NCBI RefSeq assembly: GCF_014930365.1
Contig: NZ_JABXWI010000005.1
Coordinates: 186,001 to 250,000, forward strand
Direction: 5' to 3'
DNA: 64,000 nt
DNA from: Streptomyces caniscabiei
GTDB lineage: Bacteria; Actinomycetota; Actinomycetes; Streptomycetales; Streptomycetaceae
The notes beneath the pieces are model-generated. The model searched no databases. It had not been told where the DNA came from and worked only from the letters and a program-made list of their open reading frames with translations. Both the position numbers and the translations under genes were made by a program. Each line of letters starts with the position of its first letter. Position 1 is the stretch's first letter. Shown piece by piece: positions 1 to 64,000 of the stretch.

Positions 1-189
1 GGGCCGTTCCGTTATGGAAGCGCTCTCCGAAAGGGCTCCCCGCACGCCCCTTGGTCCACTACTGTTTCAACGGTCAATCTCCCGATTGTGTGACGACCGC
101 CAGGGTTTGCACACACGGGTGACACGTACCACCCTCCCTGATCCGCATGACGATTCGCGTCCGCTTCGGCGACGCCGAAGGAACCGCGC

Positions 190-1116
190 ATGCCGCCACA
201 CAAGCCCGGACCTGATCCGGACCAGACCACGCCCAACCTTCCGGTGCTGAGATCCGCGAAGGTGTGGGAGACGGGTGTCGCCCCGAACGACACCCGAATA
301 CCGGGCACGCGCCGCCTCTGGCTGGCCGGCGCCCTGGCCCTCGCCGTCGTGTCGTCGTGCGTCACCGCGATCACCCTCCAGGGCAGCGGACCTGACGACT
401 CGTCGCGGAACGGGCACACCACCGCCGCCGGCGACGACCGTGTCCTGCCCTCCCTCTCGCTCCCGCCCACGTCGCCCCCCGCGACCTCGGCGCCGGACGG
501 CAAGAGCGGTCTGTCGGAGCCCCAGGGCGCCGAGGGCGACGTCGAGGAGACCGACGGCAAGGGCAAGACCGAGGACGCCGACGACGCCAAGGGCTCCGGC
601 TCGTCCGACGACAAGCAGCAGGGCGGCGCGAAGCCGACCGCCGAGCCGTCGAAGGCGCCCGCGCCCACGAAGAAGCCGCCGTCCACCTCGACCACGCGCA
701 AGTCCGTACGGTCCGTCAACTACCCGGACCGCTACTGGCACCTGCGCGACGGCGGGATCCAGCTGGACCAGGTGAGCTCCCGCAGCGGCAGCGAGACCAG
801 GGAGGACTCCTCCTTCAAGGTCGTCTCCGGCCTCGCGAACTCCTCCTGCTACTCCTTCCGCATGGCGGACGGCCGCTACGTGCGCCACCAGAACTTCGTG
901 CTCCGCGCGTCCGGCAACGACGGCTCCCGCCTCTTCCAGCAGGACGCCACCTTCTGCCCCCGCTCGGGCTACTCGGGTTCGGTCATGCTGGAGTCGGTGA
1001 ACTACCCCGGCTACTTCGTCCGCCACCGCAGCTTCCAGCTCCGCCTCGAACGCGCCGAACACAGCGGCTACTTCTACGCGGACGCCACGTTCAACCTGGT
1101 GAAGGGCTTCTCCTGA
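190..1116 (+). CDS. Membrane-anchored AbfB-domain protein
   Basis: The product has 308 aa. One hydrophobic segment at about residues 43-63 follows a short basic cytoplasmic N-terminus. A Ser/Thr/Pro/Lys/Asp-rich, probably extended linker runs to about residue 175. The last 130 residues form a beta-trefoil-like domain with repeated YPxRYWHLRDG and YPGYFVRHRSF motifs, typical of the arabinose-binding AbfB (CBM42-like) domain. There is no catalytic domain, so it probably displays a sugar-binding module outside the membrane; the ligand is not known. The ATG at 190 has GAAGGA seven bases upstream. It converges on the suf operon and ends just before a strong hairpin. The domain call is good; the cellular role is inference. 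Confidence 0.8.
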   Translation: MPPHKPGPDPDQTTPNLPVLRSAKVWETGVAPNDTRIPGTRRLWLAGALALAVVSSCVTAITLQGSGPDDSSRNGHTTAAGDDRVLPSLSLPPTSPPATSAPDGKSGLSEPQGAEGDVEETDGKGKTEDADDAKGSGSSDDKQQGGAKPTAEPSKAPAPTKKPPSTSTTRKSVRSVNYPDRYWHLRDGGIQLDQVSSRSGSETREDSSFKVVSGLANSSCYSFRMADGRYVRHQNFVLRASGNDGSRLFQQDATFCPRSGYSGSVMLESVNYPGYFVRHRSFQLRLERAEHSGYFYADATFNLVKGFS

Positions 1117-1134
1117 CCGGACGCCCCACCGCGG

Positions 1135-1179
1135 ACATGGGTGTGGCCCCCGGCTAACCGCCGGGGGCCACACCCATGT
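1135..1179. terminator. Bidirectional terminator between the AbfB gene and the suf operon
   Basis: Perfect inverted repeat with two 19-bp arms (1135-1153 and 1161-1179) and a 7-nt loop, placed between two convergent genes. There is no T-run, which is usual for Streptomyces terminators. Confidence 0.85.
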
Positions 1180-1188
1180 TCACAGGTC

Positions 1189-1521
1189 TCAGACGTTGAA
1201 CCCGAGCGCCCGAAGCTGCTCACGGCCGTCGTCGGTGATCTTGTCGGGGCCCCACGGGGGCATCCAGACCCAGTTGATGCGCAACTCGTTGACGATGCCG
1301 TCCGTCGCGGACTTGGCCTGGTCCTCGATGACGTCGGTCAGCGGGCAGGCCGCCGAGGTCAGGGTCATGTCGATCGTCGCGATGTTCGCGTCGTCGATGT
1401 GGATGCCGTAGATCAGGCCCAGGTTGACGACATCGATGCCCAGCTCGGGGTCGACGACGTCGTACAGGGCCTCGCGGACCTCCTCCTCGGAGGCCGGCTT
1501 CATCTCCAGGGTCTCGCTCAT
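1189..1521 (-). CDS. sufT: Metal-sulfur cluster assembly factor (DUF59/MIP18, SufT-like)
   Basis: A 110-aa single-domain protein of the DUF59/PaaD family. It has the conserved DPELGIDVVNLGLIYG stretch at about residues 24-39 and the conserved Cys in TSAACPL at about residue 59. Relatives act in iron-sulfur cluster maturation or carriage. It is the last gene of the suf operon. Its ATG overlaps the sufU stop by 4 nt (ATGA), so translation is probably coupled. The frame is open further upstream, but that part lies inside sufU and is not coding. The family is certain; the precise target proteins are unknown. Confidence 0.9.
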   Translation of the reverse strand: MSETLEMKPASEEEVREALYDVVDPELGIDVVNLGLIYGIHIDDANIATIDMTLTSAACPLTDVIEDQAKSATDGIVNELRINWVWMPPWGPDKITDDGREQLRALGFNV

Positions 1522-1988
1522 GCCGTCTTCCTTTCGACGTCGGCGTCGGCGCCCAGCGCCTGGGCCGTCGCGTCCTTCCACGCCATCCAGCTGAGGAGGG
1601 CGCACTTGACCCGGGCGGGGTACTTGGAGACACCGGCGAACGCGACCGCGTCCTCCAGCACCTCCTCCATCGCGTCGTCCGGCTCGATCTTCCCCTTGGA
1701 CTGCATCAGCTCCAGGAACGTCTCCTGGATCTTCCGCGCGTCCGTGAGGTCCTTGCCGACCAGGAGATCGTTCAGCACGGAGGCCGAGGCCTGGCTGATG
1801 GAGCAGCCCTGGCCCTCGTACGACACGTCCGCGATGGTCGTGCCGTCGTACTTCACTCGCAGGGTGATCTCGTCGCCGCACGTCGGGTTCACGTGGTGCA
1901 CCTCGGCGTCACCGTCCCGCAAGCCCCGCCCGTGGGGGTGCTTGTAGTGGTCCAGGATGACTTCCTGGTACATCGAGTCCAGCTTCAT
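1518..1988 (-). CDS. sufU: Iron-sulfur assembly scaffold / sulfur acceptor SufU
   Basis: The 156-aa protein is the usual SufU length. Three conserved cysteines are visible, in NPTCGDEI, GQGCSISQAS and VKCALLSW, with the Asp of CGDE; in Gram-positive SufU these bind zinc and accept sulfur from SufS. It follows sufS by 16 nt and overlaps sufT by 4 nt. In Gram-positive bacteria SufU replaces SufE as the partner of SufS and passes persulfide sulfur to SufBCD. Its position directly after sufS supports that job here. Confidence 0.95.
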   Translation of the reverse strand: MKLDSMYQEVILDHYKHPHGRGLRDGDAEVHHVNPTCGDEITLRVKYDGTTIADVSYEGQGCSISQASASVLNDLLVGKDLTDARKIQETFLELMQSKGKIEPDDAMEEVLEDAVAFAGVSKYPARVKCALLSWMAWKDATAQALGADADVERKTA

Positions 1989-2004
1989 GCGATCGCTCGT
2001 CCCC

Positions 2005-3261
2005 TCAGCCGAAGAAGTTCCGTACGTGCTCCAGGCCTTCGACCAGGGCGTCGATCTCGGCCGGCGTGGAGTACAGATAGAACGACGCTCGGGTGGTCGC
2101 GGGAATTCCGTACCGCAGGCAGACGGGACGGGCGCAGTGGTGGCCGACCCGGACCGCGATGCCCTGCTCGTCGAGGACCTGGCCCACGTCGTGCGGGTGG
2201 ATGTCGCCGAGGGTGAAGGAGATCGCCGCGCCCCGGTCCTCGGCCGTGGCGGGGCCGATGATCCTGAGGTCCGGAACCTCCGTCAGCCGCTTCACCGCGT
2301 ACTCGGTGATCGCGTGCTCATGGGCGAGGACCTTGTCCATGCCGATGGAGTTCAGGTAGTCGATCGCCGCACCGAGGCCGACCGCCTGCGCGATCGGCGG
2401 GGTGCCCGCCTCGAACTTGTGCGGGGCGGGGGCGTACGTCGACGAGTGCATCGACACCGTCTCGATCATCTCGCCGCCGCCGAGGAACGGAGGCAGGTCC
2501 TCCAGCAGCTCCTGGCGGCCCCAGAGCACACCGATGCCCGTCGGACCGCACATCTTGTGGCCGGTGAAGGCCACGAAGTCGGCCTGGAGCGCCTGCACGT
2601 CCAGCGGCATGTGCGGCGCGGCCTGCGAGGCGTCGATGCAGACCAGCGCACCGACCTCCTGCGCCCGGCGCACTATCGCCTCGACGGGGTTGACCGTGCC
2701 GAGGATGTTGGAGACCAGCACGAAGGAGACGATCTTCGTCTTCTCGGTGATGATCTCCTCGATGTTGGAGAGGTCGAGGCGGCCGTCGTCGGTCAGCCCG
2801 AACCACTTCAGCTTCGCGCCCGTGCGCTGCGAGAGCAGCTGCCACGGCACGATGTTGGAGTGGTGCTCCATCTCCGTGATGACGATCTCGGTCTCGGCGT
2901 CCACGCGGTAGGGCTCGTCGGCCCAGCCCAGCATGTTCGCCACGAGGTTGAGCGACTCGGAGGCGTTCTTGGTGAAGATCACCTCGTCGCGCGAGGGCGC
3001 GTTGACGAACTCCGCGACCTTGTCGCGCGCGCCCTCGTACAGCGCCGTGGCCTCCTCGGCGAGCACATGCACACCGCGGTGGACGTTGGCGTTGTAGCGC
3101 TCGTAGTACTCGCTCAGGGCGTCCAGCACCTGGCGCGGCTTCTGCGAGGTCGCCGCGTTGTCCAGGTACACGAGCTTCCGGCCGTCGTGGACCTGACGGT
3201 CCAGGATGGGGAAGTCCTTGCGGATCGCCTCGGTGTCGAGGAGGCCCGGCAGCTGTGTCAC
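2005..3261 (-). CDS. sufS: Cysteine desulfurase SufS
   Basis: The 418-aa protein is a class II, PLP-dependent cysteine desulfurase. It contains the PLP lysine in FTGHKMCGPTG (K236) and the persulfide-carrying cysteine in VGHHCARP near residue 374. It takes sulfur from L-cysteine, releases alanine and feeds the SufBCD scaffold through SufU. Its start codon overlaps the sufC stop by 4 nt and sufU follows by 16 nt, as in a typical actinobacterial suf operon. Confidence 0.97.
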   Translation of the reverse strand: MTQLPGLLDTEAIRKDFPILDRQVHDGRKLVYLDNAATSQKPRQVLDALSEYYERYNANVHRGVHVLAEEATALYEGARDKVAEFVNAPSRDEVIFTKNASESLNLVANMLGWADEPYRVDAETEIVITEMEHHSNIVPWQLLSQRTGAKLKWFGLTDDGRLDLSNIEEIITEKTKIVSFVLVSNILGTVNPVEAIVRRAQEVGALVCIDASQAAPHMPLDVQALQADFVAFTGHKMCGPTGIGVLWGRQELLEDLPPFLGGGEMIETVSMHSSTYAPAPHKFEAGTPPIAQAVGLGAAIDYLNSIGMDKVLAHEHAITEYAVKRLTEVPDLRIIGPATAEDRGAAISFTLGDIHPHDVGQVLDEQGIAVRVGHHCARPVCLRYGIPATTRASFYLYSTPAEIDALVEGLEHVRNFFG

Positions 3262-4022
3262 GCGGATGCGCCACCCTTCACGTACTTGTCGTAGCCCTCG
3301 GCCTCGAGCTGGTCCGCGAGCTCCGGGCCGCCGGACTCGGCGATACGGCCGTTCGCGAACACGTGCACCTGGTCGGGCTTGATGTAGCGCAGGATGCGCG
3401 TGTAGTGCGTGATCAGCAGGGTGCCGACCTCGCCGGTCTCGCGGACGCGGTTGACGCCCTCGGAGACGATGCGCAGCGCGTCGACGTCCAGACCGGAGTC
3501 CGTCTCGTCGAGGATCGCGACCTTCGGCTTGAGCAGCTCCAGCTGGAGGATCTCGTGGCGCTTCTTCTCACCGCCGGAGAAGCCCTCGTTGACGTTGCGC
3601 TCGGCGAAGGAGGGGTCCATGTTGAGGCGCTGCATGGCCTCCTTGACCTCCTTCACCCAGGTGCGCAGCTTGGGGGCCTCGCCGCGGATGGCGGTGGCGG
3701 AGGTGCGCAGGAAGTTGGAGACCGAGACGCCGGGGACCTCGACCGGGTACTGCATCGCCAGGAACAGGCCCGCGCGGGCGCGCTCGTCGACGGACATCTC
3801 CAGGACGTCCTCGCCGTCGAGCAGGACGGTGCCGCCGGTGATCGTGTACTTCGGGTGACCCGCGAGGGAGTAGGCGAGGGTCGACTTGCCGGAGCCGTTG
3901 GGGCCCATGATGGCGTGCGTCTCGCCCTGCTTCACGGTGAGGTCGACGCCCTTGAGGATCTCCTTCGTGGCGTTGTCGGCCTCGACGGTGACGTGCAGGT
4001 CTCGGATTTCAAGCGTTGCCAT
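3258..4022 (-). CDS. sufC: Fe-S assembly ATPase SufC
   Basis: The 254-aa ABC-type ATPase has Walker A GPNGSGKSTL, signature FSGGEKKRHE and Walker B VAILDETDSGLD. It is soluble, with no membrane segments, and in this family it powers SufB-SufD rearrangement during cluster assembly. It lies between the Rieske ferredoxin gene (7-nt gap) and sufS (4-nt overlap). The gene order, the family-specific KKRHE after the signature and the length all distinguish it from a transporter ATPase. Confidence 0.97.
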   Translation of the reverse strand: MATLEIRDLHVTVEADNATKEILKGVDLTVKQGETHAIMGPNGSGKSTLAYSLAGHPKYTITGGTVLLDGEDVLEMSVDERARAGLFLAMQYPVEVPGVSVSNFLRTSATAIRGEAPKLRTWVKEVKEAMQRLNMDPSFAERNVNEGFSGGEKKRHEILQLELLKPKVAILDETDSGLDVDALRIVSEGVNRVRETGEVGTLLITHYTRILRYIKPDQVHVFANGRIAESGGPELADQLEAEGYDKYVKGGASA

Positions 4023-4029
4023 GGGTGCC

Positions 4030-4350
4030 TCAGGACTCCTGGGTGAGGGAGACGAGCACGTCGTCCCCTTCGATCTTTACGGGGTATACGGGGACGGGGC
4101 GCGTCGCGGGTAGGCCGGACGGCTTACCGGTTCTGAGGTCGAACGCGGAGCCGTGCAGCCAGCACTCGATCTGACAGTCCTCCACCTCGCCCTCGGAGAG
4201 CGAGACGTTCGCGTGGGAGCAGATGTCGTGGATGGCGAACACCTCCCCCTCGGTCTGTACGACCGAGACCGGCGTGCCGTCGAGTTCCACCCGCTTCGGG
4301 GTGTCCTCCTCCAGCTCGCTCAGCCCGCAGGCGCGTACGTAGGTGGTCAT
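4030..4350 (-). CDS. Rieske-type [2Fe-2S] ferredoxin in the suf operon
   Basis: The 106-aa protein carries the Rieske motif: C44-x-H46 in ICSHANV and C63-x2-H66 in CWLHGS. It resembles the soluble ferredoxins of aromatic-ring dioxygenases such as the phenylpropionate/cinnamate dioxygenase ferredoxin subunit, and annotation pipelines often give that name. No dioxygenase or ferredoxin reductase gene is nearby. It sits inside the suf operon, overlapping sufD by 4 nt and 7 nt before sufC. An electron-transfer or cluster-carrying role for Fe-S assembly is therefore more likely than aromatic catabolism. That role is inference from context. Confidence 0.88.
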   Translation of the reverse strand: MTTYVRACGLSELEEDTPKRVELDGTPVSVVQTEGEVFAIHDICSHANVSLSEGEVEDCQIECWLHGSAFDLRTGKPSGLPATRPVPVYPVKIEGDDVLVSLTQES

Positions 4351-5540
4351 CGACCCGATCCAGACACGGTCTCCAGCTCCTCGTCGATCTTCACGAGGAG
4401 GCGTTCCTGGATGTCGTCGATGCCGATCTGCTGGACCAGCTCGGCGAAGAAGCCGCGGACGACGAGGCGGCGGGCCTCTTCGGCCGGGATGCCGCGGGCC
4501 ATCAGGTAGAAGAGCTGCTCGTCGTCGAAGCGGCCGGTCGCCGAGGCGTGGCCGGCGCCGACGATCTCGCCGGTCTCGATCTCCAGGTTCGGCACGGAGT
4601 CGACCCGGGCGCCGTCCGTGAGGACCAGGTTCCGGTTCATCTCGTAGGTGTCGGTGCCCTCGGCCTTGGCCTCGATCAGCACGTCGCCGATCCAGACCGC
4701 GTGGGCGCCGTCGCCCTGGAGCGCGCCCTTGTAGACCACGTTCGACTTGCAGTGCGGGGTGTTGTGGTCGACCAGGAGGCGGTGCTCCTGGTGCTGCCCC
4801 TTGTCGGTGAAGTAGAGCCCGAACAGCTCGGCCTCGCCGCCGGTCCCGGCGTAGGCGACGCGGGGGTGGAGGCGGACGACGTCGCCGCCGAAGGTGACGA
4901 CGATCGACTTGAAGGACGCGTCCCGGCCGACCAGCGCGTTGTGCTGGGCCACGTGGACGGCCTTGTCGTCCCAGTCCTGGACGGAGACGACGGTCAGCTT
5001 GGCGCCGTCGCCCAGGACGTAGTCGACGTTGGCGGCGAGCACCGCGTCACCGGTGTGGTCGATGACGACGACGGCCTCGGCGAAGGCACCCAGCTCGATC
5101 ACCTGGTGGGCGTAGGCGGTGCCGCCCTCGCCGTGCACGGCGATCCGGATCGGCTCGGCGAGGACCGTCTCCTTGGGGACGGTGATCACGCCGGCCTTCT
5201 CGAACGCCGAGTAGGCCTGGGCGGCGACGCGGTCCACCGGGGTGCCGGCCTTGCCGAGGCGGGCGTCGTCGCGGCCGACGGCCTCGACGGTGACGCCCTC
5301 GGGGGCCTGGACGTCGACCTTCAGGCCGTCGCCGGTGGCGACGGCGGTGCCGTCGTGCAGCCCGCGCAGGCGCTCCAGCGGGGTGAACCGCCACTCCTCC
5401 TCGCGGCCGTGCGGCACGGGGAAGTCCGCCACGTCGAAGGACGGGGGCGCGCTCATGCGCGTGGCGACGGTCGACTCGGCGGCCACCGCGATCGAGCCGG
5501 CGGTGGTGCTCCCCACCGGGATGTTCTGAGCCTCAGCCAT
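4347..5540 (-). CDS. sufD: Fe-S cluster assembly protein SufD
   Basis: The 397-aa SufD-family protein has a divergent N-terminal region and the conserved beta-helical core (for example GKAELFGLYFTDKGQH-like and HCKSNVVYKG segments) ending in a helical C-terminus. It forms the SufBC2D scaffold with SufB and SufC. It follows sufB by 88 nt, a gap that holds a strong hairpin, and overlaps the Rieske gene by 4 nt. The core resembles SufB, as expected for these paralogues. Confidence 0.95.
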   Translation of the reverse strand: MAEAQNIPVGSTTAGSIAVAAESTVATRMSAPPSFDVADFPVPHGREEEWRFTPLERLRGLHDGTAVATGDGLKVDVQAPEGVTVEAVGRDDARLGKAGTPVDRVAAQAYSAFEKAGVITVPKETVLAEPIRIAVHGEGGTAYAHQVIELGAFAEAVVVIDHTGDAVLAANVDYVLGDGAKLTVVSVQDWDDKAVHVAQHNALVGRDASFKSIVVTFGGDVVRLHPRVAYAGTGGEAELFGLYFTDKGQHQEHRLLVDHNTPHCKSNVVYKGALQGDGAHAVWIGDVLIEAKAEGTDTYEMNRNLVLTDGARVDSVPNLEIETGEIVGAGHASATGRFDDEQLFYLMARGIPAEEARRLVVRGFFAELVQQIGIDDIQERLLVKIDEELETVSGSGR

Positions 5541-5577
5541 GGCTGTCGGTCTGCTCTCTTCCTACGTTTACGATCTT

Positions 5578-5602
5578 CGGCCCGCCCCGGAGAGGCGGGC
5601 CG
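5578..5602 (-). terminator. Intra-operon hairpin between sufB and sufD (attenuator candidate)
   Basis: A 9-bp perfect GC-rich inverted repeat (CGGCCCGCC at 5578-5586 and its complement at 5594-5602) with a 7-nt loop lies in the only sizeable gap of the suf operon. It could lower readthrough or stabilise the upstream sufR-sufB mRNA. Function is inferred from position only. Confidence 0.5.
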
Positions 5603-5628
5603 CCTGCTGCTGGACCGGAGGGCGGTGC

Positions 5629-7053
5629 TTAGCCGACCGCGCCTTCCATCTGCAGCTCGATCAGCCGGTTGAGCTCCAGCGCGTACTCCATCGGCAGCTC
5701 CTTGGCGATCGGCTCGACGAAGCCGCGCACGATCATCGCCATCGCCTCGAACTCGCTGAGGCCGCGGCTCATCAGGTAGAAGAGCTGGTCCTCGGAGACC
5801 TTGGAGACGGTCGCCTCGTGGCCCATGGAGACGTCGTCCTCGCGGACGTCCACATAGGGGTAGGTGTCGGAGCGGGAGATGGTGTCGACGAGCAGCGCGT
5901 CACACAGCACGTTCGACTTCGAGCCGGGGGCTCCCTCGCCGATCTCGATCAGGCCTCGGTAGGAGGTGCGGCCACCGCCGCGCGCCACCGACTTCGACAC
6001 GATGTTCGAGGAGGTGTTCGGGGCCATGTGGACCATCTTGGCGCCGGCGTCCTGGTGCTGGCCCTCGCCCGCGAACGCGATGGAGAGGGTCTCGCCCTTG
6101 GCGTGCTCGCCCATCAGGTAGACGGCCGGGTACTTCATCGTCACCTTGGAGCCGATGTTGCCGTCGACCCACTCCATGGTCGCGCCCTCGTAGGCCACGG
6201 CGCGCTTGGTGACCAGGTTGTAGACGTTGTTCGACCAGTTCTGGATGGTCGTGTAGCGGCAGCGGGCGCCCTTCTTGACGATGATCTCGACGACCGCGGA
6301 GTGCAGGGAGTCCGACTTGTAGATCGGGGCCGTACAACCCTCGACGTAGTGGACGTAGGCGTCCTCGTCGACGATGATCAGCGTCCGCTCGAACTGGCCC
6401 ATGTTCTCCGTGTTGATACGGAAGTAGGCCTGGAGCGGGATCTCCACGTGCACGCCCTTCGGCACGTAGATGAAGGAACCGCCGGACCACACCGCGGTGT
6501 TCAGCGACGCGAACTTGTTGTCGCCGACCGGGATGACGGTGCCGAAGTACTCCTTGAAGAGCTCGGGGTGCTCCTTCAGGGCGGTGTCGGTGTCGAGGAA
6601 GATGACGCCCTGCTCCTCCAGGTCCTCACGGATCTGGTGGTAGACGACCTCGGACTCGTACTGGGCGGCGACACCGGCGACGAGGCGCTGCTTCTCCGCC
6701 TCGGGGATGCCGAGCTTGTCGTAGGTGTTCTTGATGTCCTCGGGCAGGTCCTCCCAGGACTCCGCCTGCTTCTCCGTGGAGCGCACGAAGTACTTGATGT
6801 TGTCGAAGTCGATGCCCGAGAGGTCCGAGCCCCAGTTCGGCATGGGCTTCTTCTCGAACAGGCGCAGACCCTTGAGACGGAGCTTGGTCATCCACTCCGG
6901 CTCGTTCTTCTTGGCGGAGATGTCCCGGACGACGTCCTCGTTGATGCCACGCTTGGCAGAGGCGCCGGCCTCGTCGGAGTCCGCCCAGCCGTATTCGTAC
7001 TTACCCAGGCCCTCGAGCTCGGGGTGGGCTGTCTCCTCGATGGGGAGAGTCAT
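5629..7053 (-). CDS. sufB: Fe-S cluster assembly protein SufB
   Basis: The 474-aa protein has the expected SufB length and strong family segments ([49 protein letters not shown]). SufB is the main scaffold on which SufS/SufU-derived sulfur and iron are assembled, with SufC and SufD. The Cys of EGCTAP and the downstream beta-helix with its conserved His/Glu residues are intact. The ATG overlaps the sufR stop by 4 nt, so repressor and scaffold are translationally coupled. Confidence 0.97.
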
Positions 7054-7781
7054 GCGGGGTTCCTCCCGGCCGTGCTTGCGGATGCGTTGGTGGCTGTCTT
7101 GGAAATTCTGGGGATGAACGTCGTGCAGACGCCGTCGCCGTGGGCGATGGTGGCCAGCCGCTGGACGTGTGTACCGAGCAGTTCGGCGAAGAGCTCGGTC
7201 TCGGCCTCGCAGAGCTGCGGGAACTGCTCGGCCACATGGGCCACCGGGCAGTGGTGCTGGCAGAGCTGCTCCCCCTGGTGGGGGTGAGGGGCACTGCGTG
7301 CCGTAGCAGCGTACCCGTCGGCACTCAAGGCCTTGGCCAGGGCTTCGGTCTTCTCGTCGGGGTCCGCGGCCTCGACCGCCTCGCGGTAGGCCCCGGACTG
7401 GGCGGCGACCCGGGCGCGGGCGAAGGCGGCGACCGCCTGCTCCCCGCCCTCCTGGTCGGCGATCCAGCGGAGCGCGTCGGTGGCGAGCTTGTCGTACGAC
7501 TGGTCGAAGGCGTCCCGTCCGCAGTCCGTCAGGGCGAAGACCTTGGCCGGGCGCCCGCGCGTACGCGTGCCGTAGACGCGCTGCTCGCGGGGTTGCACGA
7601 CGTCGTCGGAGACCAGGGCGTCGAGATGACGGCGGACGGCCGCCTGGGTCAGCCCCAGACGCCCGGCGAGGTCGGCGACGGTGGACGGGCCGTGGGACAG
7701 GATGGACCGCGCGACCCGGTTGCGGGTGGACCGCTCACCGGTCGCGAGTTCCTCCTGCGGAGCCTCGCCGACGTTTTTCAC
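7050..7781 (-). CDS. sufR: Fe-S-sensing transcriptional repressor SufR
   Basis: With a GTG start at 7781 the protein has 243 aa: an ArsR/DeoR-like winged helix at about residues 20-80 (HTH around 34-53) and a C-terminal cluster-binding region with C174, C178, C191 and C219. Relatives bind a cluster through such cysteines and repress suf when clusters are plentiful. An in-frame ATG at 7853 would add 24 residues. I prefer the GTG because the CAAC-N6-GTTG operator would otherwise lie inside the gene and because the VKNVGEAPQ start looks like the family start. First gene of the operon; overlaps sufB by 4 nt. Confidence 0.93.
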
Positions 7782-7794
7782 AACGCCATTGTTG
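7781..7794 (-). promoter_or_regulatory. SufR operator, CAAC-N6-GTTG
   Basis: The sequence CAACGCCATTGTTG is a perfect CAAC-N6-GTTG palindrome. It matches the motif that I recall for S. avermitilis SufR. It touches the first base of the proposed sufR GTG, so bound SufR would cover the start of a leaderless or very short-leader transcript. This is a direct sequence match; binding is inferred. Confidence 0.75.
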
Positions 7795-7853
7795 CGTAAT
7801 TCCTCAGAGCTGGGCAAGCCGCGTCCGTCCGGGCGGGCGGTGCCGTGCATCAC

Positions 7854-7867
7854 TTAGGCATACCTAA
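7854..7867. promoter_or_regulatory. DmdR-like iron box between sufR and the acetyltransferase gene
   Basis: TTAGGCATACCTAA, part of the 6-bp-armed repeat CTTAGG...CCTAAG (7853-7868), resembles the right two thirds of the DmdR/DtxR consensus TTAGGTTAGGCTAACCTAA, recalled from memory. It lies 73 bp upstream of the proposed sufR start and 76 bp before the divergent AAC(3)-like gene. It could let iron status act on either gene. The match is partial. Confidence 0.45.
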
Positions 7868-7942
7868 GCTGACCTGGGGAAACGATCACCGATCGAGCAA
7901 ACCGGTGGCGTCGCGCGGAGCGCTCCGGAAGACTGCCACACC

Positions 7943-8776
7943 ATGTCGACAACCCCTCCCACCGGCCCACTTGTCACCCGCGCCGGCCTGGCGGCGGACC
8001 TGCGCGCCGCCGGGGTCGAGGCCGGCGAGACGCTCCTCGCGCACTCCTCGCTCAGCTCGCTCGGCTGGGTCTGCGGAGGCGCCGTGACAGTCGTGCGCGC
8101 GCTGCTCGACGCGCTCGGTCCGGAGGGCACCCTGGTCGTGCCCAGCCAGTCCGGCGACCTCTCGGATCCCGCGCTCTGGGCGAATCCGCCGATACCCGAG
8201 GAGTGGTGGGAGACCGTCCGCGCCACGATGCCCGGCTACGACCCGGTGACCACCCCCACCCGCGGCATCGGGGTGATCCCGGAGACGGTGCGGACCTGGC
8301 CGGGAGCGCTGCGCAGCGCGCACCCCCAGACCTCCTTCGCGGCGATCGGCCCGGGCGCGGCGGCGCTCCTCGCGGACCACGCCACCGACTGCCGCCTGGG
8401 CGAGCGCAGCCCCCTGGCCCGGCTGGAGGCGGCGGGCGCCCGGGTCCTGCTGCTCGGCGCGGGCTACGACGCCTGCACCTGCTTCCACCTGGCCGAGTAC
8501 CGGATCCCCGCACCGCTGGTGGAGGTCGGGCGGCCGGGCCCGGACGGCTGGGAGGTGGTGACCGAGGTGTCCATCGACGCGGACCGCTTCGACGAGCTGG
8601 GCCACGACTTCGAGCGCGACCGGGGCGTCCGCCGGACCAGGGTGGGCGGGGCGGACGTACGTCTGTTCCCGGTGGCGGACGCGGTGGCGTACGCCGAGCG
8701 CTGGCTCCCCGTGCACCGTCCCCGTGAGGAGGAGATCTCCGGACCCGCCCGCCTCGGCACCCGGCCGCGTACCTAG
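7943..8776 (+). CDS. AAC(3)-family N-acetyltransferase
   Basis: The 277-aa protein belongs to the aminoglycoside 3-N-acetyltransferase / antibiotic acetyltransferase fold. Family segments are [16 protein letters not shown] near the N-terminus, [13 protein letters not shown] at about residue 124, the GERSPLARL stretch and the [15 protein letters not shown] segment carrying the catalytic-region His. Members transfer acetyl from acetyl-CoA to aminoglycosides or other amines. Whether this one gives resistance cannot be told; chromosomal Streptomyces homologues are often not tied to any antibiotic cluster. It is divergent from sufR and stands alone. Confidence 0.85.
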
Positions 8777-8779
8777 ACT
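8774..8779 (+). promoter_or_regulatory. -10 element TAGACT for a leaderless ABC exporter transcript
   Basis: TAGACT ends seven bases before the ATG at 8787, the spacing expected if transcription starts at the A of the start codon. No Shine-Dalgarno sequence lies between them and no clear -35 is seen. Confidence 0.5.
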
Positions 8780-8786
8780 CGGGCCC

Positions 8787-9710
8787 ATGCGAAGTGACCC
8801 CGTGGTCCAGGTCCGGTCCCTGGTGAAGCGGTACGGCGACAAGACCGCGGTGGACGGCCTGGACCTGGTGGCCGAGGTGGGCGTGACCGCCGTGCTCGGC
8901 CCGAACGGCGCGGGCAAGACGACCACGATCGAGACCTGCGAGGGCTACCGGAGGCCGGACTCCGGCTCGGTGTCCGTCCTCGGCCTCGACCCGGTGCGCG
9001 AGGCGGCCGCACTGCGCCCCCGGATCGGCGTGATGCTCCAGTCCGGCGGCGTCTACTCCGGCGCCCGCGCGGAGGAGATGCTCCGGCACGTGGCGAAGCT
9101 GCACGCCCACCCGCTCGACGTGGACGCCCTGATCGAGCGCCTGGGCCTCGGCGGCTGCGGCCGGACGACGTACCGGCGGCTCTCCGGCGGTCAGCAGCAG
9201 CGGCTCGCCCTGGCGATGGCCGTCGTCGGCCGGCCCGAGCTGGTCTTCCTCGACGAGCCGACCGCCGGTCTCGACCCGCAGGCCCGCCGGGCCACCTGGG
9301 AGCTGGTGCGGGACCTGCGCGCGGACGGGGTCTCGGTCATCCTCACCACGCACTACATGGACGAGGCCGAACAGCTCGCGGACGACGTCGCGATCATCGA
9401 CGGCGGCAGGGTCATGGCGCAGGGCTCGCCCGAGGACCTGTGCCGGGGCGGCGCCGAGAACACGCTGCGCTTCACCGGCCGACCCGCCCTCGACGTCGGC
9501 TCCCTGCTGAAGGCCCTCCCGGCGGACGCCACCGCCGTCGAACTGACGCCCGGCGTGTACCGGGTGACCGGCAAGGTCGATCCCCAGCTGCTCGCGACCG
9601 TCGCCTCCTGGTGCGCCCAGCACGGGGTGATGCCGGACCGGATCTCGGTGGAACGGCACACCCTCGAAGACGTCTTCCTGGAGCTCACCGGCAAGGAGCT
9701 GCGTTCATGA
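8787..9710 (+). CDS. ABC exporter ATP-binding protein
   Basis: The 307-aa ATPase has Walker A GPNGAGKTTT, Q-loop region MLQSGG, signature LSGGQQQRLALA, Walker B LVFLDEPTAGLD and the switch His in ILTTHYMDEAEQLADD. The C-terminal third is the accessory domain common in DrrA-type drug or lipid exporters. An upstream in-frame start is possible, but it lies inside the previous gene, and the promoter-like TAGACT points to 8787. The stop overlaps the permease start by 4 nt. Substrate unknown. Confidence 0.92.
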   Translation: MRSDPVVQVRSLVKRYGDKTAVDGLDLVAEVGVTAVLGPNGAGKTTTIETCEGYRRPDSGSVSVLGLDPVREAAALRPRIGVMLQSGGVYSGARAEEMLRHVAKLHAHPLDVDALIERLGLGGCGRTTYRRLSGGQQQRLALAMAVVGRPELVFLDEPTAGLDPQARRATWELVRDLRADGVSVILTTHYMDEAEQLADDVAIIDGGRVMAQGSPEDLCRGGAENTLRFTGRPALDVGSLLKALPADATAVELTPGVYRVTGKVDPQLLATVASWCAQHGVMPDRISVERHTLEDVFLELTGKELRS

Positions 9711-10486
9711 GCGCGCGTACGGGCACGGGGTCCTACACACCGATGCCGGGGGCCGCCCCGCTGACCCGCATGATCGCGGCGCAGGCGGCGCTGGAGACGA
9801 GGATGCTGCTGCGCAACGGCGAGCAGCTGCTGCTGACGGTCGTCATCCCGACGCTGCTGCTGGTGCTGTTCGGCTCGGTGGACATCGTCGACACGGGCGA
9901 GGGCGAGGCGGTCGACTTCCTGGCGCCCGGCATCCTGGCGCTGGCCGTGATGTCGACGGCGTTCACCGGGCAGGCCATCGCCACCGGCTTCGAGCGCCGC
10001 TACGGCGTGCTGAAGCGGCTGGCGGTCTCGCCGCTCCCCCGCTGGGGCCTGATGACGGCGAAGACCCTGTCCGTGCTGGTCACGGAGGTCTTCCAGGTCG
10101 TCCTGCTCACGGTGATCGCCTTCGCGATGGGCTGGGACCCGCACGGCAACCCCTTCGCCGTGCTGCTCCTGCTGGTCCTCGGCACGGCGGCCTTCTCCGG
10201 CCTCGGTCTGCTGATGGCGGGCACCCTGAAGGCGGAGGCGACGCTGGCGGCGGCGAACCTCGTCTTCCTGCTGCTGCTGGTCGGCGGCGGTGTGGTGGTC
10301 CCGCTGGAGAAGTTCCCGGACGCGGCGCAGAGCGTGCTCGGGCTGCTGCCGATCGCGGCCCTGTCGGACGGGCTGCGGGACGTCCTCCAGCACGGCGCCG
10401 GGGTGCCGTGGGGCGACCTCGGGATCCTCGCCGGCTGGGCGTTGCTCGGGCTGGGCGCGGCGGCACGCTTCTTCCACTGGGAGTGA
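9707..10486 (+). CDS. ABC-2 type permease
   Basis: The 259-aa integral membrane protein has about six hydrophobic segments, the first at roughly residues 41-62 (LLLTVVIPTLLLVLFGSVD region). It matches the ABC-2 exporter permease family (DrrB-like). It overlaps the ATPase gene by 4 nt and the pair should form one exporter of 2+2 subunits. The next gene, ctaA, has its own promoter-like element. The two genes also lie beside the heme A genes in other Streptomyces as far as I recall, but no functional link to cytochrome oxidase can be read here. Confidence 0.9.
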   Translation: MSARTGTGSYTPMPGAAPLTRMIAAQAALETRMLLRNGEQLLLTVVIPTLLLVLFGSVDIVDTGEGEAVDFLAPGILALAVMSTAFTGQAIATGFERRYGVLKRLAVSPLPRWGLMTAKTLSVLVTEVFQVVLLTVIAFAMGWDPHGNPFAVLLLLVLGTAAFSGLGLLMAGTLKAEATLAAANLVFLLLLVGGGVVVPLEKFPDAAQSVLGLLPIAALSDGLRDVLQHGAGVPWGDLGILAGWALLGLGAAARFFHWE

Positions 10487-10574
10487 GCGCAGGCCGACGC
10501 CGGGAGCAGCCGCAGGTCACAGGGGGCGCGGCGGGGGCCCGTACCCCTCGTGAATGCGTGCACAAGCGGCGGCC

Positions 10575-10580
10575 TACGAT
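10575..10580 (+). promoter_or_regulatory. -10 element TACGAT for leaderless ctaA
   Basis: TACGAT is followed by six bases and then the GTG at 10587. There is no ribosome binding site in between, so the transcript probably starts at or beside the start codon. No convincing -35 was found. Confidence 0.5.
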
Positions 10581-10586
10581 GGGGGC

Positions 10587-11588
10587 GTGCCGAAAGTGAC
10601 CCGTGACGACCTCGTCTCCGCCGCGCGCAACCCGCTCGCCTTCATCGCCGAACGCTGGACCCCGGACCCCAGAACGGTCCGGCGGGCGGCCCTCGCCGCC
10701 CTCGTCATGGCGGTGGTGATCGTGGTGACCGGCGGTGCCGTGCGGCTCACCGGGTCGGGCCTCGGCTGCCCGACCTGGCCCAAGTGCACCGACGACTCGC
10801 TCACCGCCACCCGCGAGATGGGCGTGCACGGCGTCATCGAGTTCGGCAACCGCATGCTGACGTACGTGCTGTGCGCGGCCGTCGGCTGGGCCATCATCGC
10901 GGCACGCTCCCAGAAGCCGTACCGGCGCGATCTGACCCGGCTGGGCTGGGCACAGTTCTGGGTCGTCATGAGCAACGCGGTGCTCGGCGGCATCGTCGTA
11001 CTGGTCGGCCTCAACCCGTACACGGTGGCCGCGCACTTCATGCTCTCGACCGCGCTGATCGCCGTCGCCGCCGTGATGTGGCACCGCACCGGCGAGGGCG
11101 ACACGGCCCCGCGTCCGCTGGTCGGCCAGGCGGTACGGCAGCTGGTGTGGGTCCTGGTCGGTGTGACGCTGCTGCTGATCGCGGTGGGCACGGTCGTCAC
11201 CGGCGCCGGTCCGCACGCCGGCGACTCGAGCGAGGTGTATCGCATCCCGCTGAACTGGGAGAACGTCACCAAACTGCACGCCGTGCTGGCCTGGATCGTG
11301 GTGACGCTGACCTTCGCCCTGTGGTTCGTCCTCAAGGCCGTGGACGCCCCGGCCGGTCCGCTGCGCCGCACCCGCGACCTGTTCCTGATCCTCCTCGCGC
11401 AGGGCCTCATCGGCTATGTGCAGTACTTCACCGACCTCCCCGAGGTCCTGGTCGGCGCCCATATGTTCGGCTCCTGCCTGGTGTGGATCGCGACCCTGCG
11501 GGTGCTGCTGTCGCTGCGGGAGCGGCCGGCGGACGAGGTCGAGGTGTCCGCCGCGGCGGCGCAGACGCCGGTCGCGGCACGCGGCTGA
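10587..11588 (+). CDS. ctaA: Heme A synthase CtaA (COX15 family)
   Basis: The 333-aa polytopic protein has eight hydrophobic segments and the conserved heme-ligating His regions (MGVHGVIEFGNR, AAHFMLSTAL, VTKLHAVLAWIV, LVGAHMFGSCLVW). It oxidises the C8 methyl of heme O to give heme A for the aa3 oxidase. I chose the GTG at 10587 rather than an ATG at 10554, because the promoter-like TACGAT falls between them. CtaB, which makes heme O, is encoded at 14096-15058 on the other strand. Confidence 0.93.
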   Translation: MPKVTRDDLVSAARNPLAFIAERWTPDPRTVRRAALAALVMAVVIVVTGGAVRLTGSGLGCPTWPKCTDDSLTATREMGVHGVIEFGNRMLTYVLCAAVGWAIIAARSQKPYRRDLTRLGWAQFWVVMSNAVLGGIVVLVGLNPYTVAAHFMLSTALIAVAAVMWHRTGEGDTAPRPLVGQAVRQLVWVLVGVTLLLIAVGTVVTGAGPHAGDSSEVYRIPLNWENVTKLHAVLAWIVVTLTFALWFVLKAVDAPAGPLRRTRDLFLILLAQGLIGYVQYFTDLPEVLVGAHMFGSCLVWIATLRVLLSLRERPADEVEVSAAAAQTPVAARG

Positions 11589-11612
11589 GTCAGCCGTACG
11601 TCGGGGGCCGAG

Positions 11613-12380
11613 TCAGCCGTACGCCGCCACGAGGTCGTCGATCGCGGGGCCGAGGAACAGCCGGGTCAGCTCGGCCCGGTACGGCACCTCCTCGGCCGGT
11701 CCGCCGTATCGGCGCCGCTCCATGTCCTGGACCACCTCGGCGGGCGCGCCCAGCCCGGGCAGCAGGTCGAGCGCCTCGCGCTTGGAGATCAGGCGGCCGT
11801 CGCGCAGGGTGGCGGTGGCGCGGGCGAAGGTGAGCAGCCCGAGGTCGACCCAGACGTCCCGCTCCCAGAGGTGGGCCCTGTCCACCGCCGGGCGCCAGAA
11901 CTCCCGCTGGTCGCGGACCACGAAGGCGTCCAGCTCGATGTCGGAGACGGGCGGCACCAGGGCCTTCGGCGGTTCGCCGTGCAGGACGAGGCCGAAGGTG
12001 TGCAGCTCGCGCCGGGTGACCGGGGTGACCGTCCGCCGGAACAGCTGTTCGTGCGCCCAGGCCAGGTGCCTGCGCTCGGCGTCGGCCGCCGTGGCCGGCG
12101 TCAGATAGGTGCAGTGCAGCAGGCCGGCAAGGCGGTCGTGGCGCAGCCGGGCGTGCAGTCGTCCGACCTGCCAGGCGGTGCGGGCGGTGACCGGGCCGTC
12201 CAGGACGGCGATCAGGTCGAGGTCGCTGCGGCCTTCTCGATAGTCGCCCCCGCCGAGGGAGCCGTGGGCCCAGACGGCGAGCGGGGCGAGTTCCCCCAGC
12301 TCGTCGAGGAAGCGTTCGAGCAGGGCCGCGGTGGCGGCGGCCGTGTCGGGTAAGAGGGCGGTCGCGTTGCGGCGCGTCAT
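11613..12380 (-). CDS. Nucleotidyltransferase-domain protein
   Basis: The 255-aa protein has the Pol-beta-type nucleotidyltransferase signature WAHGSLGGGDYREGRSDLDL at about residues 38-57: G-S, then S-D-L-D for metal binding. The C-terminal helical half resembles aminoglycoside adenylyltransferases and streptomycin-resistance proteins. It probably transfers a nucleotide to a small molecule; the substrate is unknown. It converges with ctaA, 24 nt apart, and an amidohydrolase gene lies 18 nt upstream in the same direction, so these two may be co-transcribed. Confidence 0.82.
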   Translation of the reverse strand: MTRRNATALLPDTAAATAALLERFLDELGELAPLAVWAHGSLGGGDYREGRSDLDLIAVLDGPVTARTAWQVGRLHARLRHDRLAGLLHCTYLTPATAADAERRHLAWAHEQLFRRTVTPVTRRELHTFGLVLHGEPPKALVPPVSDIELDAFVVRDQREFWRPAVDRAHLWERDVWVDLGLLTFARATATLRDGRLISKREALDLLPGLGAPAEVVQDMERRRYGGPAEEVPYRAELTRLFLGPAIDDLVAAYG

Positions 12381-12398
12381 GCGCTCAGTCTCTCCGGC

Positions 12399-13505
12399 TC
12401 ACTCCAGCCCGTACACCCGGCGTGCGTTGTCGGCCGCGATGAGTCCTGCCACGCGCTGGGCGTCCGTCAGTGACCAGGCGCCCTCCGCCACCCAGGTGCC
12501 GAGCACCCGTGCGAGTGCCTCGCGGAACAGCCGGGCGCCCACGACGTGCAGCTCGGGCAGGCCGTGGGCGCCGCTGGAGAAGAGGAGCTTGCCGAAGGGG
12601 GCGAGTTCCAGGACCTCGGCGAGCACGGCGGTGGCCCGTGCGCCGGTGCGGACCAGTTCGGCGCCCAGGTCGGCGTAGACGTGCGGGAAGACGACGGCGA
12701 GGTGGGCGGCGTGGCGGTGGTACGGGTAGCCGTGCAGCAGGATCAGGTCGGTGCCGAGGCCCGCCGTGGCGCGGGCGAAGTCGGTGAGCAGCACCGGGTC
12801 GGTGGCGTCGATCCGCAGGCCCGGTTCGCCGAGCCCCGCGTGGAGTTGCAGGGGGCGGCCCGAGGCGACGGCGATCCACAGCAGGTGGCGCAGGAGGACC
12901 GGGTCGGTGAGCGCGCCGCCGACCGGCCGGTGGGCGAGCCAGCGCCCCACCGCGCCGCGCACCTCCCCGGGGCCGGGCGGCTCGGGCGCGATCGCCAGGC
13001 CGTGCCGTACGCCCGCGACGGACGCGAAGGCGACGGCGTTCGCGGCGGCCGCGTGCACCGACTCGGCGAGATTGGCCAGGAACGACTCCACGGTGCCGGA
13101 GGTGTCGGCGACCTGTTCGGCGAGGAGTTCGAGACGGACGATCTCGTGCGCGTCCGCGTCTCCGGTGGAGGCCATCTCGCGGGGGCCGGTGAGGTCGCCC
13201 GGCAGGCCCGTGTCGACGAGGTAGGTGGTGACGCCGCTGCCGCGCAGGAGTCTGCGGCCGGCTTCCAGTACGCCCAGTTCGCGGCGCCGGGCGAGATAGC
13301 GGGCCGGTGGGCAGTGCGGTTCCAGGCCCAGCAGGGGCGGGCACCAGCGGCGTACGGCGAAGCCCGTCTGGGTGTCGAAGAACGTGGTGCCGGGGGCCGG
13401 TGGGCCCTCGCTGCGGGCGAGGTGGGCCTCGAAGGTGCCGAGGCCCAGCTCCGTGCGCAGTACGCCGTGGCAGTACTGGTCCACGAGGGACGGCGTGTCG
13501 ATCAT
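12399..13505 (-). CDS. Amidohydrolase-family (FluG-like) protein
   Basis: The 368-aa protein has a TIM-barrel amidohydrolase pattern: DQYCHG near the N-terminus, PLQLHAGLGEPG in the middle, DLILLHGYPYHRHAAHLAVVFPHVYADLG and a C-terminal KLLFSSGAHGLPEL segment. The last replaces the usual metal-site Asp context with SSGAHG. It resembles the amidohydrolase_2 / FluG-type group that includes decarboxylases and hydrolases. Reaction and substrate cannot be given. The gene precedes the nucleotidyltransferase gene by 18 nt. Confidence 0.75.
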   Translation of the reverse strand: MIDTPSLVDQYCHGVLRTELGLGTFEAHLARSEGPPAPGTTFFDTQTGFAVRRWCPPLLGLEPHCPPARYLARRRELGVLEAGRRLLRGSGVTTYLVDTGLPGDLTGPREMASTGDADAHEIVRLELLAEQVADTSGTVESFLANLAESVHAAAANAVAFASVAGVRHGLAIAPEPPGPGEVRGAVGRWLAHRPVGGALTDPVLLRHLLWIAVASGRPLQLHAGLGEPGLRIDATDPVLLTDFARATAGLGTDLILLHGYPYHRHAAHLAVVFPHVYADLGAELVRTGARATAVLAEVLELAPFGKLLFSSGAHGLPELHVVGARLFREALARVLGTWVAEGAWSLTDAQRVAGLIAADNARRVYGLE

Positions 13506-13562
13506 CGGGCTCCCCGAGACTGGACCTGTGAACTCCCACAGGTCCTAACGGGTGAGCCGGGC

Positions 13563-13910
13563 TCAGGTGTTGCTGTTGCTGGGTCCGCCGACCTGGATTC
13601 CGGCCATCCGCGACCACTCGTAGGGTCCGGTGCGGACCTTGGCCGCGAACTCGCCGTCGAAGTCCTCGTGGACGGTGACGCCGGCCTTGGCGACGGCCGC
13701 CTCGGCGATCGCGTACGACGGTGCCACCAGGTCGCCCCAGCCGCCGTCCTCGCCGACCAGGACGACGCGTGCGCCGAGCCGGCCGATGTAGGCGACCTGG
13801 GCCTCGGCGCCTCCGTGGGCCTTGGCGAAGGTGCCGATCTGCTGCGCGAGCTTGGCCGCCTTGCGCTCCGCGGTGCGCTCCGCCTTGGCTGCCTGCTTGG
13901 TGTCTGCCAT
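13563..13910 (-). CDS. Small hypothetical protein with a coiled N-terminus
   Basis: The 115-aa soluble protein starts with a strongly charged Ala/Lys/Glu helix (residues 1-25) followed by a compact domain with the segments AQVAYIGRLGARVVLVGEDGGWGDLVAPSY-like and VHEDFDGEFAAKVRTGPYEWSRMAGIQVGG. I do not recognise a named domain. Codon use is typical for the genome and it lies between ctaB and the amidohydrolase gene, all on the minus strand. Homologues appear conserved in Streptomyces as far as I recall; function unknown. Confidence 0.75.
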   Translation of the reverse strand: MADTKQAAKAERTAERKAAKLAQQIGTFAKAHGGAEAQVAYIGRLGARVVLVGEDGGWGDLVAPSYAIAEAAVAKAGVTVHEDFDGEFAAKVRTGPYEWSRMAGIQVGGPSNSNT

Positions 13911-14060
13911 GGTCAGGATGCTACCGAGGGGTAGGGCGGGCGGCGATGGGCGGGGTCAGTGGGCTTGGCCACTCGCCGTTGTGCGTTGCGGTGCTTGGGC
14001 GCGTGCGGGTTGTGCGTGGTTGCTCGCGCCCACGCGGCGGAGCCGCACATCGATACAGCC

Positions 14061-14082
14061 CCGCGCCCCTTTCGGGGCGCGG
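14061..14082. terminator. GC-rich hairpin downstream of ctaB
   Basis: Perfect 9-bp repeat CCGCGCCCC/GGGGCGCGG with a 4-nt loop, 14 nt beyond the ctaB stop. The core is nearly the same as the hairpin after pgl at 22367-22412. Confidence 0.7.
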
Positions 14083-14095
14083 CTTCGGCTTGGCC

Positions 14096-15058
14096 TCAAC
14101 GCAGGAAGGGGTCCACCGCCACCGCCACGAAAAGCAGGGACACGTAGGTGATCGACCAGTGGAACAGGCGCATTTCCTTGAGCTTGGCGCCGGTCGTGCC
14201 GTTCTTCGCGCGGTTCTGGAGGGCGTGCGCCTCCCAGAGCCACCAGCCGCCCGTGACCAGGGCGACCGCCGTGTAGAACCAGCCCGTGTAGCCGAGGGGG
14301 GTCAGCATCAGCGAGACGGCGACCATGACCCAGCTGTAGATGACGATCTGCTTGGCGACCACCTTGTTGGAGGCGACCACGGGGAGCATGGGGACGCCGA
14401 CGCGGGCGTAGTCGTCCTTCACCTTCATGGACAGGGGCCAGTAGTGCGGCGGCGTCCAGAAGAAGATGACGAGGAAGAGGATGACCGCGGCCCACGACAT
14501 CGAGTTCGTCACCGCGGACCAGCCGATGAGAACCGGCATGCAGCCGGCGATGCCGCCCCAGACGATGTTCTGCGACGTACGCCGTTTGAGGATCATCGTG
14601 TAGACGACGACGTAGAAGAGGAGCGCCCCGAGCGACAGCCAGGCGGACAGCCAGTTGACGAGGACGCCGAACCAGGCGGTGGAGACGGCCGCGAGGGTGA
14701 GGCCGAAGACCAGGCCCTCACGCGGGGTGACCATGCCGGTGACCAGCGGGCGCTGCGACGTGCGCTCCATGAGCGCGTCGATGTCCCGGTCGATGTACAT
14801 GTTGAGCGCGTTGGCGCCGCCCGCCGAGAGGTAGCCGCCGACGCAGGTGGCGAGCACCAGCCAGAGGTCCGGGACGCCCTGTTCCGCCAGGAACATCACG
14901 GGAACCGTGGTGATCAGCAGCAACTCGATGATCCGCGGCTTCGTGAGCGCCACGAACGCCATGACTCGGGCCCCGATCGGCCGCTGACCCCGGCTGCTGC
15001 TCGTGCTGCTCGCGCCAAGCACGCCCGGTGGACGGGATTCGACGGCCGTCACGCACAC
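14096..15058 (-). CDS. ctaB: Protoheme IX farnesyltransferase CtaB (heme O synthase)
   Basis: The 320-aa UbiA-family membrane prenyltransferase has about nine hydrophobic segments. The first Asp-rich motif is [20 protein letters not shown], at about residues 125-144, and a second Asp region lies in the [17 protein letters not shown] loop. It transfers a farnesyl group to heme B to make heme O for CtaA. The GTG at 15058 has GAGGAG about 12 bases upstream; another GTG six bases later (15052) is possible. It is divergent from tkt across a 368-nt intergenic region. Confidence 0.95.
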
Positions 15059-15426
15059 CCCTGACAGAGACTCCTCAGCAAGCCTCCGGATGTGAACTCC
15101 CCGTGACGGCTCGCGCGTACCACGCCACTGTAGACGTTGCCCAGAGCCAGCCTTTCAAGGGGGTCGGGTCGTGTTGGGAGCCGCCCGCCGGGGAGCCGGA
15201 CACACTTCGGTTGAGCAGTCGGATGAGCGGCTCCGTATTCAGATGTCGAACAGCGGAACCCCCAGGTCTCACCATGCGGAACACGGGTCGGGAGGCGGAC
15301 CGGACCCAGTCCCGTCAGTCTGGAATGACTCGAAAAAATGCGCGTTCCTACGGGGGTAGGCTCGACAACGGCCGGTGCCGTGAAGAACACCGGCACGAGA
15401 CATGTGGAGAGGAGCCCTGACCCAGG
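15059..15426. other. Divergent ctaB/tkt intergenic region
   Basis: These 368 nt hold no credible gene. They should carry the ctaB promoter on the minus strand and the tkt promoter on the plus strand. A TAGGCT hexamer at about 15356-15361 is a possible -10 for tkt. A 7-bp inverted repeat, GCCGGTG (15371-15377) with CACCGGC (15388-15394), lies in the tkt leader and overlaps an alternative 6-bp pairing at 15375-15396. GAGAGGAG precedes the tkt GTG. None of these is strong on its own. Confidence 0.5.
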
Positions 15427-17514
15427 GTGAGCACCAAGCCGACCACTACAGACCTCGCGTGGACCGAATTGGACCAGCGGGCCGTCGACACCGCCCGGAT
15501 CCTGGCCGCCGACGCCGTCCAGAAGGTCGGCAACGGCCATCCGGGTACGGCGATGAGCCTCGCGCCCGCCGCGTACACCCTCTTCCAGAAGGTGATGCGC
15601 CACGACCCCGCCGACCCCGACTGGGTGGGCCGTGACCGGTTCGTCCTGTCCGCCGGCCACTCCTCCCTGACCCTCTACATCCAGTTGTACCTGGGTGGCT
15701 TCGGCCTGGAGCTGGCCGATCTGGAGGCCTTCCGCACCTGGGGTTCCAAGACCCCGGGCCACCCCGAGTACGGCCACACCAAGGGCGTCGAGACGACCAC
15801 CGGGCCGCTCGGCCAGGGTGTCGCCAACGCCGTGGGCATGGCGATGGCCGCCCGCTACGAGCGCGGCCTGTTCGACCCCGAGACCCCGCAGGGCGAGTCG
15901 CCGTTCGACCACCACATCTTCGCCGTCGCCGGTGACGGCTGCCTCCAGGAGGGCATCTCCGCCGAGGCGTCCTCGCTGGCCGGGCACCAGAAGCTCGGCA
16001 ACCTGGTCCTGCTGTGGGACGACAACCACATCTCGATCGAGGGCGACACCGAGACGGCCGTCTCCGAGGACGTCACCAAGCGGTACGAGGCCTACGGCTG
16101 GCACGTGCAGCGTGTCGAGCCCAAGGAGAACGGCGACCTCGACCCGGTGGCGCTGTTCGCGGCGATCGAGGCCGCGAAGGCGGTCACCGACAAGCCGTCG
16201 TTCATCGCGATGCGTTCGATCATCGCCTGGCCCGCCCCGAACGCGCAGAACACCGAGGCCGCGCACGGCTCGGCGCTCGGCGCGGACGAGGTCGCGGCCA
16301 CCAAGCGGGTCCTCGGCTTCGACCCCGAGAAGAGCTTCGACGTCGCGGACGAGGTCATCACGCACACGCGTGCCCTCGGTGAGCGCGGCCGTGAGGCCCG
16401 TGCCGTCTGGGAGAAGCAGCTCCAGGAGTGGCGTGACGGCAACGCCGAGCGCGCCGCCGAGTTCGACCGGATCAGCGCGGGCGAGCTGCCCGAGGGCTGG
16501 GAGTCGCACCTGCCGGAGTTCGAGACGGGCAAGGGTGTCGCGACGCGTGCGGCGTCCGGCAAGGTGCTCCAGGCGCTGGGCGCGGTGATCCCCGAGCTGT
16601 GGGGCGGCTCCGCCGACCTCGCCGGGTCGAACAACACCACGATCGACAAGACCAGTTCGTTCCTGCCGGCGGACAACCCGCTGCCGGAGGCGGACCCGTA
16701 CGGCCGCACGATCCACTTCGGCATCCGCGAGCACTCCATGGCCGCGGAGATGAACGGCATCGCGCTGCACGGCAACACCCGTATCTACGGCGGCACGTTC
16801 CTCGTGTTCTCCGACTACATGCGCAACGCCGTGCGCCTGTCCGCGCTGATGCACCTGCCGGTGACGTACGTGTGGACGCACGACTCCATCGGTCTCGGTG
16901 AGGACGGCCCGACGCACCAGCCGGTCGAGCACCTCGCCTCGCTGCGCGCGATCCCCGGCCTGAACGTGGTCCGCCCGGCCGACGCCAACGAGACGGCGAT
17001 CGCCTGGCGCGAGATCCTCAGGCGCTGGACCAAGGAGTTCGGCAAGGGCGCCCCGCACGGTCTGGCGCTGACCCGCCAGGGCGTGCCGACGTACGAGGCC
17101 GACGAGGATGCCGCCAAGGGCGGTTACGTGCTCTTCGAGGCGTCGAACGGCGCGCCGGAGGTCGTCCTCATCGCCACCGGTTCCGAGGTCCACGTGGCCG
17201 TCGAGGCCCGTGAGCGGCTGGAGGCCGACGGGGTGCCCACCCGCGTCGTGTCCATGCCGTCCGTGGAGTGGTTCGAGGAGCAGGACCAGGGGTACCGGGA
17301 CAGCGTTCTGCCGCCGTCCGTCAGGGCGCGTGTCGCGGTCGAGGCCGGGATCGGGCTGACCTGGCACCGGTACGTCGGTGACGCCGGTCGCATCGTTTCG
17401 CTGGAGCACTTCGGCGCTTCGGCCGACGGCAAGGTCCTCTTCCGCGAGTTCGGCTTCACCGCCGAGAACGTGGCCGCGGTCGCGCAGGAATCCCTCGCCG
17501 CCGCTCAGCGCTGA
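15427..17514 (+). CDS. tkt: Transketolase
   Basis: The 695-aa thiamine diphosphate enzyme has its N-terminal NGHPGTAMSLAPAAYTLF, the ThDP motif GDGCLQEGISAEASSLAGHQ starting near residue 165 with W/DDNHISIEG following, the middle pyrimidine-binding domain (FGIREHSMAAEMNGIALHG) and a C-terminal domain. It moves two-carbon units in the non-oxidative pentose phosphate pathway. The GTG at 15427 has GAGAGGAG upstream. Transaldolase follows after 33 nt. All key motifs are intact. Confidence 0.97.
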   Translation: MSTKPTTTDLAWTELDQRAVDTARILAADAVQKVGNGHPGTAMSLAPAAYTLFQKVMRHDPADPDWVGRDRFVLSAGHSSLTLYIQLYLGGFGLELADLEAFRTWGSKTPGHPEYGHTKGVETTTGPLGQGVANAVGMAMAARYERGLFDPETPQGESPFDHHIFAVAGDGCLQEGISAEASSLAGHQKLGNLVLLWDDNHISIEGDTETAVSEDVTKRYEAYGWHVQRVEPKENGDLDPVALFAAIEAAKAVTDKPSFIAMRSIIAWPAPNAQNTEAAHGSALGADEVAATKRVLGFDPEKSFDVADEVITHTRALGERGREARAVWEKQLQEWRDGNAERAAEFDRISAGELPEGWESHLPEFETGKGVATRAASGKVLQALGAVIPELWGGSADLAGSNNTTIDKTSSFLPADNPLPEADPYGRTIHFGIREHSMAAEMNGIALHGNTRIYGGTFLVFSDYMRNAVRLSALMHLPVTYVWTHDSIGLGEDGPTHQPVEHLASLRAIPGLNVVRPADANETAIAWREILRRWTKEFGKGAPHGLALTRQGVPTYEADEDAAKGGYVLFEASNGAPEVVLIATGSEVHVAVEARERLEADGVPTRVVSMPSVEWFEEQDQGYRDSVLPPSVRARVAVEAGIGLTWHRYVGDAGRIVSLEHFGASADGKVLFREFGFTAENVAAVAQESLAAAQR

Positions 17515-17547
17515 CGCTTACACACGACACGTAGGAGATGTAATTCC

Positions 17548-18666
17548 ATGACAGACGCACTCAAGCGCCTCTCCGAAGAAGGCGTGGCGATCTGGCTGGA
17601 CGACCTGTCGCGCAAGCGCATCACGTCCGGCAACCTCGCCGAGCTGCTCGACCAGCAGCACGTCGTGGGCGTCACCACCAACCCGTCGATCTTCCAGAAG
17701 GCGATCAGCAGCGGTGACGGCTACGAGCAGCAGGTCTCCGACCTCGCCGCCCGCAAGGTCACCGTCGAAGAGGCCATCCGCATGATCACGACGGCGGACG
17801 TCCGGGACGCCGCCGACATCCTGCGCCCGGTCTTCGACGCGACCGGCGGCCAGGACGGCCGGGTCTCCATCGAGGTCGACCCGCGTCTCGCCCACAACAC
17901 CAAGGCGACCGTCGCCGAGGCCAAGCAGCTGGCCTGGCTGGTGGACCGCCCCAACACCCTGATCAAGATCCCGGCGACGAAGGCGGGCCTGCCCGCGATC
18001 ACCGAGACCATCGGCCTCGGCATCAGCGTCAACGTCACGCTGATCTTCTCGCTGGAGCGCTACCGCGCGGTCATGGACGCCTACCTGGCGGGTCTGGAGA
18101 AGGCCAGGGAGCGCGGCCTGGACCTCTCCAAGATTCACTCGGTGGCGTCCTTCTTCGTGTCCCGTGTGGACACCGAGATCGACAAGCGCCTCGACGCGCT
18201 CGGCACCGACGAGGCCAAGGCCGCCCGCGGCAAGGCCGGTGTCGCCAACGCCCGTCTCGCCTACCAGGCGTACGAGGAGGTCTTCTCGGACGGCCGCTGG
18301 GCCGCGCTGGAGAGCGCGGGCGCCAACAAGCAGCGTCCGCTGTGGGCCTCGACCGGCGTCAAGGACCCGGCCTACAAGAGCACGCTGTACGTCGACGAGC
18401 TGGTCGCGCCGAACACGGTGAACACCATGCCGGAGGCCACGCTGGAGGCCACCGCCGAGAGCGGTGAGATCCGCGGCAACGCGATCGCCGGGACGTACGA
18501 GCAGTCGCGTGCCGAGCTGGACGCGGTGGAGAAGCTCGGGATCTCGTACGACGAGGTCGTGCAGCTGCTGGAGGACGAGGGCGTCGACAAGTTCGAGGCG
18601 TCCTGGAACGACCTGCTCAAGTCGACCGAGGCGGAGCTCCAGCGCCTCGCACCCTCGGAGGGCTGA
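17548..18666 (+). CDS. tal: Transaldolase
   Basis: The 372-aa protein is the long actinobacterial transaldolase type. The first barrel strand carries [12 protein letters not shown] at about residues 41-52 and the Schiff-base lysine lies in [14 protein letters not shown] at about residues 139-145. It exchanges dihydroxyacetone units between sugar phosphates. AGGAG precedes the ATG. Zwf begins only five bases after its stop, so tkt-tal-zwf-opcA-pgl looks like one operon. Confidence 0.96.
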
Positions 18667-18671
18667 ACACC

Positions 18672-20195
18672 TTGTCGAGCAGCAATCCGCTGCGTGACGC
18701 CGCGGACCGACGGCTCCCGCGTATCGCGGGGCCGTCGGGCCTGGTCATCTTCGGCGTCACAGGCGATTTGTCACGTAAAAAGCTGATGCCTGCCGTGTAC
18801 GACCTCGCCAACCGCGGACTGCTGCCGCCGGGCTTCTCGCTCGTCGGCTTCGCGCGCCGGGAGTGGGCCAACGAGGACTTCGCGCAGGAGGTGCACGACG
18901 CGGTCAAGGAGCACGCGCGGACGCCGTTCCGCGAGGAGGTCTGGCAGCAGCTCATCCAGGGCATGCGGTTCGTGCAGGGCACCTTCGACGACGACGAGTC
19001 CTTCGAGCGGCTGCGCGACACCATCGAGGAACTGGACAAGGCGCAGGGCACGGGCGGCAACTTCGCCTTCTACCTCTCGGTGCCGCCGTCCGCGTTCCCG
19101 GTCGTCATCCAGCAGCTGAAGAAGCACGGTCTGGCGGACCAGAGCCGTGGCTCGTGGCGGCGCGCGGTCATCGAGAAGCCGTTCGGCCACGACCTGGAGT
19201 CGGCCGAGGACCTCAACACGACCGTGGAAGAGGTCTTCGCCCCGGACCAGGTCTTCCGGATCGACCACTACCTGGGCAAGGAGACCGTCCAGAACATCCT
19301 GGCGCTCCGCTTCGCCAACACGATGTTCGAGCCGATCTGGAACCGGTCCTTCGTCGACCACGTGCAGATCACGATGGCCGAGGACATCGGCATCGGTGGC
19401 CGGGCGGGCTACTACGACGGCATCGGCGCCGCCCGTGACGTCATCCAGAACCACCTGCTCCAGCTGATGGCGCTGACCGCGATGGAGGAGCCCGCCTCCT
19501 TCGACGCGGACGCGCTCGCCGCGGAGAAGACCAAGGTGCTCGGCGCGGTGAAGCTGCCGAAGGACCTGGGCCGGGACACCGTGTTCGCGCAGTACGCGGC
19601 CGGCTGGCAGGGCGGCGAGAAGGTCATCGGCTACCTCGAAGAGGACGGCATCGACCGCAAGTCGAAGACCGACACGTACGCGGCGATCAAGGTGCAGATC
19701 GACAACCGCCGCTGGGCGGGCGTCCCCTTCTATTTGCGCACCGGCAAGCGCCTCGGCCGCCGGGTCACCGAGATCGCGGTCGTCTTCCAGCGCGCCCCGC
19801 ACTCCCCCTTCGACTCCACCGCCACCGAGGAGCTGGGCCAGAACGCGATCGTCATCCGCGTCCAGCCGGACGAGGGCGTGACGGTCCGCTTCGGCTCCAA
19901 GGTGCCGGGCACCTCGATGGAGATCCGGGACGTGTCGATGGACTTCGCGTACGGCGAGTCCTTCACCGAGTCGTCGCCCGAGGCGTACGAGCGTCTCATC
20001 CTCGACGTCCTCCTCGGCGACTCCAACCTCTTCCCGCGCACCGAGGAGGTCGAGCTGTCCTGGAAGATCCTCGACCCGATCGAGGAGTACTGGGACAGGC
20101 ACGGCAGGCCCGCGCAGTACCAGGCGGGCACCTGGGGTCCCGTCGAGGCGGACGAGATGCTGGAGCGAGACGGACGGAGCTGGCGCCGGCCATGA
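18672..20195 (+). CDS. zwf: Glucose-6-phosphate dehydrogenase
   Basis: The 507-aa protein has the NADP-binding GVTGDLSRKKLMPAVYDL near residues 28-45 and the active-site signature RIDHYLGKE near residue 197. It makes 6-phosphogluconolactone and NADPH. I use the TTG at 18672: GGAGGG sits seven bases upstream, at the end of tal, and the N-terminal sequence reads SSSNPLRDAADRRLPRI, as in other Streptomyces. Its stop overlaps the opcA start by 4 nt, in line with OpcA being its assembly partner. Confidence 0.96.
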   Translation: MSSSNPLRDAADRRLPRIAGPSGLVIFGVTGDLSRKKLMPAVYDLANRGLLPPGFSLVGFARREWANEDFAQEVHDAVKEHARTPFREEVWQQLIQGMRFVQGTFDDDESFERLRDTIEELDKAQGTGGNFAFYLSVPPSAFPVVIQQLKKHGLADQSRGSWRRAVIEKPFGHDLESAEDLNTTVEEVFAPDQVFRIDHYLGKETVQNILALRFANTMFEPIWNRSFVDHVQITMAEDIGIGGRAGYYDGIGAARDVIQNHLLQLMALTAMEEPASFDADALAAEKTKVLGAVKLPKDLGRDTVFAQYAAGWQGGEKVIGYLEEDGIDRKSKTDTYAAIKVQIDNRRWAGVPFYLRTGKRLGRRVTEIAVVFQRAPHSPFDSTATEELGQNAIVIRVQPDEGVTVRFGSKVPGTSMEIRDVSMDFAYGESFTESSPEAYERLILDVLLGDSNLFPRTEEVELSWKILDPIEEYWDRHGRPAQYQAGTWGPVEADEMLERDGRSWRRP

Positions 20196-21484
20196 AGACA
20201 GACCTCACGGACACCACGGCCAGCAAGATCAACAAGGCGCTGGTGAAAGCCCGGCGGGCGATAGGCACCCCCGCCGTCGGCATGGTGCTCACGCTGGTCA
20301 TCGTGACGGACGAGGAGAACGCGTACGACGCGCTCAAGTCCGCCAACGACGCCTCCCGCGAGCACCCCTCGCGCACGATCGTGGTGATCAAGCGCGTCTC
20401 CCGCTCCCCGCGCGACCGTACGAAGTCCCGGCTCGACGCCGAGGTACGGGTGGGCGCGGACGCGGGCACCGGCGAGACGGTCGTGCTCCGGCTGTACGGC
20501 GAGGTCGCGGACCACGCCCAGTCGGTGGTGCTCCCGCTGCTGCTCCCCGACGCGCCGGTGGTCGTCTGGTGGCCGGTGAACGCGCCGCTCGACCCGGCCC
20601 GTGACCCGCTGGGCGCGCTCGCCCAGCGCCGGGTCACCGACAGCTACGCCGCCGAGAAGCCCATCGATGAGCTGCGGGCCCGCGCCGACAACTACGAGCC
20701 CGGCGACACGGATCTGGCCTGGACCCGGATCACGCCCTGGCGCTCCATGCTGGCCGCCGCGCTCGACCAGGTGGACTGCGAGGTCATCTCCGCGGAGGTG
20801 CAGGGCGAGCAGTTCAACCCGAGCGTGGAACTGCTGGCCATGTGGCTGGCGGACCGGCTCCATGTGCATGTACGGCGTGGGGTGTCGGCCGGGCCGGGCC
20901 TCAACGAGGTGCGGATGCTGACCAGCACCGGGCCCATCCGGCTGTACCGTCCCGCCGGGGGGCTCGCCCTGCTCACGCTGGAGGACCAGCCGGACCGGGC
21001 AGTGGCGTTGAAGCGCCGTGAGACCTCCGAGCTGCTGGCGGAGGAGCTGCGCAGGCTGGACCCCGACGACACGTACGCCTCCGCGCTGCGGTTCGGGGTG
21101 GACCGGTTGGGTGGCGGGCTGAGCGGTGCGGCGGGCACTGCGGCCGGCAGCGCGTCGGCTGCGGGGGCCTCGACGGGGGCCGGCGGTGCGGGGTCCGTGG
21201 GTGCCGCGTCGGTGACCTCGTCCGGTGGGGCGGGGGACGCGTCGGCGTCCGTCGCGGGATCGGTGCCGGGGTCCGTGCCCGGGTCGGTGCCGGGTTCCGT
21301 TTCCGGCTCCGGGCCGGGGCTCGGGGCGGCTGTGGCGTCCGCGGCGTCCGCCGCGCGGGCGGCCGCGGCGTTGCCTCCCGCTCCTTCGGGGACGTCGGCC
21401 GCGGCAGGATCCGCCGGTGACGGTGACTCCGAGCGGCCGACTCCGGCGCAGATGCCGCCCGTGAAGAAGGCGAACTCGTCATGA
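20192..21484 (+). CDS. opcA: Glucose-6-phosphate dehydrogenase assembly protein OpcA with a long low-complexity tail
   Basis: The 430-aa protein has a conserved OpcA core at about residues 1-305 (DTTASKINKALVKARRAIG start, LPDAPVVVWWPVNAP, ISAEVQGEQFNPSVELLAMWLADRL). OpcA binds and activates Zwf in actinobacteria and cyanobacteria. The last 125 residues are Ala/Gly/Ser/Val/Pro-rich, including four consecutive GSVP/GSVS units (21258-21308), and look disordered; the family normally ends near residue 310-350. The tail ends in KKANSS. It overlaps zwf and pgl by 4 nt each. The tail is read in one open frame with no sign of a frameshift. Confidence 0.93.
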   Translation: MKTDLTDTTASKINKALVKARRAIGTPAVGMVLTLVIVTDEENAYDALKSANDASREHPSRTIVVIKRVSRSPRDRTKSRLDAEVRVGADAGTGETVVLRLYGEVADHAQSVVLPLLLPDAPVVVWWPVNAPLDPARDPLGALAQRRVTDSYAAEKPIDELRARADNYEPGDTDLAWTRITPWRSMLAAALDQVDCEVISAEVQGEQFNPSVELLAMWLADRLHVHVRRGVSAGPGLNEVRMLTSTGPIRLYRPAGGLALLTLEDQPDRAVALKRRETSELLAEELRRLDPDDTYASALRFGVDRLGGGLSGAAGTAAGSASAAGASTGAGGAGSVGAASVTSSGGAGDASASVAGSVPGSVPGSVPGSVSGSGPGLGAAVASAASAARAAAALPPAPSGTSAAAGSAGDGDSERPTPAQMPPVKKANSS

Positions 21485-22263
21485 GCACACCGCAGTTGGT
21501 CGTGCACCGCGACAAGGAGCTCATGGCGCAGGCCGCGGCGGCCCGGCTGATCACCAAGATCGTCGACGCGCAGGCCTCGCGCGGCTACGCCTCGGTCGTC
21601 CTCACCGGCGGTCGCAACGGCAACGGGCTGCTCGCCGCGCTGGCGGCGGCGCCCGCCCGGGACGCGATCGACTGGGGCCGGCTGGATCTGTGGTGGGGCG
21701 ACGAGCGGTTCCTGCCCGAGGGCGACGCCGAGCGCAATGTCACCCAGGCCCGGGAGGCGCTGCTGGACTCGGTGCCGCTGGACCCGAAGCGGGTGCACGC
21801 CATGCCCGCCTCGGACGGGCCGTGGGGTGCCGATGTGGACGCGGCGGCCGCGTCGTACGCCGAGGAGCTGGCGCGGGCGGCGGGGCCGGAGAACCACGGT
21901 TCGGTGCCGACGTTCGACGTGCTGATGCTGGGCGTCGGGCCGGACACCCATGTGGCCTCGCTCTTCCCGGAGTTGCCCGCCGTGCGGGAGACCGAGCGGA
22001 CGGTGGTGGGGGTACGGGGAGCGCCGAAGCCGCCGCCGACGCGGGTCACGCTGACGTTGCCGGCGATTCGGGCGGCGCGTGAGGTGTGGTTGCTCGCGGC
22101 CGGGGAGGACAAGGCGGGGGCTGCGGCGATCGCGTTGTCCGGAGCGGGCGAGATCCAGGCCCCGGCGGCGGGGGCGGCGGGGAGGTCGCGGACCCTGTGG
22201 CTGCTGGACGCGGCGGCGGCGTCCCGCCTGCCACGCGCCCTGTACCCACCGGCCTCACCGTGA
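21481..22263 (+). CDS. pgl: 6-Phosphogluconolactonase
   Basis: The 260-aa DevB-type lactonase hydrolyses the product of Zwf. It has VLTGGRNGNGLL near residue 40, WGDERFLPEGDAERN near residue 74, and the LGVGPDTHVASLFPE motif near residue 144; T152 and H153 are at positions usually filled by G-H in this family, a common actinobacterial variant. It is the last gene of the operon, overlapping opcA by 4 nt. A large hairpin follows about 100 nt downstream. Confidence 0.93.
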   Translation: MSTPQLVVHRDKELMAQAAAARLITKIVDAQASRGYASVVLTGGRNGNGLLAALAAAPARDAIDWGRLDLWWGDERFLPEGDAERNVTQAREALLDSVPLDPKRVHAMPASDGPWGADVDAAAASYAEELARAAGPENHGSVPTFDVLMLGVGPDTHVASLFPELPAVRETERTVVGVRGAPKPPPTRVTLTLPAIRAAREVWLLAAGEDKAGAAAIALSGAGEIQAPAAGAAGRSRTLWLLDAAAASRLPRALYPPASP

Positions 22264-22366
22264 ACGGTTGACTCGCCCCCGCCGCCCCTACCCGTCCCAT
22301 CCTCCAGGGGCTGCGCGCCGCCTTCGACCCCCGCTCAAAGACTCGGGGCTCCGCCCCGGACCCCGT

Positions 22367-22412
22367 TCGCGCAGTTCCCCGCGCCCCTTCAGGGGCGCGG
22401 GGAACTGCGCGA
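22367..22412. terminator. Perfect 21-bp hairpin after pgl
   Basis: Arms at 22367-22387 and 22392-22412 are perfectly complementary with a TTCA loop. It lies between convergent pgl and the MFS gene, so it can stop transcription from both sides. Its GCGCCCC/GGGGCGC core recurs after ctaB. Confidence 0.85.
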
Positions 22413-22463
22413 GAAGCCCCACCGGGCCCGCGGTTGGGGGTCGAGGGGGCGCAGCCCCTTCGC

Positions 22464-23864
22464 TCAGGCGGTGAAGTCGTCCTCCCTGGTTTCCGGCAGG
22501 GCCCACAGGCACACCAGGCTGACCAGGCACAACCCACCCGTATAGAACCCCAGCACCAACGGCGACGACCACTGGCTGTTCAGCCACGTCGCCACGAGCG
22601 GAGCGAATCCACCCCCGAGCGTGTTGGCCAGGATGAACGCCGCCGACGCCCCGGTGTAGCGCAGCCTCGCCGGGAACAGCTCCGCCAGGAACGCCGCCAC
22701 CGGCGAGAACATCAGGGCGAGCAGCATGAGACCCACCGTGTACGCGCCGGTGATGACGAACCCGTTGCCCGTACCGAGCGACCCGTACATCGGCACCGCC
22801 CACACCACGCACCCGGCCGCGCCCGCCAGCATCAGCGGACGCCGTCCGACCCGGTCGGCCAGCCGTGCGACGGGCAGGGTGATCGCGATCCCGGCCGCCG
22901 CCCCCACACTCGCCGCGGTGAGCATCGTGTTCTGGGGGATACCGAGCGCCTTCGGCCCGTAGGACAGGCTGTAGACGATCGTCAGGTAGTAGACGGCGGA
23001 CCCGCCGATCGCCGCGCCGGTGCCGAGCAGCAGCCGGCCGGGGTACCGCGCGACGAGCGTGCCGAGCGGGAAGCGCGACACCGAGTCCGCCGAAGACACC
23101 GCGGACGCCGAGGACTTCGGGGTGGTCCCGGACGTCTTGGCCGCGGGCCGGTCCTGGAAGACCGGTGACTCCGACACCGTCGTCCGCACCCACAGCCCGA
23201 CCATCACGAGCACCGCGCTGAGCAGGAACGGCACGCGCCAGGCCCAGTCGGTGAAGCCGTCACGGCCCACGATGTTCAGGGTCGGGAGGATGACGGCGGT
23301 GGAGAGCAGGAACCCGAGGGAGGGGCCGACGTTCGGGACGGCGGCGTACAGCGCCCTGCGGCCGGGCGGGGCGTGCTCGGCGGCCAGCAGGACCGCGCCG
23401 CCCCACTCGCCGCCCATGCTGACGCCCTGCAGCAGACGGAGGGTCACCAGGAGGACGGGGGCGAGGAGTCCGGCGGTCTCGTACGTCGGGAGCAGGCCGA
23501 CGCCGACCGTCGCGAGACCCATGAGCAGCAGGGAGGCGACGAGTGCGCGCCGCCGGCCCAGCCGGTCGCCGATCGTGCCGAAGAGCACGACGCCGAGCGG
23601 GCGGGAGAGGAAGGCCGCGGCGAAGGTGAGGAACGCGGCGAGGGAGGAGACGGTCGGGTTGCCTGAGGGGAAGAACGCGGGGCCGAGGACGAGCGCGGAG
23701 GCCGTGCCGTAGACGGCGAAGTCGTAGTACTCGATGGTCGTGCCGATGAGGCTCGCGGCGGCGACCTTGGAGGCCTTGCTCGACCCGGCCGGCGGGGAGA
23801 CCGGTAACGGGACGGATCTGGGCTCCGCGGCCTCGGCGACGGTCCTGGACGGGGATTCGGGCAT
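22464..23864 (-). CDS. MFS transporter, metabolite:H+ symporter type
   Basis: The 466-aa protein has about 12 hydrophobic segments. IGTTIEYYDFAVYGTASAL at about residues 39-57 is the hallmark of the metabolite:proton symporter group (shikimate, alpha-ketoglutarate, citrate and related acids). GDRLGRRRALVASLLLMG and RLLQGVSMGGEWGGA follow as conserved loop motifs. It is divergent from the 3,4-AHBA cluster across a 452-nt low-GC region, so it may import or export an acid linked to that pathway, but it could also be unrelated. Substrate unknown. Confidence 0.88.
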   Translation of the reverse strand: MPESPSRTVAEAAEPRSVPLPVSPPAGSSKASKVAAASLIGTTIEYYDFAVYGTASALVLGPAFFPSGNPTVSSLAAFLTFAAAFLSRPLGVVLFGTIGDRLGRRRALVASLLLMGLATVGVGLLPTYETAGLLAPVLLVTLRLLQGVSMGGEWGGAVLLAAEHAPPGRRALYAAVPNVGPSLGFLLSTAVILPTLNIVGRDGFTDWAWRVPFLLSAVLVMVGLWVRTTVSESPVFQDRPAAKTSGTTPKSSASAVSSADSVSRFPLGTLVARYPGRLLLGTGAAIGGSAVYYLTIVYSLSYGPKALGIPQNTMLTAASVGAAAGIAITLPVARLADRVGRRPLMLAGAAGCVVWAVPMYGSLGTGNGFVITGAYTVGLMLLALMFSPVAAFLAELFPARLRYTGASAAFILANTLGGGFAPLVATWLNSQWSSPLVLGFYTGGLCLVSLVCLWALPETREDDFTA

Positions 23865-24316
23865 GGGGGCTCACTTCCGGTACGCCCGGACACGAATGGT
23901 CCGGGACCAGAGGGGGACGGCCACGCATGAAACACGAACCGGAGTGCGGCTGTCACCCTAGGCCGGGAAATTCGAGTCCCACAAGGAAACCTCGGAAAAG
24001 AGCGCCCGCACGGGTCCGTCGAATGTTTTCGACGAAGAATACGTGCCGATTACACGAGACAACGACAGGTAAAGCATGTGATCTCGCTATGCGTGCGGAC
24101 AGATCGGTAGAGTATGCCATGAACACGACTCCCGGACCCCGTCAACCCTGGAGTTCCTGTCAAGTCGCTATCAATAATCATGTGCTCCACTGCATAAAAA
24201 TTTGCTCTCGGTCACGCCTTGCCAACTGCCGATCACGCACGGAATGCTGACGTCCGGCTGAACTTGAAAGTTCTACGACCATCGTTTTTCGGACATGGAC
24301 GGAAGGCTCTTTTCCC
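23865..24316. other. Low-GC divergent control region of the biosynthetic cluster
   Basis: This stretch is visibly richer in A and T than the neighbouring genes, especially 23960-24330 (for example ATAAAAATTTGC near 24195). I see no gene that I would accept. It separates the MFS gene from the 3,4-AHBA operon and should hold both promoters. A 14-bp palindrome lies at 24260-24273. No regulator gene lies in or beside the cluster within this window. Confidence 0.6.
24260..24273. promoter_or_regulatory. Palindrome GAACTT-GA-AAGTTC upstream of the 3,4-AHBA operon
   Basis: Perfect 6-bp arms with a 2-nt spacer, centred about 50 bp before the first cluster gene. The position suits an operator or an activator site near the promoter. 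The binding protein is unknown. Confidence 0.45.
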
Positions 24317-25141
24317 ATGCTGAAAAGTGGCAAGCCATTACGTTGGAGAAGACTTTCCCTGACCGGCGACGACCGCCATTTGCTGATACCGCTCGACCAC
24401 AGTGTTTCGGACGGTCCGGTCGCTCCTCCGGGTCAGTGGGAAGAGCTGTTGAAGGCGCTGGTGGCCGGCGGCGCCGACGGGATCATCGTCCACAAGGGGC
24501 GGGCCCGCACGCTCGACCCGGCCCTCCTGCGGAACTGCGCGCTGGTGGTGCACCTGAGCGCCAGCACGGCCTGTTCCGCCGATGTCGACGCCAAGGTACT
24601 GGTCGGCGACGTCGAGGAGGCGGTGGCCCTCGGCGCCGACGCGGTCAGCGTCCATGTGAACATCGGCTCGGACACCGAGGGGCGCCAGCTCGCCGACCTG
24701 GGCGCGGTGGCCCGGTCCTGCGACACCTGGGGCATGCCGCTGATCGCGATGGTCTACCCGAGGGGCCCCCGGATCGAGAACCCGCACGATCCCGCGCTCC
24801 TCGCGCACATCGTGAACGTCGCCGCCGACCTCGGCGCCGACATGGTGAAGACCTCCGTGGCCCTGCCGCTCGCCCGGATGGCCGAGGTGGTGGCCCACAG
24901 CCCCATCCCCGTCCTCGCGGCCGGGGGCCCGCCCGACGGCTCCGATCTCATCGACTACGGCACCGCCGTGATGGCCTCCGGCTGCCACGGACTGGCCGTC
25001 GGCCGCCGGATCTTCTCCTCGCCCTCCCCCGCCGCCCTGGTCTCCCGGCTCGCCGCCGTGGTGCACAGCGGCGAGTTCACTGATGACATGAGCATGTCCA
25101 ACCCATCCGCTTACTCGACGATCGTGGCAGGTGTCGCATGA
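24317..25141 (+). CDS. GriI-like C7 aldolase for 3-amino-4-hydroxybenzoate synthesis
   Basis: The 274-aa DhnA/ADH-synthase-type class I aldolase has LIPLDHSVSDGP (residues 23-34), DGIIVHKG, MVYPRGPRI and the Schiff-base lysine in ADMVKTSVALP. GriI of the grixazone pathway joins aspartate semialdehyde and dihydroxyacetone phosphate to a C7 amino-sugar-like intermediate, and the adjacent GriH-type gene makes the same reaction here very likely. Codon 8 is TTA (24338-24340), and the first 15 or so codons include AGA-AGA and other rare codons, unlike the rest. GGAAGG lies ten bases before the ATG. The stop overlaps the next gene by 4 nt. Confidence 0.92.
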   Translation: MLKSGKPLRWRRLSLTGDDRHLLIPLDHSVSDGPVAPPGQWEELLKALVAGGADGIIVHKGRARTLDPALLRNCALVVHLSASTACSADVDAKVLVGDVEEAVALGADAVSVHVNIGSDTEGRQLADLGAVARSCDTWGMPLIAMVYPRGPRIENPHDPALLAHIVNVAADLGADMVKTSVALPLARMAEVVAHSPIPVLAAGGPPDGSDLIDYGTAVMASGCHGLAVGRRIFSSPSPAALVSRLAAVVHSGEFTDDMSMSNPSAYSTIVAGVA

Positions 25142-26340
25142 GGTTCGCGTGGATCGATCTCCGTGAAGTCCCCCGTCCGCAGCTCCAGGCGGTGGTGGAC
25201 GCGGCCGTCCACGCCCGGATGGCCGGGGTCGTCTCCGCCGACGCCGAGCTGCTGGGTACGCTGCCGCCGACGGTGACCCGGGTGCTGGCCGGCGCGGCAC
25301 CGGCCGCCGCTCCCCCGAAGAAGTCCGCCGACAAGGGCGACAAGGAGGCCAGGGCGGCGGCCGACGCCAAACCGGAGGCCAAACCCGAGGGCAAGGCCCC
25401 GGCCGGCGCCGGCTTCGACCTCCTGCTGCGGAGGTTCGCCACCCAGGACGAGCTGGACGCCCTCGCCGCGGAGAACCGGGCCGCCACCGGCGCGCCGGTC
25501 GCCGGCTTCGTGGACGTACGGGACGACCGCACGCTCCAGCTGTCCTGCGTGGGCGCGATGGCACTGCCGTACACGGTGATCCACTTCGCCGATCCGACGA
25601 AGATCCCGCTGGAGATCGTGCTCGCGGCGGCCGAGTCGGCCGAGGGGAAGCTGGTGACCGTCGTCGGGGACCTGGAGGAGGCGGCCATCGTCTTCGACGT
25701 GCTCGAACGGGGTTCCGACGGCATCCTGTTCACCCCCCGGAGCGCGGACGACGTGTTCGCCCTGGCCCGGCTGCTGGAGGCGACCACCCCTCAGCTGGAG
25801 CTGTCCACGCTCACCGTCGAGAGCATCCGGCACGTCGGACTCGGCGACCGGGTCTGTGTGGACACCTGCTCGCACTTCGAGGAGGACGAGGGCATCCTCG
25901 TCGGCTCGTACTCCTCCGGTTTCGTGCTCTGCTGCAGCGAGACCCATCCGCTGCCGTACATGCCGACCCGGCCGTTCCGGGTCAACGCCGGTGCCCTGCA
26001 CTCGTACACGCTGGGCCCCGACAACCGCACCAACTACCTCAGCGAGGTCGGATCCGGCAGCGCCCTGCTGGCGGTCGGCGCCGACGGCCGCACCCGGCGC
26101 GTGGTGGTCGGACGGGCCAAGCTGGAGTCCCGGCCGCTGCTGGAGATCCGCACCCACGCGGAGGACGGACGGCTGGTGAGCCTGACCGTGCAGGACGACT
26201 GGCACGTACGGGTCCTCGGGCCGGGCGGGAAGGTCCTCAACGTCACCGAACTGCGGACCGGCGACGAGCTGCTCGGCTATCTGGCCCAGGACAAGCGCCA
26301 TGTGGGCCTGCCCATCGGCGAGTTCTGCAAGGAGGTCTGA
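25138..26340 (+). CDS. GriH-like 3-dehydroquinate synthase II family enzyme
   Basis: The 400-aa protein belongs to the archaeal-type AroB'/DHQ synthase II family. Conserved parts include the N-terminal WIDLRE, GDRVCVDTCSHFEEDEGILVGSYSSG, RPFRVNAGALHSY and the C-terminal beta-rich domain ending near FCKEV. GriH uses the aldolase product and ammonia-derived nitrogen to form the aromatic 3-amino-4-hydroxybenzoate. A Lys/Ala/Pro/Glu-rich linker at residues 54-91 is inserted near the N-terminus and looks disordered. It overlaps the aldolase gene by 4 nt; the ligase gene starts 6 nt after its stop. The GriI-GriH pairing is diagnostic for 3,4-AHBA. Confidence 0.93.
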   Translation: MRFAWIDLREVPRPQLQAVVDAAVHARMAGVVSADAELLGTLPPTVTRVLAGAAPAAAPPKKSADKGDKEARAAADAKPEAKPEGKAPAGAGFDLLLRRFATQDELDALAAENRAATGAPVAGFVDVRDDRTLQLSCVGAMALPYTVIHFADPTKIPLEIVLAAAESAEGKLVTVVGDLEEAAIVFDVLERGSDGILFTPRSADDVFALARLLEATTPQLELSTLTVESIRHVGLGDRVCVDTCSHFEEDEGILVGSYSSGFVLCCSETHPLPYMPTRPFRVNAGALHSYTLGPDNRTNYLSEVGSGSALLAVGADGRTRRVVVGRAKLESRPLLEIRTHAEDGRLVSLTVQDDWHVRVLGPGGKVLNVTELRTGDELLGYLAQDKRHVGLPIGEFCKEV

Positions 26341-26346
26341 GGCCCC

Positions 26347-27762
26347 ATGGGCGAACTCGTGGCGGCCGCGGCCGGCGAGGACGGGATGGGCGTCCTGGTC
26401 CAACGGCTGTTCGACGCGCGGGACGACGGTCTGCCCTACCTCACACACCAGCGGGAGACCGTCACGCGCGGGGAGTTACGGGAGCGGGTGGCCAAGCAGG
26501 CCGCCGTGTTCGCCGGTTACGACATCGGGCCCGGCAGCACGGTGGGGCTGCGGACGCCGCCCAGTTTCACGCAGGTCGAGGTGCTGCTCGCGCTGTGGCG
26601 GCTGGGCGCGCAGGTGATGCTCTTCGACTTCCGGCTGAAGCCCGCCGAGGTCGACGCCCTGTGCGCGGTCTGCCGGCCGCAGTTCATGGTCCGGGCCGGC
26701 GCCAACGTCCGGGCCGCGTTCGGTTTCCGCTCCGAGTACGAGGTCGCCACCGAGTGCCGCAGGGCGGGGCGGGCGGCCGACGGCGGCCACCGGCTGGTCC
26801 AGTTCAGCTCGGGGTCGACCGGGCGCCCGAAGGTGATCGGCCGGACCGCCTCCTCCATCGCCGCCGAGATCGAGTCGTTCGCGGCGGTCCCCGGGATGCC
26901 GGTCGAGGGTGACCGGCTGCTGCTGCTCAGCTCCACCGCGCACAGCTTCGGGCTGATCGGCGGGCTGCTGCACGCGCTGGCGGCCGGGGTCTCCGTCGTC
27001 TTCGCGCCCCGGGTATCGGCCCGCGACATCCTGCGGACCTCCCTCGACCACCGGATCACCACCCTCTTCGGGGTGCCGATGCACTACGAGCTGCTCGCGG
27101 CCGCCCTCGATCCCCCCGCGCTGCCCGCACTGCGGACGGCCGTCTCGGGAGGCGAGCTGATGCCCCCCGAGGTCGCCGCGCGATTCGCCGAACGGTACGG
27201 CGTCACGGTCGGCGAGGCGTACGGCACCACCGAGACCGGCATCGTCGCCGTCGACGTCGGCGGCACGCTCCGGCCGTCCGTCGGCCGGCCCGCCCCGGGT
27301 GTGGTGGTCCGGGAGCACAAGGGCGAACTGGACGTCGCGCTCGCCGAGTCGCCGTACCTCTTCGACTCCGGCGGCACCCAGTACACCGACGGCTGGCTGC
27401 ACACCCGGGACCGGGCCGTGGTCGACGCCGACGGAACGGTCACCGTGGGCGGCCGTGCCGACTCCCTCGTCGTCATCGGCGGCCTCAAGGTCGACCTCAC
27501 CGAGGTCGAGCACGTGCTGCGCGCGCACCCGGCCGTAGAACAGGCGGTCCTGGTCCACGAGGACGTCACCGAGGCGTACGTGGCCGTCGCCGCCGGGGCC
27601 GAGACCCCGTCGGCGGAGGAGCTGCTGCGCTGGTGCCGGGAGCGGCTGGCCGACTACAAGCTGCCCCGGGTGATCCGGCTGCTGGAGACCCTGCCCCGCA
27701 CGTCGAACGGGAAGCTGGTCCGTCGGGCGGCGACGCTCCAGGCGGCGGCGGGCGGCGCGTGA
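26347..27762 (+). CDS. Adenylate-forming aryl acid ligase (likely 3,4-AHBA activation)
   Basis: The 471-aa ANL-superfamily enzyme is short for the family. Motifs: A3 FSSGSTGRPK (153-162), A5 YGTTETG (292-298), a TRD in place of the usual TGD at the A7 aspartate, and the A10 lysine in RTSNGKLVRR near residue 455. From its place between the 3,4-AHBA genes and an acyl carrier protein I infer that it adenylates 3,4-AHBA and loads it on a carrier or on CoA. Codon 44 is TTA (26476-26478), a mark of bldA dependence in Streptomyces. It follows the GriH-like gene by 6 nt. Confidence 0.85.
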   Translation: MGELVAAAAGEDGMGVLVQRLFDARDDGLPYLTHQRETVTRGELRERVAKQAAVFAGYDIGPGSTVGLRTPPSFTQVEVLLALWRLGAQVMLFDFRLKPAEVDALCAVCRPQFMVRAGANVRAAFGFRSEYEVATECRRAGRAADGGHRLVQFSSGSTGRPKVIGRTASSIAAEIESFAAVPGMPVEGDRLLLLSSTAHSFGLIGGLLHALAAGVSVVFAPRVSARDILRTSLDHRITTLFGVPMHYELLAAALDPPALPALRTAVSGGELMPPEVAARFAERYGVTVGEAYGTTETGIVAVDVGGTLRPSVGRPAPGVVVREHKGELDVALAESPYLFDSGGTQYTDGWLHTRDRAVVDADGTVTVGGRADSLVVIGGLKVDLTEVEHVLRAHPAVEQAVLVHEDVTEAYVAVAAGAETPSAEELLRWCRERLADYKLPRVIRLLETLPRTSNGKLVRRAATLQAAAGGA

Positions 27763-27847
27763 CGGCGCGTCCCAGCCTTCCGCGAGCTGCCCGCATACGA
27801 CGTTTCGCACGACCCTCTCACGACATTCCCCTCTGGAGATGGCGATC

Positions 27848-28123
27848 ATGAGCACGTCCACCCTGGACAACGAGATCCGCGAGTTCGTCCTGACCACGGT
27901 CATCGACGAGATGAACATCCTGCTGAGCCGTGACGGCATCACCGACGAGAGCCCGGTGACCGTCGGCGGCCTGGAGCTGGACTCCCTGAGTCTGATCGAG
28001 CTGACGTTGCGGCTGGAATCGCGGTTCGGCGTGGAGATCCCGGACACCGACATCGAGCCGCTGGCCTCGCTGACCCTCGGCGGGCTCGTCGCCGAGGTCG
28101 TCGGGCGCGGGGCGAAGGCATGA
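27848..28123 (+). CDS. Acyl carrier protein 1
   Basis: The 91-aa carrier protein has its phosphopantetheine serine in LELDSLSLIELT (S46), followed by an acidic helix II and ESRFGVEIPD. I start at the ATG at 27848, which has GGAG nine bases upstream; the ATG at 27839 would leave no space for a ribosome site. It is followed at once, with a 4-nt overlap, by a second carrier gene. It may carry the aryl starter or the growing chain. Confidence 0.92.
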   Translation: MSTSTLDNEIREFVLTTVIDEMNILLSRDGITDESPVTVGGLELDSLSLIELTLRLESRFGVEIPDTDIEPLASLTLGGLVAEVVGRGAKA

Positions 28124-28509
28124 GGGCGGAGACCTCCCCGCCGCCCGTCACGGGAGCCGTCGTGCCGGCCGGCGCCGCGCCGGCCGTCCTCACCACCGGG
28201 CTCGTCCGGGAGCTGCTGTCCGACCGCAAGATCTTCCCCGGTGTCCCGGACGACCTCGACGAGGACGCCGAACTGGTCCTGGACTCCCTGGGGTTGGTGT
28301 GGCTGCTGCATGTGGTGGAGGAGCGGTACGGCCTGGTCGTGGAGCCCGATGACGAGGACATCGCGGGCCTGACCTCGCTCCGGCGCCTCACGGAGTTCCT
28401 GGGCACGGCCGAAACGTCGGAAGTGGCCGCGACAGCGGATGCGGCCGGGACACCGGGTGCGCCGGGCGGCCCGGGTGCGCCGGACGGGGGTGAGCGCGGT
28501 GACCGGTGA
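28120..28509 (+). CDS. Acyl carrier protein 2 with flexible ends
   Basis: The 129-aa protein has the carrier serine in LVLDSLGLVWLLHVVEERYGL (S56). The core at about residues 25-92 is flanked by a Pro/Ala-rich N-terminus and an Ala/Gly/Pro-rich C-terminal tail, so it is longer than a normal free-standing carrier. Two carriers in one type II-like system suggest separate starter and extender carriers, which is inference. It overlaps carrier 1 by 4 nt and the ketosynthase by about 20 nt. Confidence 0.85.
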   Translation: MRAETSPPPVTGAVVPAGAAPAVLTTGLVRELLSDRKIFPGVPDDLDEDAELVLDSLGLVWLLHVVEERYGLVVEPDDEDIAGLTSLRRLTEFLGTAETSEVAATADAAGTPGAPGGPGAPDGGERGDR

Positions 28510-29770
28510 GGTGACGGTGACCGGGTTCGGCGTGCGGACGGCGTTCGGGGTGGGCTCGGACGTCCTGCGGCGCGGTGTCTTCGCCGGTGTCCCCTCCTTC
28601 GCCCCCACCACCCGGTTCGACACCGGCCCGTACCGCACCCCGATGGCCGGCGCCGCCCCCGACGGCCCCGACGCGGTGGAGCACTGGGCCCTGCGTCCCG
28701 CCCTCGCGCACTGCGGGGCGGAGGCCCTCGACATGGCGGGGCTGCCCACGGGCACCGAGGCGGCGGTTCTGCTGGGCATCGCGGGCGACTGCACGAGCAT
28801 CACGCGGTACTGGCGGGAGGCGGCCGCGCCGGGGGCCGACGCCGGGCACGGCGGTCCCGGCGACGGGGCTCCCGGGGTTCCCGGGGTGACGGGATCGGTC
28901 ATGACGGCGGGGACGGCGGGAGCGGCGGGGACGGCGGGGGCGGCCACGCCGGCCGACGCCGTCCCCGCGCATCTCGCCGAGTCGCTGGCCCGAGGCCTCG
29001 GGCTGACCGGGCCCCGGCTCACCTTCACCAACGCCTGTGTGGCCTCCGCCGCCGCGATCATCCACGCCTGCCGGCTGATCTCCTCCGGGCGGACCGAGGT
29101 CGCGGTGTGCGCCGGTGGCTACCTCGTGGAGGAGGAGACCTTCGGGAAGTTCGACTCGGGGCGGGCGCTGTCGCGTGACGGCGTGGTACGGCCGTTCAGC
29201 GCCGACCGGACCGGCCTGCTGCTCGGCGACGGGGTCGCGGCGGTCGTGCTGGAGTCCGCCGAGCACGCGCGGCGGCGCGGGGCCCGGCCGCTGGCGGGTG
29301 TCGTCGGGTGGGGCGCGGCAACCGACGCCCACCACATCGCGCAGCCGCATCCGGACGGCGTCGGCCTGGCCCGCGCGACCCGGCAGGCGCTGCGGCTGGC
29401 CGGGGACCCCGACGGATCGGGCCTCGGCTATGTCAACGCCCACGGCACCGGCACCAAGTACAACGACGGCGCCGAGACCCGGGGACTGCGTGCCGCGCTG
29501 CGCGAGCGGGCCGAGTCGATCCCGGTCAGCTCCACCAAGAGCACCACGGGCCATCTCCTGGAGGCCGCCGGAATCGTGGAGTTCGTGATCACGATGCTGG
29601 CCCTGACGGAGGGCGTGCTGCCGCCGACCGCCAACTTCACGCGGGCGGACCCGGAGTGCGACCTGGACTACGTGCCGAACCGGCCCCGGCAGACCGACCT
29701 CCGCCGGGCCCTCACCATCAACGCCGCCTTCGGGGGCGCCAACACCGCACTCGTCCTGGAGCGACCGTGA
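28490..29770 (+). CDS. Beta-ketoacyl synthase (type II, active)
   Basis: The 426-aa ketosynthase of the KAS I/II fold keeps the triad: C183 in FTNACVASAAAI, H318 in YVNAHGTGT and H355 in STTGHLLEAAG, with K350 in STKSTTGH. The Cys context (NACVAS instead of TACSS) is unusual. Residues 112-157 are a Gly/Ala-rich stretch that replaces the conserved loop before the active site. The GTG at 28490 is preferred, with GTG 28499 as an alternative. It should condense a malonyl extender with an acyl or aroyl carrier. The next gene encodes a ketosynthase-like partner and overlaps by 4 nt (GTGA). Confidence 0.9.
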   Translation: MSAVTGEVTVTGFGVRTAFGVGSDVLRRGVFAGVPSFAPTTRFDTGPYRTPMAGAAPDGPDAVEHWALRPALAHCGAEALDMAGLPTGTEAAVLLGIAGDCTSITRYWREAAAPGADAGHGGPGDGAPGVPGVTGSVMTAGTAGAAGTAGAATPADAVPAHLAESLARGLGLTGPRLTFTNACVASAAAIIHACRLISSGRTEVAVCAGGYLVEEETFGKFDSGRALSRDGVVRPFSADRTGLLLGDGVAAVVLESAEHARRRGARPLAGVVGWGAATDAHHIAQPHPDGVGLARATRQALRLAGDPDGSGLGYVNAHGTGTKYNDGAETRGLRAALRERAESIPVSSTKSTTGHLLEAAGIVEFVITMLALTEGVLPPTANFTRADPECDLDYVPNRPRQTDLRRALTINAAFGGANTALVLERP

Positions 29771-30663
29771 CGACGACGGACAGGGGCACGAAACCCACAT
29801 CGACGAGGGGGGACGAGCCCCCGGCGGCGGACGCGGGCGCATCCCCGTCGGCCGGCCCCAGCGAGGCCGGGCCGCCCGGCAAGGGGGCGGCGCCGACCGG
29901 CTCAGGGGCGGTACCGCGTTCGCCGCTCGTGGTGCTGGCCGCCGCCACCGCGACCCACGGCACCGGGCGGGACGGCGACATTCCGCTGCCGCGCCTGCCG
30001 GGGTTCGTGGAGTCGGCGTTCAGCCCGCTGGTGTACGAGGTCGCCGCGCGGTGTCTGACCGAGCGGCCGGCGGACCACTCCCGTACGGCCGTCGCGCTCG
30101 CGAGCCTGATGGGCGACACCACCACGGCCGATCTGGCGAGCCGGCGCGTGGTCTCGGGCCGGGTCCACAATCCGCTGCTGTTCATGCAGGCCACCCCCAA
30201 CTCCGTGCTGGGGCACCTCAGCCGCGAGTTCGGGATCACCGGCCAGATGTTCAGCGTGTCGACGTTCGACGACCCGGTGACCGAACTGCTGGACATGGCC
30301 GACCTCCTCCTGGAGGACCCGGAGCTGGACCAGGTGCTGGTGGTGGGCGTGGAACTGGGCGGCGGCGAGCGGTGGGCCGCCGTGCACCGGGAGCTGTCCG
30401 CCGAGGACGGCCGCCCGGTCCCGGACCTGCCCGCGTCCGCCGCCCTGGCGGCGGCCGTCCTGCTCGGCCGCCCTGACTCCGGCGCGGACTCCGGGTCCGG
30501 CGCCCCCATGACCATCGGTCCGACGGAGACGTTCGCCGGGGCGCGCTCGGCGGCGGCTCCGCACGCCGGCAGCGTGCAGGGCCTGTTCGACCTGGCCGAC
30601 GCGCACCGGCGGCTGCCGCGGGACACGGAACGAGACGAGACGGAGAGCCATGCTCATCAGTAG
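29767..30663 (+). CDS. Short ketosynthase-like protein, chain-length-factor type
   Basis: The 298-aa protein starts with about 58 disordered residues. The remainder resembles only the N-terminal thiolase half of a ketosynthase (PLPRLPGFVESAFSPLVYEVAARCL, RVHNPLLFMQATPNSVLGHL, DQVLVVGVELGGG). At the place of the catalytic cysteine it reads FSVSTFDDP, with no Cys, and the C-terminal half with the two His residues is absent. Similar truncated partners occur in aryl polyene and highly reducing type II clusters. I infer that it pairs with the active ketosynthase. GTG start overlaps the upstream stop by 4 nt. Confidence 0.75.
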   Translation: MTTTDRGTKPTSTRGDEPPAADAGASPSAGPSEAGPPGKGAAPTGSGAVPRSPLVVLAAATATHGTGRDGDIPLPRLPGFVESAFSPLVYEVAARCLTERPADHSRTAVALASLMGDTTTADLASRRVVSGRVHNPLLFMQATPNSVLGHLSREFGITGQMFSVSTFDDPVTELLDMADLLLEDPELDQVLVVGVELGGGERWAAVHRELSAEDGRPVPDLPASAALAAAVLLGRPDSGADSGSGAPMTIGPTETFAGARSAAAPHAGSVQGLFDLADAHRRLPRDTERDETESHAHQ

Positions 30664-32422
30664 GCAGGAGCGGGCGCGGATCTGCTCCGACACGGAACTC
30701 GGCGCCGGCAACGTCCTGCGACGCCTGGCCGCCTACGAACGCCCCCTCGACGAACCGGTGTTGCACACCGACGGCACCTGGCGCGCACCGGACGGCAGCC
30801 GACCCGACGTGCTGACACTCGGGCAGTTGTACGAGGTGGTCGAGGCCTACGCGGGCTGGTACGCGGCCCACGGGGTGCGTCCCCGCGACCCGGTGGCCAT
30901 CCACTCCTCCTGCGCCGCCGAGTTCGCCGTGAACTTCCTGGCGCTGACGTCGATCGGGGCCGTGCCGTCGTTCGTCAACGGCAACCTCTCGCCGGAGATC
31001 GCGCGGGAGTACGTCCGCCGCCAGGGCGCGGTGGGCGCCTTCACGGACGAGGCACACCGCGAGGTGCTGGCCGAGGACGCGGCGGGGGGAGGAGACGGTT
31101 CCGGAGGGCACGGTCTCGGGCTCCGTTTCCGGCTGACCGCCCCCGACGTCCGCCCCGAGCACCGCGCGTCGCTTCCGCCGTCGTACCCCTACCGGCACGA
31201 CCCCACCGACCCGGTGCTCATCTCCCACTCCTCCGGGACGACCGGTCTGCCGAAAGGGGTGCCGCACACCCATCGGACGCTGATGTACGCCCAGCTGCAC
31301 CGGCTGCGGTTCTCGACCGGCGCCGACATGGAGCGCACGCTGGTGGGGCTGCCGGGCGCGCACAACGCGATGGTGGCGACCCTGCTGTACTGCCTGCTGC
31401 TGCGCACCGACCTCAAGCTGCTCTCCAGTCAGCGCGGCACGGATGTGCTGGACGCGATCGAGGCGTTCCGGCCGACCACCGTGCTGGCCTTCGCCGGGAC
31501 CTTCGGCGAGATGGCGGCGGAGGATCTGACGGCGCGCGATCTGTCCAGCGTGCAGGTGTGGTTCAACACGGGGGACGCGGCGCACGAGGCTCACATCCGG
31601 GCGCTCGTCCAGCACGGGAGCCGCATCGAGATCCGGCGCGACCTCAGCCGTGTCCGGGTCGAGGGATCGGTCTTCGTGGACGGGCTCGGTTCCTCGGAGG
31701 CCGGCTACTCGGTCTTCCACAACCGGCACACCAAGGACACCTCCGCCTACTCCCGCTGTGTCGGCAAGCCGATCAGCTTCGCCGAGGCCGCCGTGCTCGC
31801 CGAGGACGGCACCCAACTGCCGCCCGGGCAGATCGGCCGGCTGGGCCTCAAGTCGCCCACGCTGACGCCCGGTTACTGGAACGACTCGCTGACCTGGAAC
31901 CGGATGCGGCTCGGCGGCTACTGGCTCACCGGCGACCTTGCCCACCAGGACGAGGAGGGCAACTTCTACCACCTCGACCGGGCCCCGGACGCCATCCGCA
32001 CCCCGGCGGGCATCGTCTTCAGCACCCGCACCGAGGAACTACTCCTGGCCGCGCTGCCGGAACTCAGCGACTGCACGGTGGTCGGGGTCGCCCCCGACGG
32101 CGTACGCGCGGACTGGGACGGCGACGGCGAGGCGGAGGCGTACGCCCTGCTCCAGCTCGCCGACGCGGGCGGAGCCGGCGAGGAGCGGAACGGGCCGCGG
32201 GACGACGGGCAGCGGACCGGGACTGCGGTCGACGAGGAGTGGACCGGGCGGGTCAACACGGTGCTGACGGCCGCCGGGTTCCCGCCGGTGACCCGGGCCC
32301 TGCGGATGGAGGCCGGTGACGTGGCCAAGGGTGCCACCGGCAAGGTTCTCAAACGAGTGATGCGCGACCGGTTCGCCGCCGACACGGCCGCCGGGGTCGC
32401 CGCCGAGGAGCAGCACGCATGA
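30650..32422 (+). CDS. Second adenylate-forming enzyme (acyl-CoA synthetase type)
   Basis: The 590-aa ANL enzyme has A3 HSSGTTGLPKGVPHTH near residue 190, A5 GLGSSEAGYS near 345, A7 YWLTGDLAHQDEEGNFYHLDR near 424 and A10 lysine in KGATGKVLKRVMRDR near 565. It is full length and unlike the first ligase of the cluster, so it probably activates a different acid: an extender, a side chain, or the product before transfer or reduction. The substrate cannot be read. It overlaps the ketosynthase-like gene by 14 nt and the next gene by 4 nt. Confidence 0.85.
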   Translation: MLISRQERARICSDTELGAGNVLRRLAAYERPLDEPVLHTDGTWRAPDGSRPDVLTLGQLYEVVEAYAGWYAAHGVRPRDPVAIHSSCAAEFAVNFLALTSIGAVPSFVNGNLSPEIAREYVRRQGAVGAFTDEAHREVLAEDAAGGGDGSGGHGLGLRFRLTAPDVRPEHRASLPPSYPYRHDPTDPVLISHSSGTTGLPKGVPHTHRTLMYAQLHRLRFSTGADMERTLVGLPGAHNAMVATLLYCLLLRTDLKLLSSQRGTDVLDAIEAFRPTTVLAFAGTFGEMAAEDLTARDLSSVQVWFNTGDAAHEAHIRALVQHGSRIEIRRDLSRVRVEGSVFVDGLGSSEAGYSVFHNRHTKDTSAYSRCVGKPISFAEAAVLAEDGTQLPPGQIGRLGLKSPTLTPGYWNDSLTWNRMRLGGYWLTGDLAHQDEEGNFYHLDRAPDAIRTPAGIVFSTRTEELLLAALPELSDCTVVGVAPDGVRADWDGDGEAEAYALLQLADAGGAGEERNGPRDDGQRTGTAVDEEWTGRVNTVLTAAGFPPVTRALRMEAGDVAKGATGKVLKRVMRDRFAADTAAGVAAEEQHA

Positions 32423-32988
32423 GCACGCACACCGACGCCGAGGGCGTCAACCACCGCGCCCGGGCCGGGGAGGCGTACCGGCTGTGGTGGCAGCACGACG
32501 CCAACTGGTACCAGGGGGTGGCCGCCCGGTTCGGGCAGGAGGTCGCGAACGAGATCAACGCGGAGGCGATGGGGAAGGTCGCCCTGCACGTCGGACAGCG
32601 GGTCGCCCGGCTGCACGGGCCCCTGCCCGACACCGGCGACGGCCGCAAGGACCTGGAGGAGCTGCGCCGCCGGTACGACGACTGCGGCGACCGGATGTTC
32701 CCGCCGGAGCTGCGCAACGCCTCCACCGAGGTCGAGGACGACGACCTGATCGTCCTCACCCTCCGGCGGAACTTCGCGATCACCATGGTCCGGATGGCCG
32801 GTTCGCTGGAGGGCTACCGCTGCCCGTGCACCGCCGTCCACGCCGGCTGGTCCGAGGGCCTCGGTGTGACGCTCACGGAGAACCGGGCCGAGACCTGTCT
32901 GCGCGACGGCGACAAGGCGTGCCGCCTCCTCATACGGGCCGCCCCGGCCGCCGCACCCGCCGCCGTCGTCCCCGGATCGGAGGGCTGA
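32419..32988 (+). CDS. DUF6125/V4R-like protein
   Basis: The 189-aa soluble protein has an N-terminal helical part with WWQHDANWYQGVAARFGQE, as in DUF6125/thiazoline-hydrolase-like proteins. The C-terminal part has cysteines spaced as in V4R-type domains (CPC near residue 137, then ETCLRDGDKACRLLI). Families of this kind bind small molecules or metals and some act as hydrolases, but no activity can be assigned. Its tight coupling (4-nt overlap upstream, 3-nt gap downstream) makes a biosynthetic or ligand-handling role in the 3,4-AHBA cluster likely. Confidence 0.6.
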   Translation: MSTHTDAEGVNHRARAGEAYRLWWQHDANWYQGVAARFGQEVANEINAEAMGKVALHVGQRVARLHGPLPDTGDGRKDLEELRRRYDDCGDRMFPPELRNASTEVEDDDLIVLTLRRNFAITMVRMAGSLEGYRCPCTAVHAGWSEGLGVTLTENRAETCLRDGDKACRLLIRAAPAAAPAAVVPGSEG

Positions 32989-32991
32989 GCC

Positions 32992-33912
32992 ATGCGCGTA
33001 CTCGTCGCCGGAGCCACCGGCGTGGTCGGACATCCGCTGGTGGGCGCGTTGCGAGCACGGGGCCACCACGTCGGCGTCCTGGTGCGGCAGGGGTCGCGCG
33101 CCCGGGCCCCGGAGGCGGACGAGGTGGTGGTCGCCGACGCCCTGGACCGCGAGGCCGTGCTGTCGGCGGTGTCCGCCGCCCGGCCCGAGGTGGTCGTCCA
33201 CCAGATGTCCGCCCTGCGGCTGCTGCGGGACGACCCGCCGGAGGCCTTCGCCCGCACCGCGCGCCTGCGCGTCGAGGGCACGGCCCATCTGATCGAGGCG
33301 GCCCGCGCGGCCGGCACACGCCGGCTGGTCGCCCAGTCCATCGCCTTCGCCGCCGCCCCGGCCGGCGCCCCGGTCCTCGACGAGGACGCGCCGCTGTACG
33401 TCGACGCCCCCGACCCCGGCTGGGCCTCGACCGTACGGGCCGTCGCCGAGCTGGAACGGCAGGTGACGGGCAGCGGCATGGAAGGCGTGGTGCTGCGCTA
33501 CGGCACGCTGTACGGCCCCCGCACGGCGTACGCCCGTACCGGCGCGACCGCGCTGTCCGTGCAGGCCGGCCGGCTGCCGCTGCCGGGCAGCGGGGCCGGG
33601 ATCATATCGTTCCTGCACGTCGAGGACGCGGTGGGAGCGGCCGTGACCGCCGTCGAGTCCGACGCGGGCGGGGTGTTCCATGTGACGGACGACGATCCGG
33701 CGCCCGCCGCGCAGTGGCTGCCGCACTTCGCCCGGATGCTCGCCGCGCCCTCCCCGCGCACGGTCCCGGCGGCCCTCGCGCCCCGGCTCCTCGGCTGGTT
33801 CATGAGCCACCAGCTCACCTCGGCGCACGGCGCCGCCAACGACCGGGCCCGTACGGCCCTGGGCTGGAAGCCGACCAGACCGAGCTGGCGCGACGGGCTG
33901 GGCCAGGAGTGA
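32992..33912 (+). CDS. Atypical NAD(P)-binding epimerase/reductase-family protein
   Basis: The 306-aa protein has the Rossmann motif GATGVVGH at residues 7-14 and the extended-SDR layout (VVHQMSALRLL, YGTLYGPRTAYARTG, ISFLHVEDAVGA). The usual catalytic Y-x-x-x-K is not seen where expected; the stretch reads WASTVRAVAELE. It is therefore either an atypical dehydrogenase/epimerase, as in the GATG-type NmrA-like group, or a non-catalytic binder. It is tightly linked to its neighbours upstream, and 136 nt with a tandem repeat separate it from the exporter gene. Confidence 0.8.
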   Translation: MRVLVAGATGVVGHPLVGALRARGHHVGVLVRQGSRARAPEADEVVVADALDREAVLSAVSAARPEVVVHQMSALRLLRDDPPEAFARTARLRVEGTAHLIEAARAAGTRRLVAQSIAFAAAPAGAPVLDEDAPLYVDAPDPGWASTVRAVAELERQVTGSGMEGVVLRYGTLYGPRTAYARTGATALSVQAGRLPLPGSGAGIISFLHVEDAVGAAVTAVESDAGGVFHVTDDDPAPAAQWLPHFARMLAAPSPRTVPAALAPRLLGWFMSHQLTSAHGAANDRARTALGWKPTRPSWRDGLGQE

Positions 33913-33959
33913 CGCGCGCCGATGTCGCCCTCGCCGTCGGCGGGAGCGCGCGCACCCCG

Positions 33960-34013
33960 GTGACCGGCCGCCGCGCCGTGACCGACCGCCGCGCCATGAC
34001 CGGCCGCCGCACG
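33960..34013 (+). repeat. Three 18-bp tandem repeats upstream of the exporter gene
   Basis: Copies at 33960-33977, 33978-33995 and 33996-34013 share the pattern RTGACCGRCCGCCGCRCS, with one or two differences each. They lie in the 136-nt gap before the MFS gene. They may bind a regulator or be slippage products. Confidence 0.8.
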
Positions 34014-34048
34014 ACCGGACGCGACCGTGGGAGAGACGGAGGCACCCG

Positions 34049-35725
34049 ATGACCGCCACGAGCCTGACGGCTGGGAACTCCTCGGCCGGCCCGGCCCGCG
34101 GTCGGCTCGTCCTCCTCGTCGTGGTCTGCGCGCAGATGCTGATCTGGCTGGACACCTCGATCCTCAACGTCGCCGTCACCACGCTCGCCGACCCGGTCGA
34201 GGGCCTGGGCGCCACCCCCGGCGAACTGGAGTGGGTGGCGAGCGCCTACACCCTGGTCGTCGCCGGCACCCTCTTCGCGGGCGGCGCGCTCGCCGACCGC
34301 TTCGGGCCCCGGAACACGCTCGTCGCCGGGCTCGCGCTGATCGGCGTGGCCTCCGGTGCGGGCGCGTTCGTGGACAGCCCGGAGTGGCTGATCGTGGCCC
34401 GTGTCTTCATGGGCGCGGGCGCCGGCCTGTTGATGCCGGCCACGCTGACGGTCATCGTGCAGAGCACCCCGGAGGAGAAACGCACCCGGGCGATCGCGAT
34501 CTGGAGCTCGTCGAGCGGTCTCGGCGTGGCCATCGGCCCGGTCGCGGGCGGGGCGCTGCTCAGCCACTTCTGGTGGGGCTCGGTGTTCCTGGTCAACGTG
34601 CCGATCGTGGCGCTGTGTCTGCCGGCGGTCCTGGCCTTCGTCCCCGACCTCGGCGGCTCCCGACGCCGGGTGCTCGACCTGCCCGGCCTCCTTCTGTCGG
34701 TGCTCGGCCTGGGCGGGGTGGTCTACGGCATCATCGAACTCGGCGGCGGCAGCGCCTGGTACGGGCCGCACGTGCTGCTGCCCCTGGTGCTGGGCGGTGT
34801 CGTGCTGGTCGTCTTCGTCGCAGGTCAGCGCAGGTCCAGTGCGCCCAGTCTGGATCTGCGGCTCTTCCGGCAGCCCGGCTTCACGGCCGGCAGCGTGGTG
34901 CTGCTGATCGCCTTCATGGCGCTGGCCGGTCACCTGTTCTACGCGGCCTTCTATCTCCAGGGGCCCCGGGGCCTCTCCCCCGCCGACGCCGGAACCGTCA
35001 TGATCGCCGCCGCGATCGGCATCGTCCTCGGCAGCCAGGCGTCTCCGGCGCTGAGCCGTCGGCTGTCGGCCCGCTGGACCGTCGCGGCCGGCGTCCTCGC
35101 CACCGCCGCCACCTACGTCGCGTACGCCTGGCTCGACGGGGGGACCCCGCTGTGGGTGGTCGCCGCGCTGCTGTGGATCCAGGGCTTCGGCATGGGCCTG
35201 GTCGGGACGCCGGTCACGGCCGTGATGATGCGCGGGGTGCCGCCGCAGCTCGCGGGCGCCGGTTCCGCCGTCAACAGTGTCACCCGGCAGGTCGGCGGCA
35301 CACTCGGGGTGGCCATGGCCGGGTCGATCCTCTCGGCCGTCTACCGGGACCGGATGGCCGACGCCGAACTGCCCGGCCCCGCACAGGGCTTGTCCCCCTC
35401 CGCCGGGGAACAGGCCCGCACCTCCGCCGAGGCCGCCCGCGCCCTGGCCGACTCGCTGAACCTGCCCGGCCTGGCGACCGCGGCCGACCGCGCCTTCCTC
35501 GACGCCATGTACGCCGCCACGCTCTCCGTCGCCGCCCTCGCCCTCATCGGCTGCGCGGTCGCGGTGACAGGCCTGCGCGACCGCTCGGCCCCCGAGGACC
35601 GGGAACCCGCCGGGTCCCGGGACCGCACCCGGCCGGAGGCACCCTCCACACGACCCCAGGACCGCACACCACCGCAGGAGCCCGCCCAGCCGTCGGACCC
35701 GGCACCGAGAGGAAACGCACGATGA
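34049..35725 (+). CDS. DHA2-type MFS exporter (14 TM)
   Basis: The 558-aa protein has about 14 hydrophobic segments and WLDTSILNVAVTTLADP near residue 30, the motif D1 of 14-TM drug:H+ antiporters (EmrB/QacA type). A long hydrophilic, Pro/Arg-rich C-terminal tail follows the last TM at about residue 500. It probably exports the cluster's product and so provides self-protection. GGAGG lies shortly before the ATG. The stop overlaps the FabG-like gene by 4 nt. Confidence 0.9.
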   Translation: MTATSLTAGNSSAGPARGRLVLLVVVCAQMLIWLDTSILNVAVTTLADPVEGLGATPGELEWVASAYTLVVAGTLFAGGALADRFGPRNTLVAGLALIGVASGAGAFVDSPEWLIVARVFMGAGAGLLMPATLTVIVQSTPEEKRTRAIAIWSSSSGLGVAIGPVAGGALLSHFWWGSVFLVNVPIVALCLPAVLAFVPDLGGSRRRVLDLPGLLLSVLGLGGVVYGIIELGGGSAWYGPHVLLPLVLGGVVLVVFVAGQRRSSAPSLDLRLFRQPGFTAGSVVLLIAFMALAGHLFYAAFYLQGPRGLSPADAGTVMIAAAIGIVLGSQASPALSRRLSARWTVAAGVLATAATYVAYAWLDGGTPLWVVAALLWIQGFGMGLVGTPVTAVMMRGVPPQLAGAGSAVNSVTRQVGGTLGVAMAGSILSAVYRDRMADAELPGPAQGLSPSAGEQARTSAEAARALADSLNLPGLATAADRAFLDAMYAATLSVAALALIGCAVAVTGLRDRSAPEDREPAGSRDRTRPEAPSTRPQDRTPPQEPAQPSDPAPRGNAR

Positions 35726-36591
35726 CCCAGCCGACGAGCGCGGAGGCGGCTCCCGCCACGGCCCCGGCGCCCCCGGCCACGACGACCGCCTCGGCGGCTG
35801 CCACGACGGCCGTCCAGGCGACCGCCCCCGCGGATGCCACGGCGACCGCCCCCGCGAATGTCCCGACCGCTGATCCCTCGGCACCCTCAGGCCGCTCGGT
35901 CCTCGTCACCGGAGGGAACAGAGGCATCGGACTGGCCATAGCCCGCCGGTTCGCGGCGTCCGGAGACCGCGTCACCGTGACCTACCGGAGCGAGGCACCC
36001 CCCGCCTCCGAGGGCTTCCTCGCCGTGCGGTGCGATGTGACGGACAGCGCCCAGGTCGACCAGGCATTCAAGGAGGCCGAGACCGCCCACGGCCCGGTCA
36101 GTGTCCTGGTCGCCAACGCGGGCGCCGCCCGGGACCGGCTGCTGGTGCGCATGTCGGAGGAGGACTTCACCTCCGTCGTCGACACCAACCTCACCGGCGC
36201 CTTCCGCGTCGCGCGGCGCGCGGTGCGCGGCATGCTGCGGGCGGGCCACGGCCGGATCGTCCTGCTCTCCTCCACGGCGGCCCTGCACGGCTCCCCCGGC
36301 CAGACCAACTACGCGGCGGCGAAGGCCGGCCTCGTCGGCTTCGCCCGTTCCCTGACCCAGGAGCTCGGTGCCCGCGACATCACCTGCAACGTCGTCGCCC
36401 CCGGGCTCACGGAGACGGACATGAGCCGCGCCCTCACCCCGGAACAGCGCCGCGCACTGCTGAGCACCACCCCCGCCGGCCGCCCGGGCACCCCGGAGGA
36501 GGTCGCCGACGCGGTGGCCTTCCTGGTCGGCGCGGGCTATGTACGCGGCGCCGTGATCCCGGTCGACGGGGGCGCCGGACTGGGCCACTGA
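35722..36591 (+). CDS. FabG/MabA-like 3-oxoacyl carrier protein reductase with N-terminal extension
   Basis: The 289-aa SDR has GGNRGIG (64-70), NAG (132-134), the active Ser pair at 183-184 and Y197-x3-K201. Its core is strikingly like M. tuberculosis FabG1/MabA. About 57 extra Ala/Thr/Pro-rich residues precede the domain. It likely reduces the beta-keto group made by the ketosynthase. It overlaps the exporter stop by 4 nt and ends the cluster. The same reading frame stays open through the whole exporter gene, but that upstream part is out-of-frame reading of a coding region. Confidence 0.88.
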   Translation: MTQPTSAEAAPATAPAPPATTTASAAATTAVQATAPADATATAPANVPTADPSAPSGRSVLVTGGNRGIGLAIARRFAASGDRVTVTYRSEAPPASEGFLAVRCDVTDSAQVDQAFKEAETAHGPVSVLVANAGAARDRLLVRMSEEDFTSVVDTNLTGAFRVARRAVRGMLRAGHGRIVLLSSTAALHGSPGQTNYAAAKAGLVGFARSLTQELGARDITCNVVAPGLTETDMSRALTPEQRRALLSTTPAGRPGTPEEVADAVAFLVGAGYVRGAVIPVDGGAGLGH

Positions 36592-36605
36592 GGGCACCCC
36601 TGGAC

Positions 36606-36650
36606 CGGGTGGGGAAGCGGACGTCGCGCGGCCGTTCGTTTCCCCACCCG
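36606..36650. terminator. Bidirectional terminator between the cluster and pgi
   Basis: Inverted repeat with 11-bp arms CGGGTGGGGAA (36606-36616) and TTCCCCACCCG (36640-36650), loop 23 nt, between convergent genes. Confidence 0.65.
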
Positions 36651-36670
36651 TCGCACGGGCCCCGTCGGGG

Positions 36671-38326
36671 CTAGCTCCGCCCGCGCAGCGTCCGGTACTT
36701 GGCGACCAGTGCCTTCGTGGACTCGTCCAGGCCCGGCACGTCGGCGCCTTCCGTGAGCGCCGGCTCGACGCGCTTGGCGAGGACCTTGCCCAGCTCGACA
36801 CCCCACTGGTCGAAGGAGTCGATGTTCCAGACGGCTCCCTGGACGAACACCTTGTGCTCGTACAGCGCGATCAGCTGGCCGAGGACCGACGGGGTCAGCT
36901 CCTTCGCCAGGATCGTGGTCGTCGGGTGGTTCCCCTGGAACGTCTTGTGCGGCACCAGCTCCTCCGGCACGCCCTCCGCCCGCACCTCGTCCGGCGTCTT
37001 GCCGAAGGCCAGCGCCTGGGTCTGGGCGAAGAAGTTGGCCATCAGCAGGTCGTGCTGGGCCTTGAGCGTGTCGCTGAGCTCGGCGACCGGCTCGGCGAAG
37101 CCGATGAAGTCCGCCGGGATCAGCTTCGTGCCCTGGTGGATCAGCTGGTAGTACGCGTGCTGTCCGTTGGTCCCGGGCGTGCCCCAGACCACCGGCCCGG
37201 TCTGCCAGTCCACGGGCACCCCGTCCCGGCCCACGTACTTGCCGTTGGACTCCATGTCCAGCTGCTGGAGGTAGGCGGTGAACTTGGACAGGTAGTGGCT
37301 GTAGGGCAGCACCGCGTGCGACTGGGCGTCGTGGAAGTTGCCGTACCAGATCCCCAACAGGCCCAGCAGCAGCGGCACATTGGACTCGGCCGGTGCCGTG
37401 CGGAAGTGCTCGTCGACGATGTGGAACCCGTCGAGCATCTCGCGGAAGCGGTCGGGCCCGATCGCGATCATCAGGGACAGCCCGATCGCCGAGTCGTAGG
37501 AGTACCGACCGCCGACCCAGTCCCAGAACTCGAACATGTTGGCCGTGTCGATGCCGAAGTCCGACACCTTCTCGGCATTCGTCGACAGCGCCACGAAGTG
37601 CTTGGCGACGGCCTCGGAGCCGGCCTTCAGCTCGGTGAGCAGCCAGTCGCGCGCGGAGGTCGCGTTGGTGATCGTCTCGATGGTGGTGAACGTCTTGGAG
37701 GCGATGATGAACAGCGTCTCCGCCGCGTCCAGGTCCCGGACCGCCTCGTGCAGATCGGCGCCGTCCACGTTGGACACGAAACGGACGGTCAGATCGCGGT
37801 CGGTGTAGGAGCGCAGCACCTCGTACGCCATCGCCGGGCCGAGGTCGGAGCCGCCGATGCCGATGTTGACGACGTTCTTGATGCGCCGGCCCGTGTGGCC
37901 GGTCCACTCGCCGGAGCGGATCCGCTCGGCGAAGCCGGCCATCCTGTCGAGCACGGCGTGCACACCGGGCACCACGTTCTCGCCGTCGACCTCGATCACC
38001 GCGTCGCGCGGGGCGCGCAGCGCGGTGTGCAGGACGGCACGGTCCTCGGTGGTGTTGATCTTCTCACCGCGGAACATGGCGTCCCGCAGCCCGAACACGT
38101 CGGTGGCGGCGGCCAGCTCGCGCAGCAGCCGCAGTGTCTCGTCGGTGACCAGATGCTTGGAGTAGTCGACGTGCAGATCGCCGACCTCCAGCGTGTACCC
38201 GGTGCCGCGCCCCGGGTCGGCCGCGAACAACTCGCGCAGCCGGACGTCGCCCTGCTGCTCCCGGTGCTCGGCCAGCGCGGTCCACTCCGGCGTCTGGTTG
38301 AGCCTGGTACGGCTTTCTGCGTTCAT
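36671..38326 (-). CDS. pgi: Glucose-6-phosphate isomerase
   Basis: The 551-aa protein has the expected length and both family signatures: [16 protein letters not shown] with NATSARDWL near residue 220, and the C-terminal [22 protein letters not shown] near residue 500. It interconverts glucose-6-phosphate and fructose-6-phosphate. It lies alone on the minus strand, convergent with the biosynthetic cluster; in S. coelicolor, as I recall, pgi lies close to pgl, which makes the block between them the insertion. Confidence 0.97.
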
Positions 38327-38579
38327 CTCGGACTTCAGCCTTCTTTCCTACCTGGTCCTGCCTGCGTACCTTGCCCCGCTGCCGTTCCAACCTAATTGAT
38401 CACGACGGAACACGAGCCGTCGTCCCGGGGTCGTCCGACACGACAACAGATACGTCCGCCCGGAGCGCCGGTGTCAGCGCGGGCGAGGAACGGCATGAAG
38501 AAGGCGGCGAGCAGCTCGGCGGCACGCCGGTCGCCCTGTTCAGGGCATGGGGACGGCGCACGCCCCCGAACAGCTCCGG

Positions 38580-38600
38580 CCGGGCACCCTGGGTACCCGG
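38580..38600 (-). terminator. Terminator candidate after the RbpA-type gene
   Basis: CCGGGCACCC and GGGTACCCGG form 10-bp arms with one mismatch around a single T, starting 13 nt beyond the stop at 38614. Confidence 0.5.
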
Positions 38601-38613
38601 CCGGTGTCGTTCG

Positions 38614-38949
38614 TCAGATCTCGCCCCGCAGTTTGGCGAGCGCCTCGGCGAGGATCGCCTCGCCGTCCGCGTCGCTGCGCCGCTCGCGGACGTAGGCGAG
38701 GTGCGTCTTGTAGGGCTCGGTGCGCGGTGGGTCCGGCGGGTTGTCCCGGTCCTGTCCGGCCGGGAAGCCGCAGCGCGGGCAGTCCCAGGTGTCGGGGACC
38801 TGAGCGTCGCTGGCGAAACTCGGCTGGGTCTCGTGTCCGTTGGAGCACCAGAAGGAGATGCGCAGCCGGGGTGCGGACTCGCCGCGCTCGGCTTCGCCCA
38901 TCGGCCCCGCCCCGACCCGGCTTCCTCGGATCGCGTTGCCACTTGCCAC
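38614..38949 (-). CDS. rbpA: RNA polymerase-binding protein RbpA (RbpB-type paralogue)
   Basis: The 111-aa protein has the RbpA layout: N-terminal GNAIRGSRVGAG, a zinc-ribbon-like core with FWCSNGHE and DTWDCPRCGFP, the basic PPRTEPYKTHLAYVRERRS segment that contacts the sigma factor, and a C-terminal sigma-interacting helix (AILAEALAKLRGEI). RbpA stabilises the open complex with the housekeeping sigma factor. Streptomyces also has a main rbpA elsewhere; the CxxxH/CxxC core here suggests the second, RbpB-type copy, but I cannot prove this from the window alone. Confidence 0.85.
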   Translation of the reverse strand: MASGNAIRGSRVGAGPMGEAERGESAPRLRISFWCSNGHETQPSFASDAQVPDTWDCPRCGFPAGQDRDNPPDPPRTEPYKTHLAYVRERRSDADGEAILAEALAKLRGEI

Positions 38950-39074
38950 GGTCGTAACTCCCTGCGTGATGGTGCGGCGAAGCGAGTCGGCGTTTCGCTT
39001 CGCTGCGAGCGCCTCAGTCTACGTAAGGCCCAACGCGCGTCCAGTGATTGGAGTTACATCCCGCCCACAGACGC

Positions 39075-39123
39075 AAGCCCCATGATAGGCCGCGCTCGAA
39101 GTCGCGTACCCGGCATGGGGCTT
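39075..39123. repeat. 10-bp inverted repeat between secG and the RbpA-type gene
   Basis: AAGCCCCATG (39075-39084) and CATGGGGCTT (39114-39123) are perfectly complementary with a 29-nt spacer. It could end the secG transcript or be a binding site upstream of the RbpA-type gene. Confidence 0.45.
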
Positions 39124-39177
39124 TACGTGCGGAATGGTGCGTCCGTGACGCGTTGTTCGCCGGTGTCGGCCTGAGGG

Positions 39178-39414
39178 TCAGTTGTTGACCTTCATCAGGA
39201 TGCCGAGTACGACAATGCACGCGAACCACAGCAGACCGACCACGACGGTGATCCGGTCGAGGTTGCGCTCGGCGACCGAGGAGCCGCCGACGGAGGACTG
39301 CATACCGCCACCGAACATGTCGGAGAGGCCGCCGCCCTTGCCCTTGTGCATCAGCACCAGCAGCATCATCAGCAGGCTGAAGACGATCAGGGCGATCGAG
39401 AACCCCATAACCAC
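39178..39414 (-). CDS. secG: Preprotein translocase subunit SecG
   Basis: The 78-aa protein has two hydrophobic segments (about residues 3-22 and 55-75) around the conserved loop HKGKGGGLSDMFGGGMQSSVGGS, the SecG signature. It supports SecYE-SecA protein export. The GTG at 39414 has GAGGAAG about 12 nt upstream; an ATG six bases later (39408) is also possible. It follows tpiA in the tpiA-pgk-gap series, separated by a strong terminator. Confidence 0.93.
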   Translation of the reverse strand: MVMGFSIALIVFSLLMMLLVLMHKGKGGGLSDMFGGGMQSSVGGSSVAERNLDRITVVVGLLWFACIVVLGILMKVNN

Positions 39415-39447
39415 GGCTGGACCAACTTCCTCGGATTCTGATGGACT

Positions 39448-39478
39448 GCGGGGACCGGCCGCGTCGGCCGGTCCCCGC
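39448..39478 (-). terminator. Terminator after tpiA
   Basis: Perfect 13-bp arms (39448-39460 and 39466-39478) with a 5-nt loop, starting 32 nt after the tpiA stop and ending shortly before the secG ribosome site. Confidence 0.8.
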
Positions 39479-39509
39479 AAGAGTACGACGTTACGCCGCT
39501 AGGGCCTAC

Positions 39510-40286
39510 TCACTGGTCGCGGAAGCGCACGATCTTGACGAACTCGTCGGCGTCCAGCGAGGCACCGCCGACGAGGGCGCCGTCGATGTCGGCCTGGGCC
39601 ATGATCTCGGCGACGTTGCCGGCCTTGACGGAGCCGCCGTACTGGATGCGGACCTGGTCGGCCAGCTCCTGACCGTACAGCTCGGTGAGCTTGCCGCGGA
39701 TGGCCGCGCACACCTCCTGGGCGTCCTCGGCGCCGCAGACCTTGCCGGTGCCGATGGCCCAGACGGGCTCGTAGGCGATGACGACGGTCTCGGCGTGCTC
39801 GGCGGGGACGTCCTTGAGGCCGCCCTCGACCTGGGCGAGGGTGTGGGAGACGTGGTTGCCCGCCTCGCGGACCTCCAGCTCCTCGCCGACGCAGAGGATG
39901 GGGGTGAGGCCGTGCTTGTAGGCGGCCTTGACCTTGGCGTTGACGATCTCGTCGGTCTCGTCGTGGTACTGGCGGCGCTCGGAGTGGCCGATCGCCACGA
40001 AGGTGCACTTGAGCTTGGCCAGCATCGGGCCGGAGATCTCGCCGGTGTAGGCACCGGAGTCGTGCGCCGAGAGGTCCTGGGCGCCGTACTTGATCTTGAG
40101 CTTGTCGCCGTCGACCAGGGTCTGGACCGAGCGCAGGTCGGTGAAGGGCGGCAGGACCGCGACCTCACAGGCCTCGTAGTCCTTGTCGGCGAGGGCGAAG
40201 GCGAGCTTCTGGACGTGGGCGATGGCCTCGAGGTGGTTGAGGTTCATCTTCCAGTTGCCCGCCATCAGGGGCGTACGCGTGCTCAT
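39510..40286 (-). CDS. tpiA: Triosephosphate isomerase
   Basis: The 258-aa TIM-barrel enzyme has N-K (AGNWKMN) near residue 11, the catalytic His in [10 protein letters not shown] near residue 100 and the catalytic Glu in [13 protein letters not shown] near residue 170. It interconverts dihydroxyacetone phosphate and glyceraldehyde-3-phosphate. It is 6 nt downstream of pgk, so both are co-transcribed. Dihydroxyacetone phosphate is also the proposed substrate of the GriI-like aldolase 14 kb away. Confidence 0.97.
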
Positions 40287-40292
40287 TGAGGG

Positions 40293-41504
40293 TCAGTCCT
40301 CCAGTGCGGCGAGGCCGGGGAGCGTCTTGCCCTCGAGGTATTCGAGGGAGGCGCCGCCACCGGTAGAGATGTGGCCGAATGCGTTCTCGTCGAAGCCCAG
40401 GATCCGTACGGCGGCTGCGGAGTCGCCGCCGCCGACAACCGTGAAGGCCTTGGAATCGAGGAGTGCCTGGGCGACCGCCTTGGTGCCCTCGGCGAACTCG
40501 GGGTGCTCGAAGACGCCCATGGGGCCGTTCCAGAAGACGGTGGCGGCGTCGGCGATCTTCGAGGCGTACAGCGTGGCGGACTCCGGACCGATGTCCAGGC
40601 CCATCTGCCCGGTGGGCATGGCGTCAGCGGCGACGGCGGTGGCGTCGGCCGGGGCCTTGCTCTTCAGGTCCGGGAAGGCGGGGGCGACGACGGCGTCCAC
40701 GGGCAGGACGATCTCGACGCCGGTGCGCTCCGCGCGCTCCAGGTACTCGGTGACCGCGCCGAGCTGGTCCTCCTGGAGAAGGGAGCCGCCGACCTCGTAC
40801 CCCTTGGCCTTGAGGAAGGTGTACGCCATGCCGCCGCCGATGAGGATGCGGTCGGCCTTGCCGAGCAGCTGGTCGATGACGGCGAGCTTGTCGGAGACCT
40901 TGGCGCCGCCGAGCGCGACCACGTAGGGCCGCTGGACGTCGTCGGTGAGCTTCCTGAGGACGCCGACCTCGGTGGCGATGAGGTACCCGGCGTAGTGCGG
41001 CAGGCGGGCCGGGAGGTCGAAGACCGAGGCGTGCTTGCGGTGCACCGCGCCGAAGCCGTCGCCCACGTAGACGTCCGCGAGGGCGGCCAGCCGGTCGGCG
41101 AAGGCGCCGCGCTCGGCGTCGTCCTTGCTCGTCTCGCCGGCGTTGAAGCGCAGGTTCTCGACGACGGCGACCTGGCCGTCGGTCAGGCCCGCGACCGTGG
41201 CGGCGGCGGACTCGCCGACCGTGTCCGTCGCGAACGCCACGTCGGTGCCGAGGAGTTCACCGAGGCGGGCAGCGGCCGGGGCGAGCGAGAAGGCCGGGTC
41301 CGGGGCGCCCTTGGGGCGGCCCAGGTGGGAGGCGACGACGACGCGCGCGCCCGCCTCGGCCAGCGCCTTCACGGTGGGCAGGACGGCGCGGATACGGCCG
41401 TCGTCGGTGATGGTGGTGCCGTCGAGCGGCACGTTGAGGTCGGCGCGGACGAAGACCCGCCGGCCGGCGACTGGCTCGGCGAGGAGCTCGTCGATCGTCT
41501 TCAT
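40293..41504 (-). CDS. pgk: Phosphoglycerate kinase
   Basis: The 403-aa protein has the N-terminal substrate motif VFVRADLNVPLDG, the basic patch ASHLGRPKG and the C-terminal ATP-binding FWNGPMGVFEHPEFAEGT and VGGGDSAAAV. It makes ATP from 1,3-bisphosphoglycerate. It precedes tpiA by 6 nt and lies downstream of gap, from which a terminator-like hairpin separates it. Confidence 0.97.
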   Translation of the reverse strand: MKTIDELLAEPVAGRRVFVRADLNVPLDGTTITDDGRIRAVLPTVKALAEAGARVVVASHLGRPKGAPDPAFSLAPAAARLGELLGTDVAFATDTVGESAAATVAGLTDGQVAVVENLRFNAGETSKDDAERGAFADRLAALADVYVGDGFGAVHRKHASVFDLPARLPHYAGYLIATEVGVLRKLTDDVQRPYVVALGGAKVSDKLAVIDQLLGKADRILIGGGMAYTFLKAKGYEVGGSLLQEDQLGAVTEYLERAERTGVEIVLPVDAVVAPAFPDLKSKAPADATAVAADAMPTGQMGLDIGPESATLYASKIADAATVFWNGPMGVFEHPEFAEGTKAVAQALLDSKAFTVVGGGDSAAAVRILGFDENAFGHISTGGGASLEYLEGKTLPGLAALED

Positions 41505-41570
41505 GGAAAGGGCTCCCGAGGAGGCTTGTGGTGCTCGTGATCGTAGGAGGAACCGCTTTTGTACGTGAGT

Positions 41571-41610
41571 CAGGGCTCGGGCGACGCGTCCCTGCGCCGC
41601 CCGAGCCCTG
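41571..41610 (-). terminator. Hairpin between gap and pgk
   Basis: 13-bp arms CAGGGCTCGGGCG (41571-41583) and CGCCCGAGCCCTG (41598-41610), loop 14 nt, 29 nt after the gap stop. Flanking GTGAG and CTCAC can extend the stem. Confidence 0.75.
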
Positions 41611-41639
41611 CTCTCACACGGAAGTGCCCGCTCTGTCGA

Positions 41640-42761
<1,122 letters not shown>

Positions 42762-42775
42762 CTATACATGCCGGT

Positions 42776-42809
42776 GCGGTCCGTACTCGCCAGTAGGGGT
42801 ACGGACCGC
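42776..42809. repeat. 11-bp inverted repeat upstream of gap
   Basis: GCGGTCCGTAC (42776-42786) and GTACGGACCGC (42799-42809), 12-nt loop, lie 126 nt upstream of the gap start and 111 nt beyond the carboxypeptidase stop. It may terminate the carboxypeptidase transcript or regulate gap. A weaker 7-bp pairing (42839-42845 with 42874-42880) lies nearer the carboxypeptidase stop. Confidence 0.5.
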
Positions 42810-42919
42810 CCTGGTTTTACAAGGTGATTACCTTTTGAGCGGCCCCCCGATCATCTGATTTCAGACGTCCGGAGGGCCGCCCACGAGGCCTTTCCTCACC
42901 CGTTCGGCTCAGTCGGCAC

Positions 42920-45874
42920 TCAGTTCGTCAGTGCCGCCAGCGCCTTGCCGAGCAGTGCCTTGCGGTCGGCCGCCGAGACGACCTGCTCCAGACCGAAGCC
43001 CAGCAGCACCGTGTCGTCCGTGGTGATCGCGCCGAAGGTCTTGAACAGTTCACCCGAGAGTCCCCAGTCCTTCACGACCGCGGGGCTGCCCGCGGGCGGG
43101 CCGGGGGTGCTCCACGCGCCGAGCGAGGTCTCGAAGCTGTCCACCGCGCCGGGCGTGCCGCCGACGACGACGGTGGCGTTGTCGGCGAGGAGACCGCGAC
43201 CGCCGCTGCCGGGGTCGGTGACATAGCTGAGCGACACCTCGACCTTCTTGCCGGCGTACGCGGACAGGTCGAACTCGACCTGCTGCCAGCCGTCGGAGGC
43301 CCCGGTGAAGCTGTTCCAGGCGCCGCTGGTGCCGCTGGGCGTGCAGCCCCCGGCGCCCACGGTCAGGTACCGCTTCAGGGCCGGGTGACCCTGGACGAAG
43401 AACCCGGCCTCGCACTCGGTGGGCACGGCGGAGGAGGTGGCACCGCCGGCGTCCGGCAGCGTCGTCCAGTCGTCCGCGCCGACGGTGTGCGCCTCCAGGA
43501 GGGCGTGGTCGTAGCCCTCCTCGGTGCTCCACAGCAGCTGGGTGCGCAGGGTGGGCCGGTCCGCCGCGGTCACCGACGTGAGGTCGATGGTGCGGGTGAG
43601 ACGGTTCCACGCGTAGTCGGTGTGCGTGGCGGCAGCCATGGACGCGCCCTCGTAGGGGCCGTACGGGTTGACGGTCCCGGGGTACTGACCCGCGCCTGCG
43701 CTCTCGAACTGCGGGAACGTCTCCACGGGCAGGGCGTCGGAGGTGACGCCGAACGATCCGGCGGTGTTCAGTGGGTTCCCGGGCGCGTCGCCGAGGGTTC
43801 CCGAGAAGCCGTCGAGCTTGGCGAGACCGGCGAAGGCGGTGGCGTTCGGCAGGGAGGTACGGCTGTAGGCGCCCAGGTAGTACTGGCTGAAATCGTTCGA
43901 CAGGGTGCCGTCGCCGAGGTCGACGGAGCCGCCGGCGCTCTCGCCCGACTCGATCAGCTTGCCGCCCTCGTTGAGGTAGGCGCGCAGGGCGAGCTGGGTG
44001 GCGACGCCCGGCCGGACGGCGCCCGTGTAGTGCACGACCTGCTTGAAGTGCTTCAGCACGCCGAGCGCGTCGGGCGCGCCCTGGGTGGCGACGTCCCAGA
44101 CGAGCGCCTTCTTGCCGTTGGCCTTCAGCGCGTCGACGTAGACCTGGGTCTGGGTCGCGGTCGCGCCCTCCTCGGCGACGACGAGCGTGTCGGCCTTGGG
44201 GCGTTCGGCGATCGTGTAGGTGAAGCGCTCGCTCCTGGTCGGCTTGCCGCTCTTGGTCTCACCGGTGAACCAGACCTCGACCTTGTCGCCCGGCTCGCCG
44301 TCCTGCACCTTGGCCCGGTACTCGTCGAAGTACAGGTTGTCCGCGCCGCCGAAGGTCTCGCCGCCCTTCCAGGCCTTGAGCGTCTGGTCGTACGTGGGGC
44401 CGCGGCCGTTGATCCGGTAGTTCAGCTCCTTGTCGCGCACCGACCTGCGGGCGACGACGGAGATCGTCTGGTCGGCGCCGCGCGAGTACGACGTGGAGAA
44501 GGCGGCCGGGGTGAAGTCGGGGGCGTCGATGCCGACCGAGGACTTCGGCTGGTCGGGCTTGACGGCGGACTCGGCGACGGAGAGCGCGAAGGGGATGTTC
44601 TTCGCGAACTCCTGCTGGATCAGCTTCTCGTCGTCCGGGAACGTGAAGACCGAGGCGCAGTCCTCGGGCTTCCAGGCGTCGGCCGGGTCGATGTTCGACG
44701 CGGTCTGGCAGGTCGACATCTCGGGGGTGAAGAACGCCGCGCCGTTGACGTTGGAGGCGTGGCCGTTCGCCTCGCCGTTCGTCGTGTACAGCTCGGAGGA
44801 GAGCTGGGGGTGGTACCCGGGGATCGCGGGGTTCTCCGGGGTGCCGGCCAGCGACTTGTAGAGCACGTCGTCCGGGCTGGGGCTGGCCACCTGCCAGCCG
44901 ACGCCGTAGAGGATGAGCTCGGCGGCCGAGTGGTAGTTGATGCCGTACTCGAAGCCGATGCGCTTCTCGAAGGCGTCCAGGACCTTGGTCTCCGGCTCCG
45001 AGTTCGGGCCGTCGCCGCGGTAGGTCTCACTGGTGGGGAACGGGGAGGAACCCTCGTTGTCGTAGCCCCACTTGTAGGCGAAGTTGCGGTTGAGGTCGAC
45101 GCCGTCGCCGACGGTGATGGCGTTGTCGCCGTTGACGTCCCGCAGGTTCTTGCGCCACTGGCGGTTGCCGTCGGCCTGGTGCGTGAAGTCGTAGCCGTCG
45201 GGGTTGGCGGAGATCACGAACCACAGCTCGGTGGAGTCGACGATCTTCTTGATCCGCTTGTCCGTCTTGTAGTTGTCCAGGTAGTGGTGCATCAGGCGCC
45301 GGGTCATCTCCGGCGTGATCCACTCACGGGCGTGCTGGTTGGACAGGTACAGCACCGACGGCTTGGCGCCGTCCTTGGTCTTCTTCGCGTTCTTGGTCAG
45401 TTTGACCGCGAGGATGTCCTGGCCCCGCAGGGTCTTGCCGAGGGAGACCACCTTGGTCAGGGAGGGGTGCTCCTGACCGGTCCGGAGGATCTCCTCCTTG
45501 AGGTTGCCGGCGCCGCTGTAGGGGCGGTAGACCCCGTCGCCGGCGGCGTCCACGCGGGCCTCGGCCTTGCTGGTGAGGCGGTGTTCCCTCAGCTCGACGC
45601 CCTGCTCCTCCAGGGCGTCCGCCTGCTTGTCGGTGAGGTAGACCTCGACCGACGCGGTGCCCTTCTCCGGCGCCTGCTCGCTGAGTTCATGACCGTCCTG
45701 CCCGGCCGCGAGCAGCAGCGGTATCTGCTTCTTCGTCACCTCGGCGCGGAAGACCTTGACCTCGTCCGTGTCCGAGCCGTCGTTCTCGGCAGCCTGGGCG
45801 AGCGGTGCGAGTCCCGCACCACCGCCCAGCAGGAGCGCGCCGGCGGCGAGGATCGATCTCGCTCTTCGTCTCAT
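42920..45874 (-). CDS. Secreted zinc carboxypeptidase, M14 family
   Basis: The 984-aa precursor starts MRRRARSILAAGALLLGGG, a Sec-type signal peptide ending near AQAAEN. A propeptide-like part precedes the M14 domain, with zinc ligands in SNQHAREWITPEM (H-x2-E), the DLNRNF arginine region, the third ligand in INYHSAAE and the catalytic Glu in FFTPEMSTC. The C-terminal half holds beta-rich domains, including a GATase-like segment and an immune-inhibitor-A-like part. AAGGGGGG lies four bases before the ATG at 45874. It should cut C-terminal residues from extracellular peptides. Confidence 0.92.
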   Translation of the reverse strand: MRRRARSILAAGALLLGGGAGLAPLAQAAENDGSDTDEVKVFRAEVTKKQIPLLLAAGQDGHELSEQAPEKGTASVEVYLTDKQADALEEQGVELREHRLTSKAEARVDAAGDGVYRPYSGAGNLKEEILRTGQEHPSLTKVVSLGKTLRGQDILAVKLTKNAKKTKDGAKPSVLYLSNQHAREWITPEMTRRLMHHYLDNYKTDKRIKKIVDSTELWFVISANPDGYDFTHQADGNRQWRKNLRDVNGDNAITVGDGVDLNRNFAYKWGYDNEGSSPFPTSETYRGDGPNSEPETKVLDAFEKRIGFEYGINYHSAAELILYGVGWQVASPSPDDVLYKSLAGTPENPAIPGYHPQLSSELYTTNGEANGHASNVNGAAFFTPEMSTCQTASNIDPADAWKPEDCASVFTFPDDEKLIQQEFAKNIPFALSVAESAVKPDQPKSSVGIDAPDFTPAAFSTSYSRGADQTISVVARRSVRDKELNYRINGRGPTYDQTLKAWKGGETFGGADNLYFDEYRAKVQDGEPGDKVEVWFTGETKSGKPTRSERFTYTIAERPKADTLVVAEEGATATQTQVYVDALKANGKKALVWDVATQGAPDALGVLKHFKQVVHYTGAVRPGVATQLALRAYLNEGGKLIESGESAGGSVDLGDGTLSNDFSQYYLGAYSRTSLPNATAFAGLAKLDGFSGTLGDAPGNPLNTAGSFGVTSDALPVETFPQFESAGAGQYPGTVNPYGPYEGASMAAATHTDYAWNRLTRTIDLTSVTAADRPTLRTQLLWSTEEGYDHALLEAHTVGADDWTTLPDAGGATSSAVPTECEAGFFVQGHPALKRYLTVGAGGCTPSGTSGAWNSFTGASDGWQQVEFDLSAYAGKKVEVSLSYVTDPGSGGRGLLADNATVVVGGTPGAVDSFETSLGAWSTPGPPAGSPAVVKDWGLSGELFKTFGAITTDDTVLLGFGLEQVVSAADRKALLGKALAALTN

Positions 45875-46054
45875 GAGCCCCCCTTGCAGTGGTTCGCCCC
45901 AGCGGCGAACAGACGCCAGGCTCATGTCAGACATGGGTCACGTCAAGGGTGCCTCACAGGCCATACGCGGAATTCACACAGAAAGCCGAATGCCGGTGCC
46001 GACAGCACCCAAATGGGCGTCGGCACCGGCGAGTTGAGCTGCACGAGGGTGGGG

Positions 46055-47044
46055 TCACCCCACGAGATTCTCGGCCATCTCCTCGGTCAGGCTGGACTCG
46101 GTCCCCGGGATGCCGAGGTCCGACGCGCGCTTGTCGGCCATGGCGAGCAGCCGCCGGATCCGGCCCGCGACGGCGTCCTTGGTCAGCGGGGGGTCGGCGA
46201 GCGCGCCCAGCTCCTCCAGGGAGGCCTGCTTGTGCTCCATCCGCAGCCGTCCGGCGGCCGCGAGGTGCTCGGGGACGTCGTCGGCGAGGATCTCCAGGGC
46301 GCGGCCCACGCGGGCGCCGGCCGCGACGGCGGCACGGGCCGAGCGGCGCAGATTGGCGTCGTCGAAGTTGGCGAGCCGGTTCGCCGTGGCCCGGACCTCG
46401 CGGCGCATCCGCCGCTCCTCCCACGCCAGCACGGACTCGTGGGCGCCGAGGCGGGTCAGGAGCGCGCCGATGGCGTCCCCGTCCCGTACGACGACGCGGT
46501 CCACGCCCCGTACCTCGCGCGCCTTCGCCCCGATCGAGAGCCGGCGGGCGGCGCCGACCAGCGCGAGGGCGGCCTCGGGGCCCGGGCAGGTCACCTCCAG
46601 GGAGGACGAACGGCCGGGTTCGGTGAGCGAACCGTGGGCCAGGAAGGCGCCGCGCCAGGCCGCCTCCGCGTCGCAGGTGGCCCCGGAGACCACCTGGGGC
46701 GGCAGACCGCGGATCGGGCGGCCCCGGCCGTCCACCAGGCCGGTCTGGCGGGCCAGCTGGTCACCGCCGGCGACCACCCGGACGACGTAACGGGAACCGC
46801 GGCGCAGACCCCCGGGGGCCATCACGATCAGTTCGGACCCGTGTCCGAAGATCTCCGCGATGTCCCGCTTGAGTCTGCGAGCCGCCATCGCTGTGTCCAG
46901 CTCCGCCTCGATCACGATGCGGCCGCTCACCAGGTGCAGCCCGCCCGCGAACCGCAGGATCGCCGAGACCTCCGCCTTTCTGCAGCAGGTCCGGGTGACG
47001 GGTAGCCGGGAGATCTCGTCCTTCACCGCTGCCGTCATCGCCAT
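46055..47044 (-). CDS. whiA: Sporulation regulator WhiA
   Basis: The 329-aa protein has the degenerate LAGLIDADG-homing-endonuclease-like N-terminal domain ([21 protein letters not shown] onward) and the C-terminal helix-turn-helix region that ends in [26 protein letters not shown]. WhiA works with WhiB to switch aerial hyphae to sporulation septation in Streptomyces. A second ATG at 47038 overlaps the yvcK stop by exactly 4 nt and may be the true start. It is the last gene of the uvrC-rapZ-yvcK-whiA operon. Confidence 0.95.
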
Positions 47045-48114
47045 GGGCCGATCCTTCCATGCATCCGAAAAATACGGTCGTACGCGGCGGCCAACAGCTC
47101 CGGATCATGCCGCGGAGATCCGTCGGTCCGAGCCACCGGCGCCAGCTCGACCGCGGCGCCGAACCGTTTGGCGGCGTCGGTCAGCAAATCGCGGTCGGGC
47201 ACGGCGGCCTCGTCGGCCAGCACCACGTCCAGGGCGAGTTTAGGGGCGTGTCGTGCCAAAACCTCCAAATGACGCTGCGGGGAGAAGCCATCGGTTTCTC
47301 CCGGCTGCGGGGCGAGGTTCAGCGACAGCACCAGTCGGGCCTTGGTCTCGGTGAGGGCGTCGAGCAACTCGGGCACGAGCAGATGCGGGATCACCGAGGA
47401 GAACCAGGAGCCGGGGCCGAGGACCACCCAGTCGGCGTCGCGGACCGCCGCCACGGCCTCGGGGACGGCGGGCGGGTCGTGCGGCACGACGTGCACGGAC
47501 TGCACCTCGCCCGGGGTGAGGGCGACGGTCGCCTGCCCCCGCACGGTGTCGACGTCGTCCGGGCGGGCCGGATCGTGCCCCTTGACCAGCGCCTGGAGCT
47601 CCAGCGGGACCGCGGACATGGGCAGCACCCGGCCCTGGGCGCCGAGCAGCCTGCCAACCAGGTCGAGGGCCTGGACGTGGTCGCCGAGCTGTTCCCACAG
47701 AGCGACGATCAGCAGATTGCCGACCGCGTGCTCGTGCAGGTCGCCCTTGGACTGGAAGCGGTGCTGGATGACGCGCGCCCAGGTCTGGCCCCAGTCGTCG
47801 TCGCCGCAGAGCGCGGCCAGCGCCTTGCGCAGATCGCCGGGCGGCAGGACGCCCAGCTCGTCACGGAGGCGTCCGCTGGAGCCGCCGTCGTCGGCCACCG
47901 TGACGACGGCGGTGAGGTCGCCCGTGATCCGGCGCAGCGCGGCGAGCGAGGCGGACAGCCCCATGCCGCCGCCGAGCGCGACGACCTTGGGCTGGGCTCC
48001 TCGGCGGCGCGGCCTGGCACCGCGGGCCTCGACGGGCCTGTCCGCACGGCCCTCCGGGGCGACCCGGCGCAGTCTGCTCAACCTGCTCAGCCGGGACGAG
48101 GTGGGTCCGGTCAC
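47035..48114 (-). CDS. yvcK: Gluconeogenesis/cell-shape factor YvcK
   Basis: The 359-aa protein has [18 protein letters not shown] near residue 44 and [18 protein letters not shown] near residue 74, which form the nucleotide-sugar-binding site of the YvcK/CofD-like family. Relatives bind UDP-GlcNAc and affect carbon use and the cell wall. A GTG at 48114 overlaps the rapZ stop by 4 nt. About 40 basic, Arg-rich residues precede the domain. The rapZ-yvcK-whiA order is conserved in Gram-positive bacteria. Confidence 0.95.
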
Positions 48115-49178
48115 TCGCGCCCCATGTCCCGGTGCACGACCACGGTCTCGACGCCCTGGGAGGCGAGGCGGGCGGCGAGCTTCTCGGAGGTGGCGACCGA
48201 GCGGTGCTTGCCACCGGTGCAGCCGACCGCGATGGTCACGTACCGCTTGCCCTCGCGGCGGTAGCCGGCGGCGATCATCTGGAGCAGCTCGGTGTAGCGG
48301 TCGAGGAACTCCTTGGCGCCGGGCTGGTTGAAGACGTACGCGGAGACCTCCTCGTTGAGGCCGGTGAACGGGCGCAGCTCCGGGACCCAGTGCGGGTTGG
48401 GCAGGAAGCGCATGTCGACGACCAGGTCGGCGTCGACCGGGAGGCCGTACTTGAAGCCGAAGGACATGACGGTCGCCCGCAGCTCGGGCTCCTCCTCGCC
48501 GGCGAACTGGGCGTCCATCTTGGCGCGCAGCTCGTGCACGTTGAGGCTGGAGGTGTCGATGACCAGGTCGGCGTCGCCGCGCAGCTCGCGCAGCAGCTCC
48601 CGCTCGGCGGCGATCCCGTCGGTGATGCGGCCGTCGCCCTGGAGGGGGTGCGGGCGGCGCACCGACTCGAAGCGGCGCACCAGGGCGTCGTCGGAGGACT
48701 CCAGGAAGACGATGCGCCGGGTGACGTGCTTGGTCTCCAGGTCGGCGAGGGAGTCGCGGAGGTTGTCGAAGAAGCGGCGGCCGCGGACGTCGACGACGAC
48801 CGCGATCCGGGCGACGTTCCCCTGGGAGCGGGCGCCGAGTTCCACCATGGTGGGGATCAGCGCGGGCGGCAGGTTGTCGACGACGAACCAGCCGAGGTCC
48901 TCCAGACACTTGGCGGCCGTGGACCGTCCGGCGCCGGACATGCCGGAGATGATGACCAGCTCGGGGATGGCCGCCTCGGGGACCCCGGCTGTTTCGTTGC
49001 CCGTACTCACGTGTGCTCCGTCTTCCTGTGGCGCTGGGGGCCTGGGCGTGTCGTCGCCCGCCGCGCTGTGGGCGGCCCCACGCTCCGCTGTGTGCTCGTG
49101 GTGCTGTTGTCCTGGACGCTTGGAGCGCTCCGGGGGTTCTGTGTGTTCCCGTCCGGGGCGTTCTTCGTGCTCGGTCAT
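48111..49178 (-). CDS. rapZ: RapZ/YvcJ nucleotide-binding protein
   Basis: From the ATG at 49178 the protein has 355 aa. The conserved part begins near residue 70 with Walker A in [18 protein letters not shown], has [16 protein letters not shown]-like [10 protein letters not shown] and ends with [17 protein letters not shown]. The ATG overlaps the uvrC stop by 4 nt and has AGGAG next to it. A GTG at 49010 ([10 protein letters not shown], with GGAG five bases upstream) would remove 56 charged residues whose codons end in A or T in about 17 of 55 cases, more than usual here. Either start is possible. Confidence 0.9.
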
Positions 49179-51274
49179 GTCTCCTGCCCTCGCCGCCGGT
49201 CCGGGGGGCCCGCGGCCACGGGCTCCCCAGAGGGGTCCGCCGTCGTACCGGGCTCCTCTTCCTCCATGATCTCTCCGGTCGCCGTGTTCACGGCGGGTGC
49301 GGCCGGAGCCGCCTCGGCGAGGGCCACGGCGATCGTCTCGGCGGTCTTGCGCCCTATGCCGGGCACCTCGCAGATCTGCTCGATCGTCGCGGACCGCAGC
49401 TTCTTCAGCGAGCCGAAGTGCTTCAGCAGGGCCTGCTTGCGAGCCTCCCCGAGGCCGGGCACGTCGTCCAAGGGGCTCGCCCGGAATCGCTTGGCGCGTT
49501 TGGTCCGCTGGTAGGTGATGGCGAAGCGGTGGGCCTCGTCACGGACGCGCTGCAGCAGATAGAGGCCCTCGCTGGTGCGGGGCAGGACCACCGGGTCGTC
49601 CTCGCCGGGCACCCAGACCTCCTCCAGCCGCTTGGCGAGGCCGCAGACGGCGATGTCGTCGATGCCCAGTTCGTCGAGGGCCCGGCGGGCGGCGGCCACC
49701 TGCGGCTGCCCGCCGTCGACGACGACGAGCTGGGGCGGGTAGGCGAACCGCTTGGGGCGGCCGTCGTCGTCCTTGAGACCGCCTGCCGGGCCCTCGGCCG
49801 CGTCCTGGGATGCTGCGGCGTCCTCCTCGACCCACTCGCCGGTCTTCTCCTTCTCCGCGAGGTAGCGCCGGAAGCGGCGGGCGATGACCTCGTGCATGGA
49901 GCGGACGTCGTCCTGGCCCTCGCCGTGCCAGACCTGGGTGTCGCCGACGCGGCCCTTGATCTGGAAGCGGCGGTACTCGCTCTTGCGGGCCAGTCCGTCC
50001 TCGAAGACGACCATGGAGGCCACGACGTCGTCGCCCTGGAGGTGGGAGATGTCGTAGCACTCGATCCTGAGCGGGGCGCTGTCCAGGTCGAGGGCCTCGG
50101 CGATCTCCTCCAGGGCGCGGGAGCGGGTGGTGAGGTCGGAGGCGCGCCTGGTCTTGTGCAGCACGAGCGACTGCTGGGCGTTGCGCGCGACCGTCTCCAT
50201 GAGCGCCTTCTTGTCCCCGCGCTGCGGGATGCGCAGGGAGACCATGGCCCCCCGGCGCTCGGTGAGCCACTCCTGCACGGGGCCCACGGGGTCGGGCAGC
50301 GCCGGGACGAGGACCTCCTTGGGCACGGAGTCGCCGGTCTCCTCGCCGTACAGCTGCTGGAGCGCGTGTTCGACGAGGTCACCGGTGGTGACGGCCTCGA
50401 CCTTGTCGGTGACCCAGCCGCGCTGGCCGCGCACCCGTCCGCCGCGGACGTGGAAGATCTGGACGGCCGCCTCCAGCTCGTCCTCGGCGACGGCGATCAG
50501 GTCGGCGTCGGTCGCGTCGGCGAGCACGACCGCGTTCTTCTCCATCGCCTTCTTCAGGGCCTCGATGTCGTCCCGCAGCCGGGCGGCCCGCTCGTACTCC
50601 ATCTCCTCGGCCGCGTCCGTCATCCGCTTCTCCAGACGACGGATGTACGTGCCCGTGCGCCCGGCCATGAAGTCGCTGAACTCCTCGGCCAGTTCGCGGT
50701 GGTCCTCGGCGGAGATCCGGTCGACGCAGGGGGCCGAGCACTTGCCGATGTAACCGAGGAGACAGGGGCGGCCGGTGCGGGCCGCGTTCTTGAACACCCC
50801 GGCCGAGCAGGTGCGCACCGGGAAGACGCGCAGCAGCAGGTCGACGGTGTCCCGGATCGCCCACGCGTGCGCGTACGGCCCGAAGTACCGCACGCCCTTC
50901 TTCTTGTGACCGCGCATCACCTGCACGCGCGGGTACTGCTCGTTCATCGTGACCGCGAGGTAGGGGTAGCTCTTGTCGTCGCGGTACTTGACGTTGAACC
51001 GGGGGTCGAACTCCTTGATCCAGGAGTACTCCAGCTGAAGCGCCTCGACCTCCGTGGACACCACGGTCCACTCCACGGAGGCGGCCGTGGTGACCATCGA
51101 GCGGGTGCGCGGGTGGAGGCCGGCCAGGTCCTGGAAGTAGTTGGCCAGGCGCTGGCGCAGGCTCTTCGCCTTCCCGACGTAGATCACCCGGCGGTGCTCG
51201 TCACGGAACTTGTACACCCCGGGGGAGTCCGGGATCTGTCCCGGACTGGGGCGGTAGCTGGAGGGATCGGCCAT
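49175..51274 (-). CDS. uvrC: Excinuclease ABC subunit UvrC
   Basis: The 699-aa nuclease has the N-terminal GIY-YIG domain ([23 protein letters not shown]), the UVR motif at about residues 208-236 ([20 protein letters not shown]), the C-terminal RNase H-like nuclease ([21 protein letters not shown]) and a final helix-hairpin-helix pair ([27 protein letters not shown]). It makes both incisions in nucleotide excision repair. I start at the ATG at 51274 ([12 protein letters not shown]); an upstream in-frame start lacks support. A TAGGGT seven bases before the ATG could make it leaderless. Confidence 0.95.
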
Positions 51275-51342
51275 GCACCACACCCTACTGGCGGGGAGTG
51301 ACAACCCGGGGGCCCTGTGGACAAGGGCCGACGCCCCCGGTG

Positions 51343-52014
51343 CTAGCGCGTCTCCAGGAACGTCAGCACGGCCAGTACCCGGCGGTGGTCGTCCGGTTCC
51401 TCGGGCAGTCTCAGCTTCCCCAGGATGCTCCGCACATGCTTCTCCACCGTCCCCTCGGTGACCCACAGCCGCCGGCCGATCCCCGCGTTGGACCGCCCCT
51501 CGGCCATCAGGCCGAGGACCTCCCGCTCCCGGTTGCTGAGCATCGACAGCGGGTCGTCACGTCGCTGCGCGGCGACCAGCTCCTGCACCAGCGACGGGTC
51601 CACCACCGACCCGCCGCGCCGGATCCGGTCCAGCGTCTCCAGGAACTCGTCCACGACGGTGATCCGGCTCTTGAGCAGATATCCGATGCTGCGCCCGCCC
51701 GCCAGCAGCTCCAGCGCGTCCTCGACCTCGACGAACGCCGACAGCACGAGGATCCCGACCGACGGGTACCGCTCCCGGATCTCCCGCGCGGCCTTCAGCC
51801 CCTCCGTGGACTGCGTCGGCGGCATCCGGATGTCGACGATGGCGATGTCCGGAAGCTCGTTCTCCACCAGCTCCATGAGTCCCGCGGCGTCACCGGCCTG
51901 ACCGGTCACCTCGTATCCGACGCGCTCGCAGAGGCTCGCCAGGCCCTCCCGCAGCAGCACGTCGTCGTCCGCGAGCACCACTCGTCCGCGCACCGGGTGC
52001 GTATCGGCCTCCAT
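51343..52014 (-). CDS. NarL/LuxR-type response regulator
   Basis: The 223-aa regulator has a receiver domain with acidic pocket LADDD (15-18), phospho-acceptor D61 in [10 protein letters not shown] and K in YLLKSR near residue 115, and a C-terminal LuxR HTH ([39 protein letters not shown] region, about 158-196). It lies 307 nt downstream of the sensor kinase gene in the same direction and is its likely partner. A 16-bp palindromic box lies 64-79 bp upstream of its start; the same box lies upstream of the receiver-only gene at 58134. Confidence 0.93.
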
Positions 52015-52321
52015 GGTCTCGGTCTCCCCCTTGCCCGACCTGTCCCGTTTGTCTCAACAGCCTGCCTGAACACGGTCTTACGGCTAGCCGGAAGCCTAGT
52101 TGGGGGCGGGCCGTGAAGACACCTGAACGTTTGGCCGCGATGCTCGAAGAAGCGCAGCCGCGGACGGCACCGGCGACTCTGACGAGAGACGGCGAGGCAT
52201 CCGCATGCCCGAGAGCCGGACGGCCGTCTCCGCCGTCCGATTCGACCGCCCGGAACGTACGCCCGTACCGAGTCCCGGACTCCCCCCTTTGAACGGGCCT
52301 CACCGCGTACGCTTCGGGCGG
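52015..52321 (-). other. Intergenic region between the response regulator and the sensor kinase
   Basis: These 307 nt separate two minus-strand genes. They hold the repeated regulatory box (52078-52093) and a small hairpin, CGGACGG (52217-52223) with CCGTCCG (52233-52239), 83 nt past the kinase stop, which may end the upstream transcript. No gene is credible here. Confidence 0.6.
52078..52093. promoter_or_regulatory. Shared palindromic box TTACGGCTAGCCGGAA, copy 1
   Basis: A 16-bp sequence with a perfect 10-bp palindromic core (CGGCTAGCCG). It is upstream of the LuxR-type regulator gene and is repeated exactly at 58084-58099. Confidence 0.7.
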
Positions 52322-55126
52322 TCACACGCGCGTCGCGACGGCCGTCGCGGCCTCCTCGGGCGGGGTCAGCGGCAGCCGCACGCTCAGCGTCGTCCCGCCG
52401 CCGGGCGGGCTGGTGACCGTCAACCTGCCGCCGATCGCTTCCACCCGGTCGATGAGCCCGATCAGTCCCGATCCCTTGTCGGGTTCGGCTCCCCCGACGC
52501 CGTCGTCCCGGATGAGCAGCTCCAGCACGCCCGCGCGTTCCTCCGCCGCGACCGTCACCACGCTCGCGCGCGCGTGCTTGACGGCGTTGGTGAGGCTCTC
52601 GGAGGTGACGTAGTACGCGGCCACCTCGACCTGTTCCGGGAAGCGGGTGCGGGCGAACCCGAGGTCGAGCTCCACGGGGACGGCGGAGCGGCGGGCCAGG
52701 GTACGCAGGGCGGGGCCCAGGCCGCCCTTGGAGAGGATGGAGGGGTGGATGCCCCGGGCGACCTGGAGCAGGTCCTGGAAGGCGTCGTCGAGACCCTTGG
52801 CCAGATGGTCCAGCTGCCGGGCGAGCTCGGAGGAGGGGTCGTCCACCAGGGTCTCCGTCATCCGCAGCTCCAGCTGGAGGGAGACCAGGCGCTGCTGGAC
52901 GCCGTCGTGCAGATCGCGTTCGATGCGGCGCCGCGAGGCGTCCCCGGCGGCGACCACGCGCGCGCGTGAGGCGGTCAGCTGGTCGCGGCTGTCGGCGTTG
53001 GCGATCGCGGTGGCGATCAGCGCGGTGAAGTCGGCGAGCCGGGACTCGGCACCGCCGGGCAGCGGATCGGTCAGCGAGGCCGCCACGACCACCCCCCAGA
53101 TCCGGCCGTCGACGACGATGGGGGCGCCCACGGCGGTCTCCGACCGGACCACGCACCGGGTCCGGGCCACCTCGTCGATGGTCCTGGCGGCCGCCTCCCG
53201 GCGGGTCAGGCAGGCGGCTTCGACTTCGTCCACGCGCGCGTGCGCGACCCCGAGGACCTTGACGCCGCCGTCGGGCTCGTACCGGATGACGGCCGAGGCC
53301 GTGCCCAGCAGCGACGCGACCTCCTCCGCCACCGTCGCGAACACCTCGGCCGGCGGCACCCCGCGCGCGACCGCGGTGGCGACCCGGCGCAGCGCGGCCT
53401 GTTCGAGCGCGGCCCGGCGGCTCTCGGTCACATCGCGGGCGGCGGCGTAGATGAGGCCCTCCTCGTGGACCGACCGGGCGCTCCACTGGAGCCAGCGTTC
53501 GGTGCCGTCGGGCCGGAGGTACCGGTTCTCGAACTCGGCGACCTCGGCGCCGCTCGCCAGCAGCGCGACGGCCGCCCGGGTGCTCTCCCGGTCGTCCTCG
53601 TGGACGAAGTCGAGGAACGGCCGGGAGGTCAGGGTCCGGACCGGATAGCCCAGGGTGCGTTCGAAGGCCGGGTTGACGCGCTTGAAGTAGCCGTCGACGC
53701 CGCTGATGCAGAGCAGGTCCAGGGAGAGGTTGAAGATGCCCTCCAGTTCCCGTTCCGCCCGCCGGCGCCGGCCGTGGGCCGCGGCGAAGGACGCCATCGT
53801 GCCGTTCATGCCGCCCAGCAGCTGGGCCCAGGTGCCGTCGAAGGAGTCGACGTCGGCGCGGTGTCCGAGCCGGCCCGCGTCGATCGCGGTGTTCATGTCC
53901 CGGATCTCGCCCGCCAGCCGCTCGCTGGTCACCCGCAGCTCGCGGAACGTGTCGGCGACGTCGCCGAGTTCGTCGCGCCCCGCGTAGCGGATGTCGTACG
54001 AGAGGTCGCCGTCCGAGAGGGCGCGGGCGCCCTCGGAGACCTCGCCGAGGGGGCGGGTGATCGAGCGGCACAGGGCGAGCGCGAGGAAGGTGACGAGGGC
54101 CAGGACGACGAGGCAGATCGTCAGTTCGATGAAGGTGCGGGTGCTGGTGGTGCGCAGGTCCCGGTGCGCGGTGTCGTCCAGTTGCCTGGCGGCCCGGTCG
54201 CGGATGCCGCGCAGGGCGTCGGTGTAGTCCTCGGACTCGCCTAGCCAGTCGGCGTACGAGGGCCAGTCGGCGGGCTGGGGATCGGGGTCGGCGACCAGGT
54301 CGCGGGCCGCGCGGACCGCGCGTCCGGGGGCCTGGAACCTCGCGGCGTGCAGTTCGGCCTTCAGCTCGTCCGAAGCGGTCTGCTGGAACGCCCTGAGCTG
54401 GGCCTTCTCCAGTTCGGTCCAGCGGCCCGCGGCGGTGGCGTGTCCGTCGCCGGGCGCGTGGAAGAGGATGGCGAGCTCCGCGCGTTCGCTCTCGGCGGCG
54501 GCGACGGCCCGCAGCATCGCGATGTGGGCGTCCGCCGCCCGGCCCGCGGCCCGGGTGGGCCGCCCGGATTCGAGGTCGGCGACGATGTCGAGCACCTTGT
54601 TCTCGATCGCCTCGTACCGCTGGGCGACGGTCGGCGCCTCCAGGGACCCGGTGCCCGTCTGGACCCTGAGGGCGTGCAGCTGGCGGCGCACGGAGTCGAG
54701 GATCCCGGCGTCGTCGGACTCCGTGCGGCCGACGGTCTCCTCGAAGGCCCGGCGCAGCGCGTGGTCGGTGGCCCGCTGGGCCTCGGTCCGCTCGCGCAGG
54801 GCGTCCGGTGCGGCACTCAGCCGGGCTTCCACCGCGGCGATCCGCTCCCGGGCGACGGCGTCGGAGACCTCGCTGATCTCGAAGGACACCTCGATCGCGG
54901 TGTCGAAGTCGCGCAGGGTGCGGGCCTCACGCCCCTGGTCGACGGCGGCGAACGCCGTGACGGCCAGCAGGACGGTGACCGGCAGCAGGACGAGCAGCGT
55001 CAGCTTGGGACCGACGCGCAGCCGGGACAGGAACGGGACGGTGTCCACGGCCGCGGCGCGGCGGGGCGCCGGCTTCGTCTCGGGGCGCGGCGCGGGGGCC
55101 GGTCGGCTGGGCGGTGGGCGGAGCAC
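52322..55126 (-). CDS. Multidomain sensor histidine kinase (NIT-HAMP-PAS-GAF-HisKA_3)
   Basis: The 934-aa protein has TM1 at about residues 40-62 and TM2 at about 333-355, which enclose a 270-residue helical sensor region like nitrate/nitrite-sensing NIT domains. A HAMP linker (ITRPLGEVSEGARALSDGDL), a PAS domain (NLSLDLLCISGVDGYFKRVN), a GAF-type domain and a HisKA_3 module (IERDLHDGVQQRLVSLQ, phospho-His in LHDG) follow, then an ATPase domain with DGVGG and GLIGLIDRVEAIGG. It likely phosphorylates the LuxR-type regulator downstream. Two binding-protein genes lie directly upstream (9-nt gap), suggesting that a bound ligand is reported to the sensor domain. Confidence 0.92.
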   Translation of the reverse strand: MLRPPPSRPAPAPRPETKPAPRRAAAVDTVPFLSRLRVGPKLTLLVLLPVTVLLAVTAFAAVDQGREARTLRDFDTAIEVSFEISEVSDAVARERIAAVEARLSAAPDALRERTEAQRATDHALRRAFEETVGRTESDDAGILDSVRRQLHALRVQTGTGSLEAPTVAQRYEAIENKVLDIVADLESGRPTRAAGRAADAHIAMLRAVAAAESERAELAILFHAPGDGHATAAGRWTELEKAQLRAFQQTASDELKAELHAARFQAPGRAVRAARDLVADPDPQPADWPSYADWLGESEDYTDALRGIRDRAARQLDDTAHRDLRTTSTRTFIELTICLVVLALVTFLALALCRSITRPLGEVSEGARALSDGDLSYDIRYAGRDELGDVADTFRELRVTSERLAGEIRDMNTAIDAGRLGHRADVDSFDGTWAQLLGGMNGTMASFAAAHGRRRRAERELEGIFNLSLDLLCISGVDGYFKRVNPAFERTLGYPVRTLTSRPFLDFVHEDDRESTRAAVALLASGAEVAEFENRYLRPDGTERWLQWSARSVHEEGLIYAAARDVTESRRAALEQAALRRVATAVARGVPPAEVFATVAEEVASLLGTASAVIRYEPDGGVKVLGVAHARVDEVEAACLTRREAAARTIDEVARTRCVVRSETAVGAPIVVDGRIWGVVVAASLTDPLPGGAESRLADFTALIATAIANADSRDQLTASRARVVAAGDASRRRIERDLHDGVQQRLVSLQLELRMTETLVDDPSSELARQLDHLAKGLDDAFQDLLQVARGIHPSILSKGGLGPALRTLARRSAVPVELDLGFARTRFPEQVEVAAYYVTSESLTNAVKHARASVVTVAAEERAGVLELLIRDDGVGGAEPDKGSGLIGLIDRVEAIGGRLTVTSPPGGGTTLSVRLPLTPPEEAATAVATRV

Positions 55127-55135
55127 GGCGGGGCC

Positions 55136-56539
55136 TCACGGACCGGTCGGGGGGTAGTGACCGTGGTCCGCCAGATCCTTGTCGACGGCGCGCACCGCCT
55201 CGTCGAGGGCGGGCCGTACCGCCGCTCCCTTCATGATCTTCGCGAACGCCTCGGCGAAGGCGTCGGTGATCGCCGGGTAGGCGGGGGTCTGCGGCCGGGG
55301 GCGGGCGGCGCCGCCCCGCAGCTGCTCTATGTAGAGGCGCGCGGGCCCGCCCTCGGCGAACGCGTCGGTGCGTTCGACGGCGGTGCCGGTGGCGGGGATG
55401 GCGCCGTTGACGTCGGTCATCCGCAGGACTTCGTCGGGGCGCAGCAGGAAGGACAGGAAACGCCAGACCGCGTCGCCGTCGGCCGCGCCCGCGGGCACGC
55501 CCCACTGCCAGGAGCCCATCCCGGTGGCGCTGCCCGTGCCGAAGTCGGGCAGCGGCACGATCGCCACGTCGCCGGGGTGGGCCTCGGTGTAGCGCCCGTA
55601 CCACCAGTGGCCGGTCCAGGAGACGGGACTGCGGTCCTTCTGGAAGGCCTCGGCGTCCTTGTTCTCGTCCACGTATCCCGCCTTCACCCAGCCCTGCAGC
55701 GTCGTCAGCGCCTCGACCGTCCGCGGCCCGTTGAGCACTCCGTCGGCCGTCCGGTAGGTGGAGCGTTCGATCAGGTCGCCGCCCGCCGACCAGACGGCCG
55801 GCGCGAAGCCGTACGTCCCCCATTCCGTGCCGGCCCACGGCAGCTGGAGGTCGAGGGGCCTGTCGTAGCCCAGGGCGCGCAGTTTCTTCAGGATGCCGGT
55901 GAACTCGTCGGCGGTCCAGGCGTCGTCGACGCCCTTCGGGACGCGTACGCCCGCTTCCTTCAGCACCGACGGCCGTACGTACAGGCCGAGTCCGGAGTCG
56001 AACGTGCCGAGGCCCCACAGCCGGCCGCGGTAGGTGCCCTGTTCGAGGACGGACGGGAGCAGGTCCGCGCGCAGGGCCTCCGGGACGCAGGAGTCGATGG
56101 GCCTGAGATGGCCGGCCCAGGCGTGGCTGAACAGCTTCGGGGCGTCGAAGTCGAGCAGGTCGGGCAGTTCCCCGTCGGCGGCGGCCGCGCGGACGAGGTC
56201 CTCGTAGTCGCCCTCCGGGACGTCGACCAGACGGACCGTCACCTCGTCCTGGGCGGTGTTGAACGCCTCGACCTGGGCGCGTACGGCGTCCAGTTCACCG
56301 CGCGCGGACGGTTCGTGGAACCACATCGTGATCTGCGCGGGGGCGTCGATCCGTCCGTCGCAGGTCGCGTCGGCGGCCCGCCGCGGGCGCTCGCCGTCGT
56401 CATCGCCCGCCTCGCAGCCCCCGAGCAGCAGGGTCATGCAGAGCGCGAGCGCCGCCCGGGCGCGAAGGGGCGTCCGCCGGACGCGGAGGCGTCCGGTCGT
56501 CCGGGGAGCGCTCCGCCGGGGCCGGGCGGCGCGGGTCAC
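55136..56539 (-). CDS. Extracellular solute-binding lipoprotein A
   Basis: The 467-aa precursor has an Arg-rich N-terminus, a hydrophobic segment and the lipobox LLLGGC (lipid-attached Cys near residue 42). The rest is a two-lobe ABC-type substrate-binding fold (ITMWFHEPSARGELDAVRAQ, LDFDAPKLFSHAWAGHLRPID, GSWQWGVPAG). It is a paralogue of the adjacent protein B and shares a 64-bp identical DNA tract with it. No permease or ATPase gene lies nearby. It precedes the kinase gene by 9 nt, so it may be a sensor partner instead of a transporter subunit. Ligand unknown; sugars are common for this family. Confidence 0.88.
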   Translation of the reverse strand: MTRAARPRRSAPRTTGRLRVRRTPLRARAALALCMTLLLGGCEAGDDDGERPRRAADATCDGRIDAPAQITMWFHEPSARGELDAVRAQVEAFNTAQDEVTVRLVDVPEGDYEDLVRAAAADGELPDLLDFDAPKLFSHAWAGHLRPIDSCVPEALRADLLPSVLEQGTYRGRLWGLGTFDSGLGLYVRPSVLKEAGVRVPKGVDDAWTADEFTGILKKLRALGYDRPLDLQLPWAGTEWGTYGFAPAVWSAGGDLIERSTYRTADGVLNGPRTVEALTTLQGWVKAGYVDENKDAEAFQKDRSPVSWTGHWWYGRYTEAHPGDVAIVPLPDFGTGSATGMGSWQWGVPAGAADGDAVWRFLSFLLRPDEVLRMTDVNGAIPATGTAVERTDAFAEGGPARLYIEQLRGGAARPRPQTPAYPAITDAFAEAFAKIMKGAAVRPALDEAVRAVDKDLADHGHYPPTGP

Positions 56540-57930
56540 GGACCGCTCTTCGGGTAACCGTCGTGGGCGGCGAGATCCTGGTCGATGGCCTCGACCGCGT
56601 CATCCAACGTCTTCTCGACGGGTGCTCCGGAGAAGACGATGTCGGCGACGGCGTGCGAGAAGGCGACGGTGACCGCCGGGTACGCCGGGGTCTGCGGCCT
56701 GGGCCGGGCGACACCGCCGCGCAGCTGCTCGATGAACAGCCGCTCCGCGCCGTCCTCGTCGTACAGCGGGGAGAGCTTCACGGCTCCCTCGGTGCCGGGG
56801 ATCGCGCCGTTGGCCTCGCTCATCCGGGCCACCTGCCCGGGTCGCAGCAGGTACTCCAGGAAGCGCCACACCGCGTCGCCGTCGGCGTCCCCGGAGGGGA
56901 TGCCCCACTGCCAGGAGCCCATGCCGGTGACGGTGCCCGTGCCGAAGTCGGGCAGCGGCACGATCGCCACGTCGCCCGGGTGCGCCTCGCTGAACTCCCC
57001 GTACTTCCAGTGCCCCATCCAGGAGATGGGCGTGCGGCCCTTCACGAAGGCGCTCTTGTCCTTCTCCCGGTCCCTGTCGACGTAGCCCTCCTCCACCCAG
57101 CGCTGCATGGTGGTGAGCGCCTCGACGGACTCGGGGCTGTTGAGGAACCCGTCGGCCGTGCGGAACTCCACGGGGTCGATGAGGTCGCCGCCGGCGGACC
57201 ACACGGCGGGTGCGAAGGCGTAGGTGTTCCACTCGTCGGCGGTCCTGGAGTCGATGAAGTTCAGGTCGAGCGGTGCCTCGTAGCCCGCCTCGCGCAGGGT
57301 GCGCAGGATCCCGGTCAGCTCGTCGGCGGTCCAGGCGTCGTCGACGCCCTTCGGGATGCGCACGCCCGCTTCCTTCAGCACCGACGGCCGTACGTACAGG
57401 CCGAGTCCGGAGTCGAACGTGCCGACCCCCCACAGCCGGCCGTCGTAGGTGCCCTGTTCCCGGACGGAGGGCAGCAGGTCCTTCCTGGTCCTCTCGGGGA
57501 CGCAGGAGTCGATCGGCCTGAGCGTGCCGGACCAGGCGTAGCTGTAGAGGTTCGGGCCGTCGAAGTCGAGCAGGTCCGGCAGATCGCCGCTGGCCGCCGC
57601 GGACAGCACCAGCTCGGTGTACGGGCGCTGCTCGGGCAGGGTGACCAGCTCGACCCGTACCTGCTCCTGGGCTCCGTTGAACTCCTTGACCTGGCGCTGG
57701 AGCGTGGTCTGCTCGCCGCTCTGGCCCGCGTGGAACCACATCGTGATGTGGGCGGTTCCGTCGATCCGGCCGTCGCAGGTCGTGTCGCCCGCCGCCTTGT
57801 TCTCCTCGTCCACCCGGCCGTCGCCGTCGCCGGAGCCACATCCGGCCAGGAGCAGCGCGACAGCCGCCACGCCCGACATCAGGGCACGGCGGACAGGACG
57901 TTTTCCGAGGTCCCGGCATTGCGTGTTCAT
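56536..57930 (-). CDS. Extracellular solute-binding lipoprotein B
   Basis: The 464-aa precursor has the signal MSGVAAVALLLAGCGSG with lipobox LLAGC and the same two-lobe fold as protein A, with long matching stretches such as SGLGLYVRPSVLKEAGVR and GDVAIVPLPDFGTG. I use the ATG at 57930; an upstream in-frame start lacks support. The stop overlaps gene A by 4 nt. It is the first gene of the apparent B-A-kinase operon and is divergent from the receiver-only regulator. No transport partners are encoded nearby. Confidence 0.88.
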   Translation of the reverse strand: MNTQCRDLGKRPVRRALMSGVAAVALLLAGCGSGDGDGRVDEENKAAGDTTCDGRIDGTAHITMWFHAGQSGEQTTLQRQVKEFNGAQEQVRVELVTLPEQRPYTELVLSAAASGDLPDLLDFDGPNLYSYAWSGTLRPIDSCVPERTRKDLLPSVREQGTYDGRLWGVGTFDSGLGLYVRPSVLKEAGVRIPKGVDDAWTADELTGILRTLREAGYEAPLDLNFIDSRTADEWNTYAFAPAVWSAGGDLIDPVEFRTADGFLNSPESVEALTTMQRWVEEGYVDRDREKDKSAFVKGRTPISWMGHWKYGEFSEAHPGDVAIVPLPDFGTGTVTGMGSWQWGIPSGDADGDAVWRFLEYLLRPGQVARMSEANGAIPGTEGAVKLSPLYDEDGAERLFIEQLRGGVARPRPQTPAYPAVTVAFSHAVADIVFSGAPVEKTLDDAVEAIDQDLAAHDGYPKSGP

Positions 57931-58083
57931 CGCACACCCCCACTCGACCGGACGGCACGGCCCCCAGGGCGACGACATGCTACTCCTCGTGTCGCGTGCG
58001 ATTCCCTGAGTGAGGTGAACCCCTCGATCCGGCACAGGACTTCAGCACATTCCCGCTGACGGGTGTCCGGCGGCGACGACACT

Positions 58084-58099
58084 TTACGGCTAGCCGGAA
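58084..58099. promoter_or_regulatory. Shared palindromic box TTACGGCTAGCCGGAA, copy 2
   Basis: Exact copy of the box at 52078-52093, 34 bp upstream of the receiver-only gene and 153 bp upstream of the lipoprotein B start, so it can serve both divergent genes. Confidence 0.7.
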
Positions 58100-58133
58100 T
58101 GTATGCACCTGACCCCCTTGGAAGGCTGTGCCC

Positions 58134-58508
58134 ATGTCCATGCGCTGTCTCATCGTCGATGACAGTGCCCGGTTCCTGGAGGCCGCCCGTACGCTGCTGG
58201 AGCACGACGGCGTGCACGTCGTCGGTGTGGCGTCCACGGGCGCCGAGGCACTGGCACGGGCCGGGGAACTGGCCCCGGATCTGGTCCTGCTGGACATCGA
58301 CCTCGACGGCGAGAGCGGACTGGAGCTCGCGCCGAGGCTCGCGCGCACCGCTGCCCCCGTCATCGTGCTGATCTCCACGCACGCGCCGGACGACGTCCAG
58401 GAACTCGTGGCGACCACTCCCGCCCGGGGTTTTCTGCACAAGTCGAAGCTCTCGGGACAGGCGCTGCGGGCCCTGTCGGGGCCCGATCGCGGGGCGTCGG
58501 AGCATTGA
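58134..58508 (+). CDS. Receiver-only response regulator
   Basis: The 124-aa protein is a single receiver domain with DD (9-10), phospho-acceptor D54 in LVLLDIDLDG, a Ser in IVLIST and K in FLHKSK near residue 103. It ends shortly after the last helix, so there is no DNA-binding domain. I use the ATG at 58134, with GGAAGG eight bases upstream; a GTG at 58128 would add two residues. It may act as a phosphate sink or a protein-protein switch for the divergent kinase. Its promoter has the same box as the LuxR-type regulator. Confidence 0.9.
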   Translation: MSMRCLIVDDSARFLEAARTLLEHDGVHVVGVASTGAEALARAGELAPDLVLLDIDLDGESGLELAPRLARTAAPVIVLISTHAPDDVQELVATTPARGFLHKSKLSGQALRALSGPDRGASEH

Positions 58509-58736
58509 GGAACCCGGCGACGGTGTCCGGCCATGTCACGCGGCAGGTGTTGTCGGGACCTGACCGACACGCTTCAATGCGGAGGAACTCGGAGCGAGGA
58601 ACGCGGCCGTACGGATGTGAAGGCGGACGGCCGCCCAGGGTTCCTGGAGCCCCGAGCGTCCGCCGGGCGCCCGATCGGCACGCGCGGTCCCGAGCACGCG
58701 TCGCGCACTCGTCATCGTCTACGGAAAGGTCCCTGC

Positions 58737-59720
58737 ATGCGGCACGCCACAGAGCACGCGGACGTCGCGGCGGTCACGGACGTCGCAGCCGTCGCGGACG
58801 TCGCCACGGCGGAGCTGGAGTCGGTCCTGCGGGGCGGCCCCTTCCATGTCGCCCTGCGCGCCGCGATCGCCGCCCGCGGGCTGCCGCTGCAGCGCGTGCA
58901 GCACCATCTGACGCGCCACGGGGTCAAGGTCGGTGTCACCAGCCTCAGTTACTGGCAGCAGGGCGCCCGGCGTCCGCAGCGTCCCGAGTCGCTGCGGGCG
59001 GTGCGGGCCCTGGAGGAGATCCTGCAACTGCCGGACGAGTCGCTGATCCGGCTGCTCGCGCGGGCCGACGAGCAGTCCGGTCCGCAGCGCCCCGCCGGCC
59101 GCTCGTACCGCTCGGTGGTGGAGGCCTCCGGCGTTCTCCGGCGGCTCCTCGCCGAGCTGGACGTGCCGCTCGACGGCGGGGTGCACACCGTCGGCCACCA
59201 CGAGCGGGTCCGGATCGGGGCCCGTCGCGAGCTGCTCGGCCGCGAGTCCCAGCAGATCGTGCGCGCCCACAGGGACGGGGTGGACCGCTATGTGGCCGTC
59301 CACCACGGCGATCCGGGCTGCGCGCCGGAGCGGACGGCCGTCCGTGCCCTGGAGAACTGCCGCAGCGGACGCGTGCGCTGGGACCCGGACACCGGTGTCC
59401 TGGTCGCCGAGCTCCTCTTCGACACGCGGCTGCGCAGCGGCGACACCCACCTCTTCCGCTACGGCTTCGACGACGGCACGGGCGGTGTCTGCACCGAGTA
59501 CGTCCGCGCCTTCCGCTCCACCGGCGGCCAGTACGCCCTCCAGGTCCGGTTCGACGACCGTGCCCTGCCCCTGCGCTGCCACCGTTTCAGCCAGCACTCC
59601 GCCGCGGCCCCGCGCGGCGGCCGGCAGAACCTCGCCCTGAGCGGCCTCCACCGCACGGTGCACCTCGTCGAACCCCGGGCGCGGACGGGGATCGTGGGCA
59701 TCGGCTGGGAGTGGGAGTGA
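58737..59720 (+). CDS. HTH-domain protein of unknown function
   Basis: The 327-aa protein has an Xre-like helix-turn-helix stretch at about residues 30-100: ALRAAIAARGLPLQRVQHHL and then VGVTSLSYWQQGARRPQRPES. The N-terminus repeats DVAAV-type units (ADVAAVTDVAAVADVATAEL). The C-terminal 200 residues look like a beta-rich domain and I do not recognise them. GGAAAGG lies seven bases before the ATG; an earlier in-frame start (58533) lacks a ribosome site. The 228-nt gap before it belongs to no clear gene. Probably a regulator, but the target is unknown. Confidence 0.72.
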   Translation: MRHATEHADVAAVTDVAAVADVATAELESVLRGGPFHVALRAAIAARGLPLQRVQHHLTRHGVKVGVTSLSYWQQGARRPQRPESLRAVRALEEILQLPDESLIRLLARADEQSGPQRPAGRSYRSVVEASGVLRRLLAELDVPLDGGVHTVGHHERVRIGARRELLGRESQQIVRAHRDGVDRYVAVHHGDPGCAPERTAVRALENCRSGRVRWDPDTGVLVAELLFDTRLRSGDTHLFRYGFDDGTGGVCTEYVRAFRSTGGQYALQVRFDDRALPLRCHRFSQHSAAAPRGGRQNLALSGLHRTVHLVEPRARTGIVGIGWEWE

Positions 59721-59910
59721 GCGGCCGGGCCGAGCCGGGGGCTGAGCGGCCGGCCGGGGACTGAGCCGCCGGGCCGGGGTCTTGGCCGCCGGAGTCCGAG
59801 GGCCGGGGAGCACGGCCGGCGGTGGGGTCGGCGCCGGGGCGGGCGCCGTCGCGGGGCGTACGCCTTTGCGGTACGTTCCGGGCCGAGAGCCCCCAGAAAG
59901 GATCCGTCCC

Positions 59911-60852
59911 GTGATCGTCGTCGCCGGTGAAGCCCTGATCGACCTCGTGCCGCAGGGTGCGGGCGCGCTCGTGGATCTGCGGCCGGCTCGCGGCGGCGGC
60001 CCCTACAACACGGCCGTGGCGCTCGGCCGTCTCGGCTCTCCCACCGCCTTCTGCTCCCGGGTGTCGTACGACGTCCACGGGGAGGCCCTGCTCACCGGTC
60101 TGCGCGAGGCCGGTGTGGACGTGGCCGCCGTGCAGCGGGGCTCCGAACCCACGACCCTCGCCCTGGCCTCGGTCGGCACGGACGGCTCGGCCCGGTACTC
60201 CTTCTACGTCGAGGGCAGCGCCGACCGCCTGTTCGAGACGCCCGGCCGGCTTCCCGAGGGTACCCGGGCCGTCTCCTTCGGCACCTGCTCGCTGGTCCTG
60301 GAGCCCGGCGCGAGCGCGTACGAGAAGCTGCTGCACACGACCGCCGCCCAGGGGGTGTTCACCGCCCTCGACCCCAACGTCCGGCCGGGTCTGATCCCGG
60401 ACGCGGACGCCTACCGGGCGCGTTTTCGGAGCTGGTTGCCCTCGGTGTCGTTGCTCAAGCTCTCCGAGGAGGACGCGCGGTGGCTGGGCGGCACCCCCCG
60501 TCTGTGGCTGGACTCCGGCCCGGCCGCCGTCGTGGTCACGCACGGCGGCGACGGGCTGACCGTCCACACCCGGGCCGGCGGGGAGCACTCCGTACCGGGC
60601 GAGAAGGTCGACGTCGTCGACACCATCGGCGCCGGTGACACCGTCAACGCGGCCCTCCTGCACGGCCTGGCGGTCCGGGACGCGCTCTCCGGCGCGGCCC
60701 TCGCCGCCCTGGGCGCCGAGGACTGGACCCGGCTGCTGCGCTTCGCGGCCCGCGCGGCGGCGATCACCTGCTCCCGCGCGGGCGCGGAACCCCCGTACGC
60801 GGCGGAGGTGGGCGAGCCGCGGCTCCACTCCCCCGCGGTGCGGGAGGGCTGA
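59911..60852 (+). CDS. PfkB-family carbohydrate kinase (fructokinase-like)
   Basis: The 313-aa kinase has the N-terminal VIVVAGEALIDLVP with the GGGPYNTAVALGRLG motif near residue 29 and the C-terminal PfkB signature VDTIGAGDTVNAALLHG, with the catalytic Asp in GAGD. It phosphorylates a sugar, perhaps fructose. The GTG at 59911 has AGAAAGGA eight to nine bases upstream; the longer frame from 59782 is Gly/Ala-rich and not convincing. It converges with uvrA across a 13-bp hairpin. Confidence 0.9.
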   Translation: MIVVAGEALIDLVPQGAGALVDLRPARGGGPYNTAVALGRLGSPTAFCSRVSYDVHGEALLTGLREAGVDVAAVQRGSEPTTLALASVGTDGSARYSFYVEGSADRLFETPGRLPEGTRAVSFGTCSLVLEPGASAYEKLLHTTAAQGVFTALDPNVRPGLIPDADAYRARFRSWLPSVSLLKLSEEDARWLGGTPRLWLDSGPAAVVVTHGGDGLTVHTRAGGEHSVPGEKVDVVDTIGAGDTVNAALLHGLAVRDALSGAALAALGAEDWTRLLRFAARAAAITCSRAGAEPPYAAEVGEPRLHSPAVREG

Positions 60853-60900
60853 CGCGAGTTCCGCTGACGCCGGGCGGGTGCGGCCGGCGAGTGAACGGGC

Positions 60901-60932
60901 GGCGGCCCGTGGGGAGGTTCCCACGGGCCGCC
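60901..60932. terminator. Bidirectional terminator between the PfkB gene and uvrA
   Basis: Perfect 13-bp arms (60901-60913 and 60920-60932) with a 6-nt loop between convergent genes. Confidence 0.85.
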
Positions 60933-60972
60933 GTGTTCTTCCCGGTGCGACAGCGCGCGCCGCTCGGACGCC

Positions 60973-64000
<3,028 letters not shown>

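Follow-up and report, generated by a model that had tools for sequence, protein, structure and literature searches.

Two transporter-type binding lipoproteins encoded beside a sensor kinase, with no transporter adjoining, raise the question of whether such proteins serve uptake or signaling. This arrangement lies in the window analyzed here, a 64,000-nucleotide stretch of the Streptomyces caniscabiei genome (contig NZ_JABXWI010000005.1, positions 186,001 to 250,000). The initial annotation took the lipoproteins to be likely ligand sensors for the kinase and viewed an extra receiver as a phosphate sink or second output. We followed the locus across 392 Streptomyces genomes and beyond the genus.

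Locus Architecture

The genes and candidate operators of the module are as follows.

51343 to 52014, minus strand: RR, a LuxR/NarL-type response regulator (receiver plus GerE HTH; Pfam)
52078 to 52093: candidate operator palindrome, one mismatch to TTCCGGCTAGCCGGAA, 63 bp before RR (sequence search)
52322 to 55126, minus strand: sensor histidine kinase, 934 residues (Pfam, hydropathy)
55136 to 56539, minus strand: SBP-A, SBP_bac_8 lipoprotein, the duplicated copy (Pfam, tree, alignment)
56536 to 57930, minus strand: SBP-B, SBP_bac_8 lipoprotein, the more constant SBP; the ORF extends to 58035, with a conserved Met at 57930 (Pfam, tree)
58084 to 58099: candidate operator palindrome in the divergent region between receiver and SBP, 28 bp before the receiver ORF (sequence search)
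58128 to 58508, plus strand: receiver-only response regulator, 126 residues; start at GTG 58128 or ATG 58134/58140 (Pfam)

Pfam scanning assigned Response_reg and GerE domains to RR, SBP_bac_8/SBP_bac_1 to both lipoproteins, and Response_reg alone to the divergent receiver protein, and all domain calls of the initial annotation were borne out. Lipoboxes were read by eye as LLGGC in SBP-A and LLAGC in SBP-B; the two proteins are about 64% identical. The module is flanked by uvrC (start near 51274, by eye) and uvrA (60973 onward). On the plus strand, the receiver gene is followed by an HTH-like gene, recognized by eye, and then by pfkB, all between uvrC and uvrA. Neither a permease nor an ABC ATPase was found by Pfam among the seven genes between uvrC and uvrA, in line with the initial annotation, which reported neither at this locus.

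The locus had also been described as a single directional block with one divergent gene. Four genes do share a strand and the receiver gene does diverge from them, but the block is not tight. SBP-B and SBP-A overlap by 4 nt, SBP-A ends 9 nt from the kinase gene, and a gap of 307 nt then separates the kinase gene from RR. A palindrome copy of its own precedes RR, which probably forms a separate transcription unit.

By Pfam and alignment, RR combines a receiver bearing a phosphorylatable Asp with a GerE HTH, which fits the NarL/LuxR class. Its receiver residues D16, D17, D61, S92, and K115 are invariant in 28 of 28 aligned rows, as are D11, D12, D56, S83, and K105 of the receiver-only protein in 30 of 30; both alignments include a duplicate pair (L013/L079). 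The receiver match in genome G128 contains one TGA, and its residues 1–119 were aligned.

The HTH-like gene (58533 to 59720, plus strand) likely starts at 58734, and its HTH look was judged by eye only. Its product matched nothing in Pfam (E 0.1) or NCBIfam (E 0.01). At four other loci (L065, L066, L070, and L120), a LacI-like gene, also read by eye, lies between the HTH-like gene and pfkB; the window lacks it and has a gap of about 60 bp at this place. Elsewhere in the window, positions 24317 to 35725 (plus strand) hold a small biosynthetic cluster encoding a DeoC-like aldolase, a 3-dehydroquinate synthase II, two AMP-ligases, a carrier protein, a ketosynthase, an epimerase, and an MFS protein. 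An aldolase of this kind paired with 3-dehydroquinate synthase II is known from 3-amino-4-hydroxybenzoate pathways.

Distribution across Streptomyces

Searching with SBP-A and scoring four candidates in each genome, we found SBP homologues at 60% identity or more in 20 of 392 Streptomyces genomes; 17 more genomes match SBP-A at E 1e-90 with identities of just 40–45%. The divergent receiver gene adjoins the SBP gene in all 20 genomes. The kinase gene follows next after the SBP in 18, and the remaining two (G139 and G183) reach a contig end there; in G139, the kinase end, RR, and uvrC were found on another contig. Compared across Streptomyces, the locus thus keeps the same order and orientations in all 20 SBP genomes as far as contigs reach. 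The nearest named relatives of the window by SBP are also Streptomyces, and tandem SBPs are present in all four with SBP identity above 80% (L012–L015: S. europaeiscabiei, S. scabiei 87.22, Streptomyces sp. MNU76, and S. stelliscabiei). Because the order and orientation recur in the 20 genomes and in these four relatives, the arrangement is more than chance. The SBPs of L013 and genome G295 are identical, so these two are probably the same strain.

The arrangement of two binding proteins, one kinase, and two receivers had been singled out as unusual. The lipoprotein pair is present in the window, but it is not the defining state of the module: 13 of the 20 genomes carry one SBP, six carry two, and G314 carries one plus a broken second copy.

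The extra receiver does belong to the system. Against its presence in 20 of 20 SBP genomes, a receiver of at least 56% identity occurs in 4 of the 372 genomes lacking the SBP (G189, G235, G299, and G205; five weaker matches besides), its phosphorylation residues are kept in every row, and it stays with RR and a kinase elsewhere. All nine of these loci were retrieved. G189, G235, and G205 carry RR, the receiver, and a NIT kinase in the absence of an SBP (NIT found by scan in L088 and by alignment in the others). Other sensors also occur among the retrieved loci, from which alone the distribution of the kinase is known. The kinase of G299 (L087) is GAF-HisKA_3, that of G144 is DUF4118-GAF, with a G234 kinase of the same length and start, and those of G111 and G020 are CHASE3-HAMP, just below the Pfam cutoff in L121. 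RR, receiver, and kinase recur together in L119, L121, L089, L090, and L087 with CHASE3-HAMP, DUF4118-GAF, or GAF sensors (L090 was left out of the domain scan). Since this trio recurs with no SBP or with other sensors, the unit is RR-kinase-receiver, to which SBPs were added in one lineage, and the receiver looks integral to it.

The 18 kb retrieved from genome G291 (L120) lack RR, kinase, and SBP but retain the uvr genes, pfkB, and the HTH-like gene. Between uvrC and the HTH-like gene, positions 8736–9224 of L120 match receiver residues 30–120 only, and the strict palindrome is absent from this genome; the stretch is an apparent relic of a lost module. The HTH-like gene and pfkB were candidates for module membership, but neither was accepted. 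Each is retained in G291, and the HTH-like gene, which adjoins the module in all 20 SBP genomes, is genus core, being present in 314 of 392 genomes.

Binding Lipoproteins and Their Importer Relatives

An SBP tree of 59 rows, which carries a long-branch warning, splits module SBPs from importer SBPs with support of 100/100. It omits L026, L033, and the broken L043 piece, which are short, and two rows identical to L013. The SBP-A clade includes the downstream copy of G011, itself a long branch (support 100/99). As SBP-A groups with this copy inside the module group, we probably see an old duplication whose A copy several lineages have since lost or broken.

Sequence and fold both bear on the ligand. 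SBP-A, SBP-B or single SBPs, and importer SBPs have 101 columns in common, including W65, W200, W234, W244, W278, W304, W308, and W342, and we infer that the ligand pocket lies among them. The DFDGP motif reads DFDAP in all nine SBP-A proteins, a change that suggests altered specificity. The predicted structure of SBP-B (pLDDT 82) found sugar SBPs as its best six fold matches, namely cyclic maltosyl-maltose, acarbose/maltose, sucrose, and maltose-binding proteins; its best 50 consisted of 25 sugar SBPs and 25 variants of one dinucleotide-binding SBP. Sequence matches of the SBP mostly carry sugar-binding names. Outside Streptomyces, the SBPs most similar to it (L016, 50% identity; L017, 45%) adjoin permease genes and GH32 enzymes, and L016 also has a LacI regulator. 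Based on the fold matches and on these importer relatives beside GH32 enzymes, a carbohydrate ligand is likely, and sugars are favored over amino acids. The two loci themselves, at 11326–14060 of L016 and 4046–6882 of L017, are GH32-linked importers, one from Desertimonas and the other from a Nitriliruptorales MAG.

A related importer also exists in the genome of the window (L011, on G000:C60). Its SBP is 43% identical, one permease was identified by domain scan, and a second permease, a LacI-like gene, and a GH32-like gene were read by eye from the ORF list. The lipoproteins might then be ordinary transport SBPs that feed a permease encoded elsewhere, such as that of L011, with the neighboring kinase coincidental or merely coregulated. 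The kinship with importer SBPs over 101 columns agrees with such a role. We consider it improbable, for the adjacency and order of SBP and kinase genes are conserved, and 8 of the 20 SBP genomes (G011, G314, G266, G040, G159, G068, G122, and G260) have no importer-type SBP relative elsewhere at E 1e-60. Six importer permeases used as queries also matched nothing in 28 module-type loci while matching the importer loci L011 and L019, a result still compatible with a permease that is promiscuous or distant. The sensing device carried by this small set of Streptomyces has SBPs that were apparently recruited from an importer.

Sensor Kinase and Its Ectodomain

The kinase consists of a transmembrane helix at about residues 42–62, a NIT domain at 88–316, a second transmembrane helix at about 332–353, and HAMP, PAS, GAF, HisKA_3 (H740), and HATPase_c domains (Pfam and hydropathy). 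NIT, which scores 55.9 bits against a Pfam cutoff of 24.9, is placed outside the cytoplasm between the two helices. H740 and the D next to it are kept in 24 of 24 kinase rows.

The NIT score also suits a different reading, in which the kinase itself would be the ligand sensor, with NIT detecting nitrate/nitrite or some other small molecule or with PAS/GAF doing the sensing, and the SBPs would be losable modulators or scavengers. Across the 24 kinase rows, E94, R95, and E214 never vary, and R215 is R in 19 and Q in 5; a separate list of ectodomain conservation omits L088. E214/R215 recall E175/R176 of NasR, predicted nitrate-pocket residues according to the accessible part of PMC7496416; the likeness is one of pattern only. 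A PDB profile search with kinase residues 30–420 returned no NasR alignment, with matches mainly to HAMP and transmembrane parts, and an AlphaFold model of the same residues (pLDDT 45, five sequences) was too poor for use. The Q at position 215 in five kinases speaks against this reading. So does the existence of NIT domains that do not bind nitrate, as noted in the portion of PMC13343842 at hand.

Lineages lacking the SBP bear on the same reading. In the kinase tree, which omits L087, L089, and L090 (partial kinases) and L079 (duplicate of L013), the kinases of G189 and G235 group with those of SBP-bearing G140 and G141 (100/100), inside the SBP-bearing genomes; that of G205 is a long outlier. 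G189 and G235 have no such SBP at E 1e-60 and retain kinase, RR, receiver, and palindrome sites. Because their kinases nest among those of SBP bearers, the SBP was probably lost in both, and the kinase can be retained without it. This retention would suit direct sensing by the kinase. The argument is softened by CuaDSR of Ruminiclostridium cellulolyticum, whose two-component part responds without its SBP (PMC10384115, as far as the text was available).

Divergence of the SBP, on the other hand, tracks NIT. After correction for uvrC, the partial r over 21 loci was 0.69 with NIT, 0.48 with the kinase core, 0.41 with PAS-GAF, and 0.41 with RR, and NIT remained the top correlate in 21 of 21 leave-one-out runs. 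Receiver divergence followed the kinase core most closely (0.66; top in 20 of 21 leave-one-out runs), with PAS-GAF next (0.62). After clade removal (n = 14), the SBP values were 0.52 with NIT and 0.36 with PAS-GAF. With close relatives and one divergent clade removed (n = 11), SBP-NIT and SBP-PAS-GAF fell to 0.35 and 0.33, and receiver-kinase core and receiver-NIT stood at 0.85 and 0.66. The permutation test ignores phylogeny, and the set omits L013 (duplicate), L071 (G183) and L082 (G139) (missing genes), L088, and the SBP-less L085 and L086. Since the co-variation shrinks when clades are removed, we take it as suggestive of contact between SBP and ectodomain and between receiver and kinase. 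Taken with the points above, direct sensing with dispensable SBPs appears unlikely to us.

Palindrome at the Module Promoters

The same 16-mer, the palindrome TTCCGGCTAGCCGGAA, lies before RR and in the intergenic region between receiver and SBP. The window holds only these two near matches and one match with three mismatches, against a chance expectation of 0.16 matches. With up to three mismatches, the palindrome precedes the receiver in 27 of 29 loci, at a distance of 28–29 bp in 26; in L064, the best site is 62 bp before the receiver and a second site is nearer. With up to four mismatches, it lies 53–114 bp before RR in 25 of 27 loci. L013, the duplicate of L079, was left out of this table, and the two loci that deviate, L089 and L090, are trio loci not placed between uvrC and uvrA. 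A palindrome shared by the module promoters is reported here as new; the initial annotation makes no mention of it.

The degenerate pattern TTNCNGCTAGCNGNAA was derived from the module sites themselves, so that only its rarity elsewhere counts as independent evidence. It is present in 30 of 392 genomes. Each of the 24 genomes whose receiver reaches 56% identity has it (two sites in 9, one in 15), and all sites listed in them fall inside the module. Among the other 368 genomes, 6 have it, with no module gene in the 3 kb around these sites. A reversed-pattern control hit 22 of 392 genomes, including one receiver genome; the six outside matches therefore do not exceed chance. The Fisher p of site versus receiver, about 4e-33, overstates the association, given the kinship among the genomes and the origin of the pattern in module sites. 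With this one strict pattern, the 24 receiver genomes have no site outside the module. Relaxing the search to three mismatches from the perfect palindrome gave forward/reversed counts of 40/38 in G000, 48/40 in G228, 53/61 in G253, and 50/49 in G108 (places listed in part). As these counts are near the reversed control, no remote regulon can be claimed, though a degenerate one may exist. Given the palindrome in 24 of 24 receiver genomes versus 6 of 368 others, RR probably controls mainly its own module.

The palindrome could instead be bound by the HTH-like protein (58734–59720), so that a regulator other than RR would couple the two promoters. Adjacency of its gene to the module in every SBP genome would permit this. 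We hold it to be very improbable, as the gene is genus core and the palindrome is nearly confined to receiver genomes. G291 keeps the HTH-like gene where RR, kinase, and SBP are missing from 18 kb, and no site was found there. In L087, conversely, sites flank RR and receiver with neither SBP nor HTH-like gene in the 18 kb retrieved, though G299 has an HTH-like gene elsewhere.

The palindrome was also considered as an RNA hairpin and rejected as such: the position pairs 3/14 and 5/12 are often unpairable, with position 3 being C in 49 of 54 sites and position 14 being T in 19 of 54. At 52015–52077 and in orthologues, a conserved GGCAGGCTGTT-like element lies shortly after the RR palindrome and is perhaps an RR promoter element.

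Comparison with Known Systems

In TorT-TorS and LuxP-LuxQ, the SBP docks on the kinase ectodomain and relays the signal; these systems differ from the module in having other SBP families, hybrid kinases, and a Gram-negative periplasm. XylFII-LytS likewise has an SBP family and a kinase class that differ from those of the module. It resembles the module in combining an orphan sugar-type SBP with a kinase. The accessible text of PMC10384115 names this system.

The nearest known system, CuaDSR, is described in that same text. Like the module, it has the gene for a lipoprotein sugar SBP, not the importer's own, beside genes for a two-TM kinase and a regulator. Its SBP binds the kinase and sharpens cellobiose sensing, and the kinase ectodomain is helical in a model. 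It differs in that its kinase is of class I and lacks any predicted domain in the ectodomain, its regulator is AraC-type, and it controls the importer operon (PMC10384115, in part). The module instead has a NIT-HAMP-PAS-GAF-HisKA_3 kinase, a LuxR regulator, an extra receiver, a duplicated SBP, and a palindrome at its own promoters only.

According to the portion of PMC8233162 available, nagB1 of Paenibacillus sp. FPU-7 also encodes an oligosaccharide SBP beside kinase and regulator genes, and its homologue NagB2 sits with permease genes elsewhere, as L011 does here. Unlike the module, that locus has one SBP, no receiver-only protein is mentioned in that portion, and the signaling role is a proposal. 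Among conservons of S. coelicolor, the NIT-domain CvnA resembles the module in having an extracytoplasmic NIT in a Streptomyces kinase-like protein whose ligand is often unknown. Conservons include roadblock, DUF, and GTPase genes (PMC13343842, in the part at hand), and none was found among the module genes scanned. Adjacent genes for SBP and kinase are not always linked in function: the accessible part of PMC11113362 reports that no binding of AgtS or AruS to an SBP was seen in P. aeruginosa despite neighboring genes. In the literature, searched by terms and not by locus tag, we recognized no paper on this Streptomyces locus.

Proposed Mechanism and Significance

Herein, our computations establish the architecture and conservation of the module, the duplication of its SBP, the near-confinement of its palindrome, and the co-occurrence of its receiver. 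By architecture, it is likely an SBP-dependent three-component system. With moderate confidence, we put forward as the best explanation a carbohydrate-sensing system of the CuaDSR kind, extended by a receiver and by autoregulation. SBP-B, and its diverged copy SBP-A, would bind an oligosaccharide-like ligand outside the membrane and dock on the kinase at the NIT ectodomain. After autophosphorylation on H740, phosphate would pass from the kinase to D61 of RR and D56 of the receiver. RR would then bind TTCCGGCTAGCCGGAA at the divergent SBP-kinase/receiver promoter and at its own promoter, closing an autoregulatory loop whose sign we can only infer. The receiver may compete for phosphate or carry a second output.

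A more tentative extension, possible but rather doubtful, is that the circuit is sealed. RR would have just two operators in a 10–11 Mb genome under the strict pattern, both in its own module, and would set the level of the sensor, and output would leave via protein contact or phosphate flow through the receiver. The sensor half, whether CHASE3, DUF4118, GAF, or NIT with up to two captured sugar SBPs or none, would be swapped before a constant kinase-RR-receiver core.

The class of mechanism is already known, and the module offers a good test case for it, with a nearly private palindrome, graded SBP states, and a constant extra receiver. The candidate operator could be used at once as a reporter for ligand screening, and the conserved receiver-only partner makes the role of a stand-alone receiver testable in a system of one kinase and two receivers. 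If the proposed reading is true, the locus would be a clear case of a Streptomyces kinase that takes its input from a sugar-binding protein captured from an importer, a capture seen in several evolutionary states: no SBP, one, two, and one broken.
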